A DNA stretch of 64,000 nucleotides, taken from assembly GCF_024661895.1 (NCBI RefSeq), contig NZ_CP102453.1:2294001-2358000 (forward strand), read 5' to 3'. Positions 1 through 64,000 of this stretch are shown one piece after another. The notes beneath the pieces are model-generated. The model was not told the origin of the DNA, did not search any database, and was given only the letters and a program-made list of their open reading frames with translations. Every line of letters begins with the position of its first letter. The first letter of the stretch is position 1. The stretch is from Fundicoccus culcitae (GTDB lineage: Bacteria; Bacillota; Bacilli; Lactobacillales; Aerococcaceae). Made by a program: the position numbers and the translations under genes.

Positions 1-89
1 CGAACAATGACACCCATGCACTAACAACTATTTTGAGAACGTCCATCGAATACGAAAAAAACCGCATGACACAATTCAATTAACCCCCT

Positions 90-101
90 AATAAATATCA
101 C
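90..101 (+). repeat. Copy of dispersed AATAAATATCAC motif
   Basis: One of five exact copies of a 12-mer seen in the window (others at 3012, 10646, 53381 and 55691). It lies just upstream of the first gene, whose Shine-Dalgarno site AAAGGAGC is at 112-119. The first 123 bases otherwise hold nothing recognisable. Confidence 0.5.
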
Positions 102-123
102 AATATAAAAAAAGGAGCCCATC

Positions 124-435
124 ATGGATTATCTAAAAGTTGAATTTTTTGTACCCCAAGAACACCTAGCAACCATTATTGAAGCCCTCAATCAAGCCGG
201 CTTCCTACGCGAAGGCAATTACGATTACTGCTACGCCTACACACCCGTCAAAGGCCACTTCCGCCCATTGGATAATGCGCAACCCTTTATCGGTCAAACC
301 AATGTGATTGAAGAGGTGGATGAAGTCAAAGTCGAATTTCGCATCGAAAGCCAGAATCAGACTCTCACTTTAGAACTAATCAAGCAGCACCACCCCTACG
401 AAGTACCCGTCATCAATTTTATGCGGTTGGTTTAA
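124..435 (+). CDS. NIF3-insert / CutA-like small protein
   Basis: A 103-residue protein resembling the PII/CutA-like domain that is inserted in NIF3/YqfO proteins and also occurs alone. Visible family signatures are the N-terminal strand with FVPQEH, the central GNYDYC, the GHFRPL segment followed by NPFIG-like QPFIG, the acidic EEVDEVKVEF strand, and the C-terminal HHPYEVPV. Such free-standing domains are thought to bind metal or small ligands; the exact role is unknown. Start is ATG at 124 behind AAAGGAGC. It appears monocistronic and is followed by a hairpin-repeat array. A decayed second copy lies at about 10739-10979. Confidence 0.8.
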   Translation: MDYLKVEFFVPQEHLATIIEALNQAGFLREGNYDYCYAYTPVKGHFRPLDNAQPFIGQTNVIEEVDEVKVEFRIESQNQTLTLELIKQHHPYEVPVINFMRLV

Positions 436-484
436 ACAAGTGCATAATAAAGCGCCTTAATACCAGCAAGTCTTATGATTTGCA

Positions 485-762
485 AAACGCGTATATGGAA
501 CTGATAAAACGCTATATGCGAATGCCAAACGCGTATATGGAAACCATAAAACGCTATATGCGAATGGCAACCGCATAGTAAGCCCTCAATGCCAAACGCA
601 TTATAGTAAACCTCAAATACTATAACGCGATTAACAACCGCATTATAGTAAACCCCAAATACTATAACGCGATTACCGAACGCATTATAGTAAACCCCAA
701 TTACTATAACGCGATTACCAAACGCATTATAGTAAATCCCAAATACTATAACGCGTTTCACA
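485..762. repeat. Tandem 42-bp hairpin repeat array (two subtypes)
   Basis: Two head units (485-526 and 527-568) carry CGCGTATA facing TATATGCG. After a short junction come four units, with CGCATTATAG starting at 597, 639, 681 and 723, an exact 42-bp period. Each of these contains TTATAGTA facing TACTATAA around a C-rich centre, so each unit can fold into a hairpin. An apparent 119-codon reading frame on the minus strand is only the repeat read through. No cas genes are near, and the palindromes lie within the units, so this is not a CRISPR array. It fills most of the gene-free stretch 436-1197. Confidence 0.85.
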
Positions 763-877
763 AATGGATTGAAAAATAAATAATTTACCAAGATAAAGTC
801 ATTAATACACCAAAAACGCGGTTGGTTACTTCCAACTTACCCACCCGCGCCCCACTAGCACCAGCCCCAACCAGCCC

Positions 878-1116
878 GCGCACACAAGAAGCGTCGTTTC
901 TTGTGTGCGCCTCAGTTCACGCTCACAACAACTGCCCCGATATGTGAGCGCCTCATCCCGCGCTCACAACAACTGCCCCGATATGTGAGCGCCTTATCCC
1001 GCGCTCACAACAACTGCCCCAATATGTGAGCGCCTCATCCCGCGCTCACAACAACCGCCCTAATATGTGTGCGCCTCATCCTGCGCTCACAACAACCGCC
1101 CCAATATGTGTGCGCC
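878..1116. repeat. Tandem 41-bp hairpin repeat array (GCTCACA type)
   Basis: The first element is a perfect 13-bp inverted repeat: GCGCACACAAGAA (878-890) against TTCTTGTGTGCGC (898-910). It is followed by about five copies of a 41-bp unit in which GCTCACA faces TGTGAGC across a CAACTGCCCC-rich loop. Later copies drift (TGTGTGC, CAACCGCC). The array ends just before the hyuA promoter. Sequence is unrelated to the array at 485-762, but unit size is nearly the same. Confidence 0.85.
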
Positions 1117-1128
1117 CCACCCCCCTCA

Positions 1129-1157
1129 TTGAATTCCCCCCCAATCCGCTATATAAT
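1129..1157 (+). promoter_or_regulatory. Promoter of hyuA-hyuB-cupin operon
   Basis: A -35 box TTGAAT (1129-1134) and a perfect -10 box TATAAT (1152-1157) are separated by 17 bp. The start codon lies 40 bp downstream, behind AGAGGA (1181-1186). Confidence 0.7.
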
Positions 1158-1197
1158 AAACCTAAAATGAAAATACCATGAGAGGAATTAACCAACC

Positions 1198-3252
1198 ATG
1201 AAATTAGCGACAGACATTGGGGGCACCTTCACCGATCTCGTCTACATCGATGATACAACCGGTCAAATACAGACACATAAAAGTGCCACCACACCAGCAG
1301 CCTACGAACAAGGCGTCTTAAACGCCATTCAAGAAGCGGGGCTCCTTAACAACGCTGACGTAGAGATATTTATTCATGGGACGACCGTTATTATTAACAC
1401 GCTCACGGAAAGAAAAGGCGTTAAAACGGGCCTAATCACCACCAAAGGATTCAAAGACGTCTTAGAAATCGGCAGGGGGAATCGACCAGACTTATTTAAT
1501 GTTAAATACCAAAAACCAAAGCCGTTCATTCCGCGCTACCTCAGACTAGAAGTGGACGAACGCCTCAACTATAAGGGGGACATTCTCACCCCGCTCGACG
1601 AACAACAAATCGACCAAGCCATCGCTCATTTTAAACGCGAAAAAGTGCAAGCCATCGCGGTTTCCTACCTGCATTCTTACATTAACCCGACGCATGAACA
1701 ACAAACCATCGAATGGATCAAAGCCAAGTGGCCGGAAGTAACAGTGACCGCTTCGCACGAGATTACCCGTGAGTGGCGCGAATACGAACGCACCAACACC
1801 ACGGCACTCAACGCCTATGTGAAACCCATCGCCAATTCTTACCTAGACAAATTAGACCAAGAACTCAACAATCACATCCAAGTCAAGCAAGAATTTGTGA
1901 TGCAATCCAACGGCGGTACGACCACCTTCGCAGACGCCAAAGAAACGCCCATCACCATGGTGGAATCAGGACCGGCCGCAGGGATTTATGGCGCCGCCGC
2001 CCTCGGCAAACTGATCAACGAAGAAAACCTCATCGCCTTTGACATCGGTGGCACCACCGCCAAAACGTCCCTCATCGAAAATGGGGAAGTCAAAATTTCA
2101 ACCGACTATGCTATCGAAAAAGACGACCGCCACGCTGGCTATCCAATCAAGGCGCCCGTGGTAGACATCGTCGAAATCGGCAACGGCGGGGGATCCATTG
2201 CTTGGCTCGACTCGGCCAACGCGCTCCACGTCGGACCGCAATCCGCCGGCGCGACACCGGGTCCCATCGCCTACAACCTTGGCGGCACCCAGCCGACCAC
2301 AACCGATGCCAACCTTTACACCGGCCGCCTGAGCGCTAAAAACTTTAACTACGATGTCGACATGGACAAAGTCAAAGCGGGCATCGACCAAACCATCACC
2401 CAGCCGCTCAAGCTAACCACCGAGGAAGCCGCCCTTGGCATTATTCGCCTGGCTAATTCCAACATGCTCAACGCCATAAAACTCGTTTCCATCCGTAAAG
2501 GCCACGATCCCAAAGATTTCGCCCTAATCGCCTTTGGTGGCGGGGGTTCCATGCACGCGCCAGCCCTAGCCTTGGAACTAGGCATCAACAAAGTCATCGT
2601 GCCCATTGCCTCGTCCGTTTTTGCCGCTTGGGGCATGCTCTTAACCGACCTGCGCCAGGACTATATCCAAACCAATATCCAGTCGCTCAATACCATCGAC
2701 CCGAACACATTCACCACCAACTGGCAACAAATGGAAACCCAAGCGGCCAACAATTTCGCGCAACAAAACATCGACGCCGACACCCTGAACTACCAATACT
2801 TTTTGGATATGCGCTATGCCGGCCAAGAGCACACCGTGAAAGTGCCCGTCGCCAACCCGACCCTTGACGCCCACCAGCGCGCGACCATCATGGAAGACTT
2901 CGCGTCCCTCCATGAAAAGACCTATACCTTTAAATTACCGGACCACGCCTGTGAGATTGTGAATTACCATCTGTCTGCCACCGCGCCAACCCAAAAACCG
3001 CAACTCCTCGAAATAAATATCACTGCGCCTCTTGCAGAGGCATTTATTGAAGAGCGCCCGGTTTACTTTGAAGACGCCGGCTGGGTTAACACCCCCATCT
3101 ATGACCGTGCGACACTGCCAACGAACGAAACCTTAGCCGGTCCCGTGATTATCGAAGAACCCACGTCGTCGACCGTCGTTTACCGCGGACAAAATATCCA
3201 TAAAGATAAGTACGGCAATTTAGTGATAGAAAGGGCTGAAAACAATGACTAA
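1198..3252 (+). CDS. hyuA: Hydantoinase/oxoprolinase subunit A (HyuA family)
   Basis: 684 residues, full length for the HyuA/HydA family of ATP-dependent N-methylhydantoinases and 5-oxoprolinases. The N-terminal hydantoinase/oxoprolinase domain starts with the sugar-kinase-like phosphate loop TDIGGTFTD (residues 5-13) and has HGTTVIINTLTERKG near residue 60. The central ATPase domain has SGPAAGI and a second phosphate loop FDIGGTTAKTS near residue 280, followed by GFGGGGSMHAP-like GGGGSMHAP. The protein works with HyuB; the next start overlaps this stop by 8 bp. No racemase or hydantoin permease is adjacent, so the substrate (hydantoin, 5-oxoproline or another lactam) is not known. Base composition is clearly GC-richer than the eut island. 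Residues 605-609 overlap a copy of the dispersed 15-mer. Confidence 0.88.
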   Translation: MKLATDIGGTFTDLVYIDDTTGQIQTHKSATTPAAYEQGVLNAIQEAGLLNNADVEIFIHGTTVIINTLTERKGVKTGLITTKGFKDVLEIGRGNRPDLFNVKYQKPKPFIPRYLRLEVDERLNYKGDILTPLDEQQIDQAIAHFKREKVQAIAVSYLHSYINPTHEQQTIEWIKAKWPEVTVTASHEITREWREYERTNTTALNAYVKPIANSYLDKLDQELNNHIQVKQEFVMQSNGGTTTFADAKETPITMVESGPAAGIYGAAALGKLINEENLIAFDIGGTTAKTSLIENGEVKISTDYAIEKDDRHAGYPIKAPVVDIVEIGNGGGSIAWLDSANALHVGPQSAGATPGPIAYNLGGTQPTTTDANLYTGRLSAKNFNYDVDMDKVKAGIDQTITQPLKLTTEEAALGIIRLANSNMLNAIKLVSIRKGHDPKDFALIAFGGGGSMHAPALALELGINKVIVPIASSVFAAWGMLLTDLRQDYIQTNIQSLNTIDPNTFTTNWQQMETQAANNFAQQNIDADTLNYQYFLDMRYAGQEHTVKVPVANPTLDAHQRATIMEDFASLHEKTYTFKLPDHACEIVNYHLSATAPTQKPQLLEINITAPLAEAFIEERPVYFEDAGWVNTPIYDRATLPTNETLAGPVIIEEPTSSTVVYRGQNIHKDKYGNLVIERAENND
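3012..3026 (+). repeat. Copy of dispersed AATAAATATCACTGC motif
   Basis: Exact 15-base copy lying inside the hyuA coding sequence, which shows the motif is tolerated in coding as well as intergenic DNA. Identical 15-mers are at 10646 and 55691. Confidence 0.6.
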
Positions 3253-4978
3253 AACCACACCAACCGATCCATTTACATTAGAAATCATCAAAAATGCCTT
3301 GCATTCCATTGGCGATGAAATGTTTGTCACCACCGCTCGCACTTCCATGAGCACCATTATTTATGAAACCCTCGATTACGCTTCCGGCCTTTTGGATGCG
3401 CAGGGGAATTTATTAACACAGGGAAATGGGATTACGGGCTTTATCGGTATGTTGACCTTTATGGTCAAAGAAACGCTCGCCAAATTCCCGGGCGACACAC
3501 TCAAAGAAGGCGACTTGATTATCATCAACGACCCCTATCAAGGTGGCGGATCACATTTATCAGACGTCGGCCTAGTGCTGCCGATTTTTTACCACAACAA
3601 ACTCATTGGTTTTGCGGCCAACAAAGCCCACTGGACCGAAGTTGGCGGTAAAGATCCCGGTTCCTTCACCAACAATTCCACCGATATTTATCAGGAAGGC
3701 TTGCAATTTTCCTGCATCAAACTCTTTAACCAAGGCGTGATCAACGATGCGGTCGTGGATATCATCCGCTCAAACGTCCGCTTTCCCGACCAATCCATTG
3801 GCGATATGTGGGCCCAAATCGCCGGTTTGCGCATTGGCGAAAAACGCCTCATTGAATTGCACCAAAAATATTCCTCAGCCACCATGGAGGAAGCTATCAA
3901 CAACCTGTTGGATCACGGCGAAAGCCTGGCGCGCCAAGCCATCAAAGACCTACCCAACGGCACTTACACCGCCCATGAATACATCGACAGTGACGGCCTT
4001 GGCCACGGCCCCTTCCTCGTTCAAGTAAATATCACCATTGACGATCAGGATGTTACCTTTGATTTTAGTGGCACCGCCGACCAAGTGCCCGGTCCAATCA
4101 ATCTGACGGCTTCAGGTTTAGAAGCCGCTGTCCGTGCCATGTTCCTATCGATTACCGTCCCTGATGAAGATGTTAATGATGGCATTTTCCGACCAATGAA
4201 AATTGTGACCCAACCCAAAACCATTGTCTCGGCTGAAAGACCCGTGCCGGTGTCCAATTACTTTATTACCTTTTTAGAAGTGGTCAATATTATCCAAAAA
4301 GCCCTGGTCGATGTTCTACCTCACCGCCTCATTGCCGGTCACTACGCAGCCGTGTCCTCCGTTGTATTAGGCGGCACGCATCCCGACAGCGGTCAGTCTT
4401 TTATGTTGGTTGAACCAACTACCGGAGGCTGGGGTGCAGCAATCGATAATGACGGACAATCCGGACAGTTTTGTTATGGCAATGGGGAAACCTATAATGT
4501 CCCAGTTGAAGTGGCTGAAACCCGTTATGGTATTTTAGTGGAAGAATATGCCTTGCGGACGGATGATACCGCGGCAGGTGCTGGTAAATATATTGGTGGC
4601 CGTGGCACCGTGCGTTCTTACCGGGCCCTCAATGATCTACAATCGGTCACCGTCACCTTTGGGCACCACTTGTCCAAACCTTGGGGTGTGGATGGTGGAT
4701 TTGAAGGCAATTCCAACGATGCCTATATTCAACGCGCCAACGGCGACGTCTATGGACCATTCGGTATGGAAAACCATACCTTGAACACCAACGATGTCGT
4801 CATCTTGAAAACCGGAACAGGCGGTGGGAACGGCAACCCGCACCAACGTCCAGCCGAACAAGTTGCCCTAGATGTTAAAAATGGCTATTATTCTGTGAAA
4901 GTGGCAGCGGAAACCTTTGGCGTCCAAGTGGATCCTGATACCTTTGACTTTGAAGAATTAGCCGTGCGTAAAGGTTAG
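3245..4978 (+). CDS. hyuB: Hydantoinase/oxoprolinase subunit B (HyuB family)
   Basis: 577 residues, typical of HyuB/HydB. It opens with DPFTLEIIKNALHSIGDEM, the standard family start, and carries NDPYQGGGSHLSDVGL near residue 95, a metal-site-like region, and a C-terminal GTGGGNGNP segment near residue 550. It is the partner of HyuA in ATP-driven lactam or cyclic-imide hydrolysis. The ATG at 3245 overlaps the hyuA stop by 8 bp, indicating translational coupling. A cupin gene follows after 7 bp. The actual substrate cannot be read from sequence. Confidence 0.88.
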   Translation: MTKTTPTDPFTLEIIKNALHSIGDEMFVTTARTSMSTIIYETLDYASGLLDAQGNLLTQGNGITGFIGMLTFMVKETLAKFPGDTLKEGDLIIINDPYQGGGSHLSDVGLVLPIFYHNKLIGFAANKAHWTEVGGKDPGSFTNNSTDIYQEGLQFSCIKLFNQGVINDAVVDIIRSNVRFPDQSIGDMWAQIAGLRIGEKRLIELHQKYSSATMEEAINNLLDHGESLARQAIKDLPNGTYTAHEYIDSDGLGHGPFLVQVNITIDDQDVTFDFSGTADQVPGPINLTASGLEAAVRAMFLSITVPDEDVNDGIFRPMKIVTQPKTIVSAERPVPVSNYFITFLEVVNIIQKALVDVLPHRLIAGHYAAVSSVVLGGTHPDSGQSFMLVEPTTGGWGAAIDNDGQSGQFCYGNGETYNVPVEVAETRYGILVEEYALRTDDTAAGAGKYIGGRGTVRSYRALNDLQSVTVTFGHHLSKPWGVDGGFEGNSNDAYIQRANGDVYGPFGMENHTLNTNDVVILKTGTGGGNGNPHQRPAEQVALDVKNGYYSVKVAAETFGVQVDPDTFDFEELAVRKG

Positions 4979-4985
4979 GTGCCAC

Positions 4986-5300
4986 ATGGAAATCAAACAC
5001 ACAGATTTTAACCGCGATACACTCAATCAACGCATGCACCTTTACGAAAAAGGACAAACGAAAGTCAAGATGGGACATGTGATTATCCCTACCGGCGCAC
5101 GTTTTCCCGCTACAGCATCTAAATCCAACCCCGAAGAGGAGTTTTCCTACTTAGTCAAAGGCAAACTCATCGGTGAAATCGAAGACCAAGCCTTCACCAT
5201 GACAGCCGGCGACTTCATTCATATTCCCGCCGGTCACCAACAATGGTGCCAAAATGTTGGGGATGAAGAAGTGTATATTGTGTATACCTTGGTAGAGTAA
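4986..5300 (+). CDS. Small cupin-domain protein
   Basis: 104-residue single-domain cupin. The first cupin motif is recognisable in PEEEFSYLVKGKLIGEIEDQ and the second in AGDFIHIPAGHQQWCQN, with a histidine before the GHQ segment as a possible metal ligand. It is the third gene of the hyuA-hyuB operon (7 bp after hyuB, before a terminator), so it may act on or sense the same substrate. Its reaction is unknown. Confidence 0.8.
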   Translation: MEIKHTDFNRDTLNQRMHLYEKGQTKVKMGHVIIPTGARFPATASKSNPEEEFSYLVKGKLIGEIEDQAFTMTAGDFIHIPAGHQQWCQNVGDEEVYIVYTLVE

Positions 5301-5318
5301 GCCAACCCAAAAAAACAA

Positions 5319-5357
5319 AAAAGAGGCGGTAAGCACTAAACATGCTCCGCCTCTTTT
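5319..5357 (+). terminator. Terminator of hyuAB-cupin operon
   Basis: Perfect 11-bp inverted repeat AAAAGAGGCGG (5319-5329) against CCGCCTCTTTT (5347-5357), followed by GTTTT. The preceding A-run could also allow use from the opposite strand. The rest of 5360-5569 holds nothing recognised. Confidence 0.85.
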
Positions 5358-5569
5358 GTTTTACGAATATACTTATATTAATATAACTAGCTGCATTTTT
5401 GTGGAATAGAGACACGACCATATCAATAGGTGGTGTCTAGGAGGCAAGTCACTTTTTAAGTAGGGTAAATAATTCTTCCCTAAATGATATAACAAAAGCC
5501 CCCAAATAAGTTCATTCAAAAAATAAATACGTCTGCTACAAAGACAATTAGCCCATCAAAGTCTAACCC

Positions 5570-5884
5570 TTACTTCTTTTTCTTAGCATCCGGTAGTTCA
5601 TCATACATCACATGTATCAAACCACTCAAAAATGCTTTATCATCAATCTCACTAACCAATAGCATTTCCTTCGCGCCATCATAGGGTAACTCATACTCAG
5701 CATTCGGCAAATAATCTATGGCTGATTGAACAGGTTTTACAAGAAATCGATTGTCATAAACTCCACCAATAATTTTACCGCGATAATAAAGGATATATTC
5801 ACCCATCATTGCACGATAAGTAATGACATCTAGTTCAGATAATTGTTCTAATATAAACTCTAAATAGTCTTTGCTCGATTCCAT
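5570..5884 (-). CDS. TfoX N-terminal domain protein
   Basis: 104 residues matching the stand-alone TfoX/Sxy N-terminal domain: an N-terminal helix (SKDYLEFILEQLSEL), the MMGEYILYYRGKIIGGVYDNRFLVK sheet region, then YELPYDGAKEMLLVSEIDD. Sxy-type full-length proteins are competence regulators in Gammaproteobacteria, but the small Gram-positive forms have no proven function. ATG at 5884 is chosen because AAAAGGAG sits 8 bp before it; a GTG nine bases further upstream would overlap the ribosome site. A decayed relative of this gene with its flanking DNA lies at 39002-39234. Confidence 0.78.
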   Translation of the reverse strand: MESSKDYLEFILEQLSELDVITYRAMMGEYILYYRGKIIGGVYDNRFLVKPVQSAIDYLPNAEYELPYDGAKEMLLVSEIDDKAFLSGLIHVMYDELPDAKKKK

Positions 5885-5983
5885 GATTAACACTCCTTTT
5901 GATCTATTTTATCACTAAAAGAGCACACTAATCATCCATAGTACTCGATCTGGATAAGTAAAACGTCTAAGAAATACAATTAA

Positions 5984-6026
5984 AAACACCCAATAAACCT
6001 TACATCTGAAGGTTTTATGGGTGTTT
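5984..6026 (-). terminator. Terminator between dehydrogenase and tfoX-like gene
   Basis: Imperfect stem AACACCCA..AAACCTT facing AAGGTTT..TGGGTGTT. On the minus strand it is followed by a T-rich tail (TTTTTAATTG), so it ends transcripts of the dehydrogenase at 6073-7098. Related hairpins occur at 38691-38735 and 39321-39353. Confidence 0.75.
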
Positions 6027-6072
6027 ATTAAGAATTAATTCATACCGATTATATCGGCACTATCCCAAACAA

Positions 6073-7098
6073 TTATAAATCATAATCAATCACGACTTTA
6101 ATCGATTGACTCGTATCTGAAGCAATTTCAAGGGCTTCTTTAGCTTGGCTTTGTGGGTATTTTTGAGTAATAATGCTCGTTATTTTAGTCTTACCATCAC
6201 TCAGAATTTGAATGGCTTCTTTGATATCATTGGTGTTATACATAAAAGAACCAACTATTTTTTGTTCTCCCCACATCAAATCTTTGAAATTAACTAAATT
6301 ATCTTTATGATGACTCGCTACTACTGAAAGATAAGCGCCGTTTTTAGCAAGGTTACTATAACTTTGGTAGATTGTAGGAGCTCCTGCACAATCAATATAA
6401 ACGTCCGCATCAGAAACACTTCCTCGTATCATTGAAAAACTCTCACCAAAATGCCCAATCAAAAAGTCGTTGAATTCACTATCCGTACTGGTTAAGTAAG
6501 TCGTTGCACCTAGTTCTTCGGCTGTCTTCAATCGTTTTGGATCAATATCAGTAAGAACTGGATTTTTAACGCCACTTGCTATAACACCCGTTAAAGCACT
6601 GAGACCAATTGTACCAGAACCAAAAATCACAACTTTTGAATCAGCTGTAACATTGGGAATGTTTTTCCCATGGATTCCCACACTAAAAGGTTCAATAAGT
6701 ACAGCATCGTCATACGATAAATTATCAGGGAGCATAAATAGATTGAAATCTAATTTTGCATCATGAACTAGAACATATTCTGAAAAAGCGCCACCGCGGT
6801 GTTTAGTGTCCATTCTCTGGAAATATTGTGGATTCACAAAGACACGATCTCCCTCTTTAAATTGAGATACGTCTTTACCTAGACTGACAATTTCTCCTAC
6901 CATTTCATGACCGAACTCATCACCGGCTTGGATACTAGCATGCTCGCCCCCATACTTATATGCGGCAACATCAGTCCCACAAATTCCAGCTTTTTTAACC
7001 TTAACAAGGACATCTCCACCTTCAGGGGTAGGGACAGGTTTCATAGTTAAATCAACATCACGAATGCCATTAAATATCACCGATTGCATTTCTTTCAC
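6073..7098 (-). CDS. Zinc-dependent medium-chain dehydrogenase
   Basis: 341 residues of the medium-chain alcohol/polyol dehydrogenase family. The catalytic-zinc domain has CGTDVAAY (Cys near residue 41) and GHEMVGEIVSLGKDV (His-Glu near 64-65); the Rossmann fold has VVIFGSGTIGLSAL near residue 167, and an Asp after the second strand (LTDIDPKRL) suggests NAD. The four-cysteine structural-zinc lobe typical of many relatives is absent. The nearest relatives I recall are sorbitol, threonine or sugar-phosphate dehydrogenases; the substrate is unknown. The start is GTG at 7098, 7 bp after AGGAGG; the internal ATG at 7089 is worse placed. A hairpin follows the gene. Confidence 0.82.
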   Translation of the reverse strand: MKEMQSVIFNGIRDVDLTMKPVPTPEGGDVLVKVKKAGICGTDVAAYKYGGEHASIQAGDEFGHEMVGEIVSLGKDVSQFKEGDRVFVNPQYFQRMDTKHRGGAFSEYVLVHDAKLDFNLFMLPDNLSYDDAVLIEPFSVGIHGKNIPNVTADSKVVIFGSGTIGLSALTGVIASGVKNPVLTDIDPKRLKTAEELGATTYLTSTDSEFNDFLIGHFGESFSMIRGSVSDADVYIDCAGAPTIYQSYSNLAKNGAYLSVVASHHKDNLVNFKDLMWGEQKIVGSFMYNTNDIKEAIQILSDGKTKITSIITQKYPQSQAKEALEIASDTSQSIKVVIDYDL

Positions 7099-7263
7099 AA
7101 AAATTCCTCCTTTATAGTGACTTCAGCAAAAAAGATACGTTAGAATAAGTGTAACATAAGAATAAAGCACATTCAATTTATCAATAAAACCACTACAAAC
7201 AATTGCTTTTTCCTTAATGAAAATTATTAAAAATAAATAATTCCAATACTGTTTTTATTATTG

Positions 7264-7797
7264 CTAGTTTAGTGGTTTGATCGGATCAGGTAGTAATCGA
7301 TAAATCAACTGACCAATCCATTTCGCTGGTTGTTTAAAATTGTCCTTAATCCATTGATTAACAATCGCAACCGAACCACTACTAATGAAAACAAGCAAAG
7401 AAGACTTCTCATCATTATCATTAGAATAATTCGCTAAAGCATCAGACTGATATTGATTGAAATAGTCGATAGTATATTGATAGACAAAATTTGTAAAAGA
7501 ATTCTGACCTTCACTTTTTGCAACATGCTTAAAATAGACAGAATGATTTTGCATATACTCTAAAGTTTGAATAATGATTTCTTGGTTATTCTCACCATAA
7601 ACGTCTATTAGTTGATCCACCTTATATGTGTACGCATAATTCATCACTTCATACTTATCTTTAAAATGGCGGTAAAAAGTGGCACGGCTATACCCACTTT
7701 TCAATGTGATATCTTTCACGGTAATATCTTCAAAAGATTTATGATTTAGTAAATCGCTTAATGCAGTGCAAATATCTATTCTAGCCTGTGTTGACAT
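7264..7797 (-). CDS. TetR-family transcriptional regulator
   Basis: 177 residues. The N-terminal TetR helix-turn-helix is plain: FEDITVKDITLKSGYSRATFYRHFKDKYE (about residues 19-47). The C-terminal half resembles the TetR_C domains of Firmicutes DhaS-like regulators. ATG at 7797 follows GAGGTGAAC. It is divergent from the flavin oxidoreductase at 7915 and upstream of the dehydrogenase on the same strand, so it most likely controls one or both. Confidence 0.85.
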   Translation of the reverse strand: MSTQARIDICTALSDLLNHKSFEDITVKDITLKSGYSRATFYRHFKDKYEVMNYAYTYKVDQLIDVYGENNQEIIIQTLEYMQNHSVYFKHVAKSEGQNSFTNFVYQYTIDYFNQYQSDALANYSNDNDEKSSLLVFISSGSVAIVNQWIKDNFKQPAKWIGQLIYRLLPDPIKPLN

Positions 7798-7821
7798 TAA
7801 AGTTCACCTCAAAAGTAATTT

Positions 7822-7835
7822 TATCATAAATGATA
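7822..7835. promoter_or_regulatory. Candidate TetR operator
   Basis: Inverted repeat TATCAT-AA-ATGATA in the 117-bp divergent spacer, 25 bp ahead of the tetR-type start codon. A second, weaker dyad GTGA-N6-TCAC follows immediately at about 7842-7855. Placement suits autoregulation and control of the divergent gene. Confidence 0.45.
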
Positions 7836-7914
7836 CAATTTGTGAATATTGTCACTTACTTTCCACCTTACTTTTTGTTTAAATTAATGTATAAACTTTT
7901 AGGAGGAAATATAC

Positions 7915-9033
7915 ATGTCATTAACAGATTCATTAACATTTAATAATGGAGCTACTGTCACAAACCGTCTAGTAATGCCGCCAATGATTACTTTCCACGC
8001 TAATGAGGATGGAACCGTCTCACAAACAACTTTAGATTACTATGGCGCACGTTCAAACGTTGCAGGTATGATTATTGTAGAAGCTTGTTCTGTCACTGAA
8101 ACAGGTAAGGGTGTCCCTTTTCAAATTGGTGTTTATGACGATAAATTCATACCAGGCTTAAAACAATTAGCTCAAACACTCAAAAAAGATGGCAACAAAG
8201 CCATTGTACAATTACAGCATGCAGGTCGTGAATCAGGAGAAGCTTACAAATTATTCAATGAAGCACATGCACCAAGCGCTTTTGATATGGAATTCCTAGG
8301 CTATCCTGTAAAAGAGTTAACCAACGAACAGATTGAATCAATTATCGAAGATTTCGGTCAAGCGACACGCCGTTTGATGGAAGCAGGTTTCGATGGCGTT
8401 GAGATTCATGGTGCTAACCATTACCTCTTACAACAATTCTTTTCAGAATATTCTAACCGCCGCACGGATAATTGGGGTGGAAGCCTTGAAAAACGCATGA
8501 AGTTCCCTCTAGCAGTAGTGAAGGAAGTTTGCCGTGTCGTTGAAGAAAGTGGTCGCAAAGACTTTATTATTGGCTACCGCATCTCTCCTGAAGAAATTCA
8601 TGAAGAAAACTTTGGCTATTCATACAAGGAATCAACTCAATTAATTGACGCCGTCCTAGCCTACCCGCTCGATTATATTCACTTATCCCTAATGACTCAA
8701 TATGACCAAAAAGCAACCAACTCAGATCGGACATATAGCGAGCTTTTCAAAGAGGTCATTGCAGATCGGGCTAAACTCATTATTGTTTCCAATGTCTTCT
8801 CTCAAACGGATGCTGAAAAAGCCTTAGAGTATGGGGACCTAGTAGGAATCGGTCGTGCCTCTTTAATTGACCCTGAATTCGGTAAGAAAATCATTGAAAA
8901 TCGTGGCGATGAAATTGTTTCAACATTAACTCAAGCACAATTCGACAAAGCCAAATGGCCACCTGTCTTAAGCCAAATGTACAAATCCGGCAACTATCCT
9001 TTACCACCGATGCCAGGCATTGAAACCATTTAA
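7915..9033 (+). CDS. NADH:flavin oxidoreductase (Old Yellow Enzyme family)
   Basis: 372 residues. It has the TIM-barrel OYE signatures: NRLVMPPM near residue 18, QLQHAGRES near 100, the catalytic-type pair in GVEIHGANHYLLQQFFS near 162, the SNRRTDNWGGS substrate/FMN segment near 180, and GIGRASLIDPE for the FMN phosphate near 305. Family members reduce activated C=C bonds with FMN. ATG at 7915 follows TAGGAGGAAAT. It lacks the C-terminal iron-sulfur/FAD extension of 2,4-dienoyl-CoA reductases. A second member is encoded at 26820 inside the eut island. Confidence 0.87.
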   Translation: MSLTDSLTFNNGATVTNRLVMPPMITFHANEDGTVSQTTLDYYGARSNVAGMIIVEACSVTETGKGVPFQIGVYDDKFIPGLKQLAQTLKKDGNKAIVQLQHAGRESGEAYKLFNEAHAPSAFDMEFLGYPVKELTNEQIESIIEDFGQATRRLMEAGFDGVEIHGANHYLLQQFFSEYSNRRTDNWGGSLEKRMKFPLAVVKEVCRVVEESGRKDFIIGYRISPEEIHEENFGYSYKESTQLIDAVLAYPLDYIHLSLMTQYDQKATNSDRTYSELFKEVIADRAKLIIVSNVFSQTDAEKALEYGDLVGIGRASLIDPEFGKKIIENRGDEIVSTLTQAQFDKAKWPPVLSQMYKSGNYPLPPMPGIETI

Positions 9034-9040
9034 AACCACC

Positions 9041-9069
9041 AAAGACACCCAAATCCGCGGGTGTCTTTT
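9041..9069 (+). terminator. Terminator after OYE-family gene
   Basis: AAAGACACCC (9041-9050) pairs with GGGTGTCTTT (9059-9068), followed by a T-rich run. Confidence 0.85.
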
Positions 9070-9142
9070 CTTTTAAAACCTTCAAATAAATATCTCTGGA
9101 ATAATTTGCTTAATAACCAAGGATATGCTTCAATTAAGTTAG

Positions 9143-10627
<1,485 letters not shown>

Positions 10628-10645
10628 GACACCAAGAAACCATTT

Positions 10646-10660
10646 AATAAATATCACTGC
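10646..10660 (+). repeat. Copy of dispersed AATAAATATCACTGC motif
   Basis: Exact 15-base copy 18 bp after the glycosidase stop codon, the last copy before the eut island begins. Confidence 0.6.
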
Positions 10661-10738
10661 TACTTTCAATGTTGAAATATAATCGTGCAAAAAAGGTGCT
10701 GAGCAAAACGCCCTTTCTATCTTCTAACTAATTTTTAT

Positions 10739-10979
10739 GTATCATTTGGACAGTGAGCGATATGCTAAGCCCGGCTTTCTTGTATTGCCATATCTAAACC
10801 ACTTTCGACTCTTAGACAATGCTAAGATCTTTATCAGTCAATCTATTGTGATAAAAGAAATTGATGAAGTTAAAGTGAAATTTTAAGTTGAATGGAGATA
10901 TAAAGAATAAATGCTGGAACAGTTTAGAAAACACTATCTCTATGATGTGCCGGTGAATAATTTTTTGAAATTGGTATAA
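10739..10979 (+). pseudogene. Decayed copy of the NIF3-insert-like gene
   Basis: Reading 10788-10886 gives PYLNHFRLLDNAKIF and VIKEIDEVKVKF, closely matching the HFRPLDNAQPFIG and VIEEVDEVKVEF stretches of the protein at 124-435; the frame then stops. The end of the gene is recognisable at 10911-10979 as MLEQF...HYLYDVPVNNFLKLV, matching LELIKQHHPYEVPVINFMRLV. The N-terminal part is unrecognisable and stops interrupt the frame, so it is a dead remnant. It marks the left border of the island. Confidence 0.8.
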
Positions 10980-10996
10980 CCATAATTAATGATTTT

Positions 10997-11036
10997 ATAT
11001 GAAACGCTTGCATTTCATATAAGCATGCTATATGAT
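10997..11036 (+). promoter_or_regulatory. Promoter and operator-like dyad of the riboswitch RNA
   Basis: A -35 box TTGCAT (11008-11013) and -10 box TATGAT (11031-11036) are 17 bp apart. The -35 box lies inside an inverted repeat ATATGAAA-N8-TTTCATAT (10997-11020), whose core TGAAACGCTTGCA resembles a catabolite-response (cre) site lacking one base. A start near 11043 would sit just ahead of the aptamer. Confidence 0.6.
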
Positions 11037-11047
11037 TATTTCGATAG

Positions 11048-11190
11048 ATAAACCATGGAGTAGCTAGTATATGGAAGTTTGGTTAGATTCCAACACGGTC
11101 CCGCCACTGTAATAATGCCTTAGGTATTGAGTCAGGTCTTTATATTAGTTTGCTAATTATTAACGTTGCTGTTTCGAGGTAAGACAGTGT
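11048..11190 (+). promoter_or_regulatory. Cobalamin riboswitch (compact)
   Basis: Core elements in order: GGTTAGATTCC around 11083, CCCGCCACTGTAA around 11100-11113, and the B12-box-like GAGTCAGGTCT around 11139-11149. A following hairpin CTGT...ACAG with a TTCGAGGTAAG loop (about 11169-11188) is in the place of P13, whose loop kisses L5. The element is shorter than the one before btuF. Confidence 0.8.
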
Positions 11191-11380
11191 CGTAAGTTAT
11201 GCAAAGAAGCATAGGATTGAAACGGACTCATTTTTAGCAAAATGGAGGTCTCTATCAATATCACTCTAAATACAGAATTACTTGATTTTCAATGAAGAAT
11301 GAAAAACTAATGAAGGTTATAAGCCTGTATTGAGAGTGATTAAATACTAAAGTTATTTATGTTTTTAAATAGAAATTAGA

Positions 11381-11408
11381 GCAGCAACGATTTAACGTTG
11401 CTGTTTTT
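11381..11408 (+). terminator. Terminator of the riboswitch RNA
   Basis: CAGCAACG (11382-11389) pairs with CGTTGCTG (11395-11402) around an ATTTA loop and is followed by TTTTTCT. The 3' strand is duplicated at 11164-11171 inside the riboswitch region, giving the 5' strand two possible partners. Confidence 0.85.
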
Positions 11409-11422
11409 CTATTTCATAAGCA

Positions 11423-11451
11423 TTGACTTTTAATCTTTAATTACATAATAT
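11423..11451 (+). promoter_or_regulatory. Promoter of the eut operon
   Basis: TTGACT (11423-11428), a 17-bp spacer, and TATAAT-like TAATAT (11446-11451). It lies between the preceding terminator and eutS, so eutS transcription can start independently of the riboswitch RNA. Confidence 0.75.
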
Positions 11452-11493
11452 TGAAGTGTGTTGTTGCGCTTACATGAAAGGTGAGGTGCGAGT

Positions 11494-11838
11494 ATGGCTG
11501 AGTTAGAGAGAAAAATATATGAGTCAGTTCCAGGTAAACAGGTAACTATGGCACATGTAATTTCACGCCCAGATGAAAGAGTGAAAGAAAAATTAGGTTT
11601 TAAAGGTAAGAACTTTTCGGCAATTGGTATTATGACCATAACTCCAGGGGAAGCTGCTATTATTGCAGTTGATAAAGCAAAGAAGGCAGGAGAAGTTGAA
11701 ATTGGTTTTGTAGACCGTTTCAGTGGTTCCGTTGTAGTTCTAGGAGATGTGGCGGCAGTAAAAAATTCTATTCAAGCAGCAAATGATTTTCTTCAGTCAG
11801 CACTAGGTTTTTCTGTTGCGAAAATAACCATGACTTAG
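11494..11838 (+). CDS. eutS: Ethanolamine microcompartment shell protein EutS (first copy)
   Basis: 114 residues with the circularly permuted BMC fold of EutS/PduU: EYVPGKQ-type start (ESVPGKQVTMAHVISRPD), then [43 protein letters not shown]. EutS forms bent hexamers in the shell facets. It is the first gene of the operon, with GGTGAGGTG before ATG 11494. A second EutS is encoded at 14191, about 65% alike by eye, so the shell may contain mixed hexamers or the two may be expressed differently. Confidence 0.92.
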   Translation: MAELERKIYESVPGKQVTMAHVISRPDERVKEKLGFKGKNFSAIGIMTITPGEAAIIAVDKAKKAGEVEIGFVDRFSGSVVVLGDVAAVKNSIQAANDFLQSALGFSVAKITMT

Positions 11839-11852
11839 AAAGAAGTGAATGA

Positions 11853-12290
11853 ATGAAAAAGGTTATGTTTATTGGACCGGTCTTTGCCGGGAAAACAACA
11901 TTAAAACAAGCTATTTATGGTGAAGATATAGCATATGATAAAACTCAAGCAGTTGATTTTTTTGATGATGTTATTGATACACCTGGGGAATTTATTCAAC
12001 ATAGATACTACTATAGTTCCATTCAGAATTTATCTACTGAAGTTGATTTGATTGCGTTTGTGTCTAGTGCAACAGATACAAGTCAGATATTTTCACCTGG
12101 TTTTGCACATTCCTTAGTTAAACCTTGTATTGGGATTATAACAAAAGTGGACATTTCATCAACTGAAGAGATAAAACTTGTTGAAGATAATTTAAAACAA
12201 GCTGGAGTTACAGATATCTTTAAAGTCTCTTCTTTGAATCGAGATGGAATTGATGCTTTGCTAGATTTTTTGAATAAAGAGGAGGATTAA
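11853..12290 (+). CDS. eutP: EutP GTPase-like protein
   Basis: 145 residues with a Ras-like P-loop GPVFAGKT (residues 7-14), a DTPGEF switch (about 48) and ITKVDIS in place of NKxD (about 95), the usual EutP/PduV pattern. Members bind GTP/ATP, and Salmonella EutP has been reported to have acetate kinase activity; PduV may link the shell to the cytoskeleton. It follows eutS by 14 bp and precedes the adenosyltransferase by 1 bp. Confidence 0.9.
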   Translation: MKKVMFIGPVFAGKTTLKQAIYGEDIAYDKTQAVDFFDDVIDTPGEFIQHRYYYSSIQNLSTEVDLIAFVSSATDTSQIFSPGFAHSLVKPCIGIITKVDISSTEEIKLVEDNLKQAGVTDIFKVSSLNRDGIDALLDFLNKEED

Positions 12291-12291
12291 G

Positions 12292-12879
12292 ATGCAAATA
12301 TACACAAGAACAGGAGATAAAGGATTAACACGGATTATAGGAGGTTCACAAGTTACAAAAGATTCTTCACGTGTGACGGCCTATGGAACAATTGATGAAC
12401 TGAATAGTATTGTTGGAATTATTGTTAGTTTAGCTAAAGAATACGGTGATTTACAAGAAGAACTAATGGAGATACAACAATTATTATTTGATTGTGGAAA
12501 TGATTTGGCAAACCCAGAAAGTCCTAAAGAAGCTAGATTAAAAAAAGAAAATACACTTTGGTTAGAAAGCCGTATTGATGAATATTCTCAAAAAGCTCCA
12601 ACTATTGAGTCATTTATTTTGCCAGGTGGATCGTTAATAGCGAGTTATTTGCATTTTGCTAGAACAGTGGCAAGGAGATCCGAGAGAGAGATTGTATCTT
12701 TCCAGTGGAAAAATGATACTAATCAAGAAGTCATGCGCTTCATCAATCGACTATCAGATTACTTCTTTGCTTGCGCTCGATATGTTAATGCCAAAGAAGG
12801 TGTCAGTGATGTCCTTTATGAGCGTAGTGGTAAGGTGTTTCATACTGAAATAACAAAAGCAGATCTTCCTGAAATATAA
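12292..12879 (+). CDS. pduO: PduO-type corrinoid adenosyltransferase
   Basis: 195 residues with the PduO/MMAB N-terminal signature YTRTGDKGLTRIIGG (residues 4-18), AYGTIDELNS near 37, FDCGNDLANP near 69, and the substrate-site block ARTVARRSERE near 123 followed by FINRLSDYFFACAR. It transfers the adenosyl group of ATP to cob(I)alamin, making the cofactor for EutBC. The ribosome site GAGGAGG precedes ATG 12292. It is followed by an antitermination leader for eutG. An EutT-like protein is also present at 23503. Confidence 0.92.
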   Translation: MQIYTRTGDKGLTRIIGGSQVTKDSSRVTAYGTIDELNSIVGIIVSLAKEYGDLQEELMEIQQLLFDCGNDLANPESPKEARLKKENTLWLESRIDEYSQKAPTIESFILPGGSLIASYLHFARTVARRSEREIVSFQWKNDTNQEVMRFINRLSDYFFACARYVNAKEGVSDVLYERSGKVFHTEITKADLPEI

Positions 12880-12933
12880 TCAATTTTGAATATTAGTTGA
12901 CAAATAGAAAGATTAATTATATATTGAAAGCAG

Positions 12934-13029
12934 TTACTTGCACAATGACGTGCAACTAAATAAAAGTGCAATGAAGCCATAAGAAAATTAGTGTCTATGC
13001 TAGATGCTTATTTCTTGTGGCTTTTTTTA
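12934..13029 (+). promoter_or_regulatory. EutV (ANTAR) antitermination leader of eutG
   Basis: Hairpin P1: TTGCAC (12938-12943), hexaloop AATGAC, GTGCAA (12950-12955), extended by TTA/TAA past a C-C mismatch. A second hexaloop AATGAA (12970-12975) with a short GC/GC closing stem overlaps the 5' strand of a terminator: GCCATAAGAAA (12976-12986) pairs with TTTCTTGTGGC (13011-13021) before seven Ts. Both loops have A1 and G4. This is the arrangement by which phosphorylated EutV prevents termination in Enterococcus. Confidence 0.8.
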
Positions 13030-13051
13030 GTTTTTAAGGAAGGAGGCTATT

Positions 13052-14176
13052 ATGTTTTCAGTAAATTTTGGCACAAAAATTCATATGGGTGAAGATAGTC
13101 TTAAGCGGTTAGAACAGTTCGATAAGGAACGGATATATATTATTACTGATGAGTTTATCTCAAAGTCAGAGATTTTATCAAAAGTAATGGCATTAATCTC
13201 TTCTTCAAATGAGCTTTTAGTTTTTAAGGATGTTATTCCGGATCCTCCGATAGATACGATTGTAGCAGGAATTGAACTGGCTAAAGATTTTAGACCAACT
13301 CAAGTTATTGCTATTGGAGGGGGTTCTGCAATAGATGCGGCAAAAGGAATTATTTACTTTGGACAACAGTCTAACAATTTGATGGATGCATCCTTAATTT
13401 GTATTCCAACTACGAGTGGGACAGGATCAGAAGTGACAAATTTTGCGATTATTACTGATGCAGAAAACGGAACAAAATACCCACTCGTTACCGATGATAT
13501 TCTTCCGAAAGAAGCAATATTAGACACAAGTTTGGTAATTAATTTACCTCAAAGCCAAACGGCAAATACTGGGATTGACGTTTTGACCCATGCGATTGAA
13601 GCAATGGTTTCAACAAAAGCATCAGACATATCAGATGCTTTTGCAGAGAAGGCAATTAAACTAGTCTTTGACTACTTACCAAGAGCTTATAAAGATGGCA
13701 CAGATAAAGTTGCCCGCGAGAAAATGCATATTGCATCGACCCTTGCTGGACTAGCTTTTAATCAAGCATCATTGGGGTTAAATCATGGTATTGCCCACGC
13801 AGCAGGAGCTAAGTTCCATATCGCTCACGGTAGGTTAAACGGAATATTACTTCCTTACGTTATTAAGTTTAATAGTGGTATTTCTAATTCAATAAACCAG
13901 GAAGTAGCTGAAAAATATCGTTATATCGCAAGCATATTAGATCTTAATACGGCAAGTGCAACGATTGGAACAAGATCCTTAGTGAATGAAATAAATAAGT
14001 TACTCACTACTTTGGGAATTCCTCACTCGTTTTCCGAATATGGCTTAGACAAGAAATTGTTCGATGATAATTTATCTGAAATCGCTGATAGTGCAGTAAA
14101 AGATATGACAACTAAAACGAATCCAATACCCGTTACGCCAAAAGACGTTGCGCGAATACTAATAGAAGCCTATTAG
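13052..14176 (+). CDS. eutG: Iron-containing alcohol dehydrogenase EutG
   Basis: 374 residues of the type III (iron) alcohol dehydrogenase family: nucleotide-binding GGGSAIDAAKGI near residue 92, SGTGSEVTNFAII near 134, and metal ligands in DVLTHAIEAMVSTKASDISDAFA (His near 181) and LGLNHGIAHAAGAKFHIAHGRLNG (His residues near 246-263). It reduces acetaldehyde to ethanol and recycles NADH within the microcompartment. Its own terminator/antiterminator leader means it is induced through EutVW. AAGGAAGGAGG precedes ATG 13052. Confidence 0.9.
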   Translation: MFSVNFGTKIHMGEDSLKRLEQFDKERIYIITDEFISKSEILSKVMALISSSNELLVFKDVIPDPPIDTIVAGIELAKDFRPTQVIAIGGGSAIDAAKGIIYFGQQSNNLMDASLICIPTTSGTGSEVTNFAIITDAENGTKYPLVTDDILPKEAILDTSLVINLPQSQTANTGIDVLTHAIEAMVSTKASDISDAFAEKAIKLVFDYLPRAYKDGTDKVAREKMHIASTLAGLAFNQASLGLNHGIAHAAGAKFHIAHGRLNGILLPYVIKFNSGISNSINQEVAEKYRYIASILDLNTASATIGTRSLVNEINKLLTTLGIPHSFSEYGLDKKLFDDNLSEIADSAVKDMTTKTNPIPVTPKDVARILIEAY

Positions 14177-14190
14177 CGGGGTGATTATGA

Positions 14191-14535
14191 TTGGATAGTA
14201 GAGAACGCGTAATTCAGGAATATGTTCCTGGAAAGCAGATAACTTTAGCACATGTAATCGCGAATCCAGATGAAGAAGTATATGGAAAGATAGGTATCAA
14301 TCGATCGGATAGGGATGCTATTGGCATTATGACAATTACACCTAGTGAAACGGCAATTATAGCGGTAGATATTGCAGTTAAAGCAGCTAATGTTGAGATT
14401 GACTTTATGGACCGATTCACTGGTTCTTTAGTAATCAGTGGAGATGTTTCATCAGTTAAAATTGCTATTAAGGAAATAGTTGATGTACTATCTGAAGTAT
14501 TAGGGTTTAATTCAAATTCTATAAGTAGTAGTTAA
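14191..14535 (+). CDS. eutS: Ethanolamine shell protein EutS (second copy)
   Basis: 114 residues, EutS family, parallel to the first copy: [71 protein letters not shown]. The reading frame opens at TTG 14191; the nearby ATG at 14186 runs into a stop, and GGGGTG lies about 8 bp before the TTG. The weak start codon may keep this paralogue at a lower level than the operon-leading copy. Placed between eutG and eutV. Confidence 0.9.
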
Positions 14536-14556
14536 CATTTCTTTGAGGTGAGAAGA

Positions 14557-15129
14557 TTGAAAAAAATATTAGTCGTAGATGACGAGCCAATTATACGTTT
14601 AGATATTAGAGATATGCTTGAACAATCTGGCTACAATGTTGTAGCTGAGGCAGGGGATGGATTTGAAGCCATACAATTGGCTCAAAAACACCATCCAGAT
14701 ATTGTAATTATGGATATTAAAATGCCGTTATTAGATGGTTTGACCGCTTCGAAACGAATTATGGCTGAAGATTTAACATCTGGCATCATATTATTAACTG
14801 CCTATAGTGATACAAAATTTATAGAAAAAGCCAAAGAATTCGGAGCGTCGGGGTACTTAATTAAACCCTTAAATGAAGGTGCATTAATACCAATGGTTGA
14901 ACTGTCCTTAGCTAAAGGTGAAGAGTTCAAACAAATGTCACAAGAAATAAAAAAATTAAACAAGAAGTTAAGTGAACGTAAAACAATTGAAAAAGCTAAA
15001 GGCAAGTTAATGGATCTTGAAAATTTAACAGAAGAAGAAGCTTATCAGAAAATTCGAACGATTAGCATGGAAAAACGCGTACCGATGATAGACATTGCAG
15101 AAACTTTGGTGTTAATCGATGAAAGATAA
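14557..15129 (+). CDS. eutV: EutV response regulator with ANTAR RNA-binding domain
   Basis: About 190 residues. The receiver domain begins KKILVVDDEPIIRLDIRDM (acidic pair) with phospho-acceptor Asp in IVIMDIKMP and Lys in YLIKPLNEG; the C-terminal ANTAR domain is the helical stretch SERKTIEKAKGKLMDLENLTEEEAYQKIRTIS. Phosphorylated EutV binds paired A1/G4 hexaloop hairpins and blocks terminators. The likely start is TTG at 14557, 7 bp after GAGGTG; a GTG at 14548 is part of that ribosome site. It overlaps eutW by 11 bp. Confidence 0.92.
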   Translation: MKKILVVDDEPIIRLDIRDMLEQSGYNVVAEAGDGFEAIQLAQKHHPDIVIMDIKMPLLDGLTASKRIMAEDLTSGIILLTAYSDTKFIEKAKEFGASGYLIKPLNEGALIPMVELSLAKGEEFKQMSQEIKKLNKKLSERKTIEKAKGKLMDLENLTEEEAYQKIRTISMEKRVPMIDIAETLVLIDER

Positions 15130-16540
15130 AGTGAATCAAGATATTGCTAATCTCTGTCAAAAGTATTCACCTCTGTCATCTGAAGAAATTAATTATTTAA
15201 TTGATTATACGAAAGAAATTCAGATTGGTGAACAATACAGTGGACAAGATATCTTTATTGATGTTTGGAACTCTATCCAAGATGAAGCAATTGTTGTATG
15301 GCACAGAAAGCCTTTAAATACAGAGTCTTTATATAAAGAAACTGTTGTAGGGAAAATTGCTTTGAAAAAAGATGAACCTGGCCCTTTAAGAACATTAGCA
15401 ACAGGTCTCCCGTCGATAAACCTGTATGCCATAACGCAAGAAGGTACTTACATTAAGCAAACCTCTTACCCTATACATTACCGAGATAAAGTTATTGGTG
15501 TGCTGATTTTAGAAGAAAGTAGTGTTGAAACAAGTAAAAATATTCTAGATGAAAAAACTCAAAGGAAAGAGAATATATCAAACTCTCCAAGCTTAATGAA
15601 TCTTATTGATTTACTAAGTGAGATTGTTATGATTTTTAATTCTGAAGGTATTCTGATTGATTCTAATAAAGCTGCGAGGGATTTTTATAAAGAGATCGGC
15701 TATATGAATCCAATTAATCAATTGCACTATGATAATTTAGCAATTGATAACTCTAGGTTCAAAAAGGTTAAAGAAATGGAAGCAGATGAGATTTTAACAA
15801 GTGAAATTAGTTTTTGGAATTATTTCTTGGAGAAAAAGATTTTTAAAGACAGAAATAATCAATATATTCAAATTCTAAAAGACGAAACAAGTCGTAAAGA
15901 AGTAGAAGCTGTTATTGAGAACGAACTAGTAACTGTTCAAGAAATTCATCATAGAGTTAAAAATAATTTGCAGACAATTGTCTCATTACTTCGCTTACAG
16001 TCAAGAAGGACAGATTCTTTGGAAGCGAAGAAAGTTTTGAATGAAAGTATTAATAGAGTTATGTCTATTGCAACAACACACGAACTTTTATCCAAAAAAA
16101 ATGAAGATATTATTAATCTTAAAGAGGTTATTGATTCTATAGTGAATAATTTGATGTATTCTTTTTCAAGTCAAAGATATATTCGAGTGGTTACAGATAT
16201 TAATGAAAATATAGATTTAGACTTTGATTTAGCAGTTCCTGTAGCACTTATCGTTAACGAATTAGTTCAAAATTCATTAGAGCACGCTTTCCCTGAAAAT
16301 GAGATTAACATAGCAGATGCAAATATCACCGTTAAAGCAACTGAAGAAGATAAATTTATTCAGTTAAGGATTTCCGATAATGGGATAGGCTTCAAGTTCG
16401 TTGAATCGGATAATATGAATCTAGGGTTACAAATTGTAACGAGTTTTGTAAAAAGTAAGTTAAATGGCTTGATTGTATTCGAATCTAACAAACCTGGGAC
16501 TTTAGTCCGAATTAACTTTATTAATACAACAAATGAATAA
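15119..16540 (+). CDS. eutW: EutW ethanolamine sensor histidine kinase
   Basis: 473 residues, soluble (no membrane segment seen). The N-terminal half has GAF/PAS-like sensory sequence; the phospho-acceptor region is of the HisKA_2 type, EIHHRVKNNLQTIVSLLRLQSRR (about 278-300), and the ATPase domain has NELVQNSLEHAF (N box) and ISDNGIGFKF with LGLQIV. In Enterococcus EutW autophosphorylates on ethanolamine and activates EutV. It is translationally linked to eutV by overlap. It is transcribed within the operon it regulates. Confidence 0.92.
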   Translation: MKDKVNQDIANLCQKYSPLSSEEINYLIDYTKEIQIGEQYSGQDIFIDVWNSIQDEAIVVWHRKPLNTESLYKETVVGKIALKKDEPGPLRTLATGLPSINLYAITQEGTYIKQTSYPIHYRDKVIGVLILEESSVETSKNILDEKTQRKENISNSPSLMNLIDLLSEIVMIFNSEGILIDSNKAARDFYKEIGYMNPINQLHYDNLAIDNSRFKKVKEMEADEILTSEISFWNYFLEKKIFKDRNNQYIQILKDETSRKEVEAVIENELVTVQEIHHRVKNNLQTIVSLLRLQSRRTDSLEAKKVLNESINRVMSIATTHELLSKKNEDIINLKEVIDSIVNNLMYSFSSQRYIRVVTDINENIDLDFDLAVPVALIVNELVQNSLEHAFPENEINIADANITVKATEEDKFIQLRISDNGIGFKFVESDNMNLGLQIVTSFVKSKLNGLIVFESNKPGTLVRINFINTTNE

Positions 16541-16550
16541 GAGTGATTGA

Positions 16551-17972
16551 ATGAAAAACTTATTAAGTATTGGAATAGACATAGGTACTTCAACAACACA
16601 AATGATTTTATCTGAATTAAGGATAGAAAATACATCGTCTGCTTATTCCATTCCACGAATTTCAATAACCGATAAGGAAGTCATATTTAAAAGTGAGATT
16701 ATGTTTACACCGATTGATAAGGATAACCTCATTGATGCTCAACAGATTCAAACTTTTGTTACCGAACAATATCAGAAAGCGGGTATCGCTCCTAAAGATA
16801 TTCAAACAGGAGCTATCATTATTACTGGAGAAACTGTAAGAAAAGAAAATTCACGAGCCGTGGCAGACGCCTTAAGTGGCTATGCTGGAGATTTTGTCGT
16901 TGCAACAGCTGGACCGGATTTGGAAAGTATTATAGCTGGTAAAGGTGCGGGTGCTCATTCGTATTCTGAAAAGAATCACTGTTCAACTTTAAACCTAGAC
17001 ATAGGGGGCGGAACGACAAATGTAGTGATTTTTGAAGATGGAGTGACAGTGGATACAGCCTGTTTTGACATTGGAGGACGTTTAATCAAAGTTGATGAGA
17101 ATCAAATAATTCAGTATATTTCTCCAAAATTTCTTGAAATTATTTCAAATGAAAAAATCAATTTAAAGATTGGCAAGAGAATTGATCTCATTGAATTAGA
17201 TAAGTTGCTTGATATTATTATCGATGTTTTACAGAATATTGTAGGTATTGGTTCAAAAAATATCTATTATGATTTATTGATTACAAATAAGTCATTAAAC
17301 ACAACTTTAAAAGCTGACTTTATATCTTTTTCTGGAGGTGTTGCAGATTATATCAATCGAGAGACAAATCAGAGTGAGTTATTTCGATATGGGGATATTG
17401 GAATTATTTTAGGACGACGTATTTATCAATCAGAGATTTACAAACACTATAAGGTTTTAGAAAGCATCGAGACTATACGTGCAACGGTTGTTGGAGCAGG
17501 GTCACATACGACAAGTGTAAGTGGTAGTACAATTCATTTTAGAGGAGATATACTACCTTTAAAAAATATTCCAGTTGTAAAGATGACACCAGAAGAGGAA
17601 CAGAGCGAAGATCTTGCAAATATTATTGAAAAAAAAATTCAATGGTTCGATTTCAAAGCAGAAGAGCAAACTGTTGCGATATCTTTCAAAGGGTTGCATA
17701 ATCCGACATTTTCATATATCCAATCACTCGCAAACAGAATATGGAAAGGCGTTAATAAGCTGATTGAAATTGGTTATCCTATTGTTATTATTATCGAAGA
17801 AGACATGGCGAAAGCATTAGGTCAAACACTTTTTTCGCTGCTATCAGATAACGATGATTTTATTGTTTTGGATAATATCTATGTCAACGATGGTGATTAT
17901 ATTGATATTGGTAATCCTATATCAGAAGGACAAGTATTACCAGTTGTGATAAAAACATTAGTATTTAATTAA
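16551..17972 (+). CDS. eutA: EutA ethanolamine ammonia-lyase reactivase
   Basis: 473 residues of the EutA family, an ASKHA-fold ATPase: phosphate-1 loop SIGIDIGTSTTQMILSEL (6-23), ITGETVRKENS near 97, and LDIGGGTTNVVIF near 150. EutA releases inactivated cobalamin from EutBC so that fresh adenosylcobalamin can enter. ATG 16551 is 10 bp after eutW and 16 bp before eutB, so the set is co-transcribed. Confidence 0.93.
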   Translation: MKNLLSIGIDIGTSTTQMILSELRIENTSSAYSIPRISITDKEVIFKSEIMFTPIDKDNLIDAQQIQTFVTEQYQKAGIAPKDIQTGAIIITGETVRKENSRAVADALSGYAGDFVVATAGPDLESIIAGKGAGAHSYSEKNHCSTLNLDIGGGTTNVVIFEDGVTVDTACFDIGGRLIKVDENQIIQYISPKFLEIISNEKINLKIGKRIDLIELDKLLDIIIDVLQNIVGIGSKNIYYDLLITNKSLNTTLKADFISFSGGVADYINRETNQSELFRYGDIGIILGRRIYQSEIYKHYKVLESIETIRATVVGAGSHTTSVSGSTIHFRGDILPLKNIPVVKMTPEEEQSEDLANIIEKKIQWFDFKAEEQTVAISFKGLHNPTFSYIQSLANRIWKGVNKLIEIGYPIVIIIEEDMAKALGQTLFSLLSDNDDFIVLDNIYVNDGDYIDIGNPISEGQVLPVVIKTLVFN

Positions 17973-17988
17973 ATATGGAGGTTGAAAA

Positions 17989-19362
17989 ATGATATTAAAG
18001 ACAAGATTGTTTGGTCGTGTTTATGAGTTTAAGTCAGTACTTGAAGCATTGGCCAAAGCAAATGAAGAAAAATCAGGAGACGAACTTGCAGGGTTAGCTG
18101 CCGAGTCTGCTGAAGAGAGAGTTGCAGCAAAAACGGTTGTTGCAAATTTAAAACTTTCTGATATTTTCAATAATCCAGCAGTTCCATATGAAAAAGATGA
18201 AGTGACACGCATTATTATTGATAATGTGAATCTTAGAACATATGAGCGGATTAAAAACTGGACTGTCTCAGAATTAAGAGAATGGATCTTAAGTAACGAT
18301 ACAACCAATTATGATATTCATCGAATTTCAAATGGACTTACTTCGGAAATGGTGGCAGCGGTATGTAAAATAATGACCAATATGGATTTAATTGTAGCTG
18401 CTCAAAAAATCACCATTGAGAAAACAGCTAATACAACCATAGGTAGACCAGGGACTTTCTCAGCAAGATTACAACCTAACCATCCAACGGATAACATCGA
18501 AGGGATTATGGCTTCGGTGATGGAAGGATTATCCATGGGGATTGGTGATGCAGTAATAGGGTTGAACCCAGTTAATGATGGAACGGATAGTGTTAAACGC
18601 ATTTTACATGAGTTTAATGATTTTATAGAAGAATGGGAGATCCCGACTCAACACGTGGTCCTTGCGCATGTGGCGACACAAATGCAAGCAATGGAACAAG
18701 GCGCACCGACAGGACTTGTTTTTCAGTCAATTTCCGGTTCAGAAAAAGGCAATACCGCCTTTGGTATTGACGCAAAGATGCTTGCAGAAGCCAAAGATAT
18801 GGCCTTAAAAACTGGAACAGCTGTTGGACCAAACGTTATGTATTTTGAGACTGGACAAGGGTCTGAGTTGTCATCGGATGCCCATCACGATGTTGATCAA
18901 GTGACGATGGAGGCAAGATGTTATGGATTTGCTAAAGAATTTGATCCTTTCTTAGTTAACACAGTAGTAGGGTTCATCGGACCAGAGTATTTATATGACT
19001 CTAAGCAAGTTATTCGTGCCGGTTTAGAAGACCATTTTATGGGTAAACTAACTGGTATTTCGATGGGTGTAGATGTATGTTATACCAACCATATGAAAGC
19101 AGATCAAAATGATGCTGAGAATTTAGCGGTATTGTTAGGTGTTGCTGGTGTTAACTTTATAATGGGTATACCTAATGGGGATGACGTGATGTTAAATTAT
19201 CAAACAACCGGCTATCATGAAACAGCTACCATCCGTAGCTTACTTAACAAGCGTCCTATTAAAGAGTTTGAATTATGGTTGGAGAAAATGGGCTTTATGG
19301 ATAACGGTGCATTAACGAGTTTAGCTGGTGATGCGTCAGTATTCTTAAAAAATAAAAGATAG
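17989..19362 (+). CDS. eutB: Ethanolamine ammonia-lyase large subunit
   Basis: 457 residues, normal length for EutB, a TIM-barrel adenosylcobalamin enzyme. Recognisable blocks are [26 protein letters not shown] (about 160-185), [61 protein letters not shown] and [24 protein letters not shown]. It cleaves ethanolamine to acetaldehyde and ammonia with EutC. GGAGGTTG precedes ATG 17989. Confidence 0.96.
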
Positions 19363-19372
19363 GAGTGAGATA

Positions 19373-20332
19373 GTGGAACAAAAAGAATTGAAAGAACTTA
19401 TTCGTTCTATATTAACGGATTTTGTTGAAGACAACGAAATCTTAGTAGCTAAGGAACCTAATCATCATTCCGCTGAAGTGAAAGATGAAGCCCCAGTTGA
19501 TGTTAATCTTATTGAAACACCTTCGAAAACCCCAGATAACACTGAAATTGAAGACAAAGTTTTAGATGATATCACTGAGGTAAATATTCGAGAACAATTC
19601 TTAGTTGAGAATGCTCAGGACAAAGATGGCTATTTAAGAATGAAGAAAAACACACCTGCTAGATTGGGTCTTGGTCGTGCAGGAACTCGTTATAAAACTG
19701 AACCTGTTCTTCGTTTTAGAGCAGACCATGCAGCTGCACAAGATGCTGTCTTCTCATATGTTGATGATGAGTTGATAAAAGAGATGAATTTCGTTCCTGT
19801 TGAAACAATGTGTGGAGATAAAGATACATATATTACACGACCAGACTTAGGTAGAAAATTTTCAGACGAAGAAATGAAAAAAATTACCGATACGATACCA
19901 AAAAATGCAGATATCGCAATTGTTGTTGGAGATGGTTTAAGTTCTGCAGCAATTGGAGCGAACATACGTGATATTATTCCATCAATTAAGCAGGGATTAA
20001 AAACACATAACTTAGATTTTGGAGATATCGTTTTTGTTAAACATTGTCGTGTACCAGCAATGGATCCAATTGGTGAGTATACTGGAGCAAAAGTAGTTTG
20101 TCTACTTATAGGAGAGCGTCCGGGATTAGTAACAGCAGAATCAATGAGTGCATATGTCGCTTATAAACCAACAATTGGAATGCCAGAAGCTAGAAGAACA
20201 GTTATTTCAAATATCCATGGCCAAGGTACTCCTGCCGTAGAAGCTGGAGCGTATATTGCAGATTTAATTAAAGAGATGCTAGACGTTAAGGCTTCGGGAG
20301 TTGATCTAAAGAAAGTCTCTAAGGGGGGCTAA
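19373..20332 (+). CDS. eutC: Ethanolamine ammonia-lyase small subunit
   Basis: 319 residues. The C-terminal two thirds are typical Eut[86 protein letters not shown]. The N-terminal 100 residues are a longer, acidic, low-complexity arm that begins with an amphipathic helix ([17 protein letters not shown]) of the kind that targets EutBC to the microcompartment. Starts at GTG 19373 behind AGGAGTGAG. A helix plus acidic linker makes this protein slightly longer than usual. Confidence 0.95.
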
Positions 20333-20334
20333 TA

Positions 20335-20988
20335 ATGATAAAAGAACGATTAGGCGCAAATGTTCTTAGTGTAAAGATGATACCAAATGTCGACAAAGCT
20401 TTAGCAGAAAAGTTAAATTTGAAAGACAATCAAAAAAGTATTGGGATTATCACATCTGATTCAGATGATGTGACGTATGTAGCATTAGATGAGGCTACGA
20501 AAAAAGCAGCCGTTGATGTCGTGTACGGTAAAAGCTTATACGCTGGAGCAGATAATGCAAATACAAAATTAGCAGGTGAAGTTATTGGTATTATAGCGGG
20601 ACCTTCTCCAGCTGAAGTTAGAAGTGGATTAGATGCAGCGAAGCAAGTCATTGAAACTGAAGCGAGTTTCTATAGCGCCAATGAAGACAATTCAGTGATT
20701 TACTTTGCGCATAATGTGTCTCGTTGTGGAACTTATTTATCTGAAGTAGCCGGCGTTAGAGAAGGGGAAGCAATTGCCTATCTCATAGCTCCGCCACTAG
20801 AAGCAATGTATGCTTTAGATGCTGCATTGAAGGCGGCCGATGTTGAATTAGCTGTTCTATATGAGCCACCAACCGAAACAAACTTTGGGGGCGCCTTATT
20901 AACAGGGTCTCAGTCAGCTTGTACAGCAGCATGTGAAGCCTTTGCTCAAGCAGTTATATCTGTTGCAAATAATCCTTTAGTTTATTAA
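20335..20988 (+). CDS. eutL: EutL tandem-BMC shell protein
   Basis: 217 residues, normal for EutL, which has two circularly permuted BMC domains and forms trimers with a gated pore. Blocks include SIGIITSDSDDVTYVALDEATKKAAVDVVYGKSLYAGA, then GIIAGPSPAEVRSGL and YFAHNVSRCGTYLSEVAGVREGEAIAYLIAPPLEAMYALDAALKAADVELAVLYEPPTETNFGGALLTGS. Two base pairs separate it from eutC. Confidence 0.94.
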   Translation: MIKERLGANVLSVKMIPNVDKALAEKLNLKDNQKSIGIITSDSDDVTYVALDEATKKAAVDVVYGKSLYAGADNANTKLAGEVIGIIAGPSPAEVRSGLDAAKQVIETEASFYSANEDNSVIYFAHNVSRCGTYLSEVAGVREGEAIAYLIAPPLEAMYALDAALKAADVELAVLYEPPTETNFGGALLTGSQSACTAACEAFAQAVISVANNPLVY

Positions 20989-21000
20989 GGAGGTGCGTAG

Positions 21001-21627
21001 ATGGTGTCTAAAGCACTAGGTTTAATTGAAGTGAAAGGCTTGCTCTCTGCCATGGTTGCAATGGATGCTGCCTTAAAAGCATCTGATGTGAAATTGATTG
21101 GCAACCAAACCATTCGGGGTGTATTAACAACAGTCGAGTTATTCGGTGATGTCGCAGCCATCCAATCAGCCGTAGAAGCAGGAGTGAATGCATTGACGAA
21201 CACGAATAGCCTCATTTCAAGTCATGTTATCGCTAGACTGGATGAGCAAGTAGAGCAGATGATTATGAAAAGTTTTGAAAACAAAGAAACGCTAAATAAC
21301 TTTATAAAAGAGGAACAAGCACCTGAACATGTAATGGAAGAAGCAAAGGAAGAAATTGAGTCTGAAGAAATGCAGAAAGCTCCAGAAGCAACATTGAAAG
21401 AAAATACACTTGAAACGGAAACGACTCAAGAAATGAGTGAAGTTAATGATCAAGTGACATATTCTACTCCATTAACGAGAGAAGAATTGTGGAGTTTAAA
21501 AGTAACTCAACTAAGAACTTTAGCTTATAAAAATAATGTGGCAGGCATAGAAAAAGCAGAAATAAAATTTGCAACGAAAGAAAAATTAATAGATATACTA
21601 AGTGCTGAAGGGGGAATTGATGAATGA
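21001..21627 (+). CDS. eutK: EutK-like BMC shell protein with C-terminal extension
   Basis: 208 residues in three parts: a canonical BMC domain (1-85, ALGLIEVKGLLSAMVAMDAALKASDVKLIG), an acidic Glu/Thr-rich linker (about 95-155), and a small C-terminal domain (160-208, LTREELWSLKVTQLRTLAYKNNVAG...TKEKLIDILS) that resembles a SAP or Rho-N helix-extended-loop-helix. EutK of enterics likewise has a BMC domain plus a DNA-binding-like tail, though there a winged helix. The tail could bind nucleic acid or cargo; its role is unknown. ATG 21001 follows AAGGAGGTG. Confidence 0.82.
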   Translation: MVSKALGLIEVKGLLSAMVAMDAALKASDVKLIGNQTIRGVLTTVELFGDVAAIQSAVEAGVNALTNTNSLISSHVIARLDEQVEQMIMKSFENKETLNNFIKEEQAPEHVMEEAKEEIESEEMQKAPEATLKENTLETETTQEMSEVNDQVTYSTPLTREELWSLKVTQLRTLAYKNNVAGIEKAEIKFATKEKLIDILSAEGGIDE

Positions 21628-23099
21628 GCTTGGAATACAAAGATTTAGCATCTATACAAGAAACGCGACAACTTATATCTAAGGCAAAAACAGCTCAATT
21701 AGAATTAGCAAAAAAATCGCAAGAAGAAATAGATACGATTGTAAAAGTGCTATCAAAAGCAGCCTATTCAAATCGAGAAAAATTAGCTAAGATGGCTTGC
21801 GAAGAAACTGGCTTTGGTAAGTGGGAAGATAAAATAATTAAAAACGCTTTTGCTTCTAAAACAGTAACAGAAGCAATGGACGGAATGCAGACCATTGGAA
21901 TTATCAATGAAGATAAAGAGAAAAAAGTTACAGAAGTGGCAGTACCGAAAGGTGTTATTGCAGGTTTGGTACCATCTACCAATCCAACATCAACGGTCAT
22001 CTATAAAGCCTTAATCTCTTTAAAAACTGCAAATTCGATTGTATTCTCACCGCATCCAAGTGCTAAAAAGTCTATTCAAGAAACTGTTCGAATTATGGTA
22101 GAAGCAGGGAAAGAAGTTGGTTTGCCAGATGGAGCGATTAGTGTCATAGATAATATTACTATGGATGGCACAAACGAATTGATGACAAACAATGATACCA
22201 ACTTAATTTTGGCTACCGGTGGATCAGCAATGGTTAAAGCCGCATATTCATCTGGAACACCAGCGATTGGCGTCGGACCTGGTAATGGACCTGCCTTCAT
22301 AGAAAAGAGTGCTAATGTCTCTTTAGCAGTTAAACAAATCATAGAATCAAAAACATTTGATTACGGAACTGTTTGTGCCTCAGAACAATCAGTTATTGTT
22401 GAAAAGAATAATAAAGATAAAGTAGTTAATGAGCTGAAGAAACAAGGGGCTTACTTTTTACCGAAAGAAGATGCTAGCAAACTAGAGAAGTATATCTTAC
22501 GACCAGATGGACGTATGAATCCAGCTATTGTAGGTAAATCTCCTCAGCACATTGCTGATTTAGCGGGGATAAAAGTGCCAACAACAGCTAAAGTGTTAAT
22601 CGCTGAGGAATCACGGGTTGGTTTACATGCACCTTATTCACGTGAGAAACTTGGTACGATCTTAGCCTTCTATACAGTGGATAGTTGGCAAGATGCATTA
22701 AAATTATCTATTGAGATATTAAATCAAGAGGGTGCTGGACATACAATGGGATTACATTCTTATGATGAGGCTATTATCAAAGAATTTTCATTACATGCTC
22801 CTGTATCTCGCTTGTTAATAAATACATCTGCAACATTAGGAGGGATAGGCGCTACAACGAATATTTTCCCAGCATTAACTTTAGGCTGTGGGTCTGTTGG
22901 AGGAAGTTCAACATCTGATAATATTGGTCCAGCAAATCTAATGGACATTAGACGTGTTGCATGGGGCGTAAGAGAATTGGATGACATTAAGCGGGAAGAA
23001 AACATTGTAACAAATAATAAATTGGATAAAGAATTTAATTTCGATGAAAACCAATTATTAGATTTATTGGTTGAAAAAGTATTAGAAAAATTAAAATAA
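21624..23099 (+). CDS. eutE: CoA-acylating acetaldehyde dehydrogenase EutE
   Basis: 491 residues of the aldehyde dehydrogenase superfamily, CoA-acylating branch: VPSTNPTSTVIYKALISLKTANSIVFSPHP, ATGGSAMVKAAYSSGTPAIGVGPGN, and the catalytic Cys in DYGTVCASEQSVIV (about residue 253). It converts acetaldehyde to acetyl-CoA. The last 17 residues (ENQLLDLLVEKVLEKLK) form an amphipathic helix after a flexible Asn/Lys linker and look like a C-terminal encapsulation peptide. ATG overlaps the preceding stop by 4 bp. Confidence 0.94.
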   Translation: MSLEYKDLASIQETRQLISKAKTAQLELAKKSQEEIDTIVKVLSKAAYSNREKLAKMACEETGFGKWEDKIIKNAFASKTVTEAMDGMQTIGIINEDKEKKVTEVAVPKGVIAGLVPSTNPTSTVIYKALISLKTANSIVFSPHPSAKKSIQETVRIMVEAGKEVGLPDGAISVIDNITMDGTNELMTNNDTNLILATGGSAMVKAAYSSGTPAIGVGPGNGPAFIEKSANVSLAVKQIIESKTFDYGTVCASEQSVIVEKNNKDKVVNELKKQGAYFLPKEDASKLEKYILRPDGRMNPAIVGKSPQHIADLAGIKVPTTAKVLIAEESRVGLHAPYSREKLGTILAFYTVDSWQDALKLSIEILNQEGAGHTMGLHSYDEAIIKEFSLHAPVSRLLINTSATLGGIGATTNIFPALTLGCGSVGGSSTSDNIGPANLMDIRRVAWGVRELDDIKREENIVTNNKLDKEFNFDENQLLDLLVEKVLEKLK

Positions 23100-23117
23100 A
23101 ATTAGGAGGAATTTATT

Positions 23118-23405
23118 ATGGCAAGTAATGCATTAGGTATGATCGAAACAAAAGGTTTGGTAGCAGCAATTGAGGCAGCAGATGCAATGGTTAAAGCAGC
23201 AAACGTAACATTAATTGGTAAAGAACATGTTGGTGGAGGATTAGTAACTGTTATGGTTCGTGGTGACGTTGGTGCAGTTAAAGCAGCAACTGATGCCGGA
23301 GCTGCAGCAGCTGAGTCTGTTGGTGAATTAGTTTCAGTTCACGTTATTCCACGTCCGCATTCTGAAGTTGATGCTATTTTACCAGCTTATAAAATTAGTG
23401 AATAA
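23118..23405 (+). CDS. eutM: EutM major hexameric shell protein
   Basis: 95-residue canonical BMC domain: [62 protein letters not shown], ending [15 protein letters not shown]. This is the PduA/EutM type that forms flat hexamer sheets and is usually the most abundant shell protein. The ribosome site TTAGGAGGAAT is strong. A terminator follows immediately, in keeping with high expression of this gene relative to the ones after it. Confidence 0.96.
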
Positions 23406-23452
23406 TCAATTTAATAATATTCACTCAGTCCTGATTTAGGACAATCATTCTA

Positions 23453-23488
23453 AAGGCTGAGACAATCTTGTTTCAGCTTTTTTTTATA
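23453..23488 (+). terminator. Internal terminator after eutM
   Basis: A stem AAGGCTGAGACA facing TGTTTCAGCTTT with an ATCT loop is followed by a long T-run. Upstream there is a short hairpin GTCCT/AGGAC with a five-base loop. I did not find an A1/G4 hexaloop pair, so this looks like partial termination, not an EutV target. Confidence 0.75.
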
Positions 23489-23502
23489 GGAAGTGTAATG
23501 AA

Positions 23503-24156
23503 ATGGGGCTTCTTACAGAATCAAAAATAAGAGAATTGTTAAAAAAAACAAATCTAAAACAATCACGCGAGTTAGTGATTGAAAAAAATACCATCATAAC
23601 ACCATCCGCAAAATCCTATCTCAAAGAGAAGCGGATTAAATTAATTGCAGACGAGTACTCTATACAAACACCAGTAAAAGTTAATCAAGATAATAAGGAG
23701 CGTTTACAGATGGAAGAATCATTTAATCCATCATTACTTATCATCTCGAGTAAACTTGATAAGCTTATAGTAAAAGCAACGATTATGCAGAAAGAATGTC
23801 TAGATGAAGTTGATTTATTTAATCAGTTAAGTAGACTCATTGACATGCTAAAACAGTTAAAGCAGTTGGTGCTTAATAATGGCGAGGTTATTATTAATAC
23901 TAATCAACGTGACAGTTTTTACGCCAATTACTCAAATCTACTCGATCAAATCGATAGAAACGCTTATCCAACTTATATGGACAGTGATTTATCTTTAAGA
24001 TTTTTTGAATTGTATATCAATGTTCGAACAGGCATTTATGAGATAATTGCTAGAGAAGAACGTTACTTGAATCATAACTGGAAAATATGGTTTCAATGGC
24101 TAGTAGATACTTGCTTGGTAGTGTACCAGATTGAGAAGAGTAGAGGAGGAATATAG
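23503..24156 (+). CDS. eutT: EutT-family corrinoid adenosyltransferase-like protein
   Basis: 217 residues. The N-terminus (LLTESKIRELLKK...IEKNTIITPSAKSYLKEKRIKLI) is the signature of EutT-type proteins and of related eut-locus proteins. The middle is helical (SLLIISSKLDKLIVKATIMQKECLDEVDLFNQLSRLIDMLKQL), as in the EutT adenosyltransferase fold. The His/Cys metal motif of enteric EutT is not present; only two cysteines are seen and they are far apart. It may be a metal-independent EutT or have another role, since a PduO-type enzyme is encoded in the same operon. Confidence 0.65.
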   Translation: MGLLTESKIRELLKKTNLKQSRELVIEKNTIITPSAKSYLKEKRIKLIADEYSIQTPVKVNQDNKERLQMEESFNPSLLIISSKLDKLIVKATIMQKECLDEVDLFNQLSRLIDMLKQLKQLVLNNGEVIINTNQRDSFYANYSNLLDQIDRNAYPTYMDSDLSLRFFELYINVRTGIYEIIAREERYLNHNWKIWFQWLVDTCLVVYQIEKSRGGI

Positions 24157-24159
24157 CTA

Positions 24160-24783
24160 ATGAGAATGGAAGAAATAATAGATACAGTCGCTCAAAGAGT
24201 TGAGCAAGAAATAAATAACAGTTTTGAAATCGAAGCAAGCGGTAGACACATACATCTTTCCCGAGAGGCAGTGGATGCTTTGTTTGGTGAAGGATATGAA
24301 CTGACACCAAAAAAATATCTATCTCAACCAGGACAATATGCAGCTACTGAAAGAATTAGTATCATTGGACCTAGTGGTGTGTTTCATAATGTTAGTATAT
24401 TAGGACCAGTAAGGAAAGAAAGTCAAGTTGAAGTTTCACTTACTGATGCTCGTGCTTTAGGTGCAAAAGCCAAATTACGGTTGAGTGGGGACACTAAAGG
24501 GACTGCTGGAATTATTTTAATGAACGGCTCAAAAATCTATGTAATGGATCATGGATTAATTGTCGCGAAACGTCATATTCATGTTAATGAAAAAGATGCT
24601 AAGAAGTTAAATGTTACTGATCAAGAAGTAGTCAAAGTACAGGTGAATAGTGAAAGACCTCTAATTTTCGACGATGTTGTTGTACGGATAAGTCCTAAAT
24701 TCAGGACCTTTATGCATATTGATTATGATGAAGCTAATGCATGTGGGTTCACAAAGGGAACACGCGGAAGAATTTTAAGATAG
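24160..24783 (+). CDS. pduL: PduL-type phosphotransacylase
   Basis: 207 residues with the zinc-binding signatures of PduL: EASGRHIHLSREAVDALFG (about 26-44), VAKRHIHVNEKDA (about 130), and the C-terminal MHIDYDEANACGF. It converts acetyl-CoA to acetyl phosphate and recycles CoA inside the compartment, replacing the Pta-type EutD of enterics. The first 20 residues (MEEIIDTVAQRVEQEI) form an amphipathic helix fitting an encapsulation peptide. GAGGAGG precedes ATG 24160. Confidence 0.92.
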   Translation: MRMEEIIDTVAQRVEQEINNSFEIEASGRHIHLSREAVDALFGEGYELTPKKYLSQPGQYAATERISIIGPSGVFHNVSILGPVRKESQVEVSLTDARALGAKAKLRLSGDTKGTAGIILMNGSKIYVMDHGLIVAKRHIHVNEKDAKKLNVTDQEVVKVQVNSERPLIFDDVVVRISPKFRTFMHIDYDEANACGFTKGTRGRILR

Positions 24784-24793
24784 GAATGATAGA

Positions 24794-25432
24794 ATGAATC
24801 ATTTAGAAGATTTAGTGGATGAAGTGACCAAGAGAGTGATGGTAGCCATTCAAAAATACCCAAATGACATTCCCAAAATATTAGAAGATGAACAATCTAA
24901 ACTTTCTTATGCCACTTTAGGAGAAGACCAACCGGCCATTAACAACTATTTTTGTCAACTTGGTTATTATAAAAAAGATGTAAATGTTGCGGATGTCCTA
25001 GTTATTACCCAGATTAACCCGTATTCAATACCTAGACTTGCTAATGTTATGCCGATTAATAAAGACGAAGAATTAATATTAGATTATATTTCGAATAATA
25101 AAACGGTATATTTATTGTCAAATATCATTCAAGAATTTGGTAATAAGGCGAGTAATTATTTTAAAAGACGTTATACTCAACATGTTAATGACCTAAAGAG
25201 TTTAGGGATTCAAATTGTCGATGATTCTTTTTTTTCTATAGGCAATACAAGACAGGAACAAGTTAGTAAAACTCAAAAGAAGAAAAAATTAATTACCTTA
25301 AAAGATATCCAAAGTATGTCTTTAAATAGAAATGAAATTTTCGAGATTGATAAAGGTGTTATTATAACGGATTTAGCAAAAGATTATTTGAATGATCTAA
25401 ATATCCAGGTAAAGAAAAGAGGGATAGAATGA
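24794..25432 (+). CDS. Non-proteobacterial eut-locus protein of unknown function (TIGR02536-like)
   Basis: 212 residues. The first 20 (NHLEDLVDEVTKRVMVAIQ) are an amphipathic helix like that of PduL in this operon, suggesting it is microcompartment cargo. The C-terminal 50 residues (KLITLKDIQSM...EIDKGVIITDLAKDYLNDLNIQVKKR) match the N-terminal module of EutT-like proteins. The position between pduL and eutN and the general build fit the family described as TIGR02536, found only in non-proteobacterial eut operons. Function is not known; the middle part (PYSIPRLANVM...LILDYISNNKTVYLL) could be a flavoprotein- or nucleotide-type fold. Confidence 0.6.
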   Translation: MNHLEDLVDEVTKRVMVAIQKYPNDIPKILEDEQSKLSYATLGEDQPAINNYFCQLGYYKKDVNVADVLVITQINPYSIPRLANVMPINKDEELILDYISNNKTVYLLSNIIQEFGNKASNYFKRRYTQHVNDLKSLGIQIVDDSFFSIGNTRQEQVSKTQKKKKLITLKDIQSMSLNRNEIFEIDKGVIITDLAKDYLNDLNIQVKKRGIE

Positions 25433-25698
25433 TCATTGGTAAAGTTGTTGGAAATCTTTGGGCAACACGTAAAGATGAAAAATTAAATGGATTGAAATTT
25501 CTCGTTGTAAAAAAACAATTAAATAAACATGCTTATAGCGATGAATTGATTATAGCTGTCGATAATGTAGGTGCTGGTATTGAGGATGAAGTATTAATTA
25601 CTACAGGAAGTTCAGCAAGGATTTCACTCAATCGTCAAGAAGTGCCTGTAGATATGGTTATTGTTGGTATCATTGATAAGATGGATTATATAGAGTGA
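25429..25698 (+). CDS. eutN: EutN/CcmL pentameric vertex protein
   Basis: 89 residues of the EutN_CcmL family: MIIGKVVGNLWATRKDEKLNGLKFLVV at the start, AVDNVGAGIEDEVLITTGSSAR, and a C-terminal DMVIVGIIDK. These pentamers cap the vertices of the shell. ATG overlaps the preceding stop by 4 bp. Confidence 0.94.
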   Translation: MIIGKVVGNLWATRKDEKLNGLKFLVVKKQLNKHAYSDELIIAVDNVGAGIEDEVLITTGSSARISLNRQEVPVDMVIVGIIDKMDYIE

Positions 25699-25711
25699 AA
25701 GGAAGTGACTT

Positions 25712-26812
25712 ATGAGTATTAATGAAATCATCGTATGGATTATGGTTATCATAATGGCTATTGGAGGTATTGATAAGATTTTTGGTAATCGACTTGGTCT
25801 AGGAGAGCAATTCGAAGAAGGAATCATGGCGATGGGATCACTAACCTTATCCATGGCTGGGATAATTGTGTTAGCACCTAAACTCTCTGATTGGTTGAGC
25901 CCTATAATTGTCCCTTTGTTTGAATTTTTTGGAGCAGATCCAGCTATGTTTGCTGGAACTATACTTGCTAATGATATGGGAGGTTACTTCCTTGCAAGTC
26001 AAATGACAAACGATCCGATTATTATGGGATTCTCAGGGTTAATTTTAGGGGCGTTAATGGGTCCAACTTTAGTATTTACAATTCCAGTTGCGTTAGGGAT
26101 TATTGAAGAAGAAGACCGACCTGTGTTAGCTCAAGGGATATTATATGGAATTATAACGATTCCTCTTGGTGCAATTGTAGGTGGGCTTCTAATCGGTTTA
26201 AGTTTTGGCGATGTCATTCAAAATTTAGTACCAATTATTATATTTGCTCTACTAATTGCGCTTGGTTTATGGCTAATCCCAAATGCAATGATTAAAGGAT
26301 TTATCATTTTTGGGAAAATTATTGTAGCCATTGCAACCATAGGGTTAGTCATTGGTGCATTTGACTTACTAGTTGGTGTTAAAGTGTTTGATAATCAAGA
26401 CTCTTTAAGCGTGGCTTTTGAAACTGTTGGTGGAATAGCAGTTACATTAGCTGGAGCTTATGGTTTAGTTTATATTATTACAAAAGTATTTGGTAAACAA
26501 TTACTTAAAATTGGTAATGCTTTAGGAATGAATGAAGTAGCAGCAGCAGGGTTAATTGCCACTTTAGCAAATAATATTGCAATGTTCAAAACATTAAAAG
26601 ATATGGATTATAAAGGTAAAATTATTAATGTTGCTTTTGCCGTATCTGCATCCTTCACTATTGGAGATCATTTAGGGTTTACGGCTGGGGTTGCACCAGA
26701 ATTTATCACACCGATGATTATTGCCAAGTTAGTGGGTGGTGTGACTGCCGTTATTGTTGCCATATTCTTTATTAATAAGATAAATAAACCTGAACAATTA
26801 GAGTCGGTATAG
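25712..26812 (+). CDS. eutH: EutH ethanolamine transporter
   Basis: 366 residues of the EutH family with about ten hydrophobic membrane segments. Conserved stretches include GIDKIFGNRLGLGEQFEEGIMAMGSLTLSMAGI, LANDMGGYFLASQM, GLILGALMGPTLVFTIPVALGII and, near the C-terminus, SASFTIGDHLGFTAGVAPEFI. It lets ethanolamine in when protonated substrate is scarce. It is the last classical eut gene; an oxidoreductase follows after 7 bp. Confidence 0.94.
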   Translation: MSINEIIVWIMVIIMAIGGIDKIFGNRLGLGEQFEEGIMAMGSLTLSMAGIIVLAPKLSDWLSPIIVPLFEFFGADPAMFAGTILANDMGGYFLASQMTNDPIIMGFSGLILGALMGPTLVFTIPVALGIIEEEDRPVLAQGILYGIITIPLGAIVGGLLIGLSFGDVIQNLVPIIIFALLIALGLWLIPNAMIKGFIIFGKIIVAIATIGLVIGAFDLLVGVKVFDNQDSLSVAFETVGGIAVTLAGAYGLVYIITKVFGKQLLKIGNALGMNEVAAAGLIATLANNIAMFKTLKDMDYKGKIINVAFAVSASFTIGDHLGFTAGVAPEFITPMIIAKLVGGVTAVIVAIFFINKINKPEQLESV

Positions 26813-26819
26813 GTATTGT

Positions 26820-27914
26820 ATGATGGGTAAAGCAAATCATTCAATACAGTTAAAAGAAAATTTTGTATTGAAAAATAGGTTAATGATGGCACCCATGACA
26901 ACAAGTAGTGCAGAGAGCAATGGAGCAATCTCAAAAGAAGATTTAGATTTCTTTGAATATTATTCAAAAGGGTTTAGTGCAGTCATAGTCGGTTCACAAT
27001 CTGTATCTATCCTAGGAACTGGCTTTGACAAAGGTTGGAACATATATGATCAGGAAGTAGATGAATCACTTCAGGAATTAGCTGAAGTGATTCATAAATG
27101 TGATGCTAAAGCAATCTTACAATTGTATCATGCGGGGAGACTTGCTGAACCTTCCTTCATTCGTAATCATCAACCGGTTGCACCTAGTGAGGTTCCAATA
27201 GCTAGAAGTTTTGCATCGTTCCCAAGACAATTATCGAATTTGGAAATTGAGCAGATTATTGATGACTTTTGTAACGCGACTTTAAAAGCAATAAAGTTAG
27301 GTTTTGATGGTGTTGAAATACATGGAGCAAATACTTATCTAGTACAACAATTTTTCTCACCTCATTCAAATAGAAGAACTGATAAATGGGGAGGAACATT
27401 TGAGAAACGTACACGATTTATTAGAGAGTTGATAACTCATATGAATAGAGTTATTGAAAAGTATACTAATAAAAATTTTATTTTGGGTTTCCGATTTTCT
27501 CCAGAAGAGTATGAAACTCCAGGGATTAGAATGAATGACACATTAAAATTATTGAAGATTTTAGATGAGATGCCTCTGGACTACTTTCATCTTTCTTTAT
27601 CAGATTATAATAAAGAATCATTAGATGGTGTCCCAATTATTAAGTCCATTAATTCACTTAAGCTGTCAACAACTCTGATAGGATGTGGAGGAGTTAGAAA
27701 CAAATCGAATGTTGATCAATTATTAGATTCTGTTCCTTTAGTATCTGTAGCTAATGCATCTATTATTGACTCAGAATGGCCATTAAAAATACTCAATAAT
27801 AATGATAAAATCAAAGAAAAGAACTTAATAAGTGAACTAGATAGTTTACGATTACCTTCAGGAATAAAAAAAATGATGTTAGATTACCCCAATTTATATC
27901 TAGTAAATGATTAG
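26820..27914 (+). CDS. OYE-family flavin oxidoreductase inside the eut-cob operon
   Basis: 364 residues with the Old Yellow Enzyme barrel: NRLMMAPMTTSSAESNGAIS near 20, QLYHAGRLAEPS near 100, GVEIHGANTYLVQQFFSPHSNRRTDKWGGT near 160-190, and an FMN-phosphate region near the end (CGGVRNKSNVDQLLD). It is about 40% alike to the enzyme at 7915 by eye. It sits between eutH and the alpha-ribazole transporter, in step with both, so it is likely co-transcribed. No OYE enzyme is a known part of ethanolamine or cobamide metabolism; flavin-dependent corrinoid reduction for adenosylation is one conceivable role (inference). Confidence 0.85.
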   Translation: MMGKANHSIQLKENFVLKNRLMMAPMTTSSAESNGAISKEDLDFFEYYSKGFSAVIVGSQSVSILGTGFDKGWNIYDQEVDESLQELAEVIHKCDAKAILQLYHAGRLAEPSFIRNHQPVAPSEVPIARSFASFPRQLSNLEIEQIIDDFCNATLKAIKLGFDGVEIHGANTYLVQQFFSPHSNRRTDKWGGTFEKRTRFIRELITHMNRVIEKYTNKNFILGFRFSPEEYETPGIRMNDTLKLLKILDEMPLDYFHLSLSDYNKESLDGVPIIKSINSLKLSTTLIGCGGVRNKSNVDQLLDSVPLVSVANASIIDSEWPLKILNNNDKIKEKNLISELDSLRLPSGIKKMMLDYPNLYLVND

Positions 27915-27926
27915 TAGGTGATTAAA

Positions 27927-28415
27927 ATGAAAACTAAACAAATTGTACTATTAAGTTGCTTAATCGCTTTAAGTATAATAGGTGGCTATGTTAAAATATT
28001 CGGTTCAATTGCATTGGATTTAGCACCTGCAATTTTAGGAACCATTTTATTGAACCCCTTATTAGGAGCAATTCTTGCTTTTATGGGTCATATAATTTCA
28101 GCGATAATCGCTGGATTTCCTTTATCATTTATAGTTCATCTTATTATTGGTGTTATGATGGCATTAACGATGTTTATTTTTGGAAATATTCGTCAACTCG
28201 GGAAGAAGAAAAAATCAATTATTATTCTTAGTGATATCATAGCTTTTATTTTCAATGTATTTATTGCACAGATTCCATTAATCCCGATATTAGGGTTGCC
28301 TACTTTAGCTGCTTTGACGCCACCGTTAATCTTAGGGTCTATTGTGAATATTGTAGTGGCTGAATTGGTTTATGTTGCACTACCAGAAAATACAGTTATG
28401 AGGATCGAAATCTGA
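27927..28415 (+). CDS. cblT: ECF-type substrate-binding membrane protein, probable alpha-ribazole transporter CblT
   Basis: 162 residues, five or six hydrophobic segments, with the build of an ECF transporter S-component (ALSIIGGYVKIFGSIALDLAPAILGTILLNPLLGAILAFMGHIISAIIAGFP). ATG 27927 is used because GGTGATT lies just before it; GTG 27918 is part of that site. The neighbouring alpha-ribazole phosphatase-like gene and a CblS-like kinase further on are the known companions of CblT in Listeria and Geobacillus, which imports alpha-ribazole. A generic ECF S-component for another vitamin cannot be excluded from the protein alone. Confidence 0.72.
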   Translation: MKTKQIVLLSCLIALSIIGGYVKIFGSIALDLAPAILGTILLNPLLGAILAFMGHIISAIIAGFPLSFIVHLIIGVMMALTMFIFGNIRQLGKKKKSIIILSDIIAFIFNVFIAQIPLIPILGLPTLAALTPPLILGSIVNIVVAELVYVALPENTVMRIEI

Positions 28416-28975
28416 TGAATATATTTTTTGTTCGTCATGGTGAGACAGAATTAAATAGACTGAAGAAATACTATGGGATTACAGATGTTCCACTAAATTT
28501 GACCGGAATTAACCAAATGAAGAGTTTAGCCATTAAACTTAAGAAGTATAAATTCGATCGAATCATTGTTTCTGGGTTACAGCGAACAGCACTAAGTGCG
28601 AATGTAATCATAAACCAAAATAATATACAGAATATTAAAATAGAAACGATTGACAATTATAATGAAAGAAATTTTGGAACTTGGGAAAAACTTGATGCTG
28701 ATGAAATTGAATTACTTTATCCTGAAGTGTGGAAAAGTTTCGTAAATAATCCATTAAATACCAATCCTTTAGATGCTGAATCATATGAAGATTTCCAAGA
28801 TAGGGTAAACAAGGAGTTCATCCATTTAATAAATTCTGTTAATGAATCAGATAACATCTTATTTATAGGACATGGCGGGGTAATTCGTGAGATAATTTCA
28901 AGTTTCTTTGAAAAAGATATTGAATATTGGGATATAAAAATTGAAAGCGGTATGATATATACATATTCCATATAA
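28415..28975 (+). CDS. cobC: CobC-like alpha-ribazole(-5'-phosphate) / cobalamin-phosphate phosphatase
   Basis: 186 residues of the histidine phosphatase family. The catalytic motif is FFVRHGETELNRLKKYYG (His about residue 8), with the Arg of SGLQRTALSA, the Glu of ERNFGTWEKLDADEIE, and the second His in LFIGHGGVIREI. Placement within a cobamide-salvage cluster, one base overlapping cblT, indicates the CobC role: removing the phosphate left after CobS joins alpha-ribazole phosphate to the corrinoid. Family members with other substrates look the same in motif, so the assignment relies on context. Confidence 0.8.
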   Translation: MNIFFVRHGETELNRLKKYYGITDVPLNLTGINQMKSLAIKLKKYKFDRIIVSGLQRTALSANVIINQNNIQNIKIETIDNYNERNFGTWEKLDADEIELLYPEVWKSFVNNPLNTNPLDAESYEDFQDRVNKEFIHLINSVNESDNILFIGHGGVIREIISSFFEKDIEYWDIKIESGMIYTYSI

Positions 28976-29007
28976 CAACCTTTAGGCATTAGTTCTTAAT
29001 TAAATGA

Positions 29008-29036
29008 TTGTGAAAGGAGGAATATTGATTTTAAAT
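29008..29036 (+). promoter_or_regulatory. Candidate promoter of the btuF-cob operon
   Basis: TTGTGA (29008-29013), a 17-bp spacer and TTAAAT (29031-29036), each matching four of six consensus bases. A start near 29043 would fall just before the P1 stem of the riboswitch, which supports it. Confidence 0.4.
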
Positions 29037-29045
29037 TGAAATATG

Positions 29046-29302
29046 CAATATATTCGCTTAACAGCCGATAATTTATCGAGGGAATCAGATGTGAATTCTG
29101 AACTAACCCAGTAACCGTGAAGTAGACGAAAGGATTTTAAAGCCACTGTGAAAATGGGAAGGCAATCCTAGTAGGATGAAACTAAGTCGGGAGACCTGAA
29201 TATATTGATTGTATTATTTACCGCTGGGGATAGGTGTAAGTTCTTTCAAATTGAATATAATATTCTGACAACATCTATTCCTTCAAAAAGATATGGAGGA
29301 TA
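29046..29302 (+). promoter_or_regulatory. Cobalamin riboswitch of the btuF-cob operon
   Basis: The aptamer is closed by a perfect 10-bp stem CAATATATTC (29046-29055) / GAATATATTG (29198-29207). Inside are GGGAATCAG around 29080, AAAGCCACTGTGAAAATGGG around 29140-29159, and the B12 box AAGTCGGGAGACCTG (29184-29198). Downstream, GGGATAGGTGT (29227-29237) can pair with ACATCTATTCC (29271-29281), or TATTCCTTC (29276-29284) can pair with GGAGGATA (29295-29302), which is the btuF ribosome-binding site. The two pairings exclude each other, so translation would be switched. Confidence 0.88.
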
Positions 29303-29305
29303 AAA

Positions 29306-30244
29306 ATGAAAAAGTTTAAAACAATTTCTATAAAAAGTTTATTGGTTATTTTAGTCACTTTGTTGGGGGTTAATTTATTAACAACTTCAATTCAAGTTCA
29401 TGCGACAGATACAGAAGAAATTACTATAACAGATATGGCGGGACGAGAAATTGTACTTGAAGGCCCAGCTACACGTATTGTTGTTTTACAACCGTCAAAT
29501 GCTGAAATATTATTCTCGTTAGGTGCAGGAGACGTGATTATTGGTAGAGGTGAATACGTAGACTATCCAACAGAAGAAGTTGAAGATATCCCTCAATTTG
29601 CAACTGGTGAAAACATGAACTTAGAAGAAATCATTGCTTTAAATCCAGAAGTTGTAATCACTACAACAATGAATCAATCTGAGGATCAAATGAGTCAGTT
29701 AGAAGAAACGGGCATCAAAGTTATTACTACAGATGCTTCAACAATTGAAGAGGTATATGATTCTATTGAACTATTAGGACTAATAGTTGGATATGAAGAA
29801 GAAGCTAACTTATTAATAGAAGATATGCAAAATACTTTCGAAGAATATAGTCAAAAAGCCGATGAAGGTAACAAAGAAAATTTAAGTATTTATTACGAAA
29901 TTTCACCTTTAGAATTTGGTCTATGGACGGGTGGTCAAAATACTTTCATGGATGAGATAGGTCAAATGCTAAATCTAGAAAATGTATTCAGTGAAGTTGA
30001 TGGATGGGCTGAAATCTCAGAAGAACAAGTTCTAGAAAAAAATCCTGATTATATCATTACAACAACTATGCCATTTGAAGGCTCTAATCCAGTTGAAGAA
30101 ATATTAGGACGTAATGGTTGGGATGCTATATCTGCAATTGAATCTGGTAATGTTTTTCAAGCGAATTCAGATGAATTTACTAGACCTGGACCTCGGTTAA
30201 TGGATGCTATAATAACTCTGTATGAGTTTGTCTATGGTGAATAA
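29306..30244 (+). CDS. btuF: Corrinoid ABC transporter substrate-binding protein BtuF-like
   Basis: 312 residues. A signal peptide is visible (KKFKTISIKSLLVILVTLLGVNLLTTS, cleavage near VHA-TD); no lipobox Cys, so it is either a secreted or an N-terminally anchored protein. The periplasmic-binding fold of the helical-backbone (BtuF/FecB) type follows: ITDMAGREIVLEGPATRIVVLQPSNAEILFSLGAGDVIIGRGEYVDYP, then ALNPEVVITT. The upstream B12 riboswitch makes corrinoid the likely substrate over iron-siderophore. A perfect hairpin follows the gene, before btuC. Confidence 0.85.
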   Translation: MKKFKTISIKSLLVILVTLLGVNLLTTSIQVHATDTEEITITDMAGREIVLEGPATRIVVLQPSNAEILFSLGAGDVIIGRGEYVDYPTEEVEDIPQFATGENMNLEEIIALNPEVVITTTMNQSEDQMSQLEETGIKVITTDASTIEEVYDSIELLGLIVGYEEEANLLIEDMQNTFEEYSQKADEGNKENLSIYYEISPLEFGLWTGGQNTFMDEIGQMLNLENVFSEVDGWAEISEEQVLEKNPDYIITTTMPFEGSNPVEEILGRNGWDAISAIESGNVFQANSDEFTRPGPRLMDAIITLYEFVYGE

Positions 30245-30251
30245 ACACTTT

Positions 30252-30281
30252 AATAAACCTGCTATTTTTAGCAGGTTTATT
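30252..30281 (+). terminator. Intercistronic hairpin between btuF and btuC
   Basis: Perfect 13-bp stem AATAAACCTGCTA (30252-30264) / TAGCAGGTTTATT (30269-30281) with a TTTT loop. The U-tract after it is poor (TTTATTTG), so it may act as a 3' stabiliser or a partial terminator that raises the binding protein over the permease. Confidence 0.75.
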
Positions 30282-30300
30282 TGTCGGGAGATTGATTATT

Positions 30301-31296
30301 ATGAGGAAGTATAGTCTAGCAATTACTATTTATCTAGCTGTTTTTATTTTATGTGTGAGTATTGGGAGTGTAACGATTCCTATAGAGGATATTCTTCATT
30401 CTTTTAAAGCATTGATTACTGGTCAAGAACTAAATAATCAATATGACCGTATTATATATTATATACGAATCCCGAGAGTTATTGTGGCTGGTTTAGTCGG
30501 GGTTGCGCTCGCGCTTTCAGGAGCAATTATGCAAGGGCTGTTAAAAAATCCATTAGCTGATGGGTCAACCTTAGGGATTTCTAGTGGGGCTTCATTAGGG
30601 GCTGTAATTGCTATTGTAACGGGATTTAACATACCTAGACTTCCTTATTATGGGACCGTTATTATGGCGATTATATTTGCTTTTGGATCCTTAGTAGTAA
30701 TTCTTAGTATATCTTATCGAATCGATAAAACCTTATCTAACAATACTGTAATTTTAGTAGGGGTTATCTTTTCAATGACAGCTAGTAGTTTGATTAGTTT
30801 GTTAATAGCTATATTTAATAATGATATACAGAGAATTATATTCTGGACCATGGGATCATTATCAGGTTCGACTTATGAGAATGCAACTCTTTTATTAGTA
30901 GCAATAATTATTTTTGGAGTAATCGCTCTAACCAACGCTGAGGAGCTGAATGCTTTTTCTTTAGGTGAAGATCAAGCTAGAAATTTAGGTGTTGATGTTA
31001 AGAAAATACGAATCCTCTTATTCTTATGTTCATCTGCGCTGATTGGGACAGCAGTTGCAGTAGGAGGAAATATTGGATTCGTAGGATTAATTATCCCACA
31101 TATAACTAGATTAATTTTTGGGTCTAATCACAAAATTGTACTCCCTATGACTTGCTTTATAGGAGCTATATTCTTAATGATTACCGATTTAATATCTAGG
31201 ACTTTGTTTAGTCCAACAGAATTACCCATTGGGGTAATTACTGCATTGATTGGTTCAGTATTATTTCTAGTTATATTCTCTAGAAGGAGGTCCTAG
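30301..31296 (+). CDS. btuC: Corrinoid ABC transporter permease BtuC-like
   Basis: 331 residues with eight to ten membrane segments, FecCD/BtuC family: RIPRVIVAGLVGVALALSGAIMQGLLKNPLADGSTLGISSGASLGAV near the N-terminus and GNIGFVGLIIPHITRLIFGSNHKIVLPMTCFIGAIFLMITDLISRTL, ELPIGVITALIGSVLFL near the end. ATG 30301 follows GGGAG by 10 bp; the TTG at 30292 is too close to it. Works with BtuF and BtuD. Confidence 0.9.
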   Translation: MRKYSLAITIYLAVFILCVSIGSVTIPIEDILHSFKALITGQELNNQYDRIIYYIRIPRVIVAGLVGVALALSGAIMQGLLKNPLADGSTLGISSGASLGAVIAIVTGFNIPRLPYYGTVIMAIIFAFGSLVVILSISYRIDKTLSNNTVILVGVIFSMTASSLISLLIAIFNNDIQRIIFWTMGSLSGSTYENATLLLVAIIIFGVIALTNAEELNAFSLGEDQARNLGVDVKKIRILLFLCSSALIGTAVAVGGNIGFVGLIIPHITRLIFGSNHKIVLPMTCFIGAIFLMITDLISRTLFSPTELPIGVITALIGSVLFLVIFSRRRS

Positions 31297-31300
31297 GTCA

Positions 31301-32056
31301 ATGTTCGAAGTGAAGAATCTTAATATTAGCTATGGAAATAAGAATGTGCTTAACGATATTAGTTTTGAAGTAAAAAAGAATGATTGGTTTATGATCTTAG
31401 GTCCAAATGGTGTTGGCAAGTCATCTTTAGTTAATGCTATATCAGGATCACTGTCATATGAAGGGACGATTAAGTTTAAGGGAATAGATATTAAGAATTT
31501 ACCCTCAAAGATTAAGGCTCAAAACATAGGGATTTTAACGCAACAGCATAATGTAACTTATCCATATTCTGTTGAAGAAATTGTAAGCTTAGGCCGGTAT
31601 GCTTATCGTAAGAGTTTATTTAGTAGCTTATCAGAGAATGATAATATGCAGATTGAAGAAGCCTTGCTAATTACAGGATTGAATAAGTATCGTGAAGACT
31701 CAATATTGTCACTTTCAGGTGGGGAATTACAAAGAGTATTCTTAGCACAAGTATTAGCCCAAGATCCTAAAATTCTTATCTTAGATGAGCCTGCAAACCA
31801 TTTGGATTTGGCTTATCAAGAGCAAATATTCACTACAATTAGTGAGTGGTTACAAAAAGATGACCGCTGTGTCATAAGTATTATCCATGATTTAAGCGTA
31901 GCCAAGTACTATGGAAATCGTGGAATACTCTTACACAACAAACAATTAATAGCTAAAGGTAATATTGAAGATGTTCTTGAGAGTGAAAATCTTGAACGTG
32001 CTTATCGGATAAATGTAAAAAGTATCATGAATGAAAGATATGGATTGTGGATATGA
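31301..32056 (+). CDS. btuD: Corrinoid ABC transporter ATPase BtuD-like
   Basis: 251 residues: Walker A GPNGVGKSS (about 36-44), Q-loop LTQQH, signature LSGGELQRVFLAQVLAQDP, Walker B ILILDEPANHLDLAYQ, H-loop IIHDLS. The FepC/BtuD subfamily pattern and the order btuF-btuC-btuD under a B12 riboswitch define it. ATG 31301 follows AGGAGG; its stop overlaps the next ATG. Confidence 0.9.
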   Translation: MFEVKNLNISYGNKNVLNDISFEVKKNDWFMILGPNGVGKSSLVNAISGSLSYEGTIKFKGIDIKNLPSKIKAQNIGILTQQHNVTYPYSVEEIVSLGRYAYRKSLFSSLSENDNMQIEEALLITGLNKYREDSILSLSGGELQRVFLAQVLAQDPKILILDEPANHLDLAYQEQIFTTISEWLQKDDRCVISIIHDLSVAKYYGNRGILLHNKQLIAKGNIEDVLESENLERAYRINVKSIMNERYGLWI

Positions 32057-33174
32057 AAGAAATATCAGAACAAAAACATGGAGGAAATTTGAAGAAAATC
32101 CAACGTGACTTGAAACTAACTAATTCGAATTTAATTGACTTTAGCGCCAATATAAATCCATTAGGAATGCCTGAACTATTTAAACATATTATTATAGAAA
32201 ATCTTGCTGAAATCGAGAAATACCCAGATTATACATATAGTGACTTAAAGCTAGCTTTATCAAATCTATATAATTTTAACGAAAAATCCATTATCATTGG
32301 TAATGGAGCTGAGGAGCTTATTCACCAAATGATGAGCATTCTTCCTCAGAACATTGTTATAATCGAACCTACGTTTTCTGAATATCGAAAAGCGGCTCAA
32401 AACCATAACAAGAATATTTTAACTTATATTCTTAACGAGAATGATCATTTTATATTTAGTGAAGATTCTTTTTTTAACTTTATTAATTGTCAATCCTTTG
32501 TGCATAAGGAACAGGGTGTGGATGGGTATCAAGGAGCGGTATTCTTATGTAATCCAAATAATCCGACTGGGCAATTTATTAATAAGAAAAAAATAGAATC
32601 GTTAGCAAAATTTTTACAGGAGAGAAATATTTTGCTGATATTGGATGAATCCTTTATAGAGTTTATGAATAATAGTGAAGTTCATTCTATGTTGGGAGAA
32701 ATTAAATACAATAATCTAATGATTATTAGATCACTTACAAAGTTTTATGCAATTCCAGGACTAAGATTAGGCTTTTGTAAAATTAGTGATCATAAATTAA
32801 AAGATGACTTCGAACGACTCCAAAGCACTTGGAATATTAATACATTCGCTGTCCTTTGTGGGGAATCAATAAATCAACTTAATGATTACCGGATAGAAAG
32901 TATTAATTATTATCAAAAAGGAAAAATTAAGTTACAGAGATCATTGGAAAAGTACAATGAACTTCAGATCTATCCTAGTTATGTAAATTTTTTTCTAATT
33001 AAATGTTCGAAGATAAATTTATATGAAGCATTACTATCACATGGAATAATAATTCGTTCATGTAGTAATTTTATTGGATTAGACAATTCATACTCCAGAA
33101 TTGCTGTAAGGACTACTTCTGAGATTGAAAAACTTATCAATTGTATGGAAGTGATAATGAAAAATTATGGGTAA
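32053..33174 (+). CDS. cobD: CobD-type L-threonine-O-3-phosphate decarboxylase
   Basis: 373 residues of the fold-type I PLP aminotransferase family closest to HisC/CobD: EQKHGGNLKKI and LIDFSANINPLGMPELF at the start (typical of CobD), IGNGAEELIHQM, CNPNNPTGQFI, LDESFIEFM, and the PLP lysine in IRSLTKFYAIPGLRLG (about residue 231). It makes (R)-1-aminopropan-2-ol phosphate for the cobamide linker. ATG 32053 overlaps the btuD stop (ATGA). The adjacent kinase PduX makes its substrate. Confidence 0.88.
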   Translation: MKEISEQKHGGNLKKIQRDLKLTNSNLIDFSANINPLGMPELFKHIIIENLAEIEKYPDYTYSDLKLALSNLYNFNEKSIIIGNGAEELIHQMMSILPQNIVIIEPTFSEYRKAAQNHNKNILTYILNENDHFIFSEDSFFNFINCQSFVHKEQGVDGYQGAVFLCNPNNPTGQFINKKKIESLAKFLQERNILLILDESFIEFMNNSEVHSMLGEIKYNNLMIIRSLTKFYAIPGLRLGFCKISDHKLKDDFERLQSTWNINTFAVLCGESINQLNDYRIESINYYQKGKIKLQRSLEKYNELQIYPSYVNFFLIKCSKINLYEALLSHGIIIRSCSNFIGLDNSYSRIAVRTTSEIEKLINCMEVIMKNYG

Positions 33175-34033
33175 TAAAGTGGTTAAAGTAAGTTTCCCCG
33201 CTTCATGCGGTGAGTTAGTTCAAGGAAAAATAAACAATGAAAGATTTCTCTGTTCATACGCAATTAATTGTTACACTCATGTCACTATTAAGAAAGTAGA
33301 AGAAGGAAGTAATATTTTATTGCCAGAAAAAGCACAAAAACTTGTAAATTTTACAAAAAAATTTATAAGAGATTCTGAAAAAAAGTGGGAAAAAATAGAT
33401 ATTCAAATAGACAACTCTATTCCATACGAAAAGGGTATGGGAAGTAGTACTGCTGATTTAGTTAGTCTTTCAATTGCTTTATCTGAATACTTTGATCTTA
33501 ATTGGAATCCAACATTCATTGCTAAGGTACTCACTCAAATAGAAGCAACAGATAGCCTTGTTTTTCCATCGCTGACTTTGATGAATCCAGATACAGGTGA
33601 GAGTATTTTAAATTTTACTCAAGATAAATATTATTCAGTTGCATGCATCATCCCATCGGAAAGTATTAACACGAGTACAATAATTTCAAGCTATAGTGAA
33701 AGAGATTGGAATATAAAAGCATATTCTGATTTATTGAATCAAACAACTAAAGCTTTCGATTGTCATTCACTTGATCAACTAATTAAAGTTGCTGAATTAT
33801 CTGCACTATTAAATGAAAAAATCTTAACTAAGCCATTCTTAGAAGGTCTAATTAAATTAAAAAGTATTCAAGGAATAAAAGGGTTGAATGTCTCTCATAC
33901 CGGAACCGTCATTGGGATAATATATGATGAAAGTGTCATTAATAAAATAATGGTTACAAATCTAATTCAATCAATAGATTTAGTAAGCTATTATCAGATA
34001 AAACATTACAAGATGGTTCTTCCGTACCATTGA
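33167..34033 (+). CDS. pduX: PduX-type L-threonine kinase (GHMP family)
   Basis: 288 residues with GHMP kinase features: PASCGELVQGKINNERFLCSYAINCYT at the start (CGELVQG is typical of PduX) and the ATP loop IPYEKGMGSSTADLVSLSIAL near residue 88. PduX phosphorylates L-threonine to feed CobD. Start overlaps cobD by 8 bp, so kinase and decarboxylase are coupled. Confidence 0.87.
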   Translation: MGNKVVKVSFPASCGELVQGKINNERFLCSYAINCYTHVTIKKVEEGSNILLPEKAQKLVNFTKKFIRDSEKKWEKIDIQIDNSIPYEKGMGSSTADLVSLSIALSEYFDLNWNPTFIAKVLTQIEATDSLVFPSLTLMNPDTGESILNFTQDKYYSVACIIPSESINTSTIISSYSERDWNIKAYSDLLNQTTKAFDCHSLDQLIKVAELSALLNEKILTKPFLEGLIKLKSIQGIKGLNVSHTGTVIGIIYDESVINKIMVTNLIQSIDLVSYYQIKHYKMVLPYH

Positions 34034-34071
34034 TTGAGTCAAAGATAAATAATTGATTTAGGAGGTGAGAG

Positions 34072-35028
34072 ATGAAACTTGTTATTAGTATTGGTGCAGC
34101 ATATCTACTTGATTTTTTGTTTGCTGATCCATATAGTTGGCCGCACCCAGTAAAATTAATGGGAAAATATATATCTTGGTTTTTAAAGCGATACAACACT
34201 CCATCAAAAAGTATTTTTTTACAATATATGATAGGCTTACTCTTGAATGTGTCACTTATATTTTTAATTATCATTTTGAGTCTAATCTGTCTAATAATTG
34301 CATATCAAATGAATTATTATGTGGGTTGGGCAATAGAAATATACATGATATATACATGCTTTAGTGCGAAGGGCTTAGCAATTGAAGCTGAAAAAGTAAA
34401 GGATGAACTCACTCAAGGTGGAGTAGTTAAGGGAAGAAAGCAAGTAGCGATGATAGTGGGGCGAAACACAGAAAATCTAACAGAGGAAGAAATAATCAAA
34501 GCAGTCATTGAAACAGTCGCTGAGAATACTAGTGATGGTTTTGTAGCCCCTTTGTTTTACATTGTTTTATTAGGTCCGATAGGTGGAATGATCTACAAAG
34601 CAATTAATACTCTAGATTCAATGGTTGGCTATAAACAGTTTCCTTATAAATATATAGGCTTTTTCTCTGCCAAATTTGATGATTTGGTAAATTGGATTCC
34701 AGCAAGATTAAGCTGGATTTACCTAGTAATAGCTAGTTTTTTGTTAAGAATGAATTGGAAAAATGGTATAAGGATAGGCTTAAGAGATAGAAAAAATCAT
34801 AATAGCCCTAATAGTGCTTTTCCGGAATCTGTTGTAGCAGGAGCTTTAGATATCCAATTAGGTGGGACACATGAGTATCACGGCAAGGAAGTATATAAGC
34901 CCACGATAGGAGATGATAATAGATCGCCGTCAATAAAAGATATTGATAAAGTTAATCTGTTATTATTTTGTACATCAATATTAAGTGTCGTAACAATGAG
35001 TATCATTCTTCTAACTATCAGAATTTAA
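34072..35028 (+). CDS. cbiB: Adenosylcobinamide-phosphate synthase CbiB
   Basis: 318 residues of the CbiB/CobD membrane-protein family: AYLLDFLFADPYSWPHPVKLMGKYISW, then GRNTENLTEEEIIKAVIETVAENTSDGFVAPLFYIVLLGPIGGMIYKAINTLDSMVGY, and a NSPNSAFPESVVAGALDIQLGG motif. Four to five membrane segments. It joins aminopropanol phosphate to adenosylcobyric acid. AGGAGGTGAG precedes ATG 34072. Confidence 0.93.
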   Translation: MKLVISIGAAYLLDFLFADPYSWPHPVKLMGKYISWFLKRYNTPSKSIFLQYMIGLLLNVSLIFLIIILSLICLIIAYQMNYYVGWAIEIYMIYTCFSAKGLAIEAEKVKDELTQGGVVKGRKQVAMIVGRNTENLTEEEIIKAVIETVAENTSDGFVAPLFYIVLLGPIGGMIYKAINTLDSMVGYKQFPYKYIGFFSAKFDDLVNWIPARLSWIYLVIASFLLRMNWKNGIRIGLRDRKNHNSPNSAFPESVVAGALDIQLGGTHEYHGKEVYKPTIGDDNRSPSIKDIDKVNLLLFCTSILSVVTMSIILLTIRI

Positions 35029-35058
35029 TAAAATTAAAATGTAGTAAAGGAGCGTTCT

Positions 35059-36399
35059 ATGGGGAAATCGATAATGATTCAAGGTACAGCTTCAGATGTT
35101 GGGAAAAGTTTAATTGTCACTGGATTATGTCGCATATATTCAGACCGAGGAGTTAAAGTTTTTCCTTTTAAATCACAGAATATGGCATTAAATTCCTATA
35201 AAATAGCTAATCGTGATGAAATTGGTCGTGCACAATCAGTTCAAGCTGAAGCGGCTAGACGTTTTCCAGAAATTCGAATGAACCCAATATTATTAAAGCC
35301 AGTAATGGATTCAAAGACTAAAGTTATATTTAAAGGAAAGCATATAAGTACGGTTGAAGCGAATGACTATTATAAAGATAAAAAAAAGCTAAAAGCAGAA
35401 ATAAAAAATATTTTCGAGGAAATTACTATCGAAAACGATTTAATTGTAATTGAAGGGGCGGGTAGTCCTGCTGAAATTAATCTAAATAAAGATGATTTCG
35501 TAAATATGGGGATGGCTGAAATTGCTGACTGTCCAGTATTACTTGTTGCAGATATTGATCGTGGAGGAGTTTTTGCCTCAATTTTTGGAACGATTAAACT
35601 ATTAAGTGAGAAAGAACAGAGTAGAGTTAAGGGAATTATTATTAATAAGTTTAGAGGGGACATCAGCTTACTCGAGGACGGTTTGAGAATGATTGAAGAG
35701 TTAGTTGATATACCAGTAATTGGTGTTGTTCCATATATTGATTTGGCAATTGATAGTGAAGACTCTTTAGCCTTAAGTGAAATGATGGTTGAAGCCGATG
35801 TAAGTAAGGATATCGATGTAGCTGTACTAATGATGGATTTTATGACGAACTTCAATGAATTTAATAGTCTGTTGGTGTTCGATGATGTCTCTGTTCGTTT
35901 TGTAAAGAAGAAAAAGCAATTAAGAAATCCGGATGTACTTATCATCCCAGATAGTGAAGATATTTTAGGTAATCGTACACGACTTCAAGAAGATGGGTGG
36001 ATGGAGATTATAGATAACCTTGTTGATACAGGGACGCTTACTCTAGTCTTTGGAAAGAGTTATGAAATATTGAAACCAGAGCAACAATTGTCGGCAGTTA
36101 AACTTATCGAGGACCAAGTCAAAGTAGATGACTACAAAGTAAACTTACAAACTGATTGGCACCATCTTAAGGAGAAGAATATTATACATGTTGAATTTCC
36201 CGATATTTTTGAATACTTGAATTGGACGACAAACTTATTGAATTTTATTCAATTAAAGAATAGTAGAGCTCCAATAGAACCGCCAAATTTTACATACAAG
36301 GAATTTAAAGATCAGCAGTATGATTTATTAGCTAATCATCTTAGAAAACACCTTGATTTAAATGTATTAGATGAAATCATTAGTGGTAAAAAAGGTTAA
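35059..36399 (+). CDS. cobQ: Cobyric acid synthase CobQ/CbiP with degenerate glutaminase domain
   Basis: 446 residues, shorter than the usual 480-510. The N-terminal synthetase is intact: IMIQGTASDVGKSLIVTGLCRI P-loop, FKSQNMALNSYKI, ARRFPEIRMNPILLKP, VIEGAGSPAEINL, VLLVADIDRGGVFASIFGT. The C-terminal type I amidotransferase domain is altered: where CobQ has GICGGYQML, this protein has VFGKSYEIL near residue 335, without Cys, and where it has GYEIHMG it has DYKVNLQ, without His. The final YDLLANHLRKHLD is normal. The frame is open throughout. It should not hydrolyse glutamine, but could use free ammonia, which EutBC produces, or be inactive. Confidence 0.88.
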   Translation: MGKSIMIQGTASDVGKSLIVTGLCRIYSDRGVKVFPFKSQNMALNSYKIANRDEIGRAQSVQAEAARRFPEIRMNPILLKPVMDSKTKVIFKGKHISTVEANDYYKDKKKLKAEIKNIFEEITIENDLIVIEGAGSPAEINLNKDDFVNMGMAEIADCPVLLVADIDRGGVFASIFGTIKLLSEKEQSRVKGIIINKFRGDISLLEDGLRMIEELVDIPVIGVVPYIDLAIDSEDSLALSEMMVEADVSKDIDVAVLMMDFMTNFNEFNSLLVFDDVSVRFVKKKKQLRNPDVLIIPDSEDILGNRTRLQEDGWMEIIDNLVDTGTLTLVFGKSYEILKPEQQLSAVKLIEDQVKVDDYKVNLQTDWHHLKEKNIIHVEFPDIFEYLNWTTNLLNFIQLKNSRAPIEPPNFTYKEFKDQQYDLLANHLRKHLDLNVLDEIISGKKG

Positions 36400-36505
36400 A
36401 GTTAATTCGAAATTCTTTCAGTATACCTTAACCAATTACCAATTTGATTATTTTTCTAATAAGTTACCATTAATACAATGATTCGACTAGAAAGTAAGTG
36501 ATTAT

Positions 36506-37252
36506 ATGCAATACAGAGACTTAAGTATAACAACAATTGCCGATGAGTATATTGTGGTTGCTTGTGATACCTCGTCAGCTATTGGAGAAAAAGAGAATGA
36601 TATGATTAGTGTTCCAGCAGAAATAGCAAGTGCGTATTGTGTTAGGGGACCTCTCTTAGAACTTCTGTGTATAGGTGCAAAGCCGTTACTAGTAGTTAAT
36701 CTCTCAGGTAATGAAATGAAACCTACAGGAGAAAAATATATTAGAGGAATTCAACAAGAACTGATAAAAGCAGGATACCCCAATCTATCAATTAATGGGA
36801 GCACTGAAGAGAACATGTTAACTACCATGAGTAGCATAGGAGTAACTATTTTAGGCAGATCGAGTCAAGAACAATTAAAGTGGAAGTCAGTCATGCCGGG
36901 AGACATTGTCTTTCAATTAGGTACTCCATATGTTGGAGAAGAATTATTAAGACACTTTGATGATATTATCTCATATGATGATATAAAGAAATTACACCAG
37001 TGGGGTAATCGAATTTCAGAGATAGTTCCTGTAGGCTCTAAAGGGAGTTGGGATGAGGCAAATCAGTTGGCTCAGATGAATAATCAAATCTTTCGACCAA
37101 TGAAGGATGATGTTCTAAAAGCAATGTGTGAACAATCAGCTGGACCTAGTACAACAGTAATTGTTGCAGGGAAATTAGAGTTATATCAAGACTTATGTGA
37201 GACATTTAAAGATGTATTCATTATAGGCGAAATGGAGGCTGTCAATGAGTAA
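36506..37252 (+). CDS. cblS: PurM-like alpha-ribazole kinase CblS
   Basis: 248 residues resembling the AIR synthase (PurM/SelD/ThiL) fold: VVACDTSSAIGEKENDMISVPAEIASAYCVRGPLLELLCIGAKPLLVVNLSGNEM, with the DTSSAIG metal/ATP region at 20-26. In Geobacillus and Listeria the PurM-like CblS phosphorylates alpha-ribazole, which with CobS bypasses CobT. The match is by fold pattern and by position just before cobU-cobS and with a CblT-like transporter in the same cluster. A 106-bp spacer separates it from cobQ. Confidence 0.75.
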   Translation: MQYRDLSITTIADEYIVVACDTSSAIGEKENDMISVPAEIASAYCVRGPLLELLCIGAKPLLVVNLSGNEMKPTGEKYIRGIQQELIKAGYPNLSINGSTEENMLTTMSSIGVTILGRSSQEQLKWKSVMPGDIVFQLGTPYVGEELLRHFDDIISYDDIKKLHQWGNRISEIVPVGSKGSWDEANQLAQMNNQIFRPMKDDVLKAMCEQSAGPSTTVIVAGKLELYQDLCETFKDVFIIGEMEAVNE

Positions 37253-37880
37253 TATTATATTGGTATCTGGACCTGTTAAAAGTGGTAAGTCTAGTTTTGC
37301 TGAAAAATTAGTTAAAGGATTTAACTCCGAAAAAGTGGCGTATATTGCGACACAAGCAAATGAATTTCTTGATGAGGAGTTTAAGCGACGTATTGTTTAT
37401 CATCAAGCTCAAAGGTCATCTAATTGGGTTACTATCGAACAATTCAAGTATTTGGACAAATTTATCAGAGTAAGTGCAATTACAGAGAAATATCAATCAA
37501 TACTTTTAGATTGTGTAACTCTATGGATTAATAATTTATTTTTTGACCATTTGGAAGATTACTACAAGAATAAATATAAAGTGAATCAACTTCCTAATCA
37601 TTTTACCTTAGATGACTTTGTAGAGACATTTACCAATCAAGACATTGAGTACATGCATCGTTATCTGTATAGGGAAGCACATCAACTTGTCAAAGAGATG
37701 AAGAGAACTGACGTAAACTATGTAATTGTGACTAATGAGGTAGGTTGGGCTATCATGCCTCATACTAAGATAGGAAGAATATTTGTAGACTATTATGGGA
37801 CAATTAACCAATATATTGCTAGTGAAGCAGATGAGGTATATATAGTTGAGTTAGGAATCCCAAGGAGAATTAAACCGTGA
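37245..37880 (+). CDS. cobU: CobU adenosylcobinamide kinase/guanylyltransferase
   Basis: 211 residues: P-loop LVSGPVKSGKSSFAEKL (about 5-21), AYIATQANEFLDEEFKRRIVYHQAQRSSNWVTIE with the GMP-accepting His near residue 47, LLDCVTLWINNLFF, and VTNEVGWAIMPHTKIGRIFVDYYGTINQYIA. It activates adenosylcobinamide to its GDP form. A central insertion (about residues 105-135) makes it somewhat longer than enteric CobU. It overlaps cblS by 8 bp and cobS by 4 bp. Confidence 0.93.
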   Translation: MSNIILVSGPVKSGKSSFAEKLVKGFNSEKVAYIATQANEFLDEEFKRRIVYHQAQRSSNWVTIEQFKYLDKFIRVSAITEKYQSILLDCVTLWINNLFFDHLEDYYKNKYKVNQLPNHFTLDDFVETFTNQDIEYMHRYLYREAHQLVKEMKRTDVNYVIVTNEVGWAIMPHTKIGRIFVDYYGTINQYIASEADEVYIVELGIPRRIKP

Positions 37881-38632
37881 TAAAATATTTAATAAATTAT
37901 TTTCAATTTTTCTCACGAATTCCTATTAACTATCGAATAGAAGATCCAATAAACGTTTTTAAAGAGGGTGTTACTTTTTTAGGTGTTTATGGCTTAGTTT
38001 ATGGTACTATACCAGCTCTAGTTTACTTTATTTTAAGACTAAGAATAGATGTTATTGAAGCATGGCCGTTAATACTATTGCTGGATGTCATTCTAACAGG
38101 TGCTTTTCATCATGATGCATTTGCTGACACTATGGATGGATTATTCTCAGGCCGTAGCAAGGAACGAAAGCTTGAGATAATGAAAGATTCACGCATAGGT
38201 ACTAACGGTGCTGTAGCATTAATATTATATTATATTATTATACTAATAATGGGTGTGAAACAACTAAATGAAGTAAATTCAATAAAAGATGAAATTCTAT
38301 TTATTCTTTCATTTTTTATGATATCAAGAAGTGCGATGACACTAACTTTCAGGGACGTAGTCTATAAAAGTTCAAGTCAAGAAGGTTTAGGTAATATTCT
38401 CATAGGAATTAGTACAACAAAGTTAGTTACAGCGCAGATTATTGCCCTAGTATACATATCTTTAATCTATGGTTATACGGGGGCAATAATATATTGTATT
38501 GTTATTATCGTAATAGAATCGTATCGAAGATTTATCTATAAGGAAATCGGCGGTATAAATGGTGATACTTCGGGGGCTGCGGTTCTTATTAGCCAGATGG
38601 TTTGGCTCATTGCTAGAGCAATAATAATATAA
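37877..38632 (+). CDS. cobS: CobS adenosylcobinamide-GDP ribazoletransferase
   Basis: 251 residues, multi-spanning membrane protein: FFSRIPINYRI at the start, then TGAFHHDAFADTMDGLFSGRSKERKLEIMKDSRIGTNGAVAL, the hallmark of CobS (acidic residues binding metal), and GGINGDTSGAAVLISQMVWLIA at the end. It joins alpha-ribazole phosphate to AdoCbi-GDP. Starts with GTG at 37877 in a GTGA overlap with cobU. Last gene of the island. Confidence 0.94.
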   Translation: MIKYLINYFQFFSRIPINYRIEDPINVFKEGVTFLGVYGLVYGTIPALVYFILRLRIDVIEAWPLILLLDVILTGAFHHDAFADTMDGLFSGRSKERKLEIMKDSRIGTNGAVALILYYIIILIMGVKQLNEVNSIKDEILFILSFFMISRSAMTLTFRDVVYKSSSQEGLGNILIGISTTKLVTAQIIALVYISLIYGYTGAIIYCIVIIVIESYRRFIYKEIGGINGDTSGAAVLISQMVWLIARAIII

Positions 38633-38690
38633 TATTACATGTGATATTATACTAATATATTGTCCATCAATTAAAACTAAATAAGCAAAT

Positions 38691-38735
38691 AGAACACCCA
38701 TTGAACTTTATGATTTAAGGTTGTATGGGTGCTCT
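38691..38735 (+). terminator. Terminator after cobS
   Basis: AGAACACCCAT faces ATGGGTGCTCT with an imperfect middle, then TTTAG. It is a diverged relative of the hairpins at 5984-6026 and 39321-39353, and so belongs to the duplicated material on the right edge of the island. Confidence 0.6.
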
Positions 38736-38757
38736 TTAGTATGTTAAATTCATTTAC

Positions 38758-38935
38758 TTAAGCTTTCTTAAAAAGGAATATAGCGGTCTTGTTTTTGTCT
38801 AAGAAATCTATGTGGTTTTACTGCGCTACATGTAGCCAACGATATTCTCGCTTTTTCATCTTATGGAGTCACCGGATCATTGCGGTAATGAAAAAAACTT
38901 TTAACTATTTTCAATAGCTTCATTCTACCATTTGA
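38758..38935 (-). pseudogene. Decayed 3' end of an MBL-fold hydrolase gene
   Basis: The strand reads much like the 3' end of the intact gene at 39381-40298: AGCTTTCTTAAAAA, then GCGGTCTTGTTTTT with TCTAAGAAATC, CTTTTTCATC and AATAGCTTCATTC all have counterparts in the same order. Indels break every frame. It is on the same strand as the intact gene and immediately downstream of it, with a tfoX-like remnant between. Confidence 0.7.
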
Positions 38936-39001
38936 TATTTGCATGTCTTATATCACAATGGATTCTATTGATATAAATAGTTTTCGAGACTATCACTTTT
39001 T

Positions 39002-39234
39002 TCATTCGTCCAAGTCAAACTTTAAAATCTTAGTCAAATATTCGATTTTCAAAATGCCCTTGCCGTTATTATTATCATAACGATAAGAGTCTTTTGATGA
39101 TGCTCGGTATATGTTGAGATATTGTCTTACAGTTAGCAAAAAGATTTTTACACCCCTCTCTTCGATTAGTATTAATTCTTCCAATATAAAGACTAAATGG
39201 TCTTTGCTTGATCCAATGATTAACACTCTTTTTG
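39002..39234 (-). pseudogene. Decayed TfoX-N-like gene
   Basis: The start (LIIGSSKDHLVFILEEL) matches LIMESSKDYLEFILEQL of the gene at 5570-5884, and the upstream DNA from 39218 to about 39360 matches 5884-6026 closely, including the terminator hairpin. After about 18 codons the frame departs from the family. A short open frame of 74 codons remains but should not be functional. Confidence 0.7.
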
Positions 39235-39320
39235 ATTTGTTATATCACTAAAAAGGCACAACAATCATCCAGTGTATTCAATATGGAAGTAAAGCGATTA
39301 AGAAATACAACTTAAATATA

Positions 39321-39353
39321 CCCATAAAACCTTCAGTCGCAAGGTTTTATGGG
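39321..39353 (-). terminator. Terminator of the MBL-fold gene
   Basis: Perfect 13-bp stem CCCATAAAACCTT (39321-39333) / AAGGTTTTATGGG (39341-39353) downstream of the minus-strand gene. T-run on that strand is weak. Close copy of the hairpin at 5984-6026. Confidence 0.7.
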
Positions 39354-39380
39354 CATTATCACTAGTTTAAGTAAGTAACT

Positions 39381-40298
39381 TTATTTATCAGCTTTCTCAA
39401 ACGGCACACGGCGGTCTTGTTTTTCTGTCCAAGGAATCGGCGAAGTTTTGCCGCGTTCCATATAATCAATAATTTTTTCACCTTTTTCATCGTACTGAAT
39501 CACTGCATAGTGAGGATCATGATAAAGGAATAATTTGTAGCCATTTTCAAAGGCTTCATTCAACCACTTTGTCTTGGCCGCAATTGAATCCATCGGATAA
39601 TCATCCACCGCTGCTACCCATAGCGGATTTTTCTGCGAATGGTTCAATAAAATATCCCCCATATGCAACATCACTTCGTCATTTTGGGTTAGCTTAATCA
39701 AGCTATGCCCACGGCTGTGGCCACCGGTTAAATACATGGTAATCCCTGGTGTTACTTCCAAAGTATCCTCAAAAGTCACCACTTGATCTTGAACAGCTTC
39801 CCAGTTTTCTTTTAAGTAAGTACCCCGCGTCCGTGCATTAGGATGACGCACTTCATCCCATTCAATTGCACTCATATAAATAACGGCGTTAGGGAAGGTT
39901 GAAGAAAACTCACCTGTTTCTGGATCTAGGGTTGTTAAACCACCTGAGTGGTCGTTGTGCATATGCGTCATCATTACCACATCAATGTTTTCTGGCTTAA
40001 GGTTCAATTCTTCTAATGATTGAATGACATTATTATCATTCAGCACACCATTATTGCGACGTTGTTTGGCATCCATTCGATCCGTAGCTAGACTAGCATC
40101 AATCAAATAATTTTTGTCCTTGTATTGGATAAGAATCGGATCAGTAAATTCCACTAATTGATTATCTTCATTCGATGGATAGTAACGTGACCAAACAACT
40201 TTAGGGACTGGTCCAAAGAGTGTTCCAGCATCAGTGGTTGTGTCAGCACCATCCAACCAAGTTAGCGTCATATCGTGAAAATGGTATTGGTAGGTCAT
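39381..40298 (-). CDS. MBL-fold metallohydrolase (lactonase-like)
   Basis: 305 residues. The di-zinc signature THMHNDHSGG (HxHxDH) is near residue 113; a further metal His is in YLTGGHSRGHS and an Asp in HMGDILLNHS; the last ligand region is YHDPHYAV. The overall pattern is that of AHL-lactonase-like and other MBL proteins of about 300 residues. Substrate unknown. ATG 40298 is chosen because AGGAGG lies 7 bp before it; the other ATG at 40304 is one base from the ribosome site. A decayed second copy of its 3' end is nearby. Confidence 0.82.
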   Translation of the reverse strand: MTYQYHFHDMTLTWLDGADTTTDAGTLFGPVPKVVWSRYYPSNEDNQLVEFTDPILIQYKDKNYLIDASLATDRMDAKQRRNNGVLNDNNVIQSLEELNLKPENIDVVMMTHMHNDHSGGLTTLDPETGEFSSTFPNAVIYMSAIEWDEVRHPNARTRGTYLKENWEAVQDQVVTFEDTLEVTPGITMYLTGGHSRGHSLIKLTQNDEVMLHMGDILLNHSQKNPLWVAAVDDYPMDSIAAKTKWLNEAFENGYKLFLYHDPHYAVIQYDEKGEKIIDYMERGKTSPIPWTEKQDRRVPFEKADK

Positions 40299-40513
40299 TA
40301 GCATTCCTCCTATGGGTTTAAATTTAAATATTGTGTTGGTGTTATATTTGTATTTTACCTAATGGTGGGGTGGAATGCTAGGGCAGTGACATGAAATATG
40401 ATAGCATACACTTAAGAATGTTGATGAATATATCTATCTTTATCAAATGAATGATAGATAAAATAATTTATTGGAAACAATTTTTATAAATTAAGGTAAG
40501 GGTTATCAAAGAG

Positions 40514-40524
40514 TATGCTATAAT
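40514..40524 (+). promoter_or_regulatory. Extended -10 promoter of the hsd operon
   Basis: TATGCTATAAT, a TGN-type extended -10 with perfect TATAAT (40519-40524), about 35 bp ahead of the hsdM start. No good -35 box is visible. Confidence 0.55.
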
Positions 40525-40558
40525 ATTGATAAATGAATTTAATGTAGGAGTAAAAGAT

Positions 40559-42061
40559 ATGGCTGAAACGGTAAATAGTGCAAATTTAGGTTTTGAAAAA
40601 GAAATTTTCAAGGCTGCTGATAAACTAAGAGGAAACATAGATGCTGCTGAATATAAGAATGTGGTTTTAGGATTAATATTCTTAAAATATATCTCAGATA
40701 GCTTTTTAGAGAAATATGAAGAATTAGTTAGCGAAGGAGATGGCTTTGAAGAAGATCGTGATGAATATTTAGCAGAAAATATCTTCTTTGTACCTGAGAA
40801 GGCTAGATGGAATTATATTGCAAGTCAAGCGATGACACCAGAAGTTGGTCAAGTGATTGATAATGCAATGGTTGCTATTGAAGAAGAAAACAGTCGTTTA
40901 AGAGGAGTATTACCTAAGAATTATGCGCGCCCGGAATTAGATAAAAGGCGTCTTGGAGAAGTAGTAGACTTATTTAATAATTTAAAATTGAAAGAACATG
41001 GCGATTCAAAAGATATTTTAGGTCGTACATATGAGTATGCGATTGCACAATTTGCTTCGCTTGAAGGACGAAATGCGGGAGAATTTTATACTCCTTCAAG
41101 CATCGTAAAGACTCTTGTTGAAATCCTACAACCTTACGAAGGTCGTGTTTATGATCCTTGTTGTGGTGCGGGGGGAATGTTTGTGCAATCAGCGAAATTT
41201 GTTGAACAGCATCAAGGAAGGATTAATAATCTATCTATTTATGGTCAAGAAGCAAATGCGAATACTTGGAAACTAGCACAAATGAACCTTGCAATTCATG
41301 GCCTTGAAGGAGATTTAGGGCAAGGTTCTGCAGATACTTTCTTCAATGATCAACACCCATCAATGCGAGCTGATTTTATCCTTGCTAATCCTCCATTCAA
41401 TATGAGAAATTGGGGAGGAGACAAGTTAGCTGAAGATAGCCGTTGGCAATACGGGATACCTCCTGAAGGTAATGCGAACTTTGCATGGATGCAACATATG
41501 ATTTATCATCTAGCTCCAAAAGGTAAGATGGGATTAGTTTTAGCAAACGGGTCTTTATCTTCAAGTGGTAGAGAAGGGGAGATAAGAGCAAATATAATTA
41601 AAGATGACCTAGTTGAATGTATCATTTCACTACCAGGAAATTTGTTTTATTCGACTCCTATTCCTGTTTCCTTATGGATTATAAATAAGAATAAAACTCA
41701 AAAAGAGAAAACACTATTCATTGATGCTAGAAATTTAGGTAAAATGGTTACTCGTAAATATCGCGAGTTTGAAAATAGTGACATAGAAAGAATTGTATCT
41801 AAGTATAATAAATTTAATGCAGGGTTAGAAATAGAAGAATTAGGTTTTTCTTATGTAGCTTCGTATCAAGAGATTAAAGAAAATGGATATGTACTTACTC
41901 CTGGGCGATATGTCGGACTTGAAGATATCAAAGATGATGGTGAGCCATTTGAAGAGAAAATGGAAAGACTGACTGGAGAATTACGAGATTTGTTTGAAGA
42001 ATCCAATCAATTAGAAGAACTAATAAAAGAACAATTAGGTGGAATTGGTTATGGATTTTAA
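40559..42061 (+). CDS. hsdM: Type I restriction-modification methyltransferase HsdM
   Basis: 500 residues. N-terminal HsdM_N domain (NLGFEKEIFKAADKLRGNIDAAEYKNVVLGLIFLKYISDSF), then the N6-adenine methyltransferase core with GEFYTPSSIVKTLVEIL, SAM site YDPCCGAGGMFVQSAKF (about 209) and catalytic NPPF in ILANPPFNMRNWGGD (about 290). ATG 40559 follows TAGGAG by 8-9 bp; an upstream in-frame TTG is not needed. It overlaps hsdS by 11 bp. Confidence 0.95.
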   Translation: MAETVNSANLGFEKEIFKAADKLRGNIDAAEYKNVVLGLIFLKYISDSFLEKYEELVSEGDGFEEDRDEYLAENIFFVPEKARWNYIASQAMTPEVGQVIDNAMVAIEEENSRLRGVLPKNYARPELDKRRLGEVVDLFNNLKLKEHGDSKDILGRTYEYAIAQFASLEGRNAGEFYTPSSIVKTLVEILQPYEGRVYDPCCGAGGMFVQSAKFVEQHQGRINNLSIYGQEANANTWKLAQMNLAIHGLEGDLGQGSADTFFNDQHPSMRADFILANPPFNMRNWGGDKLAEDSRWQYGIPPEGNANFAWMQHMIYHLAPKGKMGLVLANGSLSSSGREGEIRANIIKDDLVECIISLPGNLFYSTPIPVSLWIINKNKTQKEKTLFIDARNLGKMVTRKYREFENSDIERIVSKYNKFNAGLEIEELGFSYVASYQEIKENGYVLTPGRYVGLEDIKDDGEPFEEKMERLTGELRDLFEESNQLEELIKEQLGGIGYGF

Positions 42062-43253
42062 ACAAAGTTGGAAAAAACTAAAACTCGGCGAAATTGGAGA
42101 AGTAATTGGTGGAGGAACACCATCAACAAAGAATAATAAATATTATAATGGAAATATTCCGTGGATAACACCTAGAGATTTATCAGGTTATCAAGAAAAA
42201 TATATATCTTCAGGTAATAGATATATAAGTCAAGAAGGTTTACAAAATTCAAGTGCAAAATTGCTTCCCAAGGGGACTGTTTTGTTTTCATCAAGAGCAC
42301 CAATTGGGTATATTGCTATCGCGGAAAATGAACTAGCAACCAATCAAGGCTTTAAATCCATAATTCCTAAAAAAGAATACATTACAACTGATTATTTGTT
42401 TTATCTACTAAAGTACAACACTAATGATATAAAAAAATTAGGCAGTGGAACGACTTTTCCAGAGGTTTCTGGGAAAGTTATAAAAGAATATGAAGTTACT
42501 ATACCAGATCTGTTCACTCAAAATAAAATATCAGACATTCTCTCAGCGTTAGATGATAAAATTGAAATTAATAATAAAATTATCAGTAATCTTGAAGAAC
42601 AAGTCCAAGCGTTATTTAAATCATGGTTTATAGATTTTGAACCATTTCAAAATGAAGAGTTTGTAGAGAGTGAAATAGGATTAATTCCTACTCGGTGGTT
42701 GGTTAAGCCATTGAAAAGTGTTTCTAAGATAACTATGGGCCAATCACCAAAATCAGAATACTATAATTTAACATCAAATGGGTTGCCTTTTTTGCAAGGA
42801 AATACTACTTTTGGATTTAAATTTCCAGATGTTGAGAAATACACATCTAAAATAACAAGAGAGTCATATTATAAAGATATCTTAATCAGTGTTAGAGCAC
42901 CTGTTGGTGCAATGAATATTAATATTTTTAATAAAATTTGCATTGGTCGTGGTCTTGCATCTATTTCACCTGATGAAAATTTGAGTAGTTATATTTATTA
43001 TTATATTAAGGCTTTTAAACTAAACCTACTTTCAAAATCATCAGGAACTATTTTTCAATCAATTAATAAAGTGGATTTAGAGACATTTAAAGTGTTAGTA
43101 CCCATTGGTACAGAGTACATTAATAAATTTAATACGCTAGGGAATTCTATAATTGACTATCAAATAAAGCTTCATAACGAGAATATCATTTTAGAAAAAA
43201 TTAGAAACACTTTACTTCCTAAACTCATGTCGGGTGAAATCAGTGTAGAATAA
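42051..43253 (+). CDS. hsdS: Type I restriction-modification specificity subunit HsdS
   Basis: 400 residues with two target-recognition domains of the Methylase_S type. The first begins WKKLKLGEIGEVIGGGTPSTKNNKYYNGNIPWITPRDLS, the second near residue 210 with WLVKPLKSVSKITMGQSPKSEYYN. Each is followed by a helical spacer (NKISDILSALDDKIEINNKIISNLEEQVQALFKSWFIDFEPF; DYQIKLHNENIILEKIRNTLLPKLMSGEI). The ending KLMSGEI is typical. Recognition sequence cannot be predicted. Confidence 0.94.
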   Translation: MDFKQSWKKLKLGEIGEVIGGGTPSTKNNKYYNGNIPWITPRDLSGYQEKYISSGNRYISQEGLQNSSAKLLPKGTVLFSSRAPIGYIAIAENELATNQGFKSIIPKKEYITTDYLFYLLKYNTNDIKKLGSGTTFPEVSGKVIKEYEVTIPDLFTQNKISDILSALDDKIEINNKIISNLEEQVQALFKSWFIDFEPFQNEEFVESEIGLIPTRWLVKPLKSVSKITMGQSPKSEYYNLTSNGLPFLQGNTTFGFKFPDVEKYTSKITRESYYKDILISVRAPVGAMNINIFNKICIGRGLASISPDENLSSYIYYYIKAFKLNLLSKSSGTIFQSINKVDLETFKVLVPIGTEYINKFNTLGNSIIDYQIKLHNENIILEKIRNTLLPKLMSGEISVE

Positions 43254-43273
43254 ATAAATCAGGAGGTGATTCC

Positions 43274-46200
43274 ATGGCAGAAGTACTTTTTATGGAAGAT
43301 GAATTGGAGAAGATATTTATTAGAGAGATTCAGAACTTAGGTTATACCTATGTTCCTCAACAAGAAATTGTACGTAAAAGTTTAAAATCACCTCTTGCTG
43401 AAGAAATGATGCGGGATAGTTTAGTTAGGATCAATCCTGAAATATCATCTGATATAATTGAACGAGCGATTTATTTACTATCCAATATTGATGCTGGATT
43501 ACTCGCAAGTCGTAATGAAATATTTTTTGATTATTTACAAAATGGGATAGAAGTTAGTCACTATGAACATGGTAAACAAAAAACAAGTCGCGTTTATTTA
43601 TTAGATACTGAAAATGTAGAGAATAATTCATTTGTTGTAACAAATCAATTAACAATTATTGGTAAGGAACAAAAGAGACCAGACATAATTCTTTTTATCA
43701 ATGGCTTTCCCCTTGTCGTTATCGAATTAAAATCTGCATTTTCACTTCAATCGGATATTCACAGTGCTTATCGTCAAATTCGTAATTATCAACACGATAT
43801 TGAAGAATTGTTTGTATACAATGCATTTAACATTATTTCCGACTTTACCCATACTAAAGTTGGAACAATTACTTCTCATGAAGAATGGTATAAAGAATGG
43901 AAAACGAAAGATAGCAAAGACAACATATATGTTAATTATAAAACTCTAATTGATGGAGTTCTAGATAAAAACAGGATAATAGATATTTTAACGAATTTTA
44001 TTATATTCGAACATAAAGAATCCAAGGTAATTAAGATTATGGCACAGTATCATCAATATTATGCTGTACATAAAGCTAAAGATTCAACGCTTAAAGCAAT
44101 CGAAAATAAAGACGGACGGGGAGGAGTCTTTTGGCATACTCAAGGTTCAGGAAAGTCTTTATCTATGGTTTTCTATACACAACTCATGATGAAATCCTTA
44201 AAACATCCGACATTTATTATCTTAACTGATAGAAATGATTTAGATGATCAACTCTATGGACAATTTTCTAGAGTTAAAAATTTTTTAAGACAAGAACCAA
44301 TTCAAGCTCAATCAAGATATGACTTGAAAGAGTTACTAAGTGACCGCCGATCAAACGGGATTTTCTTTACAACGATGCAAAAGTTTGCAGAATCTGAAGA
44401 GCCATTAACACCTCGAGATGATGTTATTGTGATAGCTGATGAAGCTCATCGCTCACAGTATGGCTTAAGAGAAAAAATAGGGCGAGATGGTAAAGTTCAA
44501 AGCGGGATGGCTCGTTTAGTTCGACAATCCTTACCTAATGCAACATATATTGGATTTACAGGAACACCACTATCACAAAATGATAAAGATACTCAAGAGA
44601 TTTTCGGACATTACATAGATATTTATGATATGACGCAGTCAGTAGCAGATGGTGCAACAAAACCTGTCTATTATGAAAATCGAGTGATTAACCTTAATTT
44701 AAATGATGAACTCTTAAAGGAAATTGATGCCAAATATGATGACTTGGCAGATGAAGCACATGAGTCAGTAATTGAGGAAAGTAAGCGAGAATTAAGTAGA
44801 CTTGAAGTTATTTTAGGATCAGACCAAGCCATTGATACCTTAGTTAAAGATATCCTCACTCATTATGAGGAGTCACGAGCAGGTTTACTAACAGGTAAAG
44901 CAATGATTGTGGCATACAATCGAAGAATAGCTATTAAAATATACCAAAGAATTTTAGAATTACGACCAAATTGGAATGAAAAGGTCAAAGTGGTAATGAC
45001 GGGCAATAATAACGATCCTGAAGAATGGAAAGATATTATTGGTTCAAAATCCGACCGCGATGATTTAGCTAGAAAATTTAAAGACAATGATGATTCAATG
45101 AAAATCGCCATTGTAGTAGATATGTGGCTAACTGGATTTGATGTCCCTAGTCTAGCAACTATGTATATTTATAAGCCAATGAAAGGACACAATTTAATGC
45201 AAGCGATCGCTAGGGTGAATCGTGTCTTTGAAGATAAAGAAGGTGGCTTAGTTGTTGACTATATTGGTATTGCAAAAGCTTTGAAAGAAGCAATGAGTGA
45301 TTATACGACGGCAGATCAAAAAGCCATTGATAATGCGGACATACGTGATTCGGCTTATCCAAAATTCAAAGAGAAACTAGAAGTTTGTCGAAATGTTTAT
45401 TTCAATGGTTTTAATTATTCTCAAATATTTTCTCAATCAATCACTTCAGAAAATTTATCAAAGTTAATTGCTGATGGAATAAATCACGTAATCGCATTGA
45501 ATGAAGAAAAATTGAAAAATTTTACAAATGATGCATATGCTTTGAAACAAGCTCATTCACTGTGTTCATCGATAACATCAAAAGAAGAACAAAGAGAAGC
45601 TGGCTATTTTGAAGCAATCCGTATAAGTGTCAATCGTATTAGAAGAACAGAAAAATTATCAAAAGAGGATATTAATGCTCAAATATCTGAGTTGCTCGAA
45701 CAATCTATTCATAGTGAAGGAGTCATTAATTTATTTACTGATTTTGATAAAGGATTCAGTTTGTTTGATCCAAATTTCTTAGGAAAGATCGAAAAAATGG
45801 AACAAAAGAACCTTAGTATTGAATTGCTAAATAAACTTTTGAAGGATGAAATTAAAGCAATTTCTCGGCATGATATTGTTAAAGGAAAAGAATTTTCTGA
45901 GCGGTTACGTGCTATTATGAAACGATATAAAGATGGTCAAGTTGATAACGCTGAAAGCCTTGATCGGTTTGCAGGAATGGACGATATTATCCAAACGGAA
46001 ACAAGTAACTATGAAACGGATGATTTGCAACGGACTCGTAAAGCTTTGGTAGACTTAGCTAAAGAAGCCATGGAGTCTCAAGATGAGCATATTCGATTAG
46101 GTTTGACTCGTGCTGAGTTGGCTTTCTATCACGCAATTGCAAATCCTGAAAATGTTCAAGATTTCTACACCAATGAAGAACTCATTCAACTTACTAAAGA

Positions 46201-46390
46201 ATTAACTAAAGCGATATCGGAAGAAATGACTGCCGATTGGGAATTAAAACAATCAGGACGAGCTAATGTAAGAAGGACCATTAAACGATTATTGAAAAGA
46301 TATAAGTATCCTGGAAATTATAAAGAAGCTATTGATCTAGTAGTGAAGCAGGCTGAGTATTGGGACGGGATGCAGATGGTGAGTGAATAG
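43274..46390 (+). CDS. hsdR: Type I restriction endonuclease subunit HsdR
   Basis: 1038 residues. N-terminal nuclease domain has the PD-ExK-type core RPDIILFINGFPLVVIELKSA (about 136-156). Superfamily 2 motor: Walker A HTQGSGKSLSM near 290, DEAHRSQYG near 390, TGTPLSQNDKDT near 425, and the C-terminal motor block VDMWLTGFDVPSLATMYIYKPMKGHNLMQAIARVNRVF near 615-650. All key residues appear intact, so the system looks able to restrict. AGGAGGTGA lies before ATG 43274. Confidence 0.95.
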   Translation: MAEVLFMEDELEKIFIREIQNLGYTYVPQQEIVRKSLKSPLAEEMMRDSLVRINPEISSDIIERAIYLLSNIDAGLLASRNEIFFDYLQNGIEVSHYEHGKQKTSRVYLLDTENVENNSFVVTNQLTIIGKEQKRPDIILFINGFPLVVIELKSAFSLQSDIHSAYRQIRNYQHDIEELFVYNAFNIISDFTHTKVGTITSHEEWYKEWKTKDSKDNIYVNYKTLIDGVLDKNRIIDILTNFIIFEHKESKVIKIMAQYHQYYAVHKAKDSTLKAIENKDGRGGVFWHTQGSGKSLSMVFYTQLMMKSLKHPTFIILTDRNDLDDQLYGQFSRVKNFLRQEPIQAQSRYDLKELLSDRRSNGIFFTTMQKFAESEEPLTPRDDVIVIADEAHRSQYGLREKIGRDGKVQSGMARLVRQSLPNATYIGFTGTPLSQNDKDTQEIFGHYIDIYDMTQSVADGATKPVYYENRVINLNLNDELLKEIDAKYDDLADEAHESVIEESKRELSRLEVILGSDQAIDTLVKDILTHYEESRAGLLTGKAMIVAYNRRIAIKIYQRILELRPNWNEKVKVVMTGNNNDPEEWKDIIGSKSDRDDLARKFKDNDDSMKIAIVVDMWLTGFDVPSLATMYIYKPMKGHNLMQAIARVNRVFEDKEGGLVVDYIGIAKALKEAMSDYTTADQKAIDNADIRDSAYPKFKEKLEVCRNVYFNGFNYSQIFSQSITSENLSKLIADGINHVIALNEEKLKNFTNDAYALKQAHSLCSSITSKEEQREAGYFEAIRISVNRIRRTEKLSKEDINAQISELLEQSIHSEGVINLFTDFDKGFSLFDPNFLGKIEKMEQKNLSIELLNKLLKDEIKAISRHDIVKGKEFSERLRAIMKRYKDGQVDNAESLDRFAGMDDIIQTETSNYETDDLQRTRKALVDLAKEAMESQDEHIRLGLTRAELAFYHAIANPENVQDFYTNEELIQLTKELTKAISEEMTADWELKQSGRANVRRTIKRLLKRYKYPGNYKEAIDLVVKQAEYWDGMQMVSE

Positions 46391-46443
46391 AATCTATATA
46401 AGAAAATATATTCATCGTGTATCTTGGAAGGGATGTGGTTAAT

Positions 46444-47697
46444 TTGGATAATGAAGATTTAAATTATTTGATAGAATTTGAACTTGAAAATACAAAATTA
46501 GATTTTAAAAGAGATCTTTATGATAACAAAAATAAGCCTGAGTTGATTAAAGACGTCATGGCAATGGCAAATGCTCATTATGAAGGAACTAAGTATATTA
46601 TATTTGGAGTCAAATTATTAGAAGATGGTTCAAGAGAGTATAATTCAATTCAATCAATACCGGACCAATCAGATATAGAAGAATTAATTGATAATAACAT
46701 TGAGCCAACTATAGACTTGTCATTTTATCCTTATCGTTTTCAAGGTTATCAGTTAGCTATTCTAGAAATTAATGGTTTTAGTGATAGACCATATATGCTA
46801 AAAAAAGATAATCAGCGATTCAAAGCAGGAGAATCTCAAATTAGGAAGGGTTCTACTACAAGCAGAGTAAGTAGAGACGACTTAGAAAAAATCTATTCAA
46901 TAAAATCAGCAAATATTAGCTCACATAAAATATTAATTGGATTTGACGAAAGAATGAGTAAAGAGCTTGATGTAAATATTGAAATGAATAATATTGAAGA
47001 ATTACCATCATCAAAAAACAAGAGATTTTATGAAGAACAACTAATAATTTTGAGAGATTATATAGAAAAAGAAAATGCAGATTCTCTAGATAAATCTATT
47101 GAAACAAATAATCCTCTCCCAGGAATATATATTCCAGCTATTAAAGAATTTCAGAAATTGACGCAAAAAGTAAGTGATGGGAGAATAAATATAGGAAATA
47201 ATTATATGGGACTGCCGATAAGATTGTCAGAAGAAGAATTGATTGAAAGAATAAATAGTGTGAAGGAAGATTTTAATAGTGAGGATTTATTTTTTATTCA
47301 AGAAAATTTTGCTCAAGAGTTTAACCCATATATTCTAAATAGTGATAGTAAATTCATTGAAGATGTAATCATTCATTTCTATATACCGAAGGAAGTAGGA
47401 TGGGTGATTCCAGAATATTATTCAGAACCCAAAAATAACCCTTTGGAGATTTCTAGAGGAAACTTATTTTCTCATTATCCTACTGTTGAAGAGTATGATA
47501 ATGAGTATGTCATTACGGAATATTTAGGTGAGGTTAGACATCATTATAAAAGAGAAGTTCTTGCTGAACCATTAAAAATCTTATACTCCAAAGAAATGAT
47601 TAGTAAAGATTGTAGCATCAAGTATGAGGTGCATGGTAGAAACATTTCAATTCCAATAGAAGGGTTTTTAATGTTGAAATTTTATTCAGATGACTAG
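46444..47697 (+). CDS. AlbA_2/Schlafen-domain putative DNA- or RNA-binding protein
   Basis: About 417 residues. The N-terminal 140 residues look like the AlbA_2 (Schlafen) domain: ENTKLDFKRDLYDN (E..xxDFK), IKDVMAMANAHYEGTKYIIFGV, and later FSDRPYMLKKDN...IRKGSTTSRVSRDDLEKI. The rest is not recognised. It is 50 bp downstream of hsdR on the same strand, as often seen for accessory defence genes, but no function is known. The start is uncertain: TTG 46444 has GGAAGGG 11 bp before it; GTG at 46417 and 46435 are alternatives. Confidence 0.7.
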   Translation: MDNEDLNYLIEFELENTKLDFKRDLYDNKNKPELIKDVMAMANAHYEGTKYIIFGVKLLEDGSREYNSIQSIPDQSDIEELIDNNIEPTIDLSFYPYRFQGYQLAILEINGFSDRPYMLKKDNQRFKAGESQIRKGSTTSRVSRDDLEKIYSIKSANISSHKILIGFDERMSKELDVNIEMNNIEELPSSKNKRFYEEQLIILRDYIEKENADSLDKSIETNNPLPGIYIPAIKEFQKLTQKVSDGRINIGNNYMGLPIRLSEEELIERINSVKEDFNSEDLFFIQENFAQEFNPYILNSDSKFIEDVIIHFYIPKEVGWVIPEYYSEPKNNPLEISRGNLFSHYPTVEEYDNEYVITEYLGEVRHHYKREVLAEPLKILYSKEMISKDCSIKYEVHGRNISIPIEGFLMLKFYSDD

Positions 47698-47846
47698 TTT
47701 GAGTTTTAGATATTTTACGACTGAGTATAGTTGAAACTAACTTGAATTAAGAAGGGATAAACAATATTGAAATAAGATTCACAATGAATTTTGGAATTAA
47801 ATACGCCGTTATTTTGCTAAGTGAAATTCAACGTAATGAAATACAT

Positions 47847-48005
47847 AAGCGAAAAATCAGGCCTTTGACCGATAGTGTTAAGGACGAACTGGCACACATC
47901 AAGCGCTTAGATCTTCAGGTCTTAGCGATTGAGTAGCCAGGCGAGTCCTGGGACAGTGACCCAGGACGGTCCCACTATCCGTCAAAGGCCTGCTTTTTGA
48001 AGCTT
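47847..48005. ncRNA. Structured RNA or hairpin element, three-armed
   Basis: Outer stem: 20 bases at 47858-47877 pair with 47973-47992 with a single C-C mismatch, extended outward by AAAAA/TTTTT and AAGC/GCTT. Inside are GGAC/GTCC (47882-47885, 47969-47972), CTGGC/GCCAG (47889-47893, 47936-47940) topped by CGCTTAGATC/GGTCTTAGCG (one T-T mismatch), and a perfect arm GTCCTGGG/CCCAGGAC (47945-47952, 47960-47967; loop ACAGTGA). The ends (AAAAA and TTTTT) could serve as a terminator on either strand. No family was recognised. It fills much of the gene-free stretch 47698-48159. Confidence 0.7.
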
Positions 48006-48132
48006 ACCCTTCCTCCCACTCCCACCTTTACAATCCACCTCCCCCTATTTACTTAATCTTTACATTCAAAATCATCAAATTAACATAAAACTTACACCAG
48101 ATTTACAATGGTTTGCTAATATAAGTTCGGTT

Positions 48133-48148
48133 AGAAAAGCGGTTTTCT
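48133..48148. promoter_or_regulatory. Candidate LacI-family operator
   Basis: Dyad AGAAAA-GCGG-TTTTCT between a -10-like TAATAT (48117-48122) and the ribosome site of the lacI-type gene. Centred dyads of this build are usual LacI/CcpA-class operators, so autoregulation is likely. Confidence 0.5.
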
Positions 48149-48159
48149 GAGGTGGACAT

Positions 48160-49119
48160 ATGGCAACGATTAACGATGTAGCAAAACTAGCGGGCGTATC
48201 CAAAAGCACGGTATCACACGTCTTCAACAACACAAAATTTACCAGCGATGGCGTCAAAAGACGCGTACTGGCAGCAGCCAAAGAACTCAATTATAAAAGC
48301 AACTACTATGCCAAGACATTGGCGACCAACCAATCGCAAGTGATTGGCATCCAACTAGATTCGCCAACCGGATCCTTGGATATGTTTCAACAAAAAGTGA
48401 TTAATAGCATTTTGAAAATATGCACGGAGAAAGAATATTATTTATTGCTCATGCCCAATTTTTCAGAAAGACATGACTATTTTCCGATTGATGGCTTAAT
48501 TTTAATGAATCCCAAAATACAAGATACCCAAGCCGTTGAAACACCCCATATCTGGTTAGGTAGACCCTCCCAAGCCATTATTGACACCTCTTACTATGTC
48601 GATAATGACAACCAAGCCATGATGAAACAGCTGACCCAACTATTATTGACGAAAGTCAAAACGGGCATTTTGTTCATCAATGCAGCAGATGACATGACGG
48701 TCTCGCAAGACCGTGAAAAAGGCTTTCGCGAAGCCTTGACTGACGACACAAATTATTACCATATCAATTATAACCGCCAAATCAGTCAAGCTGCTTTTGC
48801 TTACGAAGTCCTAAACAACATGTGGCCGACCCACAACCTCGATACCATCATCGTCGACAACGACGTGATGGCCCAAGGCGTTTATAAATTCGCCACTGAA
48901 AACCAACTAAATATCCCTGCTGATCTCGCAGTGATTGCTATTTCAGAAAGTTTGGAAGCCAGTGAATTTTTTTCGCCAACCTTATCCTGTGTAGATTTAA
49001 AAGAAGCGCAGTTGGGCGAAACCATTGCAACCAACCTCATTCATTTAATCAATGACGTCAAGATACCAAAACAAGCAACGATAACAACCGATATAAAAAT
49101 CAAAGATTCATTACGTTAG
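48160..49119 (+). CDS. LacI-family transcriptional regulator
   Basis: 319 residues. The DNA-binding head is TINDVAKLAGVSKSTVSHVFNNTKFTSDGVKRRVLAAAKELNY (residues 3-45), the rest a periplasmic-binding-like ligand domain (VIGIQLDSPTGS...LDTIIVDNDVMAQGVYKFA...LAVIAISESLEASEFF). It is the first gene of a transporter operon with 18 bp to the ATPase, so the imported compound or a derivative is its probable effector. Confidence 0.92.
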   Translation: MATINDVAKLAGVSKSTVSHVFNNTKFTSDGVKRRVLAAAKELNYKSNYYAKTLATNQSQVIGIQLDSPTGSLDMFQQKVINSILKICTEKEYYLLLMPNFSERHDYFPIDGLILMNPKIQDTQAVETPHIWLGRPSQAIIDTSYYVDNDNQAMMKQLTQLLLTKVKTGILFINAADDMTVSQDREKGFREALTDDTNYYHINYNRQISQAAFAYEVLNNMWPTHNLDTIIVDNDVMAQGVYKFATENQLNIPADLAVIAISESLEASEFFSPTLSCVDLKEAQLGETIATNLIHLINDVKIPKQATITTDIKIKDSLR

Positions 49120-49137
49120 GGAAAGAAGAGGCGAAAA

Positions 49138-50217
49138 ATGACCTATTTAGAGTTTAAAGGTGTGTCAAAAATTTTCTATGATAATGATGATCATGAAAAT
49201 TATGCCGTGAATAAAGCGGATTTATTAGTGGATAAAGGGGAATTGGTCGTTTTTGTAGGCCCCTCCGGTTGTGGTAAGTCCACCTTACTACGGATGATTG
49301 CAGGCTTGGAAGATATCGATGAAGGCGAAATTATCCTTGACGACATCGTTGTGAACGAAGTGGAAGTCAGTAAACGTGAAGTAGCCATGGTTTTCCAAGA
49401 TTATGCCTTGTATCCTCATATGACGGTCGATAAAAACTTGAGCTTTGGTTTAGAAAACACCAAAATCAAACAAGCCGAAATCGATGAAAAAGTGGATTAT
49501 GCCTTAAATGTGTTGGAATTAGGCACCTTAAAAGAACGCTTGCCCAAACAACTTTCAGGCGGTCAGAGACAACGGGTGGCTTTAGGCCGAGCTCTCGTTA
49601 AAAACCCTAAAGTATTTTTACTTGATGAGCCCTTATCCAACTTAGACGCTCGCCTCCGGGTTCAAACACGAAAACTAATTTCAGATTTACATAAACAACT
49701 ACAAGCGACCATGATTTATGTCACGCATGACCAAATCGAAGCCATGACCTTAGGCGATAAGATTGTCGTGATGAACCATGGTGTCATTCAACAAGTAGGC
49801 ACACCGGAGGAAATCTACCAAGAGCCGAGTAATACCTTTGTTGCTAACTTTATTGGCACACCGTCCATGAATTTGTTGCATAGTCAATTGAGTCCCTCAG
49901 GCAGTGTTCAAATTGGTGAAACAGTGATTCCTTTACCAACGGAATTAGTTGAAAAAGCGAAGGCCTTTGTAGGAAAGGAGGTGATAGTAGGGATCCGTCC
50001 GGAAGACATAACGTTGATTGATCAAGAAGAGGGGCTTAAACCTGAGCTCGTTGAATATCTTGGATCAGAAAATATTGTTTATTTTAATACGCCACAAGGG
50101 GAATTAGTTGTTAAGAGTAATGTGTCACAGCGTTTAGACAGTGAAGTAAGCTATCAACTCATATTTAATTCAGAAAAGATTTATTTATTTAATTCACAAA
50201 GCGGTATTAGAATTTAA
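49138..50217 (+). CDS. ABC transporter ATPase (MsmK/UgpC/MalK type)
   Basis: 359 residues: Walker A GPSGCGKSTLLRMIAGLE near 41, signature LSGGQRQRVALGRALVKNP, Walker B VFLLDEPLSNLDARLR, H-loop YVTHDQIEAMTLGDKIVVM, then a C-terminal TOBE/MalK-like regulatory domain (FIGTPSMNLL...VIVGIRPEDI). It powers the two permeases at 51626 and 52522. Carbohydrate importers of this class often borrow a distant MsmK; here the ATPase is encoded with its transporter. Confidence 0.9.
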   Translation: MTYLEFKGVSKIFYDNDDHENYAVNKADLLVDKGELVVFVGPSGCGKSTLLRMIAGLEDIDEGEIILDDIVVNEVEVSKREVAMVFQDYALYPHMTVDKNLSFGLENTKIKQAEIDEKVDYALNVLELGTLKERLPKQLSGGQRQRVALGRALVKNPKVFLLDEPLSNLDARLRVQTRKLISDLHKQLQATMIYVTHDQIEAMTLGDKIVVMNHGVIQQVGTPEEIYQEPSNTFVANFIGTPSMNLLHSQLSPSGSVQIGETVIPLPTELVEKAKAFVGKEVIVGIRPEDITLIDQEEGLKPELVEYLGSENIVYFNTPQGELVVKSNVSQRLDSEVSYQLIFNSEKIYLFNSQSGIRI

Positions 50218-50245
50218 AAAAACAACATAATAAGGAGTAACTATC

Positions 50246-51607
50246 ATGAAATTATTGAAAAAATCAGCGATTGTATTATCTCTAGTAGGTGTTATGTCAG
50301 CGCCGTTTCAAGTATTTGCCCAAGAAGGCACGGTTGATATTTTAACAAATGTTACGGGTGGAAAAGACGAAGCGGATATGGAAGCTTTTGTAGCAGAACT
50401 AGAAGCCTTAACAGGTCTTACAATTAATATGGAAAAACCTGCTAATGACTATGGCACTGTTTTATTACAAAAATTAGCTAATGGTGGCGAAGGTTTAGAC
50501 TTGATTTATTTTGGTCAAGATTCAATGGCTGACTTAGTGGAACAAGAAGGTATTATGGATATTACCGATTACGTTCAAGCTTCTGAAATTTTATCAGACC
50601 CTACTATCATTCCAACAGAAGAATGGGATAACATTGCGATAGATGGCCGCATTTATGCTGGCTTTAACAAAAAAGAAGTGCACCGTTTACCAAACATTAA
50701 CCAAGCCTTAATGACGCAATATGGTGTGGAACCTTTAGCGGAAGAAACATTAGACGGTTACTATAATTTATTTACTGATATGAAAGAAAAAGTCGATGTT
50801 GAAGGTTTTTACCCAATCAATATCGTGTTAAGTACGTTGAATGATGTGCAACCTTGGTTTGCTAGTCAAGGCTTAAAAACAGGCATTGTCGTTGATGAAA
50901 ATGGCAACAAAACCGTGCCGATTGTTTCAGATGAATCAGCGCCTGTTTGGGAATGGCTACGTACATTATATGCAGAAGAATTATTAGATCCAGCGAGTTT
51001 AACCGATACGACCGCTGAATTAAGAAATAAATTCCAATCAGGCCAAACTGGTTTAGTCGTTGACTGGGCAGCTTGGACCGGTTTATACAATGCCAATGCA
51101 GCGGATGATTATCCAGATAATTTTGAAGCAGTGCCTTATGGTGGGACAACCAATCCTGATGGCGACTATATGTTACATCGTGGAGCGGCTTCTTTATGGG
51201 GTGTTCCAACAACGTCTGATAACGTTGAAGGTGCCATTAAAGTCTTAGAAACATTCGCTACACAAGAAGGTGGTATCTTATTATCTCTAGGTTCTGAAGG
51301 TTATGACTATACAATCGAAAACGGTGAATATGTCTTAACTGAACAAGGTCAATTACATGCCAAAGACCATGGTGCACCATTCCCAATTTCAGAACAATTT
51401 GAAGCACCCCTACCATTTAACCCAGGTGTGGACGAAGCGATGGAATACTTAACCTTTGCGACCACTGAAACTTACTTACCAGAATCCCCTGAATATATGG
51501 AAATTGTTGGTCAAGGTGCCTTAAATATCGTTTCAGGACAAATTAGTGTTGAAGAAGGTTTAGCACAAATGCAAACCGCTTTAAGAGATGCAGGGATTAT
51601 CGACTAA
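50246..51607 (+). CDS. Extracellular solute-binding protein of the ABC importer
   Basis: 453 residues. A signal peptide (KLLKKSAIVLSLVGVMSAPFQVFAQ) ends in an AxA-type site and lacks a lipobox Cys. The mature part is a family 1 (sugar-type) binding protein: VDILTNVTGGKDEADMEAFVAELEALTGLTINMEKP, GLDLIYFGQDSMADLVEQ, FQSGQTGLVVDWAAWTGLYN, GAASLWGVPTTSDNVEGAIKVLETF. The mature protein is acidic. Substrate unknown; a sugar, glycan or phosphodiester is possible given the PHP protein in the operon. Confidence 0.88.
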   Translation: MKLLKKSAIVLSLVGVMSAPFQVFAQEGTVDILTNVTGGKDEADMEAFVAELEALTGLTINMEKPANDYGTVLLQKLANGGEGLDLIYFGQDSMADLVEQEGIMDITDYVQASEILSDPTIIPTEEWDNIAIDGRIYAGFNKKEVHRLPNINQALMTQYGVEPLAEETLDGYYNLFTDMKEKVDVEGFYPINIVLSTLNDVQPWFASQGLKTGIVVDENGNKTVPIVSDESAPVWEWLRTLYAEELLDPASLTDTTAELRNKFQSGQTGLVVDWAAWTGLYNANAADDYPDNFEAVPYGGTTNPDGDYMLHRGAASLWGVPTTSDNVEGAIKVLETFATQEGGILLSLGSEGYDYTIENGEYVLTEQGQLHAKDHGAPFPISEQFEAPLPFNPGVDEAMEYLTFATTETYLPESPEYMEIVGQGALNIVSGQISVEEGLAQMQTALRDAGIID

Positions 51608-51625
51608 AAATTAAGTAGGTGTGGA

Positions 51626-52522
51626 ATGAAAAAGAAGAAAAATACTTGGAAAAGTATTAAAAAATATCGTTTCGTCTATCTAATACTTTTACCGATTTTA
51701 CTCTATTTTGTCGTCTTTTCATATACACCACTGATTATGGGTGTCGTCCAAAGTTTTCAAGATGTGAAATTATCCGGCAACAGAGTATTTGTAGGTCTTG
51801 AGAATTATCAAGATGTCCTCGGTGATGCTAAATTCCGTCAATCGATTTGGAATGCTTTATGGATTGGTTTAGGTAAATGGGTCTTAATTTTCCTTGGCGG
51901 CGTTATCGTCGCCATAGGCATTAATGAGTTAAACACCAAAACCCAAAAAACCATTGTGCAAACATCCACCTACATTCCTTATTTACTATCATGGACCATC
52001 GTCGGAGGGATTTGGGTATTTATTTTAAGTCCCAACGGTTTAATTAACGGGATTTTGAGTTTCTTTGGGCAAGAATCGCCCATTTTGTTTATGACCAAGC
52101 AAAACTATGGGCGTTGGATTATGATTTTAACCGGTGTATGGAAAGACTTGGGTTATTATGCGGTCTTGTTCTTAACGAGTATTGTCGCCATTAATCCCAA
52201 TATCTTTGAAGCGGCTCAGATTGATGGCGCTTCGCGTATGAAGCAAATTCGGCGCTTGATTTTGCCTGAAATGGTGCCGACCATGAAGACGGTCTTGGTT
52301 TTAAGTATTATGGGCTTGTTTACTAACTTTGATCAAATCTATGTGATGGGAAATCCCGCCATTATCGAAAAGACGCGCTCGCCTATTTTGTATATTTACG
52401 AAAATGGGATCCAAGCCTTTAATGTGGGCTTAGCGACGGCAGCTTCGGTTATTGTGTTGGTGTTAACGGTTGTCGTGACATTAGGCTTACGCTACCTACT
52501 GTATAGAAAGGAAGAGGCTTAA
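51626..52522 (+). CDS. ABC importer permease (MalF/UgpA type)
   Basis: 298 residues with six membrane segments: YRFVYLILLPILLYFVVFSYTPLIMGVVQSF near the N-terminus and the EAA loop FEAAQIDGASRMKQIRRLILPEMVPT near residue 194. It pairs with the permease at 52522, whose ATG overlaps this stop by one base. Confidence 0.91.
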   Translation: MKKKKNTWKSIKKYRFVYLILLPILLYFVVFSYTPLIMGVVQSFQDVKLSGNRVFVGLENYQDVLGDAKFRQSIWNALWIGLGKWVLIFLGGVIVAIGINELNTKTQKTIVQTSTYIPYLLSWTIVGGIWVFILSPNGLINGILSFFGQESPILFMTKQNYGRWIMILTGVWKDLGYYAVLFLTSIVAINPNIFEAAQIDGASRMKQIRRLILPEMVPTMKTVLVLSIMGLFTNFDQIYVMGNPAIIEKTRSPILYIYENGIQAFNVGLATAASVIVLVLTVVVTLGLRYLLYRKEEA

Positions 52523-53382
52523 TGAAACGCAACAAAAACCAATTAACCCCCTCACTGCGCCTACTAAATAACGCTATGTTAATTGTTTTGACGGTATCGA
52601 TGATTGTGCCTTTTTTAAATGTCTTGTCGATTGCTTTTTCCAGCCGACAAGCCTCGATGTCACCTGGAATTTCAATTTACCCCAAGGAATTTTCAACCGA
52701 AGGGTTTACCTATATTTGGCAACGGGCAAAATTGTGGCAACCGTTCTTAAACTCCCTCTTTGTCTCAGTGGTCGGTGCAGGCCTACAAACCTTTTTGTCA
52801 GCTATCACCGCTTATATCTTAATGAAAAAGGACTTACCTTTTAGACGCTTAATCATCAGCTTTATTATGATTACTATGATGATTCCCGGCGAACTCACCT
52901 TAGTATCCATCTATACCCTAAATCGTAACTTAGGGTTGTTGAATACTTACTCGGGTCTGATTATCAATGGCTTGGTGTCTGGTTTAAGTATTATTTTACT
53001 CAACAACTACTTTGAGTCCGTTCCTCAAAGTTTATCGGAAGCCGCGATGATTGATAACACCGGTGAATTTAAGATATTTACTCGGATTTACCTGCCTTTG
53101 TCGAAACCGGGAATTGCCACGGTGAGTTTTATCGCTTTTGTGTCGAAGTGGAACAGCTTGATGATTCCCGTGACCATTATTACCGATCAAGATAAATACA
53201 CCTTGCCGATGGTGTTAAGAAATTTGGTGTTCAATAGTAGTTCGGTTTCAGGCACGGAATTTGTGCCACCCAACGCCATTATGGCAGCGATTGTGATTTC
53301 GACCATTCCACTGCTCATTGCCTATGTATTTGCGCAAAGGTATCTAGTGAGTGGAACAATCATAGGTTCAGTTAAAGGCTAA
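52522..53382 (+). CDS. ABC importer permease (MalG/UgpE type)
   Basis: 286 residues, six membrane segments, EAA loop LSEAAMIDNTGEFKIFTRIYLPLSKPGIATVSF near residue 173. The C-terminus QRYLVSGTIIGSVKG is the usual ending of carbohydrate-type MalG permeases. Its stop codon is part of an exact copy of the dispersed 12-mer (53381-53392). Confidence 0.91.
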   Translation: MKRNKNQLTPSLRLLNNAMLIVLTVSMIVPFLNVLSIAFSSRQASMSPGISIYPKEFSTEGFTYIWQRAKLWQPFLNSLFVSVVGAGLQTFLSAITAYILMKKDLPFRRLIISFIMITMMIPGELTLVSIYTLNRNLGLLNTYSGLIINGLVSGLSIILLNNYFESVPQSLSEAAMIDNTGEFKIFTRIYLPLSKPGIATVSFIAFVSKWNSLMIPVTIITDQDKYTLPMVLRNLVFNSSSVSGTEFVPPNAIMAAIVISTIPLLIAYVFAQRYLVSGTIIGSVKG

Positions 53383-53392
53383 TAAATATCAC
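53381..53392 (+). repeat. Copy of dispersed AATAAATATCAC motif
   Basis: Exact 12-base copy that begins with the last two bases of the permease stop codon and runs into the following hairpin. Confidence 0.5.
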
Positions 53393-53413
53393 CACACTCT
53401 CACAGGGTGTGGT
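53391..53413 (+). terminator. Hairpin after permease gene
   Basis: ACCACAC (53391-53397) / GTGTGGT (53407-53413) then ATTTGTAT. The T-run is weak, so partial read-through into the PHP gene is likely. Confidence 0.65.
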
Positions 53414-53435
53414 ATTTGTATACTAGGAGGCAAAC

Positions 53436-54731
53436 ATGGAACGTATTGTTTTTAAAATTGAGAAGTCACAAGAAGGCTTATACTTGCCGTTAGAAATTGA
53501 AGTGGATGATGTTGAAAAATTAGGGATTACGTATTCCTATGCACGACATTTGGAAATTGTCGGTGGAGATGCGGTTTATGAAACCGAACAAGCCGTCATT
53601 GACTTTTCAATTATTGGACCCAATGGCCAGTTCTTAGGCTCGTCGGGGTCTAATCGGGGATATTTATTTTTCTCTGAAAGAGAGAGTTCAGTCGGTTTTG
53701 AAAAATTGAAGCAGATGGCAGGGGTTTGGACGATTTTGGTGGGCGCCTACAACATTCCCGATGAAGGGATTGAAGTGGTCTACGAATTTGATACAGTTGA
53801 GAAGGCATACCGCTGGTTCAAAGGTGACACCCACATGCACACCACCGCCTCCGACGGGCAATTGCGGGGTTCGACTTTGGTAGAAGTCGCTAAGGATATG
53901 GGGCTGGATTTCATTATGATGACCGACCATAACAATTACCATCCCGAAGCGGGCTTTGTGAGTGATGAGTATTTGACCGTTATTCCGGGGGTTGAATGGA
54001 CACAGTACAATGGCCATGGTAATTTTTTGAATGTGGAAGGACCATTAGCGCCATCGTTTGTGACGACTACGGAAGAGGAGTTACGGGCGATGATTCAAAA
54101 AGGCAAGGATGCCGGTGCTTTGTTTGTGCTGAATCACCCGTTTTGTCCGAATGTCCCGTGGAAGTGGACGAAAGAGTTGGATTATGATGCGATTGAAGTC
54201 TGGAATGGCGGGACAGACCCGCGGGCAAATGTTGCCGCGATTGAATGGTGGCATGGCGAGTTGCTGAAAGGGCGTCGTGTGGTCGCGCTTGGTGGCAGTG
54301 ACTTTCACCGCTTCGACCAAATTCATTCTTTGGGATCACCCACGGTGCATGTCTATGCTAAATCGAAGAGCCGCCGAGATATTCTGGAGGCTATTCAGTT
54401 AGGCGCGTTGTACATTACCAATAATGTCGAAGAGGTCGGCTTGGAGATGGTGTCAAGTGACGGCGTTGGCATGGGTGGCGTTGCAGGGGCTGGCGAAAGC
54501 TTGACGCTGACTTTTCGTGGGTTGAAGAAAGGCTTTCATGTGAAGATTATTGATGATGTGCGGGTTAAAGATATCTTCGTTGAACAGGATATGAAAGAAT
54601 TTCGTGTGAAAGAGGCGCTGAGTGGCCGACGCTTTGTGCGCGTGGAAGTTTGGGATGAGCGTGGCTATGTTTCTGTTGTGGGGATGGAAGGCATGCTGTT
54701 GTTGGTGTCAAACCCGGTGTATGTGGGGTAG
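53436..54731 (+). CDS. PHP-domain metal-dependent phosphoesterase (CehA/McbA family)
   Basis: 431 residues. An N-terminal beta-rich segment (1-130) precedes the PHP domain: KGDTHMHTTASDGQLRGSTLVEVAKDMGLDFIMMTDHNN (about 133-172), NHPFCPN near 234 and GGSDFHRFDQIHSLGSPT near 288, which supply the His/Asp metal ligands. Such proteins are phosphoesterases; a role in cleaving a phosphate- or phosphodiester-bearing compound brought in by the adjacent ABC importer is an inference. AGGAGG precedes ATG 53436. Confidence 0.85.
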   Translation: MERIVFKIEKSQEGLYLPLEIEVDDVEKLGITYSYARHLEIVGGDAVYETEQAVIDFSIIGPNGQFLGSSGSNRGYLFFSERESSVGFEKLKQMAGVWTILVGAYNIPDEGIEVVYEFDTVEKAYRWFKGDTHMHTTASDGQLRGSTLVEVAKDMGLDFIMMTDHNNYHPEAGFVSDEYLTVIPGVEWTQYNGHGNFLNVEGPLAPSFVTTTEEELRAMIQKGKDAGALFVLNHPFCPNVPWKWTKELDYDAIEVWNGGTDPRANVAAIEWWHGELLKGRRVVALGGSDFHRFDQIHSLGSPTVHVYAKSKSRRDILEAIQLGALYITNNVEEVGLEMVSSDGVGMGGVAGAGESLTLTFRGLKKGFHVKIIDDVRVKDIFVEQDMKEFRVKEALSGRRFVRVEVWDERGYVSVVGMEGMLLLVSNPVYVG

Positions 54732-54777
54732 GTTGTAATCATAGGCGAGTAGAGAAAGAATGTTAAATAAAGCCGCT

Positions 54778-54812
54778 AATCTGGCCACTGCTATCAGAGC
54801 AATGGCCAGATT
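54778..54812 (+). terminator. Terminator after PHP gene
   Basis: 14-bp stem (54778-54791 / 54799-54812) with one C-A mismatch, flanked by AAATAAAGC and a T-containing tail. The 30 bases before it (GGCGAGTAG, GAAAG, GTTAAATAA) resemble the end of the flavoprotein gene and the terminator start at 57803-57835. Confidence 0.75.
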
Positions 54813-54898
54813 AAGCATTTGTCTAATAATTATTGTGAATTTCTTTTATAGGTGGCCTATTATAGACTGAAGGTCGACGGGCACTTGTCGCATTTGCT

Positions 54899-54958
54899 GA
54901 TTAAGTGGAACAAACTCAGGTTGAATATTCCACATAATGGATTAAGTGGAACAAACTC
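54899..54958. repeat. Direct repeat of 19 bp in gene-free DNA
   Basis: GATTAAGTGGAACAAACTC occurs at 54899-54917 and again at 54940-54958, a 41-bp period, with an intervening ATTCCAC that can pair with GTGGAA of either copy. This is again close to the unit size of the three larger hairpin arrays, and may be a two-copy member of the same class. Confidence 0.7.
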
Positions 54959-54968
54959 CCCCAGAATA

Positions 54969-55790
54969 TTAATGAGTTTTCTTACCCAATCCCTCCGCAG
55001 TCTCCCTACGGTAATCCATTGGCGTCATACCAAACTGTTGCTTGAAAATCTTATAAAAGTGGTTGGCATCTCGGTAGCCGACTTCCATCGCAATGTCTTG
55101 CACCGCTAGCTTGCTATAAGTTAACAAGCGACTTGCTTGTTCTAAACGGATTTGCTTGAGTTTTTGTGAGAATGAGTCGCCCATTAAACGCTTGAAGTGG
55201 CGTGAAAAGTAAGAGGGGTTATAGCCAAATTCACTGGCGAGCTGATTCAATGTCACGTTGGCACAATGTTCAGCCATGTATTTCAATAGGGCACCTGATA
55301 AATAATTAGAATCCATCATCGAAGACTGCGAAATGATGAGCGTTCGTTGATGCGAGCGGTGGATAATATGGAGCAAAGTCACTAACAAATGGTGAATGAT
55401 AGGGATATTTATTTGGTCAGAGGTGGTTTCGTTTTTCAGAATTGTAAGAATTGATTGGATGGCTTGATCGTGCGGGTGTTGAAAATAGAGGTAGTGTGGC
55501 TGGCTGTTCTTCAACATAAAAAAATCGTGAAAAATTGGCAAGTCATAAAGCTCAGGCAGGAGCCGCTTCGCGACGTAAGGCGCATGAAAAACCATATAGC
55601 TGGTGTCCTTTTCTGCCGAAAGCTGCAAAGGCGGACAGCCGTTGACCAACAACAAATGCCCCGCTTGAACCTGAAACCCTTCCTTATTCAAATAAATATC
55701 ACTGCTCCCTTCCCAAAGAACTAGCCGTTGCGCAGTAGATGAGGCGAATGTTTCAAGATCAACGAATGAAATAGGCGTATTTTGAGGCAT
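54969..55790 (-). CDS. AraC-family transcriptional regulator
   Basis: 273 residues. The N-terminal half is a cupin-like sensor (LVLWEGSSDIYLNKEGFQVQAGHLLLVNGCPPLQL); the C-terminal 100 residues are two helix-turn-helix motifs, LNQLASEFGYNPSYFSRHFKRLMGDSF and VQDIAMEVGYRDANHFYKIFKQQFGMTPMDYRRE. ATG 55790 has AAGGAGG 9 bp before it; the longer frame reads through this site. It is divergent from the flavoprotein gene, which it likely controls. Confidence 0.92.
   Translation of the reverse strand: MPQNTPISFVDLETFASSTAQRLVLWEGSSDIYLNKEGFQVQAGHLLLVNGCPPLQLSAEKDTSYMVFHAPYVAKRLLPELYDLPIFHDFFMLKNSQPHYLYFQHPHDQAIQSILTILKNETTSDQINIPIIHHLLVTLLHIIHRSHQRTLIISQSSMMDSNYLSGALLKYMAEHCANVTLNQLASEFGYNPSYFSRHFKRLMGDSFSQKLKQIRLEQASRLLTYSKLAVQDIAMEVGYRDANHFYKIFKQQFGMTPMDYRRETAEGLGKKTH
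55691..55705 (+). repeat. Copy of dispersed AATAAATATCACTGC motif
   Basis: Exact 15-base copy within the araC-type gene, on the strand opposite to the gene. Confidence 0.55.
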
Positions 55791-55858
55791 GGAAGTTTTC
55801 CTCCTTTGTTTGTGCAATTCTTCTCAAAGTAAATTTTACCATGACATTTTTAACATTT

Positions 55859-55870
55859 CAACCATGGTTG
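55859..55870. promoter_or_regulatory. Candidate operator in araC-flavoprotein spacer
   Basis: Perfect 12-base palindrome CAACCATGGTTG, midway in the 135-bp divergent spacer, next to TTGTGA which may be a -35 box for the flavoprotein gene. Confidence 0.4.
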
Positions 55871-55925
55871 TGAATACTATAAGCATGCTATTATAGTGGC
55901 AACAAGATATTGGGAGGAAATTCAC

Positions 55926-57812
55926 ATGAAAAAATGGATGAAATGGTTTTTGCCGGTCATGTCTGTCCTGGTTTTAGTGATGTCAGTGGTCTTTAGATAT
56001 GGCGTTGGTCCAGCGCAAGCGCAAGAAACGTTGAATGGTAGCTACGAAGGTGTGGCTGAAGGCTTTGGTGGAGACGTACGTGCGGAAGTGATATTTACTG
56101 AAGGGGTTATTAGTGAAGTGAATATTACGGCTGAAAACGAGACGGAAGATATTGGTGGTCAAGCGGCGGTGCAGCTGGCGCAGGCGATTGTGGATAATCA
56201 AAGTGTCAACTTAGATGTTGTATCTGGTGCGAGCGTCACGTCGAGTGCTGTGTTGGCTGCGGTGACGGCAGCGATTGAAAGTGCTGGTGGTAATGTAGCT
56301 GATTATCAGGCTGAAGTAGCTGTGGGTGAAGACGAGGAACGAGCGACACAAGTGGTGATTGTTGGTGCGGGTGGTTCTGGGACGGCAGCGGCTTTGAAAG
56401 CTGCAGAAGCTGGGTTAGATGTCATCATCATTGAGAAAAATGGGTTTGTCGGTGGAAATACGAAAATTTCTTCAGGATTTTTTGCGGTTGAATCGTCCTT
56501 CCAAGAGGAAGCGGGAGTCGAAACAACGGTGGATGAAGCCGTGCAACAGTTGTTAGAATTTAACAATTACTTATCAAACGGTCCTTTGACACGCGCGATT
56601 GTTGAACAATCAGCGGATACAGTGGAATGGTTAGATTCATTAGGAATGTCTATTACCTTGCAAGAAGAAACGAGTCAAAAAGCTCATGAGGGTGATCCTT
56701 ATAAAGCTATGTCTTATCATAAATATGATGATACCGACGCTGGTTTTGAAGCTTTATATAGTCATTTGAATGATTTAGGGGCTGAGTTGATTTTAAATAC
56801 GACCTTCACCGATTTAATTATGGAAGATGGACGTGTTGTCGGTGTTATTTGTGAAAAAGCTGATGGTGGCCAATTAACCGTAATGGCAGATGCCGTTGTA
56901 GTTACGACCGGTGGCTTTGGTGGCAATCAAGAAATGGTTGAAGAAGCTACTGGCTTAAGTATTATGACCTCTCTCGGTGTCCCTAACAATGGCGAAGGAT
57001 TAACGGCTATGGAATCAATCGGTGCGATTAATCAAGATGCTGTGCCATTTTTACACGGGGCGCAATTAGCTGAATCTGAAGTAACACAAGATAGTGACTC
57101 AGAAACTTTAGCGGGTTATTCCAATAGTCCATTGACGCAATTGTTAATGTCACCTTTATTATGGGTGGACAGTACCGGCTCACGTTTTGTCAATGAAGAC
57201 GTGGTTTATGACACAGCCTTCTGGGCTAACGCAGCCTATGCAGCGGGTGGTCGCTATTATATTGTTGTCGATGAGGCAACTTTAAATGCATATACAAATG
57301 GGACTGAAATGGAATTATCATTTGCTGGGCCTGGTCCTAACTTAGATGAAGGGGACTTCGTAGCCTTAGCTGAACAAGCTGTTGAAGGTGGCACAGCCTA
57401 TAAGGCAGATTCACTTGAGGAATTAGCTGAAATGGCAGCGATGGATCCAACTGATTTAGTTGATTCTGTTGCCTCTTACAATACCATGGTCGAAAATGGC
57501 GTGGATACGGATTATGCAAAAGCAAGTGAATCCTTGTTATACGGGGTTGCAGAAGGACCATTCTATGCTTTTGATTGTCGTGCCGTTTATCTTGGAAGTA
57601 TCGGTGGCGTTCGTGTGGATGAGAAATTACAAGTGTTAGATAGCCAAGGTCAACCAATACCAGGCTTATTCACAGGTGGTTCTAATGCCGGTGGCTACTA
57701 CCATGGTGAAGGTTACCCTCCATATGAAGGCTTAGCATCAGGTTTTGCTTGGACTTCCGGTCGGATTGCTGGGGATACGATTGTTGAGTTGTTGGTTGGA
57801 GAGGGCGAGTAG
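55926..57812 (+). CDS. Exported flavinylated fumarate/urocanate-reductase-type flavoprotein
   Basis: 628 residues. Signal peptide or N-terminal anchor (KKWMKWFLPVMSVLVLVMSVVFRYGVGPAQA), an FMN_bind domain whose flavinylation motif DVVSGASVTSSAV (about 98-110) would carry covalent FMN attached by ApbE, then a FAD_binding_2 domain with VVIVGAGGSGTAAALKAAEAGLDVIIIEK (about 143-171) and the C-terminal GGSNAGGYYHGEGYPPYEGLASGFAWTSGRIAG. This is the soluble fumarate/urocanate reductase architecture of extracellular electron transfer in Gram-positives. The actual acceptor is unknown. ATG 55926 follows GGGAGGAAA. No apbE or NADH:flavin donor is in the window. Confidence 0.88.
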   Translation: MKKWMKWFLPVMSVLVLVMSVVFRYGVGPAQAQETLNGSYEGVAEGFGGDVRAEVIFTEGVISEVNITAENETEDIGGQAAVQLAQAIVDNQSVNLDVVSGASVTSSAVLAAVTAAIESAGGNVADYQAEVAVGEDEERATQVVIVGAGGSGTAAALKAAEAGLDVIIIEKNGFVGGNTKISSGFFAVESSFQEEAGVETTVDEAVQQLLEFNNYLSNGPLTRAIVEQSADTVEWLDSLGMSITLQEETSQKAHEGDPYKAMSYHKYDDTDAGFEALYSHLNDLGAELILNTTFTDLIMEDGRVVGVICEKADGGQLTVMADAVVVTTGGFGGNQEMVEEATGLSIMTSLGVPNNGEGLTAMESIGAINQDAVPFLHGAQLAESEVTQDSDSETLAGYSNSPLTQLLMSPLLWVDSTGSRFVNEDVVYDTAFWANAAYAAGGRYYIVVDEATLNAYTNGTEMELSFAGPGPNLDEGDFVALAEQAVEGGTAYKADSLEELAEMAAMDPTDLVDSVASYNTMVENGVDTDYAKASESLLYGVAEGPFYAFDCRAVYLGSIGGVRVDEKLQVLDSQGQPIPGLFTGGSNAGGYYHGEGYPPYEGLASGFAWTSGRIAGDTIVELLVGEGE

Positions 57813-57830
57813 TGAAAGTGCGTTAAATAA

Positions 57831-57873
57831 GGCTAATCGGTCATCACATGCTTGAGTTCGTGACCGATTAGCC
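57831..57873 (+). terminator. Terminator after flavoprotein gene
   Basis: Perfect 13-bp stem GGCTAATCGGTCA (57831-57843) / TGACCGATTAGCC (57861-57873), flanked by AA and TT. Confidence 0.8.
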
Positions 57874-57979
57874 TTAAGTGTGCACTGCTTTTTCTGGAGT
57901 TGAAAGACTTGCATGGTTGAGATGCTGGACAGTTTAGGTCACGTAATCACTTAGGAGTTGAATCCGATAGTGCTGCGAT

Positions 57980-58222
57980 AAAGTGTTGGCAGAACACTTC
58001 TACTTCTAAGCACCCAGAAGTTAAAGTGTTAGCAAAACACTTCTACTTCTAATCACTCAGAAGTTAAAGTGTTGGCAAAACACTTCTACTTCTAAGCACT
58101 CAGAAGTTAAAGTGTTGGCAAAACACTTCTACTTCTACCAACTCAGAAGTTAAAGTGTTGGCAAAACACTTCTACTTCTACCACTCCAGAAGTTAAAGCG
58201 TTAGCTGAACACTTCTACTAAT
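57980..58222. repeat. Tandem 43-bp hairpin repeat array
   Basis: Five full units and a partial one (starting at 57980, 58023, 58066, 58109, 58152 and 58195). Each has AAGTGTT facing AACACTT and, out of phase, ACTTCT facing AGAAGT, so the array can fold into two alternative series of hairpins. Unit identity is about 90-95%, with the last unit the most diverged. Sequence unrelated to the arrays at 485 and 878. It fills the stretch 57874-58260; a short gene-free run follows up to the deoR-type gene. Confidence 0.88.
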
Positions 58223-58401
58223 ACTAACCAAGAAACCTCATCCCTACTTTAGGCGATGGGGTTTCTTGTTTCTTGTTTCTTACTTCTTATCACTACACGG
58301 TTCCCAACGATATTTCATTGAAATTTGATAAATTATGAAAAAACAAGTATCTTTTTGAAAGATTAATACTGTAGAATGGTTAAAAGGGGAGGTTGAAATT
58401 C

Positions 58402-59139
58402 ATGCTACAGTTTGAGCGACATTCATTTATTATGGATGAGTTAGAAAAAGGGATTGTATATATAAAGCATCTTGCAGAGGTATTAGACGTTTCAGAAATA
58501 ACGATTCGAAGAGATTTAAAGACATTGGAAAAAGATGGGAAAGTCGTTATGTTACATGGGGGAGCTGCCAAAAAAATTGATACTTCTCGCGAAACAGCCA
58601 CTTCTCAACGTCAGCGACTTTTTACTCAAGAAAAAGAAGCCATCGGGCAACTTGCGGCTGACCTTGTTGAAGATGGAGATGTCATCTTCATTGATTCGGG
58701 AACGACCAACATAACGATGATTAAGTATTTAATGAATCGCAAAGTAACCATCGTCACGAACGGATTAAAAACGACGGAAGAAGCCGTAAAATATAATTTG
58801 CCGATTACGACATTGGGTGGAGAGTTGAAGGTAGAAACGATGTCCTTTATAGGGTCAATAACAAGTCGTGTGTTAAATATGTATACTTTTGACAAGTGTT
58901 TTTTAGGGGCTAATGGGATAGATAAGGAATTTGGTTTCTCCAATGCCGATCCTAGTGAAGCTTTCATTAAAGAACAAGCGATTCAGCGTTCGAAAAAAGC
59001 CTATATACTTGCTGACCATTCTAAATTTAATGTTGCTTCGGTGTTTAAATTTGCCGAAATCGATGATGCGACAATCATCACCGATAGTGTTTCAGAAAAT
59101 TTTATCGACTTAGATATCCCAATAATCACTAAACCATAG
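58402..59139 (+). CDS. DeoR-family transcriptional regulator
   Basis: 245 residues. N-terminal DeoR helix-turn-helix: KGIVYIKHLAEVLDVSEITIRRDLKTLEKDGKVVMLHGGA; C-terminal DeoRC sensor domain: QLAADLVEDGDVIFIDSGTTNITMIKYLMNRKVTIVTNG, then KCFLGANGIDKEFGFSNADPSEAFIKEQAIQRSKKAYILADHSKF. This sensor usually binds phosphorylated sugars, which fits the transporter downstream. ATG 58402 is 9 bp from GGGGAGG; TTG 58393 touches it. Confidence 0.92.
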   Translation: MLQFERHSFIMDELEKGIVYIKHLAEVLDVSEITIRRDLKTLEKDGKVVMLHGGAAKKIDTSRETATSQRQRLFTQEKEAIGQLAADLVEDGDVIFIDSGTTNITMIKYLMNRKVTIVTNGLKTTEEAVKYNLPITTLGGELKVETMSFIGSITSRVLNMYTFDKCFLGANGIDKEFGFSNADPSEAFIKEQAIQRSKKAYILADHSKFNVASVFKFAEIDDATIITDSVSENFIDLDIPIITKP

Positions 59140-59226
59140 AGCTTGAGATTAAAAACTATTTTCCTATTAGCAGTTGCTTCAAATGTCATTCAATGATAAT
59201 AAATGATAAAAAAAAGAAAAAATAGG

Positions 59227-59255
59227 TTGTATCTGTTACCGTTCTATGCTATATT
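59227..59255 (+). promoter_or_regulatory. Promoter of a short leader or small RNA
   Basis: TTGTAT (59227-59232), 17 bp, TATATT (59250-59255). A terminator lies 80 bp downstream and no gene between. Confidence 0.55.
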
Positions 59256-59261
59256 ATAAAC

Positions 59262-59371
59262 ATGAGATAAAGAACCAAAAACCCATTAAAATCAAATGAT
59301 AAATATAACTATATTTAAATCGCTATATAGATAACACGCCGAAAATAATTAAATTTTTTGGCGTGTTTTTG
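59262..59371 (+). ncRNA. Candidate small RNA / attenuated leader
   Basis: A promoter (59227-59255) and an intrinsic terminator (59334-59371) bound about 110 bases with no evident gene. It could be a stand-alone small RNA or a leader whose terminator attenuates the ABC operon that begins at 59569. The interior is AT-rich and shows no strong structure. Confidence 0.4.
59334..59371 (+). terminator. Terminator upstream of the ABC operon
   Basis: ACACGCC (59334-59340) / GGCGTGT (59360-59366) with an inner AAAAT/ATTTT pairing, followed by TTTTG. Confidence 0.8.
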
Positions 59372-59446
59372 TGTACACAAATTTATCATTAAATAACTGT
59401 AACGCCCGTGTTTTCATTTGTTAATATTCTTTACATTTGGCGTTAA

Positions 59447-59517
59447 TTACCAGATATTTATTTACAAAAAAATTACAATAAAAAATAAAAAAATACATAA
59501 AATTTACCGGATATTTA
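59447..59517. promoter_or_regulatory. Direct repeats, candidate regulator binding sites
   Basis: TTACCAGATATTTA (59447-59460) and TTACCGGATATTTA (59504-59517) differ at one base and are 57 bp apart in the leader of the ABC operon. The divergence of only one base in 14 in such AT-rich DNA suggests conservation. The DeoR-type regulator just upstream is the natural candidate. Confidence 0.45.
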
Positions 59518-59568
59518 CATTCGATTGTTAAAATATATATGTTAGAAAATTATTTAGGAGGCTTTAAA

Positions 59569-60633
59569 ATGAATTTCAAAAAATCATTAAAAATGATCAC
59601 TGTAGCAGGACTAGCATTATCTAGTATCGCTTTACCAGGCTTTACATCAGTAGTAAATGCTCAAGAAACGAAGAATGTTGTTGTTTATTCAAACTCACTA
59701 TCTGATAACCGCGAAGAATGGATTACTGAACGCGCTGAAGCGGCTGGCTTTACACTTGAGTTTGTGAGTGGTGGAGGTGGCGAGATTCTTAATCGTCTTT
59801 TAGCTGAAAAAAATGCCCCTCAAGCGGATGTAACTTTTGGTATGGATGAAGCAAGCTTTGCTCAACTTTCTGATGAACAAATGTTAATTGAGTTTATTCC
59901 AACATGGGTTGAAAATATTCCTGAAGAAGCAAACATTGGTAATGGACTCTATCATCCCTTAGTTGAACAACGTATTTTTATGATTTACAATCCAGAATAT
60001 TTAACTGAAGATCAAGTTCCATCAAATTGGCAAGACTTAGCGGCTAATCCAGATTTAGCAGGTAAATATATGGTGCCAAATGAATTAGGTGGCGGAACTA
60101 ATCAAAAAGCAGTAATGAGTGTATTGTTGCAATATCAAGATGCAAATGGTGAATATGGTATTTCTGATGAGGGATGGACACAAGTTTCAGATTACTTGAA
60201 TAATGGCTATATGACACCTGAAGGTGAAGACGCTTGGCAAAACTTCGCAGATGGTAAAACCGTTATTACTTATACATCAACAAGTACATTACCGTTGATG
60301 GAAGAACAATATGGCTTTAACGGTGTCATTGTGAACCCTGAGCAAGGGGTTATCACTATGAGAGAACAAATTGGAATCTTAGACAAAGGTGCAGACCATG
60401 ATTACACTGCGGCACAAGAATTTGTCGAATGGTTTGGAAGTGATGAAGTTCAAGCTGAATGGGCACCAGAATTCGGTTCACACCCAGTGAATACAGTCGC
60501 TTTTGAACACACGACGGATCGTGTTAAAGAGATTGTTGAAGCCACTACGCCGATGGCTATTGATTGGGATTTTGTTCGCGAAAATATTAGTTCATGGGTA
60601 GAAAAAATCGAATTAGAAATAATGCCTCTATAA
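59569..60633 (+). CDS. Iron/sugar-phosphate-type ABC substrate-binding protein
   Basis: 354 residues with a clear signal peptide (NFKKSLKMITVAGLALSSIALPGFTSVVNAQ; AxA-type end, no lipobox). The fold is of the FbpA/AfuA class: VVVYSNSLSDNREEWITERAEAAGFTLEFVSGGGGEILNRLLAEKNAPQADVTFGMDEASF, EYLTEDQVPSNWQDLAANPDLAGKYMVPNELGGGTNQ. The AfuA branch binds sugar phosphates, others Fe(III). The DeoR regulator and GDPD gene favour a phosphorylated organic ligand here. Start ATG 59569, behind AGGAGG. Confidence 0.87.
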   Translation: MNFKKSLKMITVAGLALSSIALPGFTSVVNAQETKNVVVYSNSLSDNREEWITERAEAAGFTLEFVSGGGGEILNRLLAEKNAPQADVTFGMDEASFAQLSDEQMLIEFIPTWVENIPEEANIGNGLYHPLVEQRIFMIYNPEYLTEDQVPSNWQDLAANPDLAGKYMVPNELGGGTNQKAVMSVLLQYQDANGEYGISDEGWTQVSDYLNNGYMTPEGEDAWQNFADGKTVITYTSTSTLPLMEEQYGFNGVIVNPEQGVITMREQIGILDKGADHDYTAAQEFVEWFGSDEVQAEWAPEFGSHPVNTVAFEHTTDRVKEIVEATTPMAIDWDFVRENISSWVEKIELEIMPL

Positions 60634-60729
60634 ACTTCTTGTTGTCTATACGTAAATATGTGGTGTTATAGTATTGAGCGGAAGATGTTATATCTTTCGC
60701 TCTTAAATTTTTAGAGAGGATATTTCTTC

Positions 60730-61758
60730 ATGATTGAAATTAAAAATTTAGAAATTAAATATGATGATTTTGTAGCCATTGATGATATTAGTCTTACGAT
60801 AGAAGAGGGAGAATTTTTTACATTATTAGGCCCATCCGGATGTGGAAAAACCACGACTTTACGTTCAATTGCCGGGTTTATTACACCAACTAAAGGGGAA
60901 ATATTAATCGGCGATAAAAATATCATACCTATCCCAGTGGAACAGAGAGGTATTGGGATGGTGTTTCAATCGTATGCTTTATTTCCGACAATGACTGTCT
61001 ACGACAATATAGCCTATGGCTTAAAAGTTGATAAACTATCTAAAAGAGATATTGATCAAAGAGTTCATGAATTGGCAGAATTAGTTGAATTAAATCAGAA
61101 TCAATTAAGCAAGAATGTCTCAGCCTTATCAGGGGGGCAACAACAAAGAGTGGCTATCGCTAGGTCATTAGCCAAAAACCCAAAAATTGTTCTCTTTGAT
61201 GAACCATTGTCGAACTTAGATGCTAAATTAAGAAAACAACTCAGAAGTGAACTCAAACGTATTCAAAAAGAAACAGGTATGACGGCCATCTATGTTACCC
61301 ACGACCAAGAAGAAGCGTTGGAATTATCTGATCATATTGCTGTTTTCAATAATGGGAAAATCGATCAAATAGGGACACCCGAAGAAATATATAATCAATC
61401 AAAAACGGAATTTGTATGTAATTTTATTGGTGAGGCAAATCTTATTGGTAAAGAGTTGATGGGGCAGATTAATGAACAACTCAATCACCGCCAATTTGAT
61501 CTCACAAAAAAACATTATATTCGTGAAGAGAAGATTCGATTATGGCATCCGGAAAATAACCAAGAAATAATAACATTAACCGCTAACGTAGAAGATGTGC
61601 AGTTTTACGGCAAGTTCTTATCCTATAACCTTCAGTTACTAGATACTAAGTTCAAGACCATCGAAAAGCAGGATGGTAGTCGACCGATGGTTGAGATGGA
61701 TGAACTTGAGATATTTATTGATCCGAATGATATTTTAGCGTATGAGGAGGGTGACTAA
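60730..61758 (+). CDS. ABC transporter ATPase (FbpC/PotA type)
   Basis: 342 residues: Walker A GPSGCGKTTTLRSIAGFITP near 36, signature LSGGQQQRVAIARSLAKNP, Walker B IVLFDEPLSNLDAKLR, H-loop YVTHDQEEALELSDHIAV, with a C-terminal TOBE-like domain. AGAGAGGA precedes ATG 60730. The stop overlaps the next start by one base. Confidence 0.91.
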   Translation: MIEIKNLEIKYDDFVAIDDISLTIEEGEFFTLLGPSGCGKTTTLRSIAGFITPTKGEILIGDKNIIPIPVEQRGIGMVFQSYALFPTMTVYDNIAYGLKVDKLSKRDIDQRVHELAELVELNQNQLSKNVSALSGGQQQRVAIARSLAKNPKIVLFDEPLSNLDAKLRKQLRSELKRIQKETGMTAIYVTHDQEEALELSDHIAVFNNGKIDQIGTPEEIYNQSKTEFVCNFIGEANLIGKELMGQINEQLNHRQFDLTKKHYIREEKIRLWHPENNQEIITLTANVEDVQFYGKFLSYNLQLLDTKFKTIEKQDGSRPMVEMDELEIFIDPNDILAYEEGD

Positions 61759-63500
61759 TGGATACCGTATCAAAGAGAAATAGTCTGATAAATCGTATTC
61801 CGATGTTGCTAATTATTGCCTTTATTCTTTGGTTTTTAGTTACTTTTTTGTTCAATCCTGTTTTTACCATCATGAAAGATACCTTTTGGGTCGATGGGCA
61901 ATTTACATCTGATGCCGTTGATAAAATTTTACGTTCTAACCGAGCCCTATTAGCTATAAGGAATTCTGTCGTTTTAGCGCTTGTACTGACGGTAACAATT
62001 AATATTGTGGGGATATTTATTGTGTTGGTGACTGAATATTTCGATATAAAAGGTGCGGGGATACTTCGTATAGGATTTATGACGACTTTGGTTTTCTCTG
62101 GTTTGGTCCTAAATAATGGCTATTTGTATGTCTATGGTCAAAATGGTGTCTTAACCAAACTGTTATTGACGATAAACCCCGATTTAAATCCTCAATGGTT
62201 TACAGGTTTTCCTGCCGTTGTATTTGTCATGACCTTTGCATGTACATCTAATCATATGTTATTCCTTAGGAATGCGGTCAGAGGCCTTGATAATAGTGTG
62301 ATTGAAGCTGCTCAAAATATGGGGGCTAGCCAATGGCATATTTTAAAAAATGTCGTTATGCCCATGCTAAAACCCGTTTTATTCACTTTAACGATTATGG
62401 CCTTTCAAACGGGCTTGGGTGCAATGTCTGCGCCTTTAATGGTCGGTGGAAGTTTTCAAACGATTTCGCCTTTAATCCTAACCTTTTCGCAAAGACCCGC
62501 ATCGCGTGACATCGCGGCTTTATTATCCTTAATATTGGGCGTCGCGCAAATTGCGCTGCTTATCGTGATGACTTATAACGAAAAAAAGGGGAACTACTTA
62601 TCGATTTCCAAGACACGAACAAAATTAACTAAGCAAAAAATACAAAACCCTACAATAAATATCATCGTACATGTGATTGCTTATATTCTGTTTGTCATTT
62701 ATACGTTGCCGCTTATTTTGGTTATTTTATTTAGCTTTATGGACACCCAAGGAATCACGCAGTCGACCTTATCGTGGGAATTTTTCACATTGGAACATTA
62801 TCAGAGTGTCATTACCGATTCTGGGAACTTACAACCGCTCTTAACGAGTTTCACCTATTCTGGGCTGGCTGCGGTTGGTTCGGTGATATTTATGTTGATT
62901 GTCGTTAGGCTCATTATGACACATCGGAAGAATCGATTCTTTGAAGGCATGGAGTTATCCTTCTATATTCCATGGCTACTGCCTGCTTTACTGCTAGTAT
63001 TAGGGATTATTTTGGCCTATGATGAGCCGTCCATCTTGTTGTTCGGTAATTTAGTGGTAGGAACGTGGTGGGTTCTTCCGGTAACTTATTTAATTATGAT
63101 GTTGCCATCAACGCTGAGGTATTTGAAGAGTGCCTATTACTCTTTCGACCAAAATTTAGAAGAAGCGTCTCGTATTTTAGGCGCTTCTAGTGCTAGAACC
63201 TTTTTACAAGTTATCTTGCCAGCCTTATTATCGACGGCACTTGCCTTAGTCGCATTAAATTTTAATGGTTATTTAGCTGATTATGACTTGTCTGTTTTTC
63301 TTTATCAACCAGGACGGCCAACGTTAGGTATCGCTATTCGAGAAAATGCCGCTCCAGGCTCCAATGTCGATGCTGTGGCGGTTAACTTAGTGTATTCTGT
63401 ATTATTAATGATTATCAGCTCATCCGTTCTATATTTTGTTTATGGACGTGGATCGCAAGTTGGCGAGCGTCGCAGTGGCTTTAAGAAAACATCGGGGTGA
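61758..63500 (+). CDS. Fused ABC permease (FbpB type)
   Basis: 580 residues with about twelve membrane segments and two EAA loops (VIEAAQNMGASQWHILKNVVMPMLKP near 178; LEEASRILGASSARTFLQVILPALLS near 472), so one chain carries both permease halves, as in FbpB/AfuB. It completes the transporter with the proteins at 59569 and 60730. Followed by a GDPD gene after 16 bp. Confidence 0.9.
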   Translation: MDTVSKRNSLINRIPMLLIIAFILWFLVTFLFNPVFTIMKDTFWVDGQFTSDAVDKILRSNRALLAIRNSVVLALVLTVTINIVGIFIVLVTEYFDIKGAGILRIGFMTTLVFSGLVLNNGYLYVYGQNGVLTKLLLTINPDLNPQWFTGFPAVVFVMTFACTSNHMLFLRNAVRGLDNSVIEAAQNMGASQWHILKNVVMPMLKPVLFTLTIMAFQTGLGAMSAPLMVGGSFQTISPLILTFSQRPASRDIAALLSLILGVAQIALLIVMTYNEKKGNYLSISKTRTKLTKQKIQNPTINIIVHVIAYILFVIYTLPLILVILFSFMDTQGITQSTLSWEFFTLEHYQSVITDSGNLQPLLTSFTYSGLAAVGSVIFMLIVVRLIMTHRKNRFFEGMELSFYIPWLLPALLLVLGIILAYDEPSILLFGNLVVGTWWVLPVTYLIMMLPSTLRYLKSAYYSFDQNLEEASRILGASSARTFLQVILPALLSTALALVALNFNGYLADYDLSVFLYQPGRPTLGIAIRENAAPGSNVDAVAVNLVYSVLLMIISSSVLYFVYGRGSQVGERRSGFKKTSG

Positions 63501-63516
63501 AAGGTTGGCTTAAAAG

Positions 63517-64000
63517 ATGACGGATAAAAACAAATTTATTTCCAGATTAGCCGATAACCCTTTTTTGATAATGTCGCACCGGGGGTTCTGGGGAGGCAAT
63601 ATCATCCAAAATACAACCCAATCAGCTGACCTAGCCTATAGAGCAGGTTCAGATATTGTTGAGGTGGATGTATGTCGCTCATTGGATGGTGTCTATTATC
63701 TTTTCCATGATGGTGGTGAATTGGGTCTATTAGGTATTGATAAACACTTTTCACATTTAACATCTGATTTCATCGACAATGTTTCCGTGCTGAATACTTT
63801 AGGTACGCCATCTGGCTATCGAATTCAGCGCTTAAGTGAATTTCTTGAGTGGTTGCCTGACGATTCCTTGGTTAATATTGATCGTTCTTGGACATATTGG
63901 AATGATAAAGCCTTTTTTGACTTGTTGCACCATTCAGGTAAGGCAGAAAATTTATTATTAAAAAGTCCTGTTCAAGAAGAATGGTTAAGTAATTTAGAGA
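63517..64000 (+). CDS. Glycerophosphodiester phosphodiesterase (partial)
   Basis: The first 161 codons are present; the window ends before the stop. It starts MTDKNKFISRLADNPFLIMSHRG, with the GDPD catalytic-base pattern MSHRGFWGGNIIQNTTQSADLAYRAGSDIVEVDVCRSLDGVYYLFHDGG (HRG...E...D...D...HD). Enzymes of this family hydrolyse glycerophosphodiesters such as glycerophosphoethanolamine to glycerol-3-phosphate and the alcohol. No signal peptide, so it acts in the cytoplasm on what the transporter brings in. Confidence 0.85.
   Translation, partial: MTDKNKFISRLADNPFLIMSHRGFWGGNIIQNTTQSADLAYRAGSDIVEVDVCRSLDGVYYLFHDGGELGLLGIDKHFSHLTSDFIDNVSVLNTLGTPSGYRIQRLSEFLEWLPDDSLVNIDRSWTYWNDKAFFDLLHHSGKAENLLLKSPVQEEWLSNLE

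Follow-up and report, generated by a model that had tools for sequence, protein, structure and literature searches.

The window analysed here is a 64,000-nucleotide stretch of the Fundicoccus culcitae genome in which cbiP (cobQ) sits in a cobamide neighbourhood, with cbiB upstream and cobU and cobS downstream. The genes and features that surround it, beginning with those of the preceding eut run, are as follows:

12292..12879, plus strand: PduO-type cobalamin adenosyltransferase (domain match)
17989..20332, plus strand: eutB and eutC, ethanolamine ammonia-lyase (EutB and EutC matches confirmed)
27918..28975, plus strand: ECF S-component (probable CblT) and CobC-like histidine phosphatase, closing the eut run (Pfam; NCBIfam CobC below its cut-off)
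29035..29217, plus strand: cobalamin riboswitch that precedes btuF and the rest of the corrinoid salvage operon (Rfam RF00174, 80.9 bits)
29306..32056, plus strand: btuF, btuC and btuD, corrinoid uptake (BtuF by Peripla_BP_2, with NCBIfam BtuF below its cut-off; BtuC and BtuD read from translations)
32047..33174, plus strand: cobD-like threonine-phosphate decarboxylase (TIGR01140, 274.3, below its cut-off of 290.55)
33167..34033, plus strand: GHMP kinase, probably a PduX-type L-threonine kinase (GHMP_kinases_N; PduX inferred from context)
34072..35028, plus strand: cbiB (Pfam, NCBIfam)
35059..36399, plus strand: cbiP/cobQ, encoding a 446-aa cobyric acid synthase whose glutaminase domain is defunct (open reading frame, Pfam, NCBIfam)
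36506..37252, plus strand: protein resembling AIR synthases, probably the alpha-ribazole kinase CblS (AIRS matched weakly, 16.1 bits for a cut-off of 24; homologues in the salvage clusters of relatives)
37245..37880, plus strand: cobU (Pfam, NCBIfam)
37877..38632, plus strand: cobS (Pfam above cut-off; NCBIfam models below theirs)

A B12 riboswitch also precedes the eut run (11047-11197). Downstream of the B12 cluster, the translations indicate type I restriction-modification-like genes (40526-46390), and a protein with a metallo-beta-lactamase-type HxHxDH motif is encoded on the minus strand at 39381-40304. The gene content resembles that of the Acbr phenotype, defined in the excerpted text of PMC6593275 as CbiP without CbiA and predicted there to salvage cobyrinate diamide: CbiP, CbiB, CobU, CobS and an adenosyltransferase occur without CbiA, as in the window genome. 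The glutaminase domain goes unmentioned in that text. The window genome differs in that its lower-ligand activation looks like that of CblT and CblS, the latter being a name used in the excerpted text of PMC6461909.

The window CbiP: dyad, constraint and predicted fold

The cbiP frame is open from its ATG across 35059-36399, as the first-pass annotation had read it, and its 446-residue product scores above the cut-offs of both NCBIfam cobyric acid synthase models (NF001989, 453.1 bits against 273; TIGR00313, 357.2 bits against 309.9). The best stretches of the two models stop at residues 327 and 337, respectively, and Pfam GATase_3 matches through columns 1-77 of 196 only (28.0 bits against a cut-off of 27); the complete GATase_3 domain with a Cys-His dyad that characterises a class I glutamine amidotransferase is absent. 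A phmmer search of PDB sequences gave no match at E 0.001, and the best Foldseek matches, dethiobiotin synthetase and CTP synthase, indicate the fold class only. The parts of the gene can be set out as follows:

35059..35769, plus strand: synthetase domain, residues 1-237, with P-loop GTASDVGKS (89 of 92 invariant positions retained)
35770..36246, plus strand: what is left of the glutaminase domain, about residues 238-396 (6 of 38 invariants; C-terminal half deleted or disordered)
36052..36054, plus strand: Gly332, replacing the nucleophile Cys (alignment with relatives)
36199..36201, plus strand: Pro381, where the LHGIF motif has its catalytic His (alignment; His identified from GatD H189-G190)
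36247..36396, plus strand: C-terminal tail, about residues 397-446, two helices (47.2 bits against the tail profile of intact relatives)

That VFGKSYEIL stands in the place of GICGGYQML had been proposed from the sequence at first pass, and so it aligns, with Gly332 where the nucleophile Cys should be. The accompanying equation of DYKVNLQ with GYEIHMG does not hold, in that DYKVNLQ aligns opposite an earlier segment, EKVTTQV, and the segment that bears GYEIH is deleted from the window protein. Bearing in mind that, in the excerpted text of PMC5871853, the GatD dyad consists of C94 and H189, with Gly190 directly after H189, we assign the catalytic His of CbiP to the LHG (LHGIF) motif; by the same comparison, the His of GYEIH is not the catalytic one. 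In the window protein, LHG reads FPD, and no replacement Cys or His is found at the aligned dyad positions. Hence the claim that both dyad residues are gone survives the misassigned motif, and their loss supports the prediction that glutamine use should be abolished. The nucleophile Cys, the GYEIH His and the LHG His read C, H, H in 46 of 46 intact relatives in the alignment, so the changes in the window CbiP are not due to chance. The full-length copy of G738 (genomes and loci carry our own labels), together with those of G421 and G586, is without the GYEIH His and retains both the Cys and the LHG His; since the former His, judged by GatD, is not the catalytic one, these three were counted as intact in our trees. 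In the window genome the dyad is intact in the stand-alone GatD, as it is in five other genomes checked, so the loss is specific.

We define as invariant those positions at which at least 95% of the 46 intact relatives have the same residue. The synthetase half, said in the first-pass annotation to retain its P-loop and substrate motifs, does so, with 89 of 92 invariants kept against 42% identity to the consensus at variable positions. In the glutaminase half, 6 of 38 invariants are kept, or 6 of the 28 that can be aligned, which is no better than that half's own variable-position background of 30%; three intact rows counted alongside kept 37 of 38. These paired figures mean that constraint persists in the synthetase half only. 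The AlphaFold2 model of the window CbiP (mean pLDDT 86.2) has synthetase blocks mostly above 84, with values of 64-75 at residues 131-150 and 231-240, and falls below 50 at residues 342-371, where there are no strands. By comparison, the model of an intact relative, L012 (mean 90.7), has no residue below 50 and several strands in the corresponding region. Two C-terminal helices, mostly confident, are found in both models. From sequence and model together, the glutaminase fold of the window CbiP is judged to have collapsed, its second half being gone; the protein thus appears to be a synthetase without a functional glutaminase, the form expected of an ammonia-dependent amidoligase.

The tail is a less uniform element. 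By strict count it has three invariant columns, of which the synthetase-only forms described below show none or one. Of 24 C-termini scored against a tail profile of the intact relatives, 22, among them the window's, exceed the best of 120 shuffles (80 reported, maximum 6.2 bits), L175 and L180 falling below the highest shuffle; the match is weak (5-30 bits) in many of the synthetase-only forms.

Cys-less CbiP and the corrin pathway within the family

CbiP is carried by eight of the 76 genomes of the window's family, and in six of these, spanning five genera, the Cys is lost: the window genome (G000), G030, G048, G015, G031 and G058. The forms in G073 and G074 are intact. Cys loss common to six genomes rules out a sequencing error or an isolated mutation. 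The LHG His is lost as well in five of the six, G015 being the exception. A tree of 70 synthetase-domain rows groups the six in a single clade (99/95) that is separate from the intact family members, and the clade is recovered also when a doubtful row, L188, is omitted; L118 (from G031) and L119 sit on long branches in both trees, which leaves their pairing unsure. The stop-to-stop frames of the relatives measure 511 (G015), 506 (G030), 490 (G048), 415 (G031) and 271 aa (G058). Asn occupies both dyad places in G030 and G048, both places are deleted in G031 and G058, and the G058 protein, the shortest form in the family, consists of synthetase and tail, with the glutaminase domain gone. This series, from near full length to glutaminase-free, is a range of forms in which the order of steps is not proven. 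The Cys motif was present at 78 of 80 genome-contig loci, the exceptions being Facklamia lactis DSM 111018 and Ignavigranum ruoffiae DSM 15695, counterparts of G030 and G048. Fewer synthetase invariants are kept by G031 (76 of 92) and G058 (83 of 92), both of which lie on longer branches; Asp146 and Gly151 are kept by the window CbiP and its five family relatives, and Asn45 by all but G058. In the sample of the order, 38 of 395 genomes matched CbiP, with G130, G163, G184, G191, G223 and G252 outside the sequences read.

CbiC and CbiA are present in G030, G048, G015 and G058; genome searches found neither in the window genome or in G031. Each of the first four has one CbiP match at E <=1e-20, the Cys-less form, and, unless the pathways are idle, this sole copy found has to function without hydrolysing glutamine itself. 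The G030 gene adjoins genes that match cbiL, cbiK, cobA, cbiJ, cbiH, cbiG, cbiF, cbiT, cbiE and cbiD (cbiK and cbiG below curated cut-offs), and the neighbours in G048 and G015 look, by appearance, like those of G030. The window genome, being without CbiC and CbiA, must salvage the substrate, and any role of its copy would be in salvage.

These observations bear on whether the window CbiP is a decaying relic, that is, whether corrin-ring synthesis was lost, CbiP became unneeded and the glutaminase half was the first to go. The absence of CbiC and CbiA from G000 is what such a history would leave behind. We nevertheless consider it unlikely, given that 89 of 92 synthetase invariants are kept although all six clade members are without the Cys, and that four of the six clade genomes have CbiC and CbiA. 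Loss of function, which had been put forward from the outset as the alternative to ammonia use, is for the same reasons (a constrained synthetase, a six-genome clade, four members with CbiC and CbiA) improbable as a general account.

CbiA itself keeps its nucleophile motif, AECGG, in G030, G048 and G015. In G058 the CbiA (L138, ORF 1447-2865, minus strand) reads GETGG, the nucleophile Cys having been replaced by Thr (codon ACG), and the His of YLH is Tyr, judged by eye. From its sequence, this CbiA is a candidate for a second ammonia-dependent B12 enzyme. No GATase_3 match above cut-off other than this CbiA was found in G058.

Could glutamine still be used by way of a separate glutaminase acting in trans, either a stand-alone GATase_3 protein such as GatD or the glutaminase of CbiA? 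GatD with an intact dyad occurs in the window genome, G030, G031 and G015, and MurT-GatD, a split lipid II amidotransferase, indicates that such domains can act as subunits: according to the excerpted text of PMC5871853, its GATase_3 glutaminase, which is related to that of CobQ, is separate from its ligase. There, unlike in the window CbiP, the glutaminase has been retained as a subunit, not lost. Against this, no glutaminase-like gene is found among the operon genes scanned, and the sole GATase_3 protein above cut-off in G058, in a search that covered this family, is the Cys-less CbiA, which argues against a GATase_3 glutaminase in trans. We regard such an arrangement as very unlikely.

Recurrence of glutaminase loss across Bacilli

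The CobQ model has matches in 212 of the 398 genomes of our class sample. The CbiP sequences that were read came from 52 class-sample genomes besides the window (two sets of 23 and 30, which overlap in G540), together with the order genomes G078 and G121; class genomes outside this set are mostly higher scoring, so our counts of losses are minima and the intact rows do not make up a random set. Among 23 low-scoring class genomes re-examined, 16 contain synthetase-only frames of 274-327 aa, proteins for which we know of no name. Their genes adjoin homologues of cbiB, cobD and cobS in 14 of the 16 cases, the loci mostly also having btu genes, cobU, an adenosyltransferase and probable cblT and cblS, and CbiC was not found in 15 of the 16 genomes. 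Like the window protein, they lack a working glutaminase, keep synthetase and tail, and (14 of 16) belong to a salvage context; they differ from it in that the whole domain has been removed, in their separate origins on the tree, and in joint changes at positions 45, 146 and 151 (14 of 16). We also found full-length CbiP with Cys replaced by Gly in G455, G540, G414 and G665, genomes in none of which CbiC occurs.

On the tree without L188 there are five changes, all five forced by supported branches; with L188 (from G755, with a branch of 2.96, and possibly not a true CbiP) there are six changes, of which five are forced. As read from these sequences, glutaminase loss arose at least four more times in Bacilli, besides the loss in the family. 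The dN/dS of the synthetase part is 0.05-0.15 in five of five synthetase-only pairs, three of which share one gene, and that of the linker plus tail is 0.13-0.58, indicating weaker constraint; the L113-L114 pair gives no value, its dS being saturated. By these ratios, the synthetase-only forms are under purifying selection, which is not what would be expected of relics. Decay might draw support from the finding that, outside the family, glutaminase loss accompanies CbiC absence (19 of 20 rows with loss against 18 of 38 that kept the domain; Fisher p 0.0004), in a test that ignores kinship, uses non-random intact rows and has G738 in both groups. A kinship-corrected test on independent pairs, however, was not significant for glutaminase loss against CbiC.

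Position 146 (window numbering), whose Asp is reported to affect amidation order in Salmonella CbiP, is Glu instead of Asp in 14 of the 16 synthetase-only forms (L173, L175-L187). Glu146 also occurs in some full-length CbiPs with an intact dyad. It might be supposed that the synthetase has been repurposed in salvage, re-amidating partly hydrolysed corrinoids instead of making cobyric acid, and the salvage neighbours of these forms (14 of 16), the absence of CbiC from 15 of 16 genomes and the joint change at the three positions (14 of 16) all lend themselves to that reading. Asp146 and Gly151, on the other hand, are kept in the window protein and its five family relatives, and Asn45 in all but G058, and the presence of Glu146 beside an intact dyad likewise speaks against a link to repurposing. 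We find this proposal quite improbable.

In one genome, G738, where CbiC is present, a full-length CbiP occurs together with a synthetase-only CbiP that is encoded in a salvage operon (L187 and L146). This pair may be a natural test case for a division of labour between the two forms.

Proposed use of ammonia and its possible sources

The closest described protein is the glutamine-hydrolysing cobyric acid synthase CbiP/CobQ (EC 6.3.5.10), with which the window protein shares the synthetase domain, the tail and the cobamide neighbourhood, and from which it differs in lacking the Cys-His dyad and the second half of the glutaminase fold. We propose that the window CbiP is probably an ATP-dependent cobyric acid synthase that no longer hydrolyses glutamine and uses free ammonia or ammonium directly; that it is active, and that NH3 is its nitrogen donor, are what we infer from the preceding observations. 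Its substrate in the window genome would be taken up from outside, either as cobyrinate diamide or as some other under-amidated corrinoid. The synthetase half would bind ATP and this corrinoid, an acyl phosphate would form on a corrinoid side chain (a mechanism that we give from general knowledge), and free ammonia would replace channelled ammonia at the synthetase site. CobQ uses ammonia at high Km. In this way the enzyme would amidate b, d, e and g, the side chains that are still free in adenosylcobyrinic acid a,c-diamide; the excerpted text of PMC10449867 likewise gives b, d, e and g for CbiP, and that of PMC7242693 prints them as b, d, e and f. CobB, according to the excerpted part of a review (PMC8123684), accepts glutamine or ammonia.

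Extending this proposal to the other genomes, we lean towards recurrently evolved ammonia-dependent cobyric acid synthases in Bacilli, which would range from dead-domain proteins to synthetase plus tail, would serve corrin-ring genomes in one family and salvage elsewhere, and in at least one genome, G058, would include a CbiA and a CbiP that are both off glutamine. Carbamoyl phosphate synthetase I and ammonia-dependent NAD synthetase likewise work on ammonia after the loss or absence of glutaminase function, their synthetase folds and substrates being unrelated to those of CbiP. Several points count against the ammonia-fed reading: G015 retains the LHG His; the branches of G031 and G058 are longer and their synthetase invariants fewer; the window genome is without CbiC and CbiA, and decay of its copy after pathway loss is possible; and the linker and tail of the synthetase-only forms are less constrained, the tail match being weak in many.

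CbiP is usually described as glutamine-hydrolysing, and annotation by family name hides what is probably an ammonia-fed variant; our search of the open-licence literature found no report of a CbiP without a glutaminase. An ammonia-fed CbiP would tie B12 synthesis to the availability of ammonia, and the reduced forms offer a natural series from which to learn what parts an amidotransferase requires. They also bear on the role of CbiP in salvage-only genomes, which in the excerpted text of PMC6593275 is so far predicted from genomes.

The ammonia supply need not be EutBC. A link to ammonia released by EutBC, attractive when the window was first annotated, is not borne out by the family: EutB occurs in nine of 76 genomes, namely three of the six with Cys-less CbiP (present in G000, G048 and G058; absent from G030, G015 and G031), both of those with intact CbiP (G073 and G074), and four without CbiP. 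On this distribution within the family, we reject EutBC as the selective cause of glutaminase loss. PduC occurs in five of the 76 genomes at E <=0.001, two of them above cut-off (G065 and G074), and in none of the family genomes with Cys-less CbiP. In G031 (L118), the Cys-less cbiP lies about 7 kb from genes (3-2798 and 9703-10947) for an arginine deiminase, an ornithine carbamoyltransferase and a kinase of amino acids that is probably carbamate kinase, and this arginine deiminase set would be another source of ammonia.
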